Of a stretch of DNA of 34,855 nt, positions 1 through 34,855 are shown in pieces. Numbering within the stretch: position 1 is the first letter of the stretch; every line of letters starts with the position of its first letter. The stretch comes from Phycisphaerales bacterium (GTDB taxonomy: Bacteria > Planctomycetota > Phycisphaerae > UBA1845 > Fen-1342). A model generated the notes under the pieces. The model saw only the letters and a list, made by a program, of their open reading frames with translations, searched no databases and was not told the origin of the DNA. Location of the stretch: NCBI GenBank assembly GCA_003162245.1, contig PMMM01000154.1, forward strand, positions 1 through 34,855, read 5' to 3'. The translations under genes were made by a program, and so were the position numbers.

Positions 1-660
1 GCCGCCGGTTCCGCCGCCGCCGCCACCGGAATAGGACGCACCCGTGCCGCCATTGCCGTACCAGCCGCCGCCACCACCACCCGGGCCGCCGCCATACCGT
101 CCGTATGCACCGGCGCCGCCGTAGGCACTGTTGTTCCGGAATAGGCAATTGCGCACAGTCAGTGTACCGGTGTTGTAGATGGCTCCGCCCATGCCCGCGC
201 CGCCGCCGCCACCCGCGCCGCCGCTTCCACCGGCGCCTCCCTGCGCGGAACCGCTGGCGAAGGTGAGGCTGTCCACGGTCAGGCTGCCGGTTACGTTGAA
301 GAAACGCAGGCTTCCGCTGCCCCGCGCAATTGTCACGCCACCGCTCGGACCGGTGATCGTGAGATCGCACGTCACGACCATCGCCGCCGGGCCGTACGTG
401 TAGTCGCTCGCTGCGGTGTACGAGATCGTCCCGCTCAGCCCGCTCTGAAACACGATGGCGTGCGTTCCGCCCGCGGCGTTGGCGGCGTCAACCGCGGCGC
501 GCAACGAATCCGCGCCGGTCTCGCCCAGATTCAATACCGTATACGTTGTCGCCCGCGCCGCGGGTCCGCCGACGGCCAGTACAACTGTCACGGTGATCGC
601 CGCAACAGACGGCCCGCTGTGATTCAGCCTTCGGCTCACGGTCGTGCTCCTGTCCGTCAT
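1..660 (-). CDS. Secreted glycine-rich beta-helix protein (5' part, runs off window start)
   Basis: Reading from 660 down to base 1 gives 220 open codons with no stop, so the gene continues beyond the window. The N-terminus has a basic stretch (SRRLNHS) followed by a hydrophobic segment ending GGPAARA, about residues 19-37, which looks like a signal peptide. Next comes a segment with the DSLRAAVDAANAAGG and IVF pattern, typical of the first turns of bacterial parallel beta-helix surface proteins of the polymorphic outer-membrane or CSLREA type. Short beta-strand turns follow (ITGPSGGVTI, LTVDSLTF, GTLTVRNCLFRNNSA), separated by glycine-rich loops that make the DNA very GGC/GGT rich. The protein is probably exported and may be surface-bound; its ligand is unknown. 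ATG at 660 was chosen because the signal peptide follows it. No clear Shine-Dalgarno is visible, and the GTG at codon 8 is an alternative. Confidence 0.8.
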   Translation of the reverse strand, partial: MTDRSTTVSRRLNHSGPSVAAITVTVVLAVGGPAARATTYTVLNLGETGADSLRAAVDAANAAGGTHAIVFQSGLSGTISYTAASDYTYGPAAMVVTCDLTITGPSGGVTIARGSGSLRFFNVTGSLTVDSLTFASGSAQGGAGGSGGAGGGGGAGMGGAIYNTGTLTVRNCLFRNNSAYGGAGAYGRYGGGPGGGGGGWYGNGGTGASYSGGGGGGTGG

Positions 661-1190
661 GCCACGGTTCCCGAACCGCCTCATTGTTGCGGAAGTGGTC
701 GCCACGCCCTCCGTTTCTGGCGACAGAGGGGTGTGGTTCGCAGGGCGTCAGCGACGAAGTCGCCCACAGATGGGCAACGCTACACGCAACAGAGGGTCGA
801 AACCCGCAGCGCGCTGCCGACTGTGCCGCGCGATCGCAACCCACCTACTCCTGTCGGTCGGGTCGTCGCGCCGCTGGATGAATCCGCGGGGGGCAGAATT
901 GCCTAATATGGTCCGCACCAGCGCGGGCTCGGGGCCCGGCGCGCCCTGGCGTGCAATGGGCCGATCGCGCTGACGCCGGTACTACAGACACTCGGAATCT
1001 TCGCGCGGCGCGCCGATTCTCCGGCCGGCTACGGCCGAGACGAGGGGTCGGCCGTCATTCCGAGTCACGGACGAAGTCCGCGCCCGCGAAGCCGCGCACC
1101 ATCGCCTCGTGGGCGACTTTCCACCCGGGAAGGGCGATGGTACGCTGCCTCGTGCGCGATCGGCGTGCGGCGTTGTCCGCGAGGAGCAAC
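661..1190. other. Gene-free region between divergent beta-helix gene and pepA
   Basis: This 530-base stretch separates two divergent genes and must hold both promoters, but I see no convincing -35/-10 pair. It contains several short hairpins. One pairs GCCCA with TGGGC around the four bases CAGA near 761-775; another pairs CGGAC with GTCCG near 1071-1083. The reading frames crossing the region have no family resemblance and biased composition, so I do not call a gene here. Confidence 0.5.
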
Positions 1191-2702
1191 ATGAGAGCAA
1201 ACGGCACCGTCTTCAGTTTCAAGAGCGGCGACAAGGGCCCCCTGTCGGGCGACGTTCTGCTGATACCGCTGGTGGCCAAGCCCCAACCGCCGTTGGAGCT
1301 GGTGGCGCGCGTGGACAAGCTCTGCAATGACACGGTCTCGGAGCTGCTGACCGTCAAGGCCCTGCGCGAGGAGGTCGGACATCTTTGCCACACGACCCAC
1401 TCCGGCCCCTGTCCACGCATCGTGCTCGTCAGCCTGGGCGACGCGGAGAAGCTGAACGCCAACGAGATTCGCACCGCGGCGGCTGCGGCCGCGCGCTGGC
1501 TGGCAACCGAGCGGCTGACAACCGCCACGCTCTGGATCGACGGGCTGACCGCGACGGAGGTCGAGCAGTCCGTCGCCGAGTGGGCGCTGGGCATGGCCCT
1601 CGGCGGCTTTCGCTTCCTGGCCCACAAGGAGCCGGACGAGAAGGTGCCGGCCAGGATCCAGATCCTCCTCCGAGCGCGCGAGCCCGGCCAGGTGGACCGT
1701 GTTCTGCCCGAAGTGCGGAATGCGGCGTTGCTCGCGGACGCGGTGAACTACGCCCGCTCTCTGGCCCACGAGCCGGCCAACGTCATCAACCCCGGCACGC
1801 TGGCTGACCGGGCCCGCGAGCTCGCCCGTGCCGCCAAGCTCAAGTGCACCGTCCTCACGGCTCCACAGCTCAAGAAGCTCGGCATGAACGGGCTGCTGAT
1901 GGTTGGCCAGGGCGCCGCGCACGCCTCGTGCCTGATCCAGCTCGAATACCACGGCGCCCCGCGGGCACAGAACACGACCGTCCTCGTCGGCAAGGCGATC
2001 ACTTTCGACACCGGCGGCTACTCGATCAAGCCCGCGGCCGGCCTCGAGGGGCTCAAGTTCGACAAGTGCGGCGGCGCGGCCGTGCTCGGCATCCTGAAGG
2101 CCGCCGCCGCGCTCAAGCTGAAGTGCAACCTCGTCGGGCTGGTGGCGGCGGCCGAGAACGCCATCTCGGACACCGCCTATCGCCCCGGCGACATCATCCA
2201 CATGATGAGCGGCAAGACGGTCGAGGTCGTGAGCACGGACGCCGAGGGGCGGCTCATTCTCGCCGATGCGCTGTGGTACGCGCAAGAGAAGCTGAAGCCG
2301 ACCGTGCTGATCGACGTGGCGACATTGACCGGCGGCGTGGGCGTGGCGCTGGGCACGGTGGCGGCCGGTGTGCTCAGCAACGACGACGGCCTGGCGGGCG
2401 ACCTCGGCGAGGCCGGGCGGCGCACCCACGAACGCCTGTGGCGGCTCCCGTTGTGGGACGACTACCGCGAGCTGATCAAGAGCACCGAGGCCGACCTCAA
2501 AAACGTGTCGGGCAAGCGCGAGGCGCACTGCATCGTCGGGGGCATTTTCCTCAAGGAGTTCATCAGGGCGGGCACGCCCTGGGCGCATCTCGACATCGCC
2601 GCCGTCGCCCATCTGGAGAACGGCAAGGGTCCGACCGGCAAGGGTGCAACGGGGTTCGGCGTGCGGCTGCTGGTCGAGTTTCTGCGGCAGCGCGGGGCGT
2701 GA
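1191..2702 (+). CDS. pepA: Leucyl aminopeptidase (M17 family)
   Basis: This 503-residue cytosolic metallopeptidase removes N-terminal residues from peptides using two metal ions. It matches M17 in length and layout: a weakly conserved N-terminal domain to about residue 180, then the catalytic domain. The metal and active-site residues are all visible at the positions expected from E. coli PepA: K268 (VGKAITFDTGG), D273, K280, D291 (FDKCGGAA), and D350/E352/R354 in STDAEGRLILADAL. The family signature normally begins NTDAEGR; here it begins STDAEGR. ATG at 1191 is preceded by GAGGAG at 1181-1186, so I chose it over in-frame starts as far upstream as 951. The BFN-family gene follows on the same strand after 89 bases. 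Confidence 0.95.
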   Translation: MRANGTVFSFKSGDKGPLSGDVLLIPLVAKPQPPLELVARVDKLCNDTVSELLTVKALREEVGHLCHTTHSGPCPRIVLVSLGDAEKLNANEIRTAAAAAARWLATERLTTATLWIDGLTATEVEQSVAEWALGMALGGFRFLAHKEPDEKVPARIQILLRAREPGQVDRVLPEVRNAALLADAVNYARSLAHEPANVINPGTLADRARELARAAKLKCTVLTAPQLKKLGMNGLLMVGQGAAHASCLIQLEYHGAPRAQNTTVLVGKAITFDTGGYSIKPAAGLEGLKFDKCGGAAVLGILKAAAALKLKCNLVGLVAAAENAISDTAYRPGDIIHMMSGKTVEVVSTDAEGRLILADALWYAQEKLKPTVLIDVATLTGGVGVALGTVAAGVLSNDDGLAGDLGEAGRRTHERLWRLPLWDDYRELIKSTEADLKNVSGKREAHCIVGGIFLKEFIRAGTPWAHLDIAAVAHLENGKGPTGKGATGFGVRLLVEFLRQRGA

Positions 2703-2791
2703 CGTCGAGCGGCCGGTCCGCACAGGCGCAGCTTGACACACGTGCGCGGGGGGGCTAGTTTCGCGCTGGGCGTGCACGCGAAAGGCGACGT

Positions 2792-3190
2792 ATGGAAGTC
2801 CGCATGGACTTGGCGCAGATCCGCATCTCCGAGACACACGACCACCAGGTGATCGTGTTGCGGGAGCGGAGCGGCCCGCGCCTGCTCCAGATCGTCATCG
2901 GCCTGACCGAAGCGATCGCCATCGACCGCCGCGTCAAGAACTTTCAGCTCGAACGCCCCATGACGCACGACCTGCTCGGGAACATCATCGAGCAGTTGTC
3001 GGGCGAGCTCGAGAAGATCGTCATCAACGACCTCCAGAAGCACACGTTCTACGCCAAGCTCGTTATCCGGCACCACGGCGAGCTGGTCGAGGTCGACAGC
3101 CGCCCGTCGGACGCGATCGCCCTCGGCGTCGGCCACGACGTGCCCATCTACGTCGAAGAGCACGTGCTGAAGGAGGCCGCGACGCAGTAG
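2792..3190 (+). CDS. Bifunctional nuclease family protein (BFN/DUF151)
   Basis: This 132-residue protein has the compact BFN (DUF151) fold pattern from end to end: HQVIVLRER, a LQIVIGLTEA segment, RPMTHDLL, a FYAKLVIRHHGE strand, then the diagnostic VDSRPSDAIALG block at about residues 100-111. Some members of the family have DNase and RNase activity; in other bacteria the role is unknown. Planctomycetes and Actinobacteria commonly carry one short single-domain copy like this. ATG at 2792 has AAAGG six bases upstream. It sits between pepA and a putative lipoprotein hydrolase on the same strand and may share their transcript; the gap to the next start is 19 bases. Confidence 0.85.
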   Translation: MEVRMDLAQIRISETHDHQVIVLRERSGPRLLQIVIGLTEAIAIDRRVKNFQLERPMTHDLLGNIIEQLSGELEKIVINDLQKHTFYAKLVIRHHGELVEVDSRPSDAIALGVGHDVPIYVEEHVLKEAATQ

Positions 3191-3209
3191 CGGCCGGGGA
3201 GCCCGTCCG

Positions 3210-4016
3210 GTGCGAATCCTCGTGCTAGCAGCGTTCGCCGGGGGTTTGGTCCTGTGCGGCGCGGGCGGCTGCACGTGGCTGTCGTACCTGGGGACGACCG
3301 AGCAGGGCCAGGAGTTCGGGAAGGTCTTCTTCGTCGGCGGGGCCGGCGCGCTCGGTAACGTCGTCGGCACGTTCGACGTGCCGCGCGGGCTACGGGCTGC
3401 GGGCTACAAAGGCGCGATCGAGACCTTCGGCTGGCAAAGCATCGTCGGCGGCACGCTGCGCGACCAGATGGACCGCAACCGCAATCACAGCGAAGCCCGC
3501 CGCCTGGCGAAACGCATCCAAGATTACCTGGACCATCATCGCGGGCGCAGCGTGAACGTCATCGCGCTCTCCGCGGGCACCGGGATCGCGACCTGGGCCC
3601 TGGAGGCCCTGCCCCCCGCCTACTCGGTAGAGACGGCGGTGTTCTTGAGCAGCTCGCTCTCGCGTGAGTACGACCTGAGCGACGCTCTACGGCGCGTCAA
3701 CCGCCGCCTGCACGTGTTCTATTCGGAGCGCGACCCGGTGTTGCGCTACATGCTGCCTGTCGCGGGTTCCGTCGATCGCGAGTTCTTGTCGCAGAATATC
3801 GTGGGACTCCGCGGCGTGGCCGTCCCCGCGAACGCACCGCCGGCGACGGCGGACCTGTATCGGTTGCGCGTCCGCAACCACCCGTACCAGGACGCGTATG
3901 CGGAGTACGGCTACTTCGGCATGCACGCCGACAGCGTGTCAGCCAGCTTCATCCAGCACGTGGTCACCCCGCTAATCTTACGTGGCGACGACGGCGGCAA
4001 TCCGCCCGAACCGTAG
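3210..4016 (+). CDS. Putative lipoprotein alpha/beta hydrolase-like protein
   Basis: A 268-residue protein with a hydrophobic N-terminus ending AGGC, so Cys21 could be a lipobox cysteine. The -3 residue is Ala rather than the usual Leu, so lipidation is only likely. The middle contains VNVIALSAGTGIATWAL, a beta-strand/nucleophile-elbow/helix pattern with Ser at the usual place; the elbow reads A-L-S-A-G rather than the classic G-x-S-x-G. A late His (GMHADS) could complete a catalytic triad. An esterase, lipase or related envelope hydrolase is a reasonable guess, but the substrate is unknown. The start is GTG at 3210 with GGGGAG eight bases upstream. It converges on FTCD, with 33 bases between the two stops. 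Confidence 0.6.
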   Translation: MRILVLAAFAGGLVLCGAGGCTWLSYLGTTEQGQEFGKVFFVGGAGALGNVVGTFDVPRGLRAAGYKGAIETFGWQSIVGGTLRDQMDRNRNHSEARRLAKRIQDYLDHHRGRSVNVIALSAGTGIATWALEALPPAYSVETAVFLSSSLSREYDLSDALRRVNRRLHVFYSERDPVLRYMLPVAGSVDREFLSQNIVGLRGVAVPANAPPATADLYRLRVRNHPYQDAYAEYGYFGMHADSVSASFIQHVVTPLILRGDDGGNPPEP

Positions 4017-4049
4017 CCGGGCGTCGTCATGCGCCGTCCGCCGAGCGGT

Positions 4050-5744
4050 CTACGGGCTGCCGATTTTGCCGTTCACGATCGCCAGGATCTCCTGCTCCTT
4101 GGCGATTGCCTGCCGCTCCAGTTCGGCCCCGCGCGCGACGATGTCCGCGACGAACGCCTTGTCATCCAATCCGGCGCAGTTGATCTTGACGTTCAGATAC
4201 GCGCCCCTCACGGCGGAGCACGCCGCGAGCGCCCCGACGCCGGCGTCGGAGACCGAGTTCGGGTTGCCGACCTCCGCCATCGCCTTGATTACGTCCATCG
4301 TCGCCAGCGCCGTTTCCATCACCTGGAACGGAATCTCGATCGCGTGCCGCGTCGCCGCCTGCATCGCCGCGTGTCGCGCGGCCTTCTCCGCCTCGCTGCC
4401 CTTCGGCAGGCTCATGGCATCCATGATCTTGTTGAACGCCGCCGTGTCTTCGTCGATCAGCCGCAGCAGCGCGACGTAGTGCGCCTTGCCCTGCTCCGCC
4501 CAGTCGGAAAACTCGACCCACCGGTCGTCCCAGCCGCGTTTGTGCGATGATAGGTTCGCGACCATCGTCGCCAGCGCCGCCCCCAACGCCCCCAGCGCCG
4601 CGGAGATGGACCCGCCGCCTGGCGCCGGCGACTCGGACGCCGTCTCCTCGACGAAGCCCTCCAGCGTCAAATCGACGAGCCGCTTCGCCTTACCCCGCCG
4701 GGCCGCGATCGCGTACTCGATGATCTTCTCCTCCGGCTTGAACGGATACAGGTCGTTTAGCCCGAGTGTCTTGACCGCGATCTTGATCAGGTCTTTGTCC
4801 GACACGCCCGTCGAGCGGTGCTGCTTCTTCAGGAAATACCGCCCGGCGTCGAGCAGCGTGCGCAGCGGCATCAGCCCCACCAGTTCCGACCCCGTTACCC
4901 GCACGCCCCGCGCCTCCGCCTTCTTGCAGCACTCGTCGAACGCGACGTGCAGCGGCGTGACGCCGAGGTTGGTCAGGTTGATCGACACCTGCGCGATGCC
5001 GTACTCCTCGATGAACCAGCCAATGGCCTTGACGCACTTGAGCGTGCCGGGGAGCCAGACGGGGTGGCCGTGCTCGTCGCGGACGATGTGGCCGGTCGCG
5101 GGGTCGCGCTTCTCGCGGCCCTTCTCGCGGATGTCGAAGGCGATCGCGTTGGCCCGCCGCGTCGAGGTCGTGTTCAGGTTGACGTTGTACGCGACCAGGA
5201 AATCGCGGGCGCCGACGGCCGTCGCGCCGCTGCGGGCATTGAACGTCACCGGCCCGAAGTCGGGTTTGTGCTCGGGTTTCTTCAGTCGGTCAGGCAGCGC
5301 CTCGTACTCGCCCTCACGCACCATCGCCAGGTTTCGCCGCTCCGGCTTGAGGGCGGCGTGTTCGTAGCAGTAGATCGTCAGGCCAATCTCGTCGGCCAGT
5401 CGCTGCGCGAGCTTGTGCGCCCAACCGACCGTCTCCTCCATCGTCATGTTCGCGACCGGCACCAGCGGGCATACGTCCATCGCCCCGAACCGCGGGTGCT
5501 CGCCTTTGTGCTTGCGCATGTCGATCAACTCGGCCGCCTTGCGGGCCGCGCGGACCGCGGCCTCGAGCACCGGCTCCGGCGGCCCGACGAACGTGACGAC
5601 CGTGCGGTTGGTCGCTTGGCCGGGGTCGACATCGAGCAGCCATACGCCGTCGACGGTCTCGATCTGGTCCGTGATCTGCCGGATGAGGGCGGGGTCGCGG
5701 CCCTCGCTGAAATTCGGCACGCACTCAAGCAATGGTCCGTTCAT
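4050..5744 (-). CDS. Glutamate formimidoyltransferase / formimidotetrahydrofolate cyclodeaminase fusion (FTCD)
   Basis: This 564-residue fusion enzyme is of the kind known from vertebrates and some bacteria. Residues 1 to about 180 are the N-terminal formiminotransferase subdomain (ECVPNFSEGRD; GEHPRFGAMDVCP with the catalytic His at 83, pig His82). About 181-330 is its C-terminal subdomain (FLVAYNVNLNT). About 355-564 is the cyclodeaminase, beginning with the ASESPAPGGGSISA signature. It passes the formimino group from N-formiminoglutamate, a histidine breakdown product, to tetrahydrofolate and then releases ammonia to give 5,10-methenyl-THF. ATG at 5744 has GGAGAGAG just upstream. The upstream frame to 6026 is arginine-rich and lies antisense within moxR coding, so I left it out. 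No other hut gene is nearby. It lies 79 bases downstream of moxR on the same strand. Confidence 0.93.
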   Translation of the reverse strand: MNGPLLECVPNFSEGRDPALIRQITDQIETVDGVWLLDVDPGQATNRTVVTFVGPPEPVLEAAVRAARKAAELIDMRKHKGEHPRFGAMDVCPLVPVANMTMEETVGWAHKLAQRLADEIGLTIYCYEHAALKPERRNLAMVREGEYEALPDRLKKPEHKPDFGPVTFNARSGATAVGARDFLVAYNVNLNTTSTRRANAIAFDIREKGREKRDPATGHIVRDEHGHPVWLPGTLKCVKAIGWFIEEYGIAQVSINLTNLGVTPLHVAFDECCKKAEARGVRVTGSELVGLMPLRTLLDAGRYFLKKQHRSTGVSDKDLIKIAVKTLGLNDLYPFKPEEKIIEYAIAARRGKAKRLVDLTLEGFVEETASESPAPGGGSISAALGALGAALATMVANLSSHKRGWDDRWVEFSDWAEQGKAHYVALLRLIDEDTAAFNKIMDAMSLPKGSEAEKAARHAAMQAATRHAIEIPFQVMETALATMDVIKAMAEVGNPNSVSDAGVGALAACSAVRGAYLNVKINCAGLDDKAFVADIVARGAELERQAIAKEQEILAIVNGKIGSP

Positions 5745-5823
5745 CAACTCGCTCTCTCCAACTCGCGCGCAAGGGAGGCTCACGCCCTGCCGCGCGGACA
5801 TTCGGCACACCCCGGCTTCACAT

Positions 5824-6891
5824 CTACGCCGGCGGTTCGGCCGGCTCCTCCTGTTGCGCCACCTCCAGCACCGGCGGCGGGGCCTCGTACTTCGGCAGCT
5901 TCGGTTCCGGCACGGCCTCGAGCAGCTTGCGGACGATCTGCACCGAGTCGAGCCCCTGCGCCTGGGCCGCGAAGTTGCACGCGATGCGGTGCCGCAGCAC
6001 GGGCACCGCGACGTTGCGGACGTCATCGAGGCTGACGCTGTACCGGCCGTCCATTGCGGCGAACGCCTTGCCGCCCCAGATCAGGAACTGGCCGGCGCGC
6101 GGCCCCGCGCCCCAGTCCACGTACTTCTTGATGAACTCCGGGGCGCTCGGATCGGTCGGCCGCGACGCCCGCACCACGCGGGCCGCGTAGTCGATCACGT
6201 ATTCCGTGGCCGGAATGGCGGCGATGAGCTTCTGCATGTTGAGCACGCGCGTCGCGTTCAGCACCTTCCGCATCGCCGGCTCGGCAGTCTGCGCGGTGCG
6301 GGCGAGGATCTGCTGCTCCTCCTCCAGGCTCGGGTAGTCCACCCAGATGTTAAACATGAAGCGGTCGAGCTGGGCCTCCGGCAACGGGTACGTCCCCTCC
6401 TGCTCAATCGGGTTCTGCGTCGCGATGACGAAGAACGGGTTGGGCAACGGGTACGTCTCCCCGGCCGCAGTCACCTCGCGCTCCTGCATCGCCTGGAGCA
6501 GCGCCGCCTGCGTTTTCGGCGGGGCCCGGTTGATCTCGTCCGCCAGCACGATGTTCCCGAAGATGGGTCCCTTGACGAAGCGGAACCCGCGCCGGCCGTC
6601 CGGCAGCTCGTCGATCACTTCCGTGCCGGTGATGTCGGAGGGCATCAGGTCGGGCGTAAACTGAATGCGACGGAAGTCCAGCGACGTGATGCGGGCGAGC
6701 GATGAGACCATCAGGGTTTTTGCCAGCCCGGGCACGCCGACGAGCAGACAATGCCCGCGGGCCATGACGGCCGCGAGCATCTGCTCGATCACGGACTTCT
6801 GGCCGACAATCGCCTGCCCCAACTCCTGCGTGATGGTGCTCTTGGAGGCGGCGAAGCGGTCCAGCAGCGTCGCGAAGGTCTCCTTGGCCAT
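5824..6891 (-). CDS. moxR: MoxR-family AAA+ ATPase
   Basis: A 355-residue MoxR ATPase, a chaperone-like AAA+ protein that usually works with von Willebrand A domain partners on protein maturation. Walker A is GVPGLAKT (about 52-59). Walker B is IVLADE (about 114-119), followed by the MoxR hallmark INRAPPKTQAALLQAMQE. Further motifs are the sensor I region ATQNPIEQEGTYPLPEAQLDRF (about 157 onwards) and a helical lid. The last 35 residues form a proline/glutamate-rich tail unusual for the family. MoxR genes normally head a moxR-DUF58-vWA cluster. Here the same-strand neighbours are a J-domain protein upstream and FTCD downstream, and no DUF58 or vWA gene is seen. The start codon at 6891 has no obvious Shine-Dalgarno. 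Confidence 0.92.
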   Translation of the reverse strand: MAKETFATLLDRFAASKSTITQELGQAIVGQKSVIEQMLAAVMARGHCLLVGVPGLAKTLMVSSLARITSLDFRRIQFTPDLMPSDITGTEVIDELPDGRRGFRFVKGPIFGNIVLADEINRAPPKTQAALLQAMQEREVTAAGETYPLPNPFFVIATQNPIEQEGTYPLPEAQLDRFMFNIWVDYPSLEEEQQILARTAQTAEPAMRKVLNATRVLNMQKLIAAIPATEYVIDYAARVVRASRPTDPSAPEFIKKYVDWGAGPRAGQFLIWGGKAFAAMDGRYSVSLDDVRNVAVPVLRHRIACNFAAQAQGLDSVQIVRKLLEAVPEPKLPKYEAPPPVLEVAQQEEPAEPPA

Positions 6892-6949
6892 GATGGGAAC
6901 TAAGAATACCGAGTAGCGCGCGGGGAGTTAAGGGCGCGGCCAGTGTGCA

Positions 6950-6977
6950 ATTCGCCATTCGCTATTCGCCATTCGCA
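6950..6977. repeat. Four tandem 7-bp repeats, ATTCGCN
   Basis: Four consecutive 7-mers read ATTCGCC, ATTCGCT, ATTCGCC, ATTCGCA. They cover the stop codon and last codons of the minus-strand J-domain gene and extend into the gap before moxR. A 7-bp period is not a multiple of 3, so a change in copy number would alter the C-terminus of the J-domain protein. Confidence 0.8.
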
Positions 6978-7525
6978 ATTCCCCGCGGCAGCCGCCCCTC
7001 GTCGTACGCCCGCTCCAGCCGCTCGTACGCCGCGCTGTAGGCCACGAACCGCACTTGGTATTCCAGCCGGTCGGCTTCGGCGAGCGCTTTGTCGGGGTGC
7101 CAGCGGCGGGCCGCGTCACGCCAAGCCCGCTTCAGCTCGTCCCGGGTAGCGCTCTCGGGCAGGCCGAACAGGGCGAGCGCGTCAGCCTCGGGCAGCCGGG
7201 CCGCCTGCCGCTGCACACCCTCCGCGACCGCCGCCTGCTCCGCCGCGTCCGCGGAATCACGCAGCCACTCCCAATCCCACACGTCCGGGAGCAGCGCCCC
7301 CAAGCTCGACCCGACCACCGTCATAAACCGCGTAAACGGCTTGCCGCGCAAGCGCAACAGCCCGTCCAGCAGCAACCCGGCGCCCGCGGCGGCGGTTCCG
7401 GCAACGCGCGCACTCTTCTTGCGCTGCACCGCCCGCTGGTCGCGCAGGAGCGGGCCCACATCCTCCTGCCACACCCGGCGGAGGAAGCGACGGAACGCCT
7501 CGGTTTCATTCGCAGCAGACGGCAT
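6962..7525 (-). CDS. J-domain (DnaJ-like) protein with C-terminal J domain
   Basis: A 187-residue protein with a J domain at the C-terminus, about residues 114-175: ALALFGLPESATRDELKRAWR, then HPD at 143-145, then the AYERLERAYDEGR helix. J domains stimulate DnaK ATPase, so a co-chaperone role with Hsp70 is inferred. The N-terminal 110 residues contain a basic RDQRAVQRKKSAR stretch and two mildly hydrophobic segments (about 42-58 and 66-82) that may associate with the membrane. There is no zinc-binding or CTD domain, so this is a class III J protein, not DnaJ itself. ATG at 7525 has GAGAGG a few bases upstream. It is the first of three minus-strand genes (J protein, moxR, FTCD) and diverges from the membrane protein at 7600, leaving 74 bases for both promoters. 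Confidence 0.75.
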   Translation of the reverse strand: MPSAANETEAFRRFLRRVWQEDVGPLLRDQRAVQRKKSARVAGTAAAGAGLLLDGLLRLRGKPFTRFMTVVGSSLGALLPDVWDWEWLRDSADAAEQAAVAEGVQRQAARLPEADALALFGLPESATRDELKRAWRDAARRWHPDKALAEADRLEYQVRFVAYSAAYERLERAYDEGRLPRGIANGE

Positions 7526-7599
7526 AAGGGCCTCTCGGAGGCACGAATTGCGGCGAGCCGTCGCCCGCCGCCCGTGAATCGTTTATATCATGCGTCGGC

Positions 7600-9183
7600 A
7601 TGTTGGCCCAGCTTGACGTGTCTGGTTTGGCGTACCCACTCGCCGGGGCGGCGTCCATCGCCATCCTGCTCCTGGCGCTACTGGGGCGCTACCGGCTCCC
7701 GTTGGGCGTCAGCGAGGCGTGGTTCGTCGGGGCCCTCAGCGGGGCGCTGCTGCTCAGTCAGGCAACCTTGCGCGGCGCGACGGAGGGCTTCGTGCTGGGC
7801 ATTAGTCTGGCCGGGCTTGCCATATTGTGGGTCATCGTCGCGGTGTGGATTGAGCGCGCCCCCGCGGCGGAGGCCGCAGCGGATCTAGTGAACCGCCATG
7901 TCGCGCGGTGCGGACTGGCCCGCCATGCCGCGGCTCTCGCGGGCCTGCTGGCGATCCCGGCGCTGACGATATACGGCGCGCCGCTCGATCCGCCGGCCCT
8001 GCAAGTCGTGCTGGGGATGCTGCTGGTTGCGGCAGGCGGCCTGTATTTTTGGCGGCGCGATGCGCTCGCCCGGCACGCCGCCATCGCACTGGCCGTCCTT
8101 TTGCTGGTCAGCACCGCGCGGGCGTTGCCGGCAGCACTTGGGACGAGAGCAGTGCCTTCCGCGTTCGCTCTGTTGCTCGCTGGCGGCGTCAGCCTGGCCG
8201 TCGCGATCGCGACGATCCTCGCCGACTGGCGGCTGCGCACACACCTGTCGCGGACCGCGCCGGAAGGGCTGGCCGCTCCCCCGCCCAAACACCGCCACGC
8301 GAGCACGCTGGTCGTCGTGCTCGGCGTGCTGGTTGGCGTCGGCGGGCTCCTGCGGTCAGACGCGGTCACCACGCCGGTGGCCGTCGGCTTGGCGGCCATC
8401 GCCGTGTCGGCTGTCGGCCATCGGCGGCGGTCAAATGCACTTGGCGAGTTGGGCTTGGCGCTGACGGCCGCGACCGCCTACACCGTGCCGGGCGCGTGGC
8501 TGCCACGATCCGCGGCGAATGGTCTGTTCGGCTGTGCGCTGGCGGGCGTGTGGATGCTCTGGCTGGCGCGGTTCTGGCACCAGCAGCTTAACCAGGAAAA
8601 ACCCTGGACGACCGCGGGGCGCCTGATCCCGCTTGCCCGGCAGCTCAGCCACACCCTGGCCGGCGCCGAAGTGCTGATGGCAGGCCTGTTGATCGTCCTG
8701 CCGGCCACCCCGCGCGACCCACATCCGTGGCTCGCGCTGGTCACCCTGCTGTTCATGTTGCTCCATTGGACCATGCTCGTGCGCGACGCGGCCGTGCGGC
8801 ACGCGCCGGCCAGCGCCCTGGCCGCGTGTGCCGTTCTCGTCGCCGCACTCAGCCCCGCACACTTCCTCGCGGCCAGTTATGGCGTGCCCCTGACGCCAGA
8901 GCTGCTTCTGACACTGGCCGCGCTGGCGCTGGCCCTGCGAGTCAGCCGGCGTGGCGAGTCACCGGCGGCGGCGTATGCGTACAACGCGTATCTTGGCGGC
9001 CTGCTCCCGCTCGCGATGTTCTACGACATCGTGCTCAGCGACACTGCATCCGCGCATCCCGCGCTGACGATCGCAGCCGGCGCCGGGCTGCTCCTGGCCA
9101 TCGGTTGGCGCTGGGGTATCGGGCATTGGGGTTCGAGTCCCGCTTGTTCGGCGGCGAGGGGTTCCTATAATGGTGCGGCATAG
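7600..9183 (+). CDS. Large polytopic membrane protein, family unknown
   Basis: A 527-residue protein, almost wholly hydrophobic, with roughly 12-14 predicted membrane spans separated by short arginine-rich loops. The loop with the longest polar stretch is near residues 215-240 (RTHLSRTAPEG, PPPKHRH). I do not recognise the family: there is no transporter signature, catalytic motif or signal peptidase site I can defend. An integral inner-membrane role is supported by composition only. The start at 7600 lacks a visible Shine-Dalgarno. It precedes another membrane protein and a phospholipid-synthesis-type enzyme on the same strand, which fits a role in the envelope. The last codons (about 9121-9183) overlap a good sigma70-like promoter for the next gene. 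Confidence 0.65.
   Translation: MLAQLDVSGLAYPLAGAASIAILLLALLGRYRLPLGVSEAWFVGALSGALLLSQATLRGATEGFVLGISLAGLAILWVIVAVWIERAPAAEAAADLVNRHVARCGLARHAAALAGLLAIPALTIYGAPLDPPALQVVLGMLLVAAGGLYFWRRDALARHAAIALAVLLLVSTARALPAALGTRAVPSAFALLLAGGVSLAVAIATILADWRLRTHLSRTAPEGLAAPPPKHRHASTLVVVLGVLVGVGGLLRSDAVTTPVAVGLAAIAVSAVGHRRRSNALGELGLALTAATAYTVPGAWLPRSAANGLFGCALAGVWMLWLARFWHQQLNQEKPWTTAGRLIPLARQLSHTLAGAEVLMAGLLIVLPATPRDPHPWLALVTLLFMLLHWTMLVRDAAVRHAPASALAACAVLVAALSPAHFLAASYGVPLTPELLLTLAALALALRVSRRGESPAAAYAYNAYLGGLLPLAMFYDIVLSDTASAHPALTIAAGAGLLLAIGWRWGIGHWGSSPACSAARGSYNGAA
9144..9171 (+). promoter_or_regulatory. Sigma70-like promoter candidate inside the 3' end of the preceding gene
   Basis: TTGTTC at 9144-9149 and a perfect TATAAT at 9166-9171 are separated by 16 bp. 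It points towards the gene starting at 9272 and would give a leader of about 95 bases. A consensus -10 is uncommon in this GC-rich DNA. Planctomycete promoters are poorly known, so this is a suggestion. Confidence 0.4.
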
Positions 9184-9271
9184 GTTCAGGTAACCCGTTG
9201 GCACACCGTCGCGGCTCCCTCAGGGCTAGTGAGCAGGCGGTCAGCGATCGCGGCAGCGAGTGGAGGCCACC

Positions 9272-11143
9272 ATGGCGGAAAATGAGGTCGAGCTTCGCAG
9301 AATCGCGTGGTCGCAGACGTTTCCCTTCGTGCGGCTGTTCCGAACGCTCGGGCTGGCGCTCGACTTCAAGCGCCTGACGCTGGCACTGGCCGGCGTCGTC
9401 CTCGCCTACCTTGGCGGCCGGATCCTGGACTCGATCTGGATACGCAGTGGGGCGGGCGTGACCGTGCTGGAGTCTCCCGGCCACATTCAGACGGAGGTCG
9501 AGGCCTACAGCAAGCTGCCCGCAGCGCAGTTCAACGAATGGCGGCAGGCCGCCGCCACGCTCCGTGACGAGGCGCGCGTCCGCGTGCTCGTGCTGGCGGG
9601 CAAGGCGGCCGACCCACCGGATGCACAGCGGAGGCTCGCCTCGTCCAGGGTGCGCTCCCTGGTCATGGACGCGAAGTACAAGGAGTCCCTCCGCGACGCC
9701 CGCAAGCTCGTCACCGAGCGCTTGAAGGCCGGCCTGGAGGTGATTGCCAAGGACAAGGACCTATCGCGCAGCGATCGGGCCAGCCGGCGAGCGGCGCTCA
9801 TCGGCGCAGCCGATAGCCTGCGGCTGCTGCTGGACGACGGGTGCCGCGTTTGGGTGAGCCCGCCGCCCGATTCCGTGGCCGCCATGAGCTTGCTGCTGGC
9901 CGCCGACCCGAGCGTGGAGGCTGGCCAGCTAAGCAAGGACCGCAGGGACTTGCAGACGGTGACGAACGTGCAGCACGGCTTGGCGCAGTGCGAGCGCCTC
10001 GAGCCCCGTGGTCCGTTCCGCGGCCTGCTGGGCTTCGAAACGCACTGCTTCGCCGCCGCCATCGAGGGCGTATGTGCCGGGCGCTGGGGGTTTGCCGAGG
10101 GCGCGGCCGATGCCAACCCCGCGCTGGTGAGCAGCATCGCCTCCGCGGGCCGCGGGGTGGTGTGGTTGGTCACGCACCGGCTGTGTTTCTCCGCGCTGTT
10201 CGGCCTGTGGCTGCTCGTCGTGTTCGGATATTTCGGCGGGGCGGTGTGCCGCAGCGCGGCGGTGCAGTCGGCCCGCGACGAGGGCATTCCGCTGAGCGAG
10301 GCCCTGCGCTTCGCACGTGAGAAGTTCAGCGGCTTTCTGCTCGCACCGCTCATGCCGCTGAGCTTCTTCATCGTGATCGGCGTGCTCATCTTCCTGGGCG
10401 GGCTGGTCGGCGCCATCCCGTGGATCGGCGAGTTGTTCGCCGGCGTGTTCTACCCGTTGACCCTGCTGGGCGGGTTCGCGCTGGCCGTGATCCTCCTGGC
10501 CGTCGTGCTCGGCTTCCACCTCATGTGGCCGACGATCGCGGTCGAGGGCTCCGACGGCTTCGATGCCCTGTCGCGGGCGTGCAGCTACGTCGGCAGCCGC
10601 ATCTGGCACTGCGGGTTCTACTCGGCGGTGCTGCTGCTCTACGGCGGCGTGTCCTTCGTGCTGGTGCGGCTGGTCGGGACGCTCACGTTGAAGCTCGCCC
10701 ACACTGCGACGAAGGCCGGGATGAACCTGGCCAGCAGCGGGGCCACCGACGGCGTCGGCAAGCTCGACGCCATCTGGCAGATGCCGGCCTGGTCGGATCT
10801 CTCGCTGCTGCCCGCGACCGGCGACATACCTTTCTGGGGCACGTTCCACAACGCCCCGCTCGACGGGACCGAGACCATCGCGCTGTTCTTTTTCCGCCTG
10901 TGGGTGTACCTGGTGGTCGGCGTCGTCGGCGCGTTCGTCGTGAACTTCTTCTTCTGCGGCAGCACGCAGATGTACTACCTCCTGCGGCGCGAAGTTGATG
11001 CGACGGACTGGGAAGAGGTCTATTACGAGGAGCCGGAACCGGAGTTACCGTCCGTGCCCGAGCCCGCGGCTGTCCCGGTGGAGCCGGAATCGTCCGCTCC
11101 GCCGCCGCCGGCCGATCAACCGCCCGAGCCGCCGCCGGGCTAG
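9272..11143 (+). CDS. Membrane protein with large extracytoplasmic loop and proline-rich tail, family unknown
   Basis: A 623-residue protein. One membrane span is near residues 30-48, followed by about 250 polar, charged residues that probably form a soluble domain. Five or six spans follow, from about 295 onwards (FSALFGLWLLVVFGYFGG; FIVIGVLIFLGGLVG; LTLLGGFALAVILLAVVLG; and two more before about 575). The C-terminal 50 residues are rich in Pro and Glu and probably cytoplasmic. The line AVEGSDGFDALSRACSYV between spans resembles a motif I associate with planctomycete multi-span membrane proteins of unknown function. ATG at 9272 has GGAGG five bases upstream, so I prefer it to the GTG at 9260. 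The next gene starts two bases after this stop, which implies coupled translation with a phospholipid-type synthase. Confidence 0.7.
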   Translation: MAENEVELRRIAWSQTFPFVRLFRTLGLALDFKRLTLALAGVVLAYLGGRILDSIWIRSGAGVTVLESPGHIQTEVEAYSKLPAAQFNEWRQAAATLRDEARVRVLVLAGKAADPPDAQRRLASSRVRSLVMDAKYKESLRDARKLVTERLKAGLEVIAKDKDLSRSDRASRRAALIGAADSLRLLLDDGCRVWVSPPPDSVAAMSLLLAADPSVEAGQLSKDRRDLQTVTNVQHGLAQCERLEPRGPFRGLLGFETHCFAAAIEGVCAGRWGFAEGAADANPALVSSIASAGRGVVWLVTHRLCFSALFGLWLLVVFGYFGGAVCRSAAVQSARDEGIPLSEALRFAREKFSGFLLAPLMPLSFFIVIGVLIFLGGLVGAIPWIGELFAGVFYPLTLLGGFALAVILLAVVLGFHLMWPTIAVEGSDGFDALSRACSYVGSRIWHCGFYSAVLLLYGGVSFVLVRLVGTLTLKLAHTATKAGMNLASSGATDGVGKLDAIWQMPAWSDLSLLPATGDIPFWGTFHNAPLDGTETIALFFFRLWVYLVVGVVGAFVVNFFFCGSTQMYYLLRREVDATDWEEVYYEEPEPELPSVPEPAAVPVEPESSAPPPPADQPPEPPPG

Positions 11144-11145
11144 GC

Positions 11146-12102
11146 ATGGCCTCCGGTCCATCGAACCCAAGGCCTGCGGACGATCGCGCCAAGCCCCGGC
11201 CGAATCTGTCGTCCGGCGACGCGCTTGAAGCTCTACGTAAGCTGAGCCAGGTCCGGTGGGCTGGCAGGGCAATCGGCGCCGGGATTGCTGCCGCACGCGA
11301 CGCCGTGGCACGCGTGCTGATCCGCGTTGGCGTTACACCGAACGCGCTCACTCTGGTCGGGTTCGCGATCACCTGCGGGGCGGCGTACTGCCTGGCACGC
11401 GGGGCCGGCCAGCAGGTCCCCTATTTCCACTACGTGCGCGCCGGACCGGTCGGCTGGTGGCCGATCTGGACGCTGGCGCTCCTGTTCCTGGCCGCCGCGT
11501 GCGACATGCTCGACGGCGCGGTGGCCCGCCTCGGGAACCTGAAGACGCGCTCGGGGGCGATCCTGGACTCGACCGTCGATCGATTCAGCGACATGGCGCT
11601 GTATATCGGCTGCCTGCTGTACTTCGCGTTGCACGATCCGCCGAACATCACCTACCAATTGCTCGCCGTGCTCAGCCTGTGCAGCGCCGTGCTGATCAGC
11701 TACATCAAGGCTCGCGCCGAGAACGTGATCGAGGACTGCACGGTGGGCTTTTGGCTCCGCGGCGAACGGTTCGCCGGCCTGATGATCGCCTGCTCCTGCG
11801 GGCACGTCTCGACGTACCTGTGGCAGATGTCGATCTCGTGCATGTTCACCGTCTGGCGGCGAATCAGCTACGCGTACCGGGTGCTGAGCGCCGAGGATCG
11901 CGGCCGGCCGCTGCCGCCGCGGGGGCCGGCGCCGGGCTGGTTCGGGACTTTTCAGTGGTGGCGGTACCCGCGCGGGTCGACCGCGCACGACGTAGTGACG
12001 GGCGCGCATATCCTGTTCATCATTATCGCCCCCTGCATCTGGCCGAGCCTGATGGCCGTCGGCGCGTGGGGCGATCCGTTGCGACGCTGGCTTGGGTGGT
12101 AG
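11146..12102 (+). CDS. CDP-alcohol phosphatidyltransferase
   Basis: A 318-residue integral membrane enzyme of the CDP-alcohol phosphatidyltransferase family, which transfers a phosphatidyl (or similar) group from a CDP-lipid to an alcohol acceptor. The full signature D-x2-D-G-x2-A-R-x8-G-x3-D-x3-D is present: DMLDGAVARLGN followed by GAILDSTVDR. All four metal-binding Asp residues are intact. About six membrane spans flank it. The acceptor cannot be read from sequence; phosphatidylglycerophosphate or an inositol-type lipid synthase are both possible. An extra N-terminal 45 residues and a C-terminal WW/PR-rich loop lengthen it beyond the usual ~200 residues. It starts two bases after the stop of the preceding membrane protein. 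Confidence 0.9.
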   Translation: MASGPSNPRPADDRAKPRPNLSSGDALEALRKLSQVRWAGRAIGAGIAAARDAVARVLIRVGVTPNALTLVGFAITCGAAYCLARGAGQQVPYFHYVRAGPVGWWPIWTLALLFLAAACDMLDGAVARLGNLKTRSGAILDSTVDRFSDMALYIGCLLYFALHDPPNITYQLLAVLSLCSAVLISYIKARAENVIEDCTVGFWLRGERFAGLMIACSCGHVSTYLWQMSISCMFTVWRRISYAYRVLSAEDRGRPLPPRGPAPGWFGTFQWWRYPRGSTAHDVVTGAHILFIIIAPCIWPSLMAVGAWGDPLRRWLGW

Positions 12103-12235
12103 AGGGTCGGAAACCGCACTTGCTCACGGGCCACGCTACAATCGCGCGTACGCGTCCGGGCCGCATCGGGCGTACGTTGCAGATAGGGTGTGCGCACGTG
12201 AATCACGGCAGACGTTGTCGTCTTGGGACCATGCC

Positions 12236-13630
12236 ATGAGTGAGTTGTCTGAAAACGTTCTGGATGCGATTGGCCGAACGCCGCTGGTGCGTCTGCGCTG
12301 CGTCGCCGAGCGGTCCCCGTGCCCGGTGTACGGCAAGGCCGAGTTCATCAATCCGGGCGGCAGCATCAAGGACCGCATCGCCCGCGCGATGGTCGAGCAG
12401 GCCGAACGCGACGGCCTCATCCAACCCGGCGTCTCCACCATCATCGAAGCCACCGCCGGCAACACCGGCGTCGGCCTGGCCCTCACCGCCGCCGTCAAGG
12501 GCTACCGCTGCATCTTCGTCCTACCCGACAAGATGAGCGCCGAGAAGCTCGACCTGCTCCGGGCATACGGCGCGGAGGTCGTCATCGTCCCCACCAACGT
12601 CCCGCCCGATTCGCCTGAGAGCTACAACGGCGTCGCGGACCGGCTACTCAACGAGATCCCGCGCGCCTGGCGACCCAACCAGTTCGGCAACCTAGCCAAT
12701 CCCGACGTCCACTACCGCACCACCGGCCCCGAAATCTGGGAGCAGACGGCCGGCCGCGTCACCTGCTTCGTTGCCGGCATCGGCACCGGCGGCACGATCT
12801 CCGGCGTCGGCCGCTACTTGAAAGAGCGCAATCCGCAGGTCCGCATCGTGGGGGCCGATCCCGACGGCTCCGTGCTCTCGGGCGGCACGCCGAAGTCGTG
12901 GAAGGTCGAAGGCATCGGCGAGGATTACGTGCCGAAGACGTTCAACAGCCAGATGGTCGACGACTGGGTGCGCGTGACCGATGCGGAGTCGTTCGCCGCC
13001 GCACGCCAGCTTGCCCGGCGCGAAGGTCTGCTCGTCGGGGGGTCCAGCGGCACGGCGGTCGCGGCGGCGCTGCGGTATGCCGAGCGGCTGACGCCGAACG
13101 ACCTCGTCGTCGCGATCCTGCCGGACACCGGACGGAACTACCTGAGCAAGTTCTACAACGACGAGTGGCTCCGGCTCAACGGCTTCGCCGACACGCCGGC
13201 TCGGCGGGCCACGGCGGCGGACGTGCTCGAAATGCAGGGGCAGCGCAAGCTGCTGGCGTTGACGCCGGAGCACACCGTTCAGGATGCCGTGGCCCTCTGC
13301 CGCGTGCAGGCAATCTCGCAGATCCCGATCATCGAGGGCGACCGCTCCGTGGGCAGCATTCAGGAAGTGACGCTCGCGCGCTTGCTCCACGACGGGCCCG
13401 CGCCGGAAGACGTGAAGCTCCGCGGCGTCATGGCGCGCCCGCTGCTGGAAGTGGACGCTACGATCGCGCTCGACGAGGTGTACCGCCTGCTGATGGCCGG
13501 CCACACGGGCGTGCTCGTGCGGCGCGGCGGCCGGATCGCGGGAATCATCACGCGGATCGACCTCGTCGAATACTGGGATCGACCGCCGGCGTCCGCAGCG
13601 GATTCCGCCACCACCCAGACCACAACCTGA
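12236..13630 (+). CDS. Cystathionine beta-synthase with C-terminal CBS domain pair
   Basis: A 464-residue PLP enzyme that condenses serine with homocysteine to cystathionine. The fold-type II core has the Schiff-base Lys45 in NPGGSIKDR, the TAGNTG loop (about 73-78) and the phosphate-binding GIGTGGT loop (181-187). Residues about 330-390 and 398-450 form two CBS repeats (the MQGQRKLLALTPEHTV and GVMARPLLEVDATI units). In eukaryotic CBS such a pair binds S-adenosylmethionine; in bacteria the ligand varies. There is no N-terminal haem domain. Cysteine synthase is the alternative, but the CBS pair and the neighbouring CGL gene argue for cystathionine beta-synthase. ATG at 12236 has GGGA upstream. 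The next gene starts 13 bases after the stop. Confidence 0.9.
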   Translation: MSELSENVLDAIGRTPLVRLRCVAERSPCPVYGKAEFINPGGSIKDRIARAMVEQAERDGLIQPGVSTIIEATAGNTGVGLALTAAVKGYRCIFVLPDKMSAEKLDLLRAYGAEVVIVPTNVPPDSPESYNGVADRLLNEIPRAWRPNQFGNLANPDVHYRTTGPEIWEQTAGRVTCFVAGIGTGGTISGVGRYLKERNPQVRIVGADPDGSVLSGGTPKSWKVEGIGEDYVPKTFNSQMVDDWVRVTDAESFAAARQLARREGLLVGGSSGTAVAAALRYAERLTPNDLVVAILPDTGRNYLSKFYNDEWLRLNGFADTPARRATAADVLEMQGQRKLLALTPEHTVQDAVALCRVQAISQIPIIEGDRSVGSIQEVTLARLLHDGPAPEDVKLRGVMARPLLEVDATIALDEVYRLLMAGHTGVLVRRGGRIAGIITRIDLVEYWDRPPASAADSATTQTTT

Positions 13631-13643
13631 GGACGTGCCAGTC

Positions 13644-14819
13644 ATGCGCTTCTCGACGAAGGCGATTCATGTCGGCCAGGCCCCGGAGCCTGCCACCGGC
13701 GCGACGGTGCCGCCGATTCATGTGACCAGCACCTACACGCAAGCCGCCCCGGGTGTGCACAAGGGATTCGAGTACTCCCGAACGGACAACCCAACTCGCC
13801 AGAATCTGGAGGAGTGCCTCGCGGCGCTAGAAGGTGGCGCGGTGGCCGCCGCGTTCGCCTCGGGTCTCGCCGCGACGAGCGCGGTGGTCGGCGCGCTGCT
13901 CCGCCCGGGCGATTCGGTCGTCGCGTACAGCGATCTTTACGGCGGCACGTACCGGCTGTTCGAGCAGGTCTTCAAGCCGTGGGGACTCGTGCCACGCTAC
14001 ACGGACAGCACGGACCCCGTTGCGATTGCCGACCTCGTCGACCACACGACCAAGCTCGTGTGGATCGAGACGCCGACGAACCCCATGTTGCGGCTGCTCG
14101 ACATTGCGGCGGTCGCACGGGCGGTGCGCGAGAAAGAGGCACCGCTCAAGAGCGGTGGCACGTCCGAGATTCTGCTCGCCGTGGACAATACGTTTGCGAC
14201 GCCGGCGTTGCAGCAACCGCTCGCACTGGGGGCCGATCTCGTCATCCACAGCACGACGAAGTACATGGGTGGGCACAGCGACGTCATCGGCGGCGCGGTC
14301 GTCACGACCCGCACCGAAACGCTGACGCCGATTCGGTTCTACCAGAACGCGGCCGGCGGCGTGCCGGGGCCGTTCGACTGCTTCCTGGTTCACCGCGGCC
14401 TCAAGACGCTCGACGTCCGCATGAGGCGGCACTGCGAGAACGCGCTGCGCGTCGCCGAGTGGGCCGCGCGGCAAACCGCGTTCGAGCACGTCATCTACCC
14501 CGGCCTGCCGTCGCACCCCCAACACGAATTGGCCCGCCGCCAGATGGGCGGCTTCGGCGGGATGGTCACGTGCGTGCTCGCCGGCGGGCTCGACGCCGCC
14601 CGGCGGTTCCTGTCGGCCACGAAGTTGTTCGCCTGCGCCGAGAGTCTCGGCGGCGTGGAGTCGCTGATCAACCACCCGGCGACCATGACACATGCGTCGA
14701 TGCCGCGCGCCGTGCGCGAACGAGTCGGCATCGTCGACGGCCTGGTCCGGCTCAGCGTCGGCCTCGAGGACGCGGACGACTTGATCGAGGATCTGGCCGC
14801 GGCGCTGGTACGCCATTGA
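13644..14819 (+). CDS. Cystathionine gamma-lyase (Cys/Met metabolism PLP enzyme)
   Basis: A 391-residue fold-type I PLP enzyme. The PLP lysine is Lys206 in HSTTKYMGGHSD. The ring-stacking Tyr lies in DLYGGTYRL and the cofactor Asp in AVDNTFATP; EYSRTDNPTR near residue 44 is also diagnostic. It would cleave cystathionine to cysteine, 2-oxobutyrate and ammonia. Gamma-synthases share the same motifs, but pairing with CBS 13 bases upstream favours the lyase and a reverse transsulfuration operon (homocysteine to cysteine). GAGGA at 13629-13633 overlaps the CBS stop and lies 10 bases before ATG 13644. It sits too close to the GTG at 13635 to serve it. Confidence 0.92.
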   Translation: MRFSTKAIHVGQAPEPATGATVPPIHVTSTYTQAAPGVHKGFEYSRTDNPTRQNLEECLAALEGGAVAAAFASGLAATSAVVGALLRPGDSVVAYSDLYGGTYRLFEQVFKPWGLVPRYTDSTDPVAIADLVDHTTKLVWIETPTNPMLRLLDIAAVARAVREKEAPLKSGGTSEILLAVDNTFATPALQQPLALGADLVIHSTTKYMGGHSDVIGGAVVTTRTETLTPIRFYQNAAGGVPGPFDCFLVHRGLKTLDVRMRRHCENALRVAEWAARQTAFEHVIYPGLPSHPQHELARRQMGGFGGMVTCVLAGGLDAARRFLSATKLFACAESLGGVESLINHPATMTHASMPRAVRERVGIVDGLVRLSVGLEDADDLIEDLAAALVRH

Positions 14820-14832
14820 CCCGGGCCGCGGG

Positions 14833-15072
14833 TCAGCGCGCCTTCTTGCCCGAAGCGGGCTTCGTTCTGGAACCAGACCTCGACCATCTGGCTGGCGTGT
14901 TCGTCGCGAACTGTCTCGACAAAAGGCGGGCGCCGGGCCGCCAGCGCTGCGTCGCGACCGGGTCAATCGGGCGATGCGAAACCGATCGTGCTGCCTGGCT
15001 GGCCAACCCAAGCAGGCAGATCAACCCCCATTGCGCAACCTTGACCGGTTGCGAACTATGCGCAAGTTCCAT
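14833..15072 (-). CDS. Possible small protein with hydrophobic N-terminal segment
   Basis: A 79-codon frame starts 12 bases downstream of the glycosyltransferase stop on the same strand. It has a hydrophobic stretch (VAQWGLICLLGLASQAA, about residues 12-28) followed by a strongly basic tail rich in Arg, Ser and Lys. The layout could be a small membrane-anchored or secreted basic protein. I recognise no family, and high-GC DNA often gives chance frames of this size, so it may not be a gene. Confidence 0.3.
   Translation of the reverse strand: MELAHSSQPVKVAQWGLICLLGLASQAARSVSHRPIDPVATQRWRPGARLLSRQFATNTPARWSRSGSRTKPASGKKAR
14848..14860. terminator. Weak hairpin between convergent operons
   Basis: GCCCG pairs with CGGGC around a three-base AAG loop, and TTCGTTCT follows on the plus strand. 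It lies 29 bases after the CGL stop, where a terminator for the CBS-CGL operon would be expected. The stem is only five pairs and the T tract is broken, so the call is tentative. Confidence 0.3.
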
Positions 15073-15084
15073 TCGTGACGCGTA

Positions 15085-16482
15085 TCACTTCTCGGCGGAG
15101 ACCGGTTCGACCTTCCGCAGGGCCACAGCAGCGCCGAAGGCGGCGGCGATGTAGAGCACGCAATCGTAGGGCACGCGCAGGTGAGCTTGGCCCTGCGAGT
15201 TCACCGCGGTCATGGCTATCACCGACACCGCCACGGCGAATACCGTCAAGGTCAGCGGCCAAGCAGCTCGATCGCGCCGCCTGATCGCCCAGACCAGCGC
15301 CACCGACGCCAGCGAAATGACCGCGGCCGGCCAGACGAAGTAGTCGAGTGCCTTTAGCGCGAGGTGGTTCCAGAGGCGGTCGCGCAGAGAGATTGCAATC
15401 GACGCCATCCAGGGACCGGGCCACCACCGGAACGGCTCGCCGCCCATCGTTCGCCACAACTCCACGGGAAACGTGGCCAGGTAGCCCAGGAAGTGGTGCC
15501 GGAGGTTCTCGCGGGCGATGGCCCCCATCTGCCGGTAAAGAGCTACCTCGGCGTGGGTGTCCCCGGGGGGCAGTTCGGCGGTGAGCAAGCCGGCCACAGT
15601 CCAGGTCCGCTGATCTTTTGCGCTTAGCCCGTGGCTCTTCACGCGCTCGAGAACCCGCGCGCGCAGCTCTGGTTCAGCGGCGCCGGTGGGTGACAGATGC
15701 CAGGTGCGCGCGAAGAGGTTGGCATCCAGGCAGACCTGCATACTCGCGTACCCGCGCGTCCGGGCGCAATGCACGATCCAGGGCGCTGTGCCGGCGGCGA
15801 CGATCAGCCCGGCCAGCGCGCCGCCGCCCAATGCGCGCAGGCGCCACCTGCGGTCCAGCAGCGCCGCCGCCAGCATCGTGGCGATAAACAAGCCCGTCTC
15901 CATGCGGATGTAGGCCAGTGCACACCCGGCAAGGCCAAGCCCCAGTGCATAGCGCCAACTCCGCGTCAGCAGGCGCAGACAAAGCCACGCGGAGAGCGGA
16001 ATCAGGAATGTCGCGACCGCCTCGCGGAGGAGCCAGCCGCTGAAGAAAGCCACCCCCGGGCTCAGGCCGAACAGGGCCGCGGCGAGCAGCGCCAGCCCCC
16101 GTCGTCGCGGCCCTAGAATCTCGACGGCTAGCAGGTATGTCAGCCATACGCCAAGCGTGCTGAGGACGGACTGGATCAGCATCACCGGCAGTTGGCGCTC
16201 ACCGAAAACGGCGTAGATTGCGGCCACAAAGGCGGGATATCCGGGTGGACGAAACGCGCTCGGAAACGTCCCGTTATGCAGGAGGCTCAGCGCCCACAGA
16301 TGGTACCCCCGCGCATCGGACCATTCTACCGATATGGGCCAGAAGAGGGAAAACGCTACCCGGAGCGCAAGGGAGGCCAGCAGAATCACGATCAGCCACC
16401 CCCCGGCGCCAGAGAAGCGCCGGCGCTCGGCCGCCGTTACCGGGTCCTTGAACTCGCCCACAACTCCCTCCTGCGAGTGCAT
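15085..16482 (-). CDS. GT-C membrane glycosyltransferase (family 39 / PMT_2-like)
   Basis: A 465-residue polytopic membrane protein with about 10-11 spans. The first long periplasmic loop has the acidic motif SDARGYHLWALSLLHNGTF followed by FRPPGYPAFVAAIYAVFG. That layout is typical of GT-C enzymes of the dolichyl- or undecaprenyl-phosphate sugar family (GT39, ArnT-like). Such enzymes move a sugar from a polyprenyl phosphate donor to a lipid, protein or polysaccharide on the outer face of the inner membrane. The Asp in SDAR is the likely catalytic base. The acceptor is unknown. A periplasmic stretch from about residue 250 to 340 is soluble. The minus-strand kdsB-pyrG pair lies upstream, separated by a 113-base gap, so it may have its own promoter. 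The Shine-Dalgarno is weak. Confidence 0.8.
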   Translation of the reverse strand: MHSQEGVVGEFKDPVTAAERRRFSGAGGWLIVILLASLALRVAFSLFWPISVEWSDARGYHLWALSLLHNGTFPSAFRPPGYPAFVAAIYAVFGERQLPVMLIQSVLSTLGVWLTYLLAVEILGPRRRGLALLAAALFGLSPGVAFFSGWLLREAVATFLIPLSAWLCLRLLTRSWRYALGLGLAGCALAYIRMETGLFIATMLAAALLDRRWRLRALGGGALAGLIVAAGTAPWIVHCARTRGYASMQVCLDANLFARTWHLSPTGAAEPELRARVLERVKSHGLSAKDQRTWTVAGLLTAELPPGDTHAEVALYRQMGAIARENLRHHFLGYLATFPVELWRTMGGEPFRWWPGPWMASIAISLRDRLWNHLALKALDYFVWPAAVISLASVALVWAIRRRDRAAWPLTLTVFAVAVSVIAMTAVNSQGQAHLRVPYDCVLYIAAAFGAAVALRKVEPVSAEK

Positions 16483-16595
16483 CGCTCGCGCACAGACACG
16501 TCAACGATCGACACGACACCAACGAGGCGAGTCTACAGAGAGCCTGCCGGCTTGACAAACCCTCACTCGGCCCCCAGCCGATCGAACGCGGGGTC

Positions 16596-18413
16596 CTATG
16601 TCCTCTCCATGCGCCACTCATGCGACGTTAGCGCCGGCGACACCCCGCTCGACTCCTCCCCGGCCGCCTCCGCCGGATACGCGAGCGGCTGGACGGAATC
16701 CGGGTACGCTCGCCGCAGGGCCGCGTGGACCAGGCCCAGGAAGAACGGGCTTGGAGACAAGGGCCGGCTGGTCAATTCGGGGTGTGCCTGCGTGCCCACG
16801 TAGTACGGATGCAGGCTTTCCCGCAGCTCGAGGATGTTCATGATCTCGGCGCGCGGCGACTTGCCGGAGAAGATCATGCCGCCGGCCTCCAGTTGCGGGA
16901 GGTAGCGGGGGTCCACCTCGTAGCGGTGGCGGAACCGCAGCCGCGTCCGCGCGCCGAACATGCGGGCCGCCAGCGTCCCGGGCTTGACGAGCACGTCCTG
17001 TCCGCCGAGGCGCATCGTGCCGCCGAGCCCTTCGATCTTCTTCTGCTCCGGCAGGAGGTCGATCACGGGATGGCGGCACTCGTTGTCGATCTCGGTCGAG
17101 TTCGCGTCCTCCAAGCCGCAAACGTCGCGCGCGAACTCGATCACGGCCATCTGGAACCCATAGCAGATTCCCAGGCAGGGTAGTTGCTGCGTGCGGGCAT
17201 ACTTCAGGCACGCAATCTTGCCCGTTGCCCCGCGCGTCCCGAAAGCACCGGGGACAATAATGCCGTGGATTTCCCGCAGCGCTTCCCCCGCCGTCTCTTC
17301 CGTCAGCTCCGATGTGTCGACCCAGCGGACCTGGACCTTGCACTCCAGATGCGCACCGGCGTGCTCCAGCGCTTTGAGAATGCTCGCGTACGCGTCGCGC
17401 ACCGCGGTGTACTTGCCCGTGATGCCGATCGAGACCTGCCGCGTCGCGTTCCGCAGGCGGTTCAGGTACGCGCCCCACCGTTCGCGGGCCACCCGTTCCG
17501 CCTCCTCGTTCGCGCGCGGCGTTAATTCCAGCCACTCCATCACCGCCCGGTCGTAGCCCGCCCCGCGCAGCAGTTCCGGAATCAGGTACACGCTCTCGCA
17601 GTCGTGCATGCTGAAGACGCGTTCCGGCGGCACGTTTGAGAACAGCGCGATCTTCTCGCGCACCTTGCGCGTGACGGGCGACTGGGCCCGGCAGGCGATG
17701 ATGTGCGGCTGGACGCCACATTCGAGTAGCCGGCGGATGCCGAGCTGGGCGGCCTTGCTTTTTTGTTCACCAAGGATGGGCGGCTCGAGCACGTAGGTCA
17801 GCGCGACGAAGCAGACGCTGTGCTGGCCCTCTTCGAAGGCGAGTTGCCGCATGGCCTCGATGAAGTGTGCGTTCTCGACGTCGCCGACGGTGCCGCCGAT
17901 CTCGACGAACACGACGTCGGCTTTCGTCGCGATGGCCAGCTCGCGCAGGCGGTTCTTCACCTCGCCGGTGACGTGCGGGATCATCTGCACGTCGCGTCCG
18001 AGGTAGGCGCCCGTGCGTTCGCGCTCCAGCACGCGCCGATAAACCTGCCCGCTGGTCGCGAAGTTGAGGCGGCTGAGGTCCTGATCGAGCGCCCGCTCGT
18101 AGGTTCCCAGGTCCATGTCGCACTCGGTCCCGTCGTCGAGCACGAAGACCTCGCCGTGCCGGAACGGGTTAAGCGTGCCGGAGTCGATGTTGAGGTAGCC
18201 TTCGAGCTTGATCGGCGAGACGCGCAACCCCTTGTCCTGAACGCACTTGGCCAGCGACGAACTGAAGATCCCTTTGCCCAGCCCGCTCATCACCGTGCCA
18301 AACACGATGACAAACTTCGTCCGGCCGAGCTGGTAGCCCGCCGGCAACGGGAGATAGAACTCCGTCTCGCCGGATTGATCGCGGATCGAATTCAGTATGC
18401 CGTCACTGTCCAT
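16596..18413 (-). CDS. pyrG: CTP synthase, divergent form with N- and C-terminal extensions
   Basis: A 605-residue enzyme that makes CTP from UTP using glutamine. The N-terminal synthetase domain has the P-loop SGLGKGI (Lys47), the Mg-binding CDMDLG segment (D99, D101) and E171 in VEIGGTVGD. The C-terminal class I glutaminase domain has the nucleophile Cys417 in GICYGF and His544/Glu546 in AHPE. It is longer than the usual ~535-550 residues because of about 30 extra residues before the P-loop strand and about 40 after the glutaminase. Several normally rigid motifs differ: KLEGYLNIDSGT replaces K-x-DPY-x-N-x-D-x-G, and GICYGFQ replaces GICLGMQ. Catalytic residues remain, so I expect activity. 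ATG at 18413 follows the kdsB stop after one base (TGA-A-ATG), indicating coupled translation. Confidence 0.93.
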   Translation of the reverse strand: MDSDGILNSIRDQSGETEFYLPLPAGYQLGRTKFVIVFGTVMSGLGKGIFSSSLAKCVQDKGLRVSPIKLEGYLNIDSGTLNPFRHGEVFVLDDGTECDMDLGTYERALDQDLSRLNFATSGQVYRRVLERERTGAYLGRDVQMIPHVTGEVKNRLRELAIATKADVVFVEIGGTVGDVENAHFIEAMRQLAFEEGQHSVCFVALTYVLEPPILGEQKSKAAQLGIRRLLECGVQPHIIACRAQSPVTRKVREKIALFSNVPPERVFSMHDCESVYLIPELLRGAGYDRAVMEWLELTPRANEEAERVARERWGAYLNRLRNATRQVSIGITGKYTAVRDAYASILKALEHAGAHLECKVQVRWVDTSELTEETAGEALREIHGIIVPGAFGTRGATGKIACLKYARTQQLPCLGICYGFQMAVIEFARDVCGLEDANSTEIDNECRHPVIDLLPEQKKIEGLGGTMRLGGQDVLVKPGTLAARMFGARTRLRFRHRYEVDPRYLPQLEAGGMIFSGKSPRAEIMNILELRESLHPYYVGTQAHPELTSRPLSPSPFFLGLVHAALRRAYPDSVQPLAYPAEAAGEESSGVSPALTSHEWRMERT

Positions 18414-18414
18414 T

Positions 18415-19176
18415 TCACGCACCCGCGCCGCGCAGTCGGCAGCGCGCCACAAATTGATCGTAGTCCTGGGGCGTGTCGATCCCGCCGCACGCCCGCTCGA
18501 CGGTCTCGACCGCCAGCGCGTACCCGCGTTCGAGCACGCGGAGCTGTTCGAGCTTCTCGGTCTGCTCGAGTCCACCCGGCGACCAGGTGGCGAGCTTCAG
18601 GAGGAACCCACGGCGGTACGCGTACACCCCGAGGTGCAGCAGCCATTGGCTCGGGGCCGCGCCCCCGGCGCCGTCTCGTGGATATGGTATCAGGGCGCGC
18701 GAAAAATACAGCGCCCGCCCCCGATGATCGGTGACGACTTTGACGGCGTTCGGATTGCGCGGGTCCGCGTCCGCCGGAAACGGGCACGCCAGCGTCGCAA
18801 CGGGGCACTCGGGCGGCTCGCCGGCCAGGCGGTCCACGAGCCGGTCCAGGTACGCCGGCTCCATCTCCGGCTCGTCACCCTGCACGTTGAGAATGATGTC
18901 GTCCTCTGCGCCGGGGAGACCCTGGACGGCTTCAGCGATGCGGTCGGTGCCGCTGGGGTGGTCCGCGCGGGTCATCACTGCTTCGCCGCCGAATGACCGG
19001 ACCGCCGTCGCGATTCGCTCGTCGTCCGTGGCGACGAGACAGCGTCGCACGCGCCGGGCGGCAGCAGCCCGCTCGTATACGTGCTGGATGAGGAATTTGC
19101 CGGTCGCTCGGGCGAGGGGTTTTCCGGGGAAGCGCGTTGACGCGTAGCGAGCCGGGATTAGGGCGACAACATCCAT
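18415..19176 (-). CDS. kdsB: 3-deoxy-manno-octulosonate cytidylyltransferase (CMP-Kdo synthetase)
   Basis: A 253-residue cytosolic enzyme that activates Kdo with CTP to CMP-Kdo for the lipid A-core. Family motifs appear in order: LIPARYASTRFPGKPL (about 5-20), LVATDDERI, MTRADHPSGTDRIAEA, NVQGDEPEM, ALYFSRALIPYPR, HLGVYAYRRGFL and LEQTEKLEQLRVLERG. Length is normal for the family. Its presence implies an outer membrane with Kdo. The stop is one base before the CTP synthase start, so the enzyme that uses CTP is translated together with the one that makes it. A longer upstream frame to 20103 runs through mobile-element remnants, so I start at ATG 19176, where homology to the family begins. No Shine-Dalgarno is obvious. 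Confidence 0.94.
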   Translation of the reverse strand: MDVVALIPARYASTRFPGKPLARATGKFLIQHVYERAAAARRVRRCLVATDDERIATAVRSFGGEAVMTRADHPSGTDRIAEAVQGLPGAEDDIILNVQGDEPEMEPAYLDRLVDRLAGEPPECPVATLACPFPADADPRNPNAVKVVTDHRGRALYFSRALIPYPRDGAGGAAPSQWLLHLGVYAYRRGFLLKLATWSPGGLEQTEKLEQLRVLERGYALAVETVERACGGIDTPQDYDQFVARCRLRGAGA

Positions 19177-19357
19177 AGACCGGCGACACGCGAACAGAAC
19201 TCGACGACGTTTCGATCTGGGGCGCAGGATACCGCCCCGGCCGCCCGAGGCCAAGCCCGGGCCCCGGGGCATGTCCGTCTGCGCGGACGCCGTGCTGCGC
19301 AGGCCATTCCTTCCAGTGCACTGCATCATATCTAATTGAACGCACGGCTGTTTCCCA

Positions 19358-19386
19358 TGTCTGACCTTCTGTAGGAGGATCAGACA
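19358..19386. repeat. Inverted repeat TGTCTGA / TCAGACA around a Shine-Dalgarno
   Basis: TGTCTGA at 19358-19364 pairs exactly with TCAGACA at 19380-19386. The loop contains AGGAGG (19373-19378), which would be the ribosome-binding site of the IS630-type remnant starting at GTG 19389. It could be part of the old element's left end or of its translational control. Confidence 0.5.
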
Positions 19387-19388
19387 CG

Positions 19389-19974
19389 TGCGAAGGGCGA
19401 TTCTGGTCGTATTGGCCGATGAAGAGCGGGCCACCTTGACCGTTTGACCGCTTGAGCGCGCAGCCGCACCGCGCCAGTGCGGCTCGTGACACGGACCCGG
19501 ATCGTGCTGGCGGCGGCCAGCGGAGCCGAGAACCAGGACAGCGCGCCTGACATGGCGCTGGCCCGCGGCACGGTCGTGACCCGGCGGAAGCGCTTCGCGG
19601 CGGACCGGCTGGCCGGGACCGAACGCGAACGTCCCCGCCCGGGCCGCAAGGCCACTAAACGCGAGCACTGGGCGCGGACCATCGTCGAGGTCACGCTGCA
19701 CACGACGCCGGAGAACGCCACGCGGTGGAGCCAGCGCAGCTTGGCGGAACATCTGGGCGTGTCCCAACCGCTGGTCGAACGGGTCTGACGGACCCACGAG
19801 TTGACCCCGCAGCGCGTGCGGGCGTTCAAGTTCAGCCGCGACAAACGCTTCATCAAGAAGCGGATCGGCGTGGTCGGGTTGTATCTGCGGCCGCCGGAGC
19901 ACGCGCTGGTCCTGAGCGTCGATGAGAAGCGCCAGATTCAGGCGTCGGACCGTACGCAGCCCGGTCTGCCGCTG
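19389..19974 (+). pseudogene. IS630-family transposase remnant (nonsense, frameshift, 3' truncation)
   Basis: The pieces line up as an IS630-type DDE transposase. GTG 19389, with AGGAGG upstream, begins VVLADEERATLTV, which ends in TGA. After a frame change, LVTRTRIVLAAASG and the helix-turn-helix-like N-terminal region continue from about 19477 to LAEHLGVSQPLVERV. An in-frame TGA at 19786-19788 then interrupts, at a place where relatives usually have Trp. The same frame resumes with [21 protein letters not shown] and reaches the first catalytic Asp in [11 protein letters not shown], then DRTQPGLPL. Similarity stops at about 19974, before the second and third catalytic acidic residues, where the decayed recombinase begins on the other strand. 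It cannot make an active transposase. Confidence 0.85.
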
Positions 19975-19978
19975 TCCC

Positions 19979-20488
19979 TTAACCCCGAGCATCGGTGGTT
20001 TCCGCGACCGCAGACGGCCGCATACCTGTTGCCGCCATCTTGAAGATCGCGCGCACCTGGTTCGCTTCTGCCAGCACCTGCTTGAGCTGCCGGGTGCGCG
20101 CATCCGCGGAGTAAACGAACGGCGGCGGGCCGGCGAGCCGCTTGCCCTGTCGCATCATCGCGGCGCGCGCACCGGCGATGCGCGAAGCCGTCATCTCACG
20201 CTCGAGCTGCGCGAAAGCCGATCGAGCGCTGTGACGAAGACACGATTCGCTGCGCTCCGCGACGACTCTCCGCAGTCGCCGCATAGCAGGTCGATCAAGC
20301 GTCGTGCTCGATTCCCCAGGATCGTCGAAACGCACGCCGATCCACTCGTGATCGTTGCCACCTTCCTTCTGAATGAGGTGCCGGCAGGTTTCAAACTGAG
20401 CGTTGCACGAGGCGAATCGGGCCGGCGCGCGGACCGACTATCGAGTGTAGATTGCGTACCGGATCTCTGACGTGGCTTCCTCGCTCAT
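19979..20488 (-). pseudogene. Decayed serine recombinase (amber before catalytic Ser, frameshift, internal deletion)
   Basis: Reading down from ATG 20488 gives EIRYAIYTR, a TAG stop (20438-20440), then SVRAP, CNAQFETCRHLIQ and FDDPGESSTTLDRPAMRRL. This matches the N-terminal catalytic domain of serine recombinases, which read YTRxS with the Ser as nucleophile; the amber replaces the residue just before it. Near 20260 the expected VDRLSR block lies in another frame (RVFVTALDRLSRS). The segment between that block and the next one is missing. The original frame then resumes with FAQLEREMTASRIAGARAAMMRQGKR, a PPPF-VYSADARTRQL stretch and QVRAIFK, and stops at 19979. The long C-terminal DNA-binding part is absent. 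Its end abuts the IS630 remnant. Confidence 0.85.
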
Positions 20489-20571
20489 CAGCGCCGCCCA
20501 GGTTCCAGCGCTCTCCCTTTCTCTTTCTAGTCGGCGGCGTGCAAGCCGGGAGGGGTCTATAACCCGCCGTG

Positions 20572-20620
20572 CTCTCGGGAGTTAACTACGTGGTTGGCCG
20601 TTAACGAGAGAAACCGAGAG
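20572..20620. repeat. Nested inverted repeat (CTCTCGG/CCGAGAG outer, GTTAAC inner)
   Basis: CTCTCGG at 20572-20578 pairs with CCGAGAG at 20614-20620. Inside it, GTTAAC at 20581-20586 pairs with GTTAAC at 20600-20605 around a 13-base loop. It lies 84 bases upstream of the recombinase remnant's start, on that gene's promoter side. Confidence 0.65.
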
Positions 20621-20736
20621 TGCAGGGCCGCGAGGACGGCCAACTCGGCGGCCGGGCTTCTGCGTCGCATGCGAGCGCGATCAGCCCGCTCGCTCTGGCA
20701 CAAGGGTCGTCGTAAGCGACTGCCGTGACTCGCGTT

Positions 20737-20772
20737 AAAACAAATAACCCCGGGTGCTCTCTGGCCCGGGGT
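20737..20772 (-). terminator. Strong Rho-independent terminator on the minus strand
   Basis: On the minus strand, ACCCCGGG (20772-20765) pairs perfectly with CCCGGGGT (20754-20747) across a 10-base loop, and the next ten bases are TATTTGTTTT. An 8-bp GC-rich stem plus a T tract is the classic intrinsic terminator. No minus-strand gene is visible just upstream (20773-21098), so the transcript it ends is unidentified. Confidence 0.65.
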
Positions 20773-21098
20773 CTCGCGTGAACTGGTCGATCGCCCAGCT
20801 CGCGACCGAGCGTCGATCTCCCCGAGGGCGGGTCGCCTGTTATTGCGCCCATCGAGATGCTGGCTGTGCTTGCCCCGGCGTTGGTCTGGAAAGCGGCGTA
20901 GCTTCCTCATCGGCCAAGGCTGAAGAACAGGCCCATTACACCGTGCCCACGTCCGCTGCGGCGTCACAACCAGTGGCTACGAAAGCGCCTGGGTGAGCAG
21001 ACCAAAGCGAGTTGAATGAACCCGCCCTGCCGCCCGTCAGGATATGGGCGAGGTGGTGAGCATGCGTAGCGCTCACCCGACCGGAAAGGCGGTGGACG

Positions 21099-21386
21099 AT
21101 GCGGCCCGAACGGATCAAGTGCGTTTGCCCCGAATGTCGCACGACCTACCGCGTACCGGCCACGGCCCTGGGGCACCATGCCAGGTGCCGCGCATGCGGC
21201 AAGACCTTCCGCGTCGGAGAGAACTCTCGCCCTCCGACTGAGGACGACATCATCCGCTGGCTTCGCGAGGTGGAGGACCAGGACGAAGCCGCCATCGAAC
21301 GTCAGCAGGCTGCAACCGATGAATTGACGGCAGGCTCCGACGCCGCATTTGACGCTCGTCCCCCCCGAAAGCGTTTGAGTGCGTGA
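21099..21386 (+). CDS. Small zinc-ribbon (MJ0042-type) protein
   Basis: A 95-residue protein that opens with a zinc ribbon: C-P-E-C at about residues 10-13 and C-R-A-C-G at about 30-34, inside KCVCPECRTTYRVPATALG and ARCRACGKTFRVG. This is the MJ0042-type finger common at the N-terminus of bacterial proteins. The remainder is acidic and charged (DDIIRWLREVEDQDEAAIERQQ) and is predicted to be helical. There is no catalytic motif. Role unknown; nucleic-acid or protein binding is possible. It is followed by a convergent gene, with a hairpin in between. The start at 21099 is the only ATG before the finger. Confidence 0.7.
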   Translation: MRPERIKCVCPECRTTYRVPATALGHHARCRACGKTFRVGENSRPPTEDDIIRWLREVEDQDEAAIERQQAATDELTAGSDAAFDARPPRKRLSA

Positions 21387-21428
21387 CCCGACGTGGTTTA
21401 CAGCCGTAGCTGGATGACCAAGCAGTCT

Positions 21429-21454
21429 CGGGCAGCGGGATCCCCGCTCGCCCG
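21429..21454. terminator. Long GC hairpin between convergent genes
   Basis: Two stacked stems, CGGGC/GCCCG and GCGGG/CCCGC around an ATC loop, give about ten base pairs with small mismatches. It lies in the 100-base gap between the stops of the zinc-ribbon gene (plus) and the C2H2 gene (minus), so it could terminate both. It lacks a T tract. Confidence 0.4.
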
Positions 21455-21486
21455 CAGAGGTCCTGCTGTGGTTCGTTACCGCAGCC

Positions 21487-22035
21487 TCACTTCGCCCGAA
21501 AAACTCCGCGACCGACCTTGGCCACGTCCCGCATTTCACGCAGCGCCACGCCGACGCTCTTAACCAGCGCCTTGTTCTTCGACTTGTAGCCCGCTTTGCA
21601 AGCTGCGGCAGTGACAGCCTTCGCCGCCATAACACCGCCGTGGGTCTGGAGGACTTGCTGGATGTGAGCCTTGAGTGAGCCTGGGCGGTACCCGGCTCCG
21701 CGACGACCCTTGCCCGGTGGAGCCTTCCGTGCCGGGGCCGCTGCGCCGAGGACGGTCAGCGCCTGATCGAGGCCCGCCATTTGGGAATCGAGGGCAGCAC
21801 GCTGGGCGGCTACTTCGTCGCGATAGCGCTGAATATCGCCCACCACGGCTGCAAGCCCCGCTGCTCCGCCAAGTCCCAGCGTCTTGAAGGGACGCTTCAC
21901 GCGCTTGGCTTTGGCTGCCGGGGCCACGCGCTTACCCTTCGGAGCATGCACGGTGGACCTGTGGCGACCCAGGTGAGCCGCCATCCCGAAGCTCCGCCCG
22001 CATGCTGAGCACTTGAATTTGCCCTTCTTTGCCAT
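21487..22035 (-). CDS. C2H2 zinc-finger protein with basic linker and C-terminal winged-helix-like domain
   Basis: A 182-residue protein starting with a classic C2H2 finger: C9-x2-C12-x12-H25-x4-H30 in FKCSACGRSFGMAAHLGRHRSTVH. A basic Ala/Lys/Pro linker follows (GKRVAPAAKAKRVKRP), then a Gly/Ala segment and a helix around IQRYRDEVAAQRAALDSQ that may form a coiled coil. Residues about 112-120 are again basic. The last 65 residues (LKAHIQQVLQTHGG to VGRGVFRAK) look like a small winged-helix domain similar to HARE-HTH or histone H1-like modules. The arrangement points to DNA binding, possibly regulatory or chromatin-like. C2H2 fingers are uncommon in bacteria but occur in planctomycetes. The function here is inferred only. 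Confidence 0.75.
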   Translation of the reverse strand: MAKKGKFKCSACGRSFGMAAHLGRHRSTVHAPKGKRVAPAAKAKRVKRPFKTLGLGGAAGLAAVVGDIQRYRDEVAAQRAALDSQMAGLDQALTVLGAAAPARKAPPGKGRRGAGYRPGSLKAHIQQVLQTHGGVMAAKAVTAAACKAGYKSKNKALVKSVGVALREMRDVAKVGRGVFRAK

Positions 22036-22272
22036 CTGTCGTCTCCTCGTGAATCAGGAACGGCGACACGGTATGCCCTGGTCTCACGCTCCGCAACTGG
22101 GACAGGAGCGGAAAGAAGTTCAAGCGTTGTTGTGGAAGGGAGTGACGCGAACGGTGGGGAGCCCGCCCCACCCTGCGCGTATCGTTCCCCGCGCAGAGGA
22201 CGACGATCAGATCGACGAGCGCGGCGCCGAGGTCTTCGTGTTTCTACTCGACGGACGGTCGGGTTCGTCCGT

Positions 22273-22557
22273 TCAGGACGGGTCTGCGGGCTCCGTGGGC
22301 TCTGCGGGCTTGCCCTTGGGCTTGGGCTTAGGCATGCCCTTGGCTTGCTGTTCGTCTGCTATCGAAGTCAGGGCGTCGGCCAGTTGGCGTAGGACTCCAG
22401 GGTCAGTCGGAATGACCACGCGATCATCGCGACCCCCGTAGGTGTGGCCATATTGGAATGACACACCCGTCCCCTGGACATCGAGATGTCCGCCGCTGCT
22501 CCTGACCGTGAACGGACCCGCTTTGCGGATGATAACTGGACCCTTGCTCTTGGCCAT
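22273..22557 (-). CDS. Small hypothetical protein with Lys/Pro-rich tail
   Basis: A 94-residue protein with no family I recognise. The N-terminal half is predicted to be beta-rich (GPVIIRKAGPFTVRSSGGHLDVQGTGVSF), followed by a helix (PGVLRQLADALTSIADEQQ) and a low-complexity tail of KPKPKGKPAEP units. ATG at 22557 has a run of five G a few bases upstream; an in-frame ATG lies three codons earlier at 22566. It lies upstream of the C2H2 gene on the same strand, with a 237-base gap, so the two may be transcribed separately. Confidence 0.55.
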   Translation of the reverse strand: MAKSKGPVIIRKAGPFTVRSSGGHLDVQGTGVSFQYGHTYGGRDDRVVIPTDPGVLRQLADALTSIADEQQAKGMPKPKPKGKPAEPTEPADPS

Positions 22558-22902
22558 AACCCCCACGATAGCGTAGGCGTCAGCCTTTGGCTAGGCGTCA
22601 GCCTTTGGCTACCCGGCCCACACGTCTCGTCTCCCGCGTGGGTCGTGTCCGCTCAAGCCCCGCCTTGTGAGGTTGACGGGCTTAGCTGCGTGGTCGGCAC
22701 GGCAGCGCGTTTCGCCGCCGCTGCGGAAGTCCGTCGCCAGACGACCGTGCCCGCAACAACCGCAAGCGACAGGAGAACGACGACGAGCGTCATATCGTCG
22801 CGCGGTACTGCGTTGAGCGTCGTAGCTGGCGACGTATTTCTTAACGAGACCAGGGTACCTGAACGTTGGCGGCTGCGTCCGTCCAGGGTAACATCGACCG
22901 AC
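22558..22902. other. Gene-free region with tandem hairpin repeat; weak small membrane frame
   Basis: This 345-base gap holds the 18-bp tandem repeat at 22574-22609. A minus-strand frame at 22910-22653 (85 codons) contains a single good membrane span (TLVVVLLSLAVVAGTVVW) followed by WRRTSAAAAKRAA, which looks like a small anchored protein. It has no clear ribosome-binding site and overlaps the start of the next plus-strand gene, so I list it only as a possibility. The long plus-strand frame through here lacks homology before 22903. Confidence 0.4.
22574..22609. repeat. 18-bp tandem repeat, two copies, each a small hairpin
   Basis: TAGGCGTCAGCCTTTGGC occurs twice in exact tandem (22574-22591 and 22592-22609), and the first two bases of a third copy follow. 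Each copy, with the next T, folds as AGCC-TTT-GGCT. It lies just upstream of the minus-strand small gene starting at 22557. Confidence 0.85.
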
Positions 22903-23640
22903 ATGGGCATTATTCCGGATCAGATGATGGACGCGATTCACTTCGCCGATTTCGTCATGGCGAAAGAGAAGAAGGATCGCATCGGTAGCAGCCAGGGCGT
23001 GGTTTACCCCATGAAGTTCTTCTATTTTCACGGCCAGAAAGAGATCACGGGACTGATGGGCGCTCCGTTGCACCACCCAGGACTGGACGACAAAGACGTG
23101 CTGGCTATCGTGATGCGTTTGTTCGCTCAAGCTCTGGAAGCAAACGCGGTGCTGCACGTCACCGAAGCTTGGACCGCCACACGATGTGCCTTCTGCGGCG
23201 GTGACATCCTTGGCGTACCCGAAGCGCCATGTGAGGTTTGTGGACATGAGGTTGTCCCACCATCGGAGAATCCCTACCACGAGGAGATGCTCATTTGCAC
23301 TCTGAGCGTCAGGAACACGGAGAAGGCGTTTCTCTGGACCACCCGATTTGAACGAGATTCGGACGAGAAAATCACGGGCTTTACCGACAAGCTTCAATGC
23401 CAGCCGATGGAAGTGAGCGGTCGTTTCATGGAGGTCTGGAAGCTGGAACGGTGGATGGCGCCGCATGTGGCCGTCAACTACGCCAACATCTTGAAGGCGC
23501 TGGGCAAGGTGGTTGACGAGAAGTGGATCAAGGCTGCGCGGCTCGCGGAGGAGATGTTACCGTCTGATTACCCACTCATCCGCCTTAACGTCGAAGATGT
23601 CGTGGCGGCCCTGAGAAGGATGACGTTGGAGCGGAACTGA
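22903..23640 (+). CDS. Unknown protein with central four-cysteine zinc ribbon
   Basis: A 245-residue protein I do not recognise. Its central feature is a zinc ribbon at about residues 88-110: C-A-F-C, then C-E-V-C-G 13-15 residues later. Before it lies a mixed alpha/beta region (DAIHFADFVMAKEKKDR; a VVYPMKFFYFHGQKE strand; DKDVLAIVMRLFAQALEANAVLHV). After it come further strands (EEMLICTLSVRNTEKAFLWTTRFERD) and a long C-terminal helical part. It could be a nucleic-acid-binding or regulatory factor; no catalytic motif is evident. ATG at 22903 was chosen because coding character begins there; the ribosome-binding site is poor and another ATG lies at 22924. It precedes the DUF3553-like gene on the same strand. 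Confidence 0.6.
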   Translation: MGIIPDQMMDAIHFADFVMAKEKKDRIGSSQGVVYPMKFFYFHGQKEITGLMGAPLHHPGLDDKDVLAIVMRLFAQALEANAVLHVTEAWTATRCAFCGGDILGVPEAPCEVCGHEVVPPSENPYHEEMLICTLSVRNTEKAFLWTTRFERDSDEKITGFTDKLQCQPMEVSGRFMEVWKLERWMAPHVAVNYANILKALGKVVDEKWIKAARLAEEMLPSDYPLIRLNVEDVVAALRRMTLERN

Positions 23641-23740
23641 GTCGGTCCGAAGCCGCAGACTGGTGCCCGAACCGCCAGGAGATTATGATGGAGGAGCACC
23701 TGGGCGGCACGGGGCCGCAACGGATATTGCAGGGGCCAGC

Positions 23741-24775
23741 ATGGCACGTCGGAAGAAAGAAACGGGACTCGACGCCTTTGTTCGTGTCGCTGAGCAAACC
23801 GCCCGCCCGCTGAGTGTCAAAAAAACGCGGGAAAGCGAAAGGCTGATGGGTATCCCAGCATACACCGTCGGGATGATCGTTGAGCACCCCACGCGACCAG
23901 ACTGGGGACCAGGGAAAGTGCTCGCCGTTGAGCACGAGCGGATTACGGTCTACTGGCGAGACTTGCGGGAATCCAAGGCGGGCGACGCCGTCAAGGTGAT
24001 GAACATCAACGCGATCCCGTTATCCGTTGCTGCCAGCCAGTCCGATCCGTGGCTGGATCATCTGCCTCGTTTCGAGAACGGCGGCCTGCGGATGACCAAG
24101 CGCCGCCTGACATTCGCGGAAGCACTCGACCTATTCCTGGCTCGGTTTCCGAACGGGTTCAAAGACCCGAAGTACCTGGATGATCGGAAGTTTCAGGAAC
24201 GGGCGTACAAGTGGCGGGCTCATCAGGCGTTTGAAGAGATGCTCGGGAACGGCAAGGGCGAGCGGCTCCTTGCGGCGGGCGACATCGATGGCTTGGTTCA
24301 CGCGGCGCAGCACGTTGTCGGCATGGTCAACTTGTTGTCCCCCTACGAGCAGATGGCCCTTCACGATGCTCTCGCCGACAAGGACGCGGCAAGGTCGTTC
24401 TTCACGGGCTTGTTCGCTTTGCTCTCGGCATCGAAGCCATCGGCAGAGACCTTCGAGCCATACGCCGCTGCCGTTCGCAATCTGCCTGCTGAGGAGGACC
24501 GAGCACGCGTGGCGACGTGGCCCGTGCTGACGATTCTGCCGTTCCTGGCTCAGCCCGACCGACACATGCTGCTCAAACCGTCGGTGACGGAGAAGGCGGC
24601 TGAGCGGCTGGCCTTCAATCTGAATTACCGCCCCGAGTTGAACTGGCTGACCTACGAGCGGCTCCTGGTCATGAGCGGGTTGCTGTTCGATAAGCTGAAG
24701 CCCTACGGGGTCAGAGACTTCATCGACGTGCAGTCGTTTATGTGGATCACGGGCCGCCAGCACGCGACCGACTGA
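23741..24775 (+). CDS. Unknown protein with N-terminal DUF3553-like domain
   Basis: A 344-residue protein. Residues about 38-88 (VGMIVEHPTRPDWGPGKVLAVEHERITVYW) have the pattern of DUF3553, a small beta-barrel-like domain also found next to helicases and nucleases. The remaining 250 residues are mostly helical and match nothing I know (FAEALDLFLARFPNGF; DIDGLVHAAQHVVGMVNLLSPYEQMALHDAL; LTYERLLVMSGLLFDKLKPYG). ATG at 23741 has AGGGG five bases upstream, which decides it over the frame starting at 23663. It lies 100 bases after the zinc-ribbon gene and about 320 bases before the methyltransferase on the same strand. A plausible accessory island member; function unknown. Confidence 0.65.
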   Translation: MARRKKETGLDAFVRVAEQTARPLSVKKTRESERLMGIPAYTVGMIVEHPTRPDWGPGKVLAVEHERITVYWRDLRESKAGDAVKVMNINAIPLSVAASQSDPWLDHLPRFENGGLRMTKRRLTFAEALDLFLARFPNGFKDPKYLDDRKFQERAYKWRAHQAFEEMLGNGKGERLLAAGDIDGLVHAAQHVVGMVNLLSPYEQMALHDALADKDAARSFFTGLFALLSASKPSAETFEPYAAAVRNLPAEEDRARVATWPVLTILPFLAQPDRHMLLKPSVTEKAAERLAFNLNYRPELNWLTYERLLVMSGLLFDKLKPYGVRDFIDVQSFMWITGRQHATD

Positions 24776-24931
24776 CGGGGTCGGAGACCCGCGAATTTTC
24801 GGGACAAAGGGACGTGGAACGAGTACGCGGAGTGGTTGCTCCGCAAGCTCGAAGCTCTTCACAAGGTGTTCTCGTCGCGGGTGCGGCAGCTTGCGCTTGG
24901 CGACCAGGACGACAGCCGACAGGACCAGTAA
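24776..24931 (+). pseudogene. Remnant of a DUF4268-like C-terminus, no start codon
   Basis: Directly after the stop of the DUF3553-like gene, in the same frame, 51 codons read NFRDKGTWNEYAEWLLRKLE, then ALHKVFSSRVRQLALG, and end at TAA 24929-24931. The pattern W-x-E-x2-EWL-x3-L-x2-H-x-VF-x2-R-V-x2-L closely resembles the extreme C-terminus of DUF4268-type proteins, which are common in restriction and defence loci. There is no usable start codon before the conserved part, so it is either a leftover of a deleted gene or a readthrough extension. The family assignment is from memory of the motif. Confidence 0.5.
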
Positions 24932-25094
24932 AAGATTACGGCTCCGATCTCCTCGTTGGTTGAAACGACCAAGGTCGGTTGATGAGCTTGGCGGCACCGC
25001 TACACGCCGCGTGTGCGAGAACGTATGATGGGCGTCCTGCGACGGGGTGAATGGCCACTCCGCCCGACGAGGCTCAGACGATGGGGCGACGGCA

Positions 25095-28000
25095 GTGCCG
25101 CAGAACGGTGATATCGACCTGAAGGCCGAGGACATCAGCCGCCTGGCGTCCCTCGACGCCGTGGCCGCGTTTTTCACTCGCCTCGGCTATCCGACCGACC
25201 GTCGCAAGGAACAACCCGCGACCGCTCTCGGCCTCCCGCCCGAGACCGCCGACGCGATCCGCAAGATGGAGCTACTCGCCGAGGACGACGAGCAGTTCCT
25301 CTGCGTCATCTTCGTCCAGCTTCGGTCGATCACGGCCAAGGCCCGCAACGAACTCGTCCGCAACTTCGGCCGACGCAGCGCCGACCATCTGCTCGTCCTG
25401 ACGAAGGACTTCGACGTTCTCGAATTCGTCCTGATCGACAAGCAGACCCGTCAGCGACACGCCCCTGGCGGCGGCCCGAGCGTACAGCCCATTCCCCTCT
25501 CCGTCACCGTCATGCGAAAGGCCAGCACCCATCTCGACCTTCGCATCCTGCGTCGGTTGACCTGGACGGGCAAGGATGGGCTCGACCAGTTCGACAAGCT
25601 CCGCAGCGTCTTCGAGGCGGCTCACTGGAGCGAGAAATACTTCCAGAACCGAGCCCTGTTCGCCGACCATTACCTCGAAACGCGGCTCCGCGAAGATGCG
25701 GCTTGGAGCGATGATCCGTCGGCCGCGTTCGCCGCAGTCCGCAACCTTTTCAGCAACGCCCGTGGCCGCTGGAGCAACGAGCCCGAGCAGACGATCCGCG
25801 ACGAGCTGTATGAGCCCGCCTGGAAGCTGCTCGGCTTCAAGGCGAAGGTCGCCAACGCCGCAAATCAGGACCACCCGACGCCCGACTACGAGCTTCACGG
25901 ATCAAACGGGACGCTGACCGTTGCCTTCTGCTACCGCTGGGATCGCTGGCTCGACGGCCTCGACCTGAACGACCCCGACACGCCCGACGAAAATCCTGGG
26001 GCCGCCGTGGTCTCCGCTCTCGCCGAGGGCAAGGCCCGCTGGGCCATCGTCACGAACGGCAAGTACTGGCGGCTCTACAGCCGCGATGCCCACTCGCGTT
26101 CGACCAACTTCTACGAGGTCGATCTCGAAGAAGCGTTGCTCGCGTCGGGCGAGACCGACCCGAACGAGGCGTTCCGCTACTGGTGGCTCTTCGTCCGTCG
26201 CCAAGCGTTCGAGCCGCTGCCGCAGGCCGAGCAGCCGACCTGCTGGCTCGACACCATCGTCCAGGGCAGCCGCGACTACGCGAAACGCCTGGGCGAGCGT
26301 TTGAAGGAACGCATCTTCGTCGAGATCTTCCCGCACCTGGCGCAGGGCTTCTTGAAGGACCGCAAGAAGCGGCTCGGCGTCACCCGCCGTCCGACCGACG
26401 ACGAGTTGAAGGACGCGTTCGAAGCGACGCTGACGCTGCTGTACCGGCTGTTGTTCCTGCTTTACGCCGAGGCCCGCGACCTGCTGCCCATCCGCGAAGC
26501 CGCGTACAAGGCCGCCAGCCTGAAGCAGATCAAGGAGGAAATCGCGGAGAAAGCTGGCATCGCCGAGACCGACGTGCCCACGCGGCTGAACGCCTACCCC
26601 GACACCGAGACGACCCTCTACGATCACCTGGCTCGCCTGTTCGGGGTCATGGACCAGGGCGACGCGGTGCTCAACGTCCCCTGCTACAACGGCGGCCTGT
26701 TCCTGACCGAGCCCGACCACAACTCAGCCGAGCGGGAACACCGCATCGCCCGCTTTCTGCTGGAGCACAAAGTCCCCGACCGCTATCTCGCCCTGGCCAT
26801 CGACCGCCTGGCCCGCGACGTGGACGAGAAGAACTTCTCGCTCGCCTTCATCGACTACAAGTCGCTGGAAGTCCGCCACCTGGGCAGCATCTACGAGGGG
26901 CTGCTTGAGTTCAAGCTGAAGATCGCCGAGGAAGACCTGACGACCACGACCGAGAAGAAGGCCGAAAAATACATCCCGCTCTCACAGGCCAAACCTGGGC
27001 GGGGCAAGAAGGCCGCCGCAACCCCCGTCGTCCGCAAGGGCGAGGTCTACCTGTCAAACGACAAGGCGGAGCGGAAGGCGACGGGCAGCTACTACACGCC
27101 CGACCCCATCGTCGAATACATCGTCGAGCACACCGTCGGCCCCGTCCTGGCGGAGAAGCTCGAAGCCCTGCGGGCGGATCTGAACGCGGCGGGCAGCACG
27201 TATCACCGCCACCTGACCAACGCCAAGAACAACCCTGGCCTGCTGCCGAAGAACGCCGACCCGCGTGCCTTCGCTGCCTCCAAGACTTACGCCGAGCATC
27301 AGGCTCTCGTGGATCGCGTCTTCGACATGAAGGTGCTCGACCCCGCGATGGGCAGCGGCCACTTCCTGGTCGAGACCGTGGACTTCATCACGGATCGGCT
27401 GCTCGACTTCCTCAACCGCTTCCCGAACAACCCCGTCCAGTTCGCCCTCGCCAAGACGCGGCGGAGCATCCTGGACGCCCTCGGCGAGCAGGGCGTCACC
27501 GTCGATCCCGACAAGCTGACCGACATCAACCTGCTCAAGCGGCACGTGCTCAAGCGGTGCATCTACGGCGTGGACCTGAACCCGATGGCCGTCGAGCTGG
27601 CCAAGGTCAGCCTGTGGCTCGACGCGTTCACGCTCGGGGCTCCGCTGAGCTTCCTGGACCACCACCTGCGCTGCGGCAACAGCCTGATCGGGGCAACGTT
27701 CGAAGACCTGAAGAAAGCGACCAGCGGCCAGCTTCTTGGAATCGACTACGCGCCACTGCTACGGGCAATCGGCCACGTCCTGTTCGTGAACGAGATGTCC
27801 GATGCGACGGCGGCGGAGGTCCACAAGTCGGCGGACGAGTACTCGCAGGCCCGCAGGGAACTCTCGGGCTACCAGATCGTCCTGGACCTGCTGGTCGGGG
27901 ACCATTTCGTGGATCAGCCCGCGACGGGTCGCGGCCCCACGGCCGCGGGGCATGTCCAGCCGTCCTCACTGATCCGTGACACGACGCTCGACCTGACGAC

Positions 28001-29567
28001 GCGAGACGCGTTCCTCGCGCCTCTCAAGGACAACGCCCGCCGCACGGTAGCGGAAACCGAGGTCGTCGCTCACCGTTCCGATCTGCGGTTTTTCCACTGG
28101 GAAATCGAGTTCCCCGAGGTCTTCTTTGGCTTCGCGGACACGAATCGTCGGCATATCAAGCCCAGGAACGACATCGCCGCTGGCTCGGCAGGCTTCGACG
28201 CGGTGGTCGGCAATCCGCCGTATGACGTTTTGTCTTCGAAGGAAACTGGCAGTGATATCGCCGCCCTTGCCGACTGGATCAACGCTCGGTCGGAATACGC
28301 CCCGAGCTGCAAGGGCAAGAACAACCTGTACAAACTCTTCGTGTGCCGTGCTCTTCACCTGGTCAGATTCGGTGGCACCTGGGGCTTCATCGTTCCGATG
28401 GGGATCCTCGGAAACGACCAGTACAGCGAGATTCGCCGCGCGGTCTTTGCACACGGCACGCTTCTTTGTGTTGACGCATTTCCTCAGAAGGACGACCCCG
28501 AGCGCCGCGTCTTCAAAGACGCGAAGCTCGCAACCACCATACTCATTGCAGTTCGCGCGGACCCCGCAGAGTACGCGACCCGTGAGTTTGCGTCGCGCCA
28601 GCATCCTGCCGCTGTCGTCGAGAGTCACTCGCCATGCGTACGTCTTACCAGCCGAGATGTCGCGGCCGTAGACCCTAATAACCTGACCGTCGTAAGTTGC
28701 AGCGAAGACGACTGGCATCTCGCCCGACGTATCGCGTCGTCCGATCGCGTCGTGCGACTTTCCTCAGTCGCTCGCTGGTATCAAGGGGAGATCAATGAGA
28801 CCAACGAACGAGCTGACGGGACACTTGTTGATGGCGGCGATGCCCTCGTGGTTCGTGGTGCCGCCGTGTGTCTTTACGCTGTTCGTGAGGCCTCCCAAGG
28901 AAGCGACTTGTGGCTGGACACCAGGGCCTTCCTCTCAGACAAATCGCCCAGTAGCAGGGCATTCCATCATCGGCAGGCGCGGGTAATCATGCAAAACGCG
29001 AGCCCCCAAAACAACTTCCGTCGCCTGATCGCTGCGGTTCTTCCTGCCGGACAGTTTTGTAGCTACAAACTGAATTACTGTCCCGAGCCCGACTGTAGAG
29101 TGTCAATGCACGCGCTGCTTGCGATGATCAACTCCAAGCTCTTAGATTGGTATTTCCGTCTCCTCAGCACTAGTGCAGACGTTAATCACTATCAACTCGA
29201 TGTTCTTCCGTTTCCACGCTTCGACGTAACGCCCCCTCGCGGGACTGGCCGCCGGAGATCCCAGCAGTACGAATCCCTTCGGCGTGCAGCAAAAGCGTCC
29301 GACTGGTCTGGCGCAAGGGCGGTCGTCTTGCCGTTGATTGCAACACCACCCTTTGGACCAGCGGCACTCGATTGCATGGAGTTGCTCGTGCAGGAAATCA
29401 CCGACATCGAGACAGCACGCGGCGAGATCGCTCGGGCGGAGCGATCCGCGCTGGCCTCGAAGGCCCAGCCGCTCCAAGACCTGCTCGACCACATGATCTA
29501 CCGCATGGCGGGCCTGGCCGACGACGATATCGCGGGACTTGAGGAACGCTTGGCCCGGATGCTGTAA
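25095..29567 (+). CDS. Giant Eco57I-like (type IIG-type) adenine DNA methyltransferase
   Basis: A 1490-residue protein. The gamma-class N6-adenine methyltransferase core has the S-adenosylmethionine motif D749-PAMGSGHFL, the [18 protein letters not shown] acidic motif and the catalytic N1040-[18 protein letters not shown] motif (about 670) precedes the core, as in Eco57I, PglX and DISARM DrmMI relatives. The N-terminal 650 residues include a domain with LFVLT/VLTKD strands and a PDY...[10 protein letters not shown] module like those fused to type I and IIG nucleases. There, F278-C-Y replaces the expected E-x-K. The C-terminal 350 residues probably form the DNA-recognition domain. GTG 25095 follows GGGG by eight bases; GTG 25047, in frame, is the alternative start. 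The next gene begins three bases after the stop. Confidence 0.9.
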
Positions 29568-29570
29568 GCT

Positions 29571-30062
29571 ATGAGCGTGTTTCTGTCCGATAACGAAATT
29601 GCGGACCTGTTGGCCGAGGCTAAGACGCTGCCGGCGGATTGGCCGACACGCCTTACGCTGCGCCCGAAGCGCGGGCACAAGGAACGCGAGCTGGACCTGG
29701 CCGGCGAGAAGGGATCGCGGTTCCGGTTGATCCTGCGTCAGGCGGATTTGAACCAGCTCGATTTCTCGGTGATCCTGGCGCTGCTGGCCCCGAATACGAA
29801 CCAGGTCTTTCGCTTGCTGCGCTGCAACGGGAAGAGCCACGAGCACACGAATAGAATCGAACAGGAGACGTTTTACGATTTCCACGTTCACCGGGCCACG
29901 GAGCGTTACCAGCAGGATGGCTGCCCGGAAGACGGCTATGCAGAAGTGACGACGGAGTACGCGGACTTCGCAGGGGCGCTCGACACCGTCCTGTCACGGG
30001 GCGGGTTTGTCCGGCCCAAGTCCGACCAGTTGGGCCTGTTCGACGGAGGAAAGTCGTCATGA
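29571..30062 (+). CDS. DUF6978-like protein in methylase-helicase operon
   Basis: A 163-residue protein with an N-terminal helix (LSDNEIADLLAEAKTLPADW), then beta-rich sequence (RELDLAGEKGSRFRLILRQADLNQLDFSVILALL) and a conserved-looking H-x-H segment (FYDFHVHRATERYQ). This layout fits what I know as DUF6978, a small family seen in defence-type loci; the assignment is from memory. No nuclease motif is apparent, though the clustered His residues could bind a metal. ATG lies three bases after the methyltransferase stop, and its own stop overlaps the next start by four bases (ATGA), so it must be cotranslated with both neighbours. Confidence 0.65.
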   Translation: MSVFLSDNEIADLLAEAKTLPADWPTRLTLRPKRGHKERELDLAGEKGSRFRLILRQADLNQLDFSVILALLAPNTNQVFRLLRCNGKSHEHTNRIEQETFYDFHVHRATERYQQDGCPEDGYAEVTTEYADFAGALDTVLSRGGFVRPKSDQLGLFDGGKSS

Positions 30063-30844
30063 ACGTCGAGGCTATCGAACGCGACTTCCGCGCGAAGGTC
30101 GGGCGCAAGGTCCGACTGGCCAGCGAGGGAATCGATCGCTTTCGCGTGTTCACGCCCTTTGTTTTCGACGACGGCGACCACCTGTGCATCGTGCTGCGTC
30201 GTGCCGGAACAGATTGGGTGCTGACGGACGAAGGCCACACTTTCATGCACCTGACGTATGAGATCGAGGAGAAGGCCCTGCAGGAGGGGACGCGCAACCG
30301 GATCATCGACGGGGCACTCGGCGCGTTCGGCGTGCAGGACGCAGACGGCGAACTGCGCCTGCCTGTACCTGACGCCCGCTTCGGCGACGCGCTCTTCGGT
30401 TACGTGCAGGCCCTCTTGAAGATCACGGACGTTCGCTTTCTCAGCCGCGAGCGCGTCAAGTCGGCCTTCTGGGAGGACTTCCAGACCTTGCTGAGGGAGA
30501 CGGTTCCCGACGTGCGGCGCACCTTCGACTATCACGACCCTGTGCATGATCCTGAGGGCAAGTATACGGTGGATTGCCGCGTTAACGGCACCGCACGACC
30601 GCTGTTTGTGTACGCGATCCCGAACGACGACACGTGCCGCGACGCCACAATTGCCCTGCTGCAATTCGAGCGTTGGGACCTGCCGCACCAGTCGCTGGCG
30701 GTCTTCGAGGAGCAGGAGTCGATCAACCGCAAAGTGCTTGCCCGTTTCAGCGACGTGTGCGAGAAGCAGTTTTCCAGCTTGGGTGCGAACCGCGACCGGA
30801 TCAGGCGCTACATTGGGGAAGCTGCCAATATCACGAGCCCGTAG
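30059..30844 (+). CDS. DUF1828/DUF1829-like protein in methylase-helicase operon
   Basis: A 261-residue protein. Residues about 15-105 match the DUF1828 pattern (DRFRVFTPFVFDDGDHLCIVL, then WVLTDEGHTFMHL). The C-terminal half resembles DUF1829 (FDYHDPVHDPEGKYTVDC; PLFVYAIPNDDTCRDATIALLQFE). Such proteins appear singly beside restriction or phage-related genes, and their biochemistry is not established. TDEGHTF and the acid-rich strands might form a metal site, but that is a guess. The start overlaps the preceding stop as ATGA. It is followed by 106 bases carrying an inverted repeat before the helicase start. Confidence 0.75.
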   Translation: MNVEAIERDFRAKVGRKVRLASEGIDRFRVFTPFVFDDGDHLCIVLRRAGTDWVLTDEGHTFMHLTYEIEEKALQEGTRNRIIDGALGAFGVQDADGELRLPVPDARFGDALFGYVQALLKITDVRFLSRERVKSAFWEDFQTLLRETVPDVRRTFDYHDPVHDPEGKYTVDCRVNGTARPLFVYAIPNDDTCRDATIALLQFERWDLPHQSLAVFEEQESINRKVLARFSDVCEKQFSSLGANRDRIRRYIGEAANITSP

Positions 30845-30863
30845 GCCGGGGCGGCGAGTCACG

Positions 30864-30913
30864 GATGGCTTGGCTGCCGAAGGGTTTGCAGTAGTCGAAC
30901 CATGCCAAGCATC
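30864..30913. repeat. Inverted repeat upstream of the helicase gene
   Basis: GATGGCTTGGC (30864-30874) pairs with GCCAAGCATC (30904-30913), giving a seven-base perfect stem extended by three bases after a one-base bulge, with 29 bases between the arms. It lies in the only real gap of the operon, 37 bases before the helicase start. It could be an operator, an attenuator or a processing site. Confidence 0.55.
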
Positions 30914-30950
30914 ACCCATTCTGATGACGCAGTGACGGGGGGCTGAGAGC

Positions 30951-33900
30951 GTGATTCCGTTCGTCATCGACAACGACCAGCACCGCCTCGGCGATGTGCT
31001 CAACGCCCTGCTCGCCGAGAGCAGCGGCAAGCCGCTCGACATCGCCACGGCGTACTTCTCGGTCTCGGGCTATCGGCTCGTGAAGGACGGGCTGCACAAG
31101 GTGGGGGCGTTTCGGCTGCTGCTGGGGGCCGAGCCGCAGTCCGGGACCGACATCGGCCTGCGGCCCGACGAGCGGAAGGCCCTGCTCGCCAGGTTGCGGG
31201 GCGACGTGGAAGCATCGCCGTTCAACGCCGAGACGCTGAAGCTGGTCGAGGATCTGATCGCCTATCTGCGGGCCGAGAAAGTGGAAGTCCGCCTCTACGA
31301 GCGGGGTTTCCTGCACGCCAAGGCGTATCTCTTTCACCACGACCTGATCGGCCCGCAAAACCGCTCGGATCGCCTGCGGCCCTACGCCGCGATCGTGGGG
31401 TCGAGCAACTTCACGGGACCTGGGCTGACCAGCAACCGCGAGTTGAACATCGTCCACCGCGTTTTCACGGAAGGCGACGAGCCCACCGACCACGCCGCCG
31501 CCGAGCGGGTGTCCTATCTCAGCCACGATTCGGTCGGGCAGAAGGAAACGACCCTGGATCCGAGCGGCATGGAGGTGCCCGCGACCGCTCGTCGGCTCAT
31601 CAAGAGCGAGGTCGGTGCCAGGGCTATCTCCGACCTGACGCAGTGGTTTGAGCGGCAGTGGCGGGACGCGGCGGATTTCAAGCAGGACTTGATCGACCTG
31701 CTCGACGCGAGCAAGTTCGGCACCGTCGAATACACGCCGTATCAGGTCTACTTGAAGGCCCTGTTCGAGTATTTCCGCGACGAGCTGGGCGAAGATGCGA
31801 TGGATGTGGGCCGCAGCGCCGTCGCCCTGGCCGAGTTCCAGGACGATGCGGTCAAGCGAGCCCGCCGCATCCTGACCCGCTACGACGGCGTGCTGATCGC
31901 CGACTCCGTGGGTCTGGGCAAGACCTGGATCGGTAAGAAATTACTGGAGGACTTCGCCTACCACCGCCGCCAGAAGGCCATCGTGGTCTGCGCGGCATCG
32001 CTGCGGGAGATGTGGAAGAAGGAACTTGCGTCGGCGACCATCGCCGCTCAGGTCGTGGGGATGGAGGAGATGGGGCGGGAGACTTTCGACCCGAAGCGGT
32101 GGGGCGACGCGGACGTGGTTCTCATCGACGAGAGCCACAACTTCCGCAACGACAAGGCGAACCGCTACCTGGGCATCGAGCAGATCATCCAGCTCAACGG
32201 CGGGCGGGGACGGGACGGGGCCAGGAAGAAGGTCATCCTGCTGTCGGCCACGCCGATCAACAACGACCTGTATGACCTGCTCAGCCAGATACGCCTGTTC
32301 ACGCAGGCGGAGCCCGATTACTTCCGCGACATCGGCATCGGCGACCTGAACCTGTATTTCCGCCGTGCCCGCCAGCAGATGCGGCAGGAAGATGCGTCGG
32401 CTGGCACCGTTCTGTTCAACCTGCTCGAAGAGATCGTCGTCCGCAACACGCGCCCCTTCATCCGCGTGGCGTATCCGAATGCCACGATCAACGGCAAGCC
32501 CGTTCGTTTCCCCGACCGCAAGCTCCGCACGGTGAAATACAGCCTGGGAGCGACCTACGCGGGGCTCTACGACGAGATCGTGGCCGCCGTCGATCACCTG
32601 TCCCTGGCACCGTATAAGCTGGAGTCCTACCGCAAGCCCGAGACGGTGCTCGACAGGCAGGATCACGAGTGGGAGCAAGGTCGCGAGCAGGGCTTCGTCG
32701 GCATCTTCAAGACCCGCTTCCTGAAGCGGCTGGAGTCAAGCGTTGAAGCTTTCCGCCTGAGCCTGCATCGAGCATTGACGTTCGAGTCCACGTACCTCGA
32801 TTACCTGCTCGACGGCAAGGTCGTTTCTTCCCGCGATTTTCAGAAGGCGATGCGGTTCCTGGAAAGGGATGTGGAGGACGAAGCCGAACCCGCGAGCGTG
32901 GCGGACGAACTGGATGCCGACGCAGAAGCAAAGGCCCATATCGACAGCTTGCCGCGAGTGGACCTGAATCAATACGACCTGCGGAAGCTCAAGCACGATG
33001 TTGAGACCGACATCAAGCTGCTCAAACGGCTCTACGACAAGAGTGGTTCGCTGGCGGCCAACGACGCGAAGCTGGAAGCCCTGAAGGAGCTGCTCGCGGG
33101 CGACCTGAAGGGCAAGAAGGTGCTCATCTTCAGCTCGTTCAAGGACACGACCCGCTACGTCCATCGAACGCTGACCAACAACAGCAACGCCCAGTGGCTA
33201 AGAAGCAGCGGTCAGCCAACGATCCGTCGCATCGACAGCGGCAACCACCCCGATGAACGTGGGGCGATACTGGGGCAATTCGCCCCCGTCGCCAACGGAA
33301 AGGACGTGGCACCGAAGGACCAGATCGACATCCTGATCAGCACCGACGTGCTGTCCGAGGGCCAAAACCTCCAGGACTGCGGGATCGCCGTCAACTACGA
33401 CCTGACGTGGAACCCGATCCGCCTCGTGCAACGAAACGGCCGCATTGATCGCATCGGCAGTCCCCACGAGACGGTCGTGATCCACAATATGTTCCCCGAG
33501 GATGAGTTGGAGCGGCTGCTGCGGCTCGTTGAGCGACTGACCGACCGCATCTCGCGGATTGACGATCTCGGCCTGCTCGATGCCAGCATCCTGGGCGAAG
33601 TCGTCCATCCGCGAACCTTCAACACGATCCGCCGCATCCGCGATGAAGACGGGACGGTGCTGGACGAAGAAGAAGAGCGGGCGGAATTGGCGGGGCCTGA
33701 GACGCTGCTCAAGCAACTCAAGGAACTGCTCAACCGCGAGGGCAAGGACGCCCTGGTGGCCCTGCCTCACGGCATCCACTCGGGCCTGCGGCGGGACAAG
33801 TGCTACGGAATGTTCTTCTACTTCCAGGCCCCACGTCTCGACGGCTCAGGCCAACGGCACTTCTGGCGCTACATCGACGCGAAGACCCACGAAGTGCTCG

Positions 33901-34361
33901 ACAATCGCTTCCAGATCGCCCAGATGATCGCGTGCCAGCCCGATGAGCCCCGCTTCATCGGCGACCAGGACGTGTTCGTGCTGCAAGAGAAGGTCATCGA
34001 CCACATCCTGCGGGCGGAGAAAGAGACCGAAGCCAAGGCGGCAGCCCCGAGGACCATTGACCCGACGCAGCAGGCGGTGGCCGAGGAGTTGAAGAACGCC
34101 CTGCGTCGTGGAACGGTGGACCGCGACGCCACGAAGGCTGCCATCCGCTATCTCGGGCAGCCGATGGGTCGCTTCGCCATCAAACGGCTGAAGGCGACGT
34201 ACGCCGAATGGAGCACGGGCCGCGACGACCAGGTGCTCCTGTCGGCCGTGCAATCGCTCGCAGCGGACTACGGAAAGGAACCGACGGATTCCGCTTCCCG
34301 TGAAACCACGCTCGCCCGTGAGAACCTGGAGCTGGTCTGCTTCGAGTATGTATCCTGCTGA
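30951..34361 (+). CDS. PLD-like domain fused to SNF2-family helicase
   Basis: A 1136-residue protein. Residues 1 to about 175 are a phospholipase D-like module with HAK (122-124) and GSSNFTGPGL (150-159); the Asp of a full H-x-K-x4-D motif is displaced (HAKAYLFHHD). The SF2/SNF2 motor follows: G321-L-G-K-T (motif I), D393-E-S-H (motif II), S432-A-T (motif III), STDVLSEGQNLQDCG (motif V) and Q827-R-N-G-R-I-D-R (motif VI). About 300 C-terminal residues have no family I know. The fusion suggests an ATP-driven DNA translocase with a DNA-binding or cleaving head, as in restriction or anti-phage systems; DISARM class 1 DrmD is a similar helicase. GTG at 30951 has a six-G run eight bases upstream. 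The gene ends the operon, 12 bases from a convergent nuclease-like gene. Confidence 0.88.
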   Translation: MIPFVIDNDQHRLGDVLNALLAESSGKPLDIATAYFSVSGYRLVKDGLHKVGAFRLLLGAEPQSGTDIGLRPDERKALLARLRGDVEASPFNAETLKLVEDLIAYLRAEKVEVRLYERGFLHAKAYLFHHDLIGPQNRSDRLRPYAAIVGSSNFTGPGLTSNRELNIVHRVFTEGDEPTDHAAAERVSYLSHDSVGQKETTLDPSGMEVPATARRLIKSEVGARAISDLTQWFERQWRDAADFKQDLIDLLDASKFGTVEYTPYQVYLKALFEYFRDELGEDAMDVGRSAVALAEFQDDAVKRARRILTRYDGVLIADSVGLGKTWIGKKLLEDFAYHRRQKAIVVCAASLREMWKKELASATIAAQVVGMEEMGRETFDPKRWGDADVVLIDESHNFRNDKANRYLGIEQIIQLNGGRGRDGARKKVILLSATPINNDLYDLLSQIRLFTQAEPDYFRDIGIGDLNLYFRRARQQMRQEDASAGTVLFNLLEEIVVRNTRPFIRVAYPNATINGKPVRFPDRKLRTVKYSLGATYAGLYDEIVAAVDHLSLAPYKLESYRKPETVLDRQDHEWEQGREQGFVGIFKTRFLKRLESSVEAFRLSLHRALTFESTYLDYLLDGKVVSSRDFQKAMRFLERDVEDEAEPASVADELDADAEAKAHIDSLPRVDLNQYDLRKLKHDVETDIKLLKRLYDKSGSLAANDAKLEALKELLAGDLKGKKVLIFSSFKDTTRYVHRTLTNNSNAQWLRSSGQPTIRRIDSGNHPDERGAILGQFAPVANGKDVAPKDQIDILISTDVLSEGQNLQDCGIAVNYDLTWNPIRLVQRNGRIDRIGSPHETVVIHNMFPEDELERLLRLVERLTDRISRIDDLGLLDASILGEVVHPRTFNTIRRIRDEDGTVLDEEEERAELAGPETLLKQLKELLNREGKDALVALPHGIHSGLRRDKCYGMFFYFQAPRLDGSGQRHFWRYIDAKTHEVLDNRFQIAQMIACQPDEPRFIGDQDVFVLQEKVIDHILRAEKETEAKAAAPRTIDPTQQAVAEELKNALRRGTVDRDATKAAIRYLGQPMGRFAIKRLKATYAEWSTGRDDQVLLSAVQSLAADYGKEPTDSASRETTLARENLELVCFEYVSC

Positions 34362-34373
34362 TGGACACGCACC

Positions 34374-34855
34374 TCACGCTTGTTGTGGCTTTACTCGTAG
34401 ACGCCAGTCGCCGGCAATCAGGGTGCAGTTCCGCTCGAACCAGAGCGCTTTCACGCCGAGATAGCGTAGGAAGTGAAGATCGTCGCGGAGAGGCTTGTTC
34501 GGAAGCAACACAGCAACGTCGGTCGCGCCAGCCCGATCCAGCTTCCGCCTGTAGTCGAGAAGTTGGCCGACGGCCAATCGTAAGCACGCTCTATCACTTG
34601 ATGCTTTGACTTCGATCAGCAAGTCCTGCTTCGCGCAGTAGTGCTGAATCAGGGCGTCGAAACGATTGGTCTCGGGGCCTTCCAGGACGCCGAGTCCCTG
34701 CGCACGGCACAGTTCCCTTAGTCTGTTGGTCATTCGATTGTGACGCTGAACCATACGGACCTGTGTGACGCTACGTCGAATCAAGTCCGCTTCTTCACGT
34801 TCAGCCAAGTCTCGGCTTGGCTTACCCACCAACGTATTATACGCATCCTGTTTAT
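34374..34855 (-). CDS. PD-(D/E)XK nuclease-like protein (5' end beyond window)
   Basis: At least 152 residues, and the frame stays open to the last base, so the start probably lies outside the window; a TTG at 34832 is the first in-window option. Counting from that TTG, the C-terminal half shows a PD-(D/E)XK core: E52, RFDALI with D59, then LLIEVKAS with E74 and K76, and the GQLLDYR motif with Gln90. These match restriction endonuclease-like folds. The N-terminal part is basic (MVQRHNRMTNRLRELCR), as in DNA-binding helices upstream of such nuclease domains. It converges on the helicase gene, 12 bases from its stop, and could be a defence effector or an unrelated neighbour. Confidence 0.75.
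   Translation of the reverse strand, partial: KQDAYNTLVGKPSRDLAEREEADLIRRSVTQVRMVQRHNRMTNRLRELCRAQGLGVLEGPETNRFDALIQHYCAKQDLLIEVKASSDRACLRLAVGQLLDYRRKLDRAGATDVAVLLPNKPLRDDLHFLRYLGVKALWFERNCTLIAGDWRLRVKPQQA

Follow-up and report, generated by a model that had tools for sequence, protein, structure and literature searches.

Classical C2H2 zinc fingers (PF00096) are rare in prokaryotes according to the table of one survey, which gives 59 prokaryotic proteins and a genomic distribution of 0.03 (PMC7017128), and the bacterial fingers described in the literature compared here are of the Ros/MucR type, which has another spacing (PMC9779718). Ros is described as having a 9-residue Cys-His spacer and a C-terminal finger within a larger fold (PMC9779718), and MucR as an H-NS-like, oligomeric zinc-finger protein that bridges DNA (PMC11662661). 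The xenogeneic silencer Rok of Bacillus is composed of an oligomerising N-terminus, a basic Arg/Gly arm, and a C-terminal winged helix that contacts the minor groove (PMC6212790). ZZ-type zinc-finger histones, which are reported mainly from Proteobacteria, join a eukaryotic-type N-terminal zinc-binding domain to a DNA-binding domain (PMC11390915). The HARE-HTH domain has been proposed to sense modified DNA (PMC11037411) and occurs fused to restriction-type modules (PMC12839542).

The DNA analyzed here (hereafter the window) is a contig of 34,855 nucleotides from a Phycisphaerales bacterium (PMMM01000154.1). It encodes a protein (P0001) with an N-terminal classical finger, two basic linkers on either side of a coiled-coil-like helix, and a C-terminal HARE-HTH-type domain (Table 1). 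The protein is a genuine member of a family and, since this family is real and has been multiplied and domain-swapped in a planctomycete lineage, not a wholly new kind of protein. In the open-licence PMC literature, judged by titles and the starts of abstracts, no paper on the finger/coiled coil/HARE layout was found, which is not proof of absence. This conserved bacterial family, multi-copy and uniting a classical finger with HARE-HTH, offers a testable case of domains combined in eukaryote-like fashion among planctomycete-type bacteria; its recombinant paralogues form a natural series of swapped heads behind near-constant fingers.

Table 1. Features of the finger gene and of its surroundings in the window.
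Feature	Positions	Strand	Basis
Accessory-type region carrying the finger copy, to the contig end; exact borders approximate	19317-34855		End of the sister match
Protein of 95 aa with an MJ0042-type zinc ribbon, convergent with the finger gene	21099-21386	+	NCBIfam TIGR02098, 22.4 bits (cut-off 20.9)
ORF of 182 aa: C2H2 finger, basic linker, coiled coil, basic linker, HARE-HTH	21487-22035	-	Translation and relatives; ATG at 22035, stop at 21487, read from the sequence
HARE-HTH-type C-terminal domain, residues 117-182	21490-21687	-	PF05066 in 38/41 and WH_Rok in 15/41 family segments
Second basic, Gly/Arg-rich linker, residues 98-116	21688-21744	-	Translation; segment identities
Coiled-coil-like helix, residues 59-97	21745-21861	-	Low-confidence model; family profiles against designed coiled coils
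First Lys/Ala/Pro/Arg-rich linker, residues 31-58	21862-21945	-	Translation; segment identities
Classical C2H2 zinc finger, residues 7-30	21946-22017	-	Pfam PF00096; ligands invariant in 16/16
AGGAG, putative ribosome-binding site, 8-12 bases 5' of the ATG	22043-22047	-	Read from the sequence
ORF with two CxxC motifs	22486-23640	+	Translation; no zinc-ribbon family matched
Type IIG-like restriction/methyltransferase (DrmMI/REase_MTase_IIG)	25047-29567	+	PADLOC, E 5.1e-84 and 3.8e-70
PLD-domain and SNF2/helicase protein	30951-34361	+	Pfam

Domains of the finger protein

The C-x2-C-x12-H-x4-H finger of the original prediction, which was made from the DNA letters alone, is present as C9-x2-C12-x12-H25-x4-H30. 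It matched the Pfam model zf-C2H2 with an E-value of 2.8e-4 and 21.6 bits, against a cut-off of 25.2 bits that was exceeded by three of the seven finger copies in the same genome (28.1, 26.1, and 25.9 bits). The seven top C2H2 matches genome-wide were exactly these seven copies, and two weak others lay elsewhere (E 0.16 and 0.53). When all six frames of the window were searched for C..C.{12}H.{3,5}H, two matches were obtained, whereas 50 mononucleotide shuffles yielded 0.04 on average and never more than 1; one of the two was the finger of P0001, and the other (plus strand, from base 45) did not look finger-like. The four zinc ligands were invariant in all 16 aligned finger-bearing proteins of the GTDB family, an alignment from which L019 was omitted for its internal stop codon and L014 for its identity with the L013 gene. 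Among 37 finger proteins drawn from three GTDB families (15, 21, and 1), recognition-helix position 3 was always His and position 6 always Arg, position -1 was occupied by Met (33 proteins) or Leu (4), and the classical core (Phe, Leu) was kept throughout; residues 9-30 agree with the C-x2-4-C-x12-H-x3-5-H spacing.

Under the classical finger code, His3 and Arg6 would favour a G-rich triplet. A lone zinc finger is usually weak, and it could bind RNA or protein. An alternative that we consider unlikely is that the finger and the basic linker serve such binding, for example by linking the HARE domain with some other partner. The dsRNA-type model zf-C2H2_jaz was matched weakly by 5 of the 16 members (best E 0.019), which would suit this role; however, zf-C2H2 was matched by all 16 (best E 1.8e-6), and the best-scoring solved chains for the finger were designed or tandem C2H2 proteins, which argues against it.

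The basic Lys/Ala/Pro linker that had been noticed behind the finger was recovered as two basic stretches, residues 31-58 and 98-116, the former ranking among the two parts of the protein that vary most in the segment identities. They are separated by a coiled-coil-like helix (about residues 59-97) that was absent from the first description. Family profiles of this region matched designed (antiparallel) coiled coils, a likeness in heptad character that does not firmly indicate orientation or dimerisation. The linker had been called H1-like, and both stretches do share the Lys/Ala/Pro-rich basic composition of H1/H5 tails, a likeness of composition only that is not diagnostic. No linker-histone model was found among the nine families that 41 C-terminal segments of the family matched at E <= 0.1, so that the description stands for composition and was dropped for identity. 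The same applies to the eukaryote-like DNA-binding layout: a multi-domain layout of DNA-binding type, ending in a HARE-HTH-class domain, was retained without the H1-like identity.

The winged-helix-like C-terminal domain of the original prediction is, by profiles, of the HARE-HTH type. The full P0001 protein matched PF05066 below the curated cut-off (E 0.022), and its C-terminal segment alone gave an E-value of 0.0028 and 18.5 bits against a cut-off of 25.9 bits. At E <= 0.1, the model was matched by 38 of the 41 family segments (best E 1.7e-7), and one copy in the window's genome, L005, scored above the cut-off (30.9 bits). The winged helix of Bacillus Rok (WH_Rok) was the second match, in 15 of the 41 segments (best E 4.3e-5), P0001's own segment not being among them. 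AlphaFold2 models, both built from alignments of 2 sequences, were of low confidence. The whole protein (mean pLDDT 49.5) was modelled with finger strands and a helix, a helix at residues 57-98, and then three helices, and the C-terminal segment (mean pLDDT 57.5) as three helices with no resolved wing. A Foldseek search with the latter model returned nothing at E <= 0.001, and a profile of the HARE segment against the PDB gave one hit (E 1) and no HARE or Rok structure. The HARE-HTH assignment therefore rests on the profiles and not on the models, which were poor and found no fold match.

Genomic setting of the window's copy

The finger gene had been placed in an accessory island, and the comparison with a sister genome agrees. 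Window positions 16634-19316 were 91.5% identical to a sister contig (G001:C272), which continues beyond the point at which the match ends (19316). Pieces within 19316-19973 matched two other sister contigs, so that insertion and rearrangement are not told apart. Of the two neighbours that had been taken for zinc-ribbon proteins, the MJ0042-type one passed its family cut-off, and the other (22486-23640) matched no zinc-ribbon family beyond having two CxxC motifs. A plus-strand frame at 22086-22140 (RSGKKFKRCC) resembles what we take to be the decayed end of a SEC-C motif. Further on, a restriction-like cluster (25047-34361) comprises the IIG/DrmMI-type gene, a DUF6978-like gene (below cut-off), a DUF1828 gene, and the PLD-SNF2 helicase; no named defence system was assigned to it.

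This cluster bears on a reading in which the HARE domain senses DNA modification and the window's copy works with the adjacent restriction/methyltransferase genes. Such a role for HARE-HTH has been suggested (PMC11037411), restriction-type fusions exist (PMC12839542), and the type IIG-like gene begins 3 kb away. The reading is nevertheless improbable in our judgement, as the HARE role is itself a proposal and no restriction/methyltransferase gene was found among ten neighbour ORFs around the six other finger copies (Pfam only, one to two ORFs each). In that scan, a radical SAM protein with B12-binding was found beside L006 and beside L002, and the other neighbours included a KaiC-type ATPase, a glycoside hydrolase, a glycosyltransferase, a TIM-barrel, RCC1 repeats, MMPL, a Golvesin-type protein, and a weak HEAT match. 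The RCC1-repeat gene (831 aa; L170:3646-6141, minus strand) converges on the finger copy L004. Some 230-260 bases beyond the HARE-only remnants L009 and L010 (L169, L155), there are again pieces that match the C-terminal end of its product, so that a two-gene segment seems to have been duplicated.

The protein had also been suggested as a regulator of the island, and this part was not borne out. Six further finger copies lie on other contigs, outside the accessory region, and at least two of them (L007 and L003) are at places common with the sister genome, which makes an island-specific regulator unlikely. The window's finger gene is one member of a resident family and does not in itself speak for an island-specific factor. 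The protein may still have the other suggested role, that of a chromatin-like factor.

Copies, recombination, and distribution

The window's genome contained 12 family matches, namely seven finger-bearing copies, one fingerless copy, three partial HARE pieces, and one coiled-coil-only piece. The six other finger copies were 81, 65, 55, 50, 56, and 49% identical to P0001 over most of its length, and the fingerless copy was 46% identical over residues 31-182. The closest relative of the window's copy (L001) in the sister genome was L013 (91% of residues, 94% of bases); L013 sits at a contig end, and orthology by place is therefore not judgeable for this pair. L007 and L017 occupy a common place in the two genomes, where 6.65 kb align at 90.7% identity. 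L003 and L015 very probably do so too: 2.5 kb align at 96%, from a point 190 bases 5' of L003 and 3 kb 5' of L015. A shared place for L005/L016 was considered and not borne out, the match covering only 826 bases, from about 230 after to 70 before the gene. A 1.9-kb stretch with 98.6% identity (L167:10100-12000, L175:7858-9758) directly follows L016 in the sister genome, whereas in the window's genome it is found some 5 kb away from another copy, L006; this is a sign of rearrangement around the finger genes.

Two of the copies, L003 and L006, were shown to be recombinants in which HARE heads were swapped behind conserved fingers. In sliding identity, L003 was 87-94% identical to L001 in windows with starts at nt 36-171 and 57-70% in later windows, and its identity to L004/L015 was 42-67% in windows with starts at nt 81-171 and 71-89% later. 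The switch from L001-like to L004/L015-like sequence falls at about nt 200-260, which places the crossover within the coiled-coil part. The 5' end of L006 was L005/L016-like (84-89%, nt -54 to 36) and its 3' end L007/L017-like (81-88%, last two windows), with an ambiguous middle. Segment identities were consistent with both mosaics. Because the sliding and segment identities of L003 and L006 change parent along the gene, HARE heads have been exchanged between copies; the HARE domain is also more divergent between copies than the finger.

Whole-gene dN/dS for the closest pairs of the two genus genomes was 0.31 (L001/L013), 0.25 (L005/L016), 0.30 (L007/L017), and 0.38 (L004/L015), with the middle part highest in all four cross-genome pairs. 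For the paralogue pair L001/L002, dN/dS peaked in the HARE domain (0.62), which may reflect target divergence or relaxed constraint. These values bear on the explanation that the copies are decaying dispersed duplicates without function. Signs of decay do exist, in the HARE-only pieces L009-L011, in the internal TAG of L019 (G015), and in the ACG that replaces the ATG of L015; the explanation is nonetheless very unlikely, given dN/dS of 0.25-0.38 in all four pairs, the invariant ligands, and the two places kept in the sister genome. In L015 (G001:C37), the ACG leaves the start ambiguous.

A survey of planctomycete relatives showed that the family is wide and not restricted to this strain, its centre lying in a single order of Phycisphaerales-type planctomycetes. 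Matches were found in 26 of the 27 genomes of the GTDB family, where the fingerless form occurred in 24 and the full finger and HARE form in 7 (match coordinates, most ORFs read). Two genomes (G020 and G021) contained the full form only, and the full-length match of G015 (L019) carries an internal stop codon. Across the order, 74 of 114 genomes matched. The full finger, coiled coil, and HARE form was present in 28 of these 114 (7 in family f1, 20 in f7, and 1 in f8; three of these counts combine two matches within a single ORF, and one has an internal stop), and the finger and coiled coil without HARE in 18 (match coordinates, most ORFs read). A split form, in which finger plus coiled coil and coiled coil plus HARE are separate genes of one genome, was observed in G007 (L133/L029) and G008 (L134/L027). 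The finger proteins L120 and L121 (G042, G041) have a different C-terminus, helix-turn-helix-like by eye, and L120 matched C2H2 families only in Pfam. Further out, 123 of 396 genomes in a class sample and 32 of 392 in a phylum sample matched, and among the matches listed from outside the order, most begin past the finger; L136, L144, and L150, from other families of the class, have two fingers each. When P0001 was used as a single query against genome contigs reaching beyond the phylum, L013 was the sole match. No relative was found in viral contigs, phages, or plasmids with narrow peptide patterns or one-protein tblastn, which distant relatives may escape.

In the family, the fingerless coiled-coil and HARE gene is the usual one, and finger copies are expanded and dispersed in the window's genus. 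Among 22 fingerless loci inspected with 1.5-kb flanks, a Tyr-tRNA synthetase gene (product at least 70% identical to that at L030) adjoins 7, an HDOD gene 8, and a response-regulator gene 7, L030 being counted in each; a more distant synthetase of the Tyr-tRNA class lies beside the fingerless gene in five other loci. The fingerless copy of the window's genome (L008) and its sister L018 have none of these synthetase, HDOD, or response-regulator neighbours. One chromosomal place of the fingerless gene thus recurs in several genera and not in the window's genus. Of 73 rows, 67 entered a rapid tree after the removal of 4 from outside and 2 long ones. On this tree the finger label must change at least 5 times, but a single clade was not rejected in an AU test (p 0.219), and repeated gain of the finger fusion is therefore not shown.

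Proposed role and comparison with known systems

The sequences and the analogy with Rok and MucR suggest, with roughly even confidence on our part, that the family members are coiled-coil dimers with two DNA-binding heads, acting as Rok/MucR-like nucleoid-structuring or broad regulatory proteins. The coiled coil would hold the dimer together. At one end, the classical finger, with its constant helix positions 3 and 6, would prefer the G-rich triplet of the finger code; at the other, the HARE-HTH head, which is exchanged between copies, would act behind its Gly/Arg-rich arm. Two DNA contacts would be held or bridged in the manner of Rok and MucR, and the copies would differ in the HARE head.

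The main rival of this two-headed dimer is that the proteins are ordinary, sequence-specific, autoregulating transcription factors, which act on their own promoter and a few local targets and have no architectural role; we regard it as doubtful, though to be taken seriously. It draws on about 100 bases 5' of the start that are common to four of the seven finger copies of the window's genome and to three sister copies, with the pattern TTGCA[CT]-N17-TAG[CT]CT. The stretch is promoter-like and putatively functions as a promoter. Within the spacer, an intact GGCG-N7-CGCC repeat was seen in four of the seven stretches that were aligned, and the three matches reported by a search of the window's genome all precede family genes; the search was not fully sensitive, since it missed the stretch of L002, which is present in the alignment. 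On the other hand, the remaining three aligned stretches carry a disrupted repeat, and the whole stretch is absent from L004, L007, and the window's copy, the similarity of which to L013 and L002 starts at about the start codon. The stretch may simply have been copied along with the gene, and copies and families alike have a constant recognition helix, unlike factors with diverging targets. A peptide shared upstream (RRSLVRSRS...) was also considered as a translated tRNA 3' end, which would have pointed to tRNA-linked integration; this was rejected, as neither the window nor any of 12 loci contained a tRNA according to ARAGORN and the alignment is promoter-like.

The two-headed dimer can be carried further, as a tentative and rather speculative proposal. 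The family members would be lineage-specific chromatin proteins of bacteria that bridge DNA, dimerised by the coiled coil, with a eukaryote-type finger that stays constant at one end and an exchangeable HARE winged-helix head at the other. Copies in one cell would form mixed dimers, and new head combinations would arise through recombination in the coiled coil.

The family can be compared with five known systems. The ZZ-type histones are alike in that an N-terminal eukaryotic-type zinc-binding domain is joined to a DNA-binding domain in bacteria, but P0001 had no Pfam match to a ZZ domain or a histone fold. HARE-HTH proteins (PF05066; HB1, ASXL, restriction endonuclease HTH) share the profile found in most C-terminal segments of the family (38 of 41), whereas here the HARE domain is the tail of a short, 182-residue bacterial protein, behind a finger and a coiled coil. 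Rok resembles the family in layout and through the WH_Rok matches (15 of 41 segments, best E 4.3e-5), with coiled-coil propensity alone standing here for its oligomerisation. It differs in that the family has an extra N-terminal zinc finger, that HARE-HTH matches outnumber those to WH_Rok (38 and 15), and that P0001 itself lacks a WH_Rok match. Ros and MucR likewise combine a bacterial C2H2-type finger with an oligomerisation part, the latter predicted here. In contrast to them, the spacer here is of 12 residues, the finger is N-terminal, and a second domain of DNA-binding type follows; the first two features rule out membership in the Ros/MucR family. With eukaryotic C2H2 fingers (PF00096), the finger shares the spacing, the Phe and Leu core positions, and the helix layout, whereas here it is a single finger in a bacterial protein, with helix positions 3 and 6 fixed.
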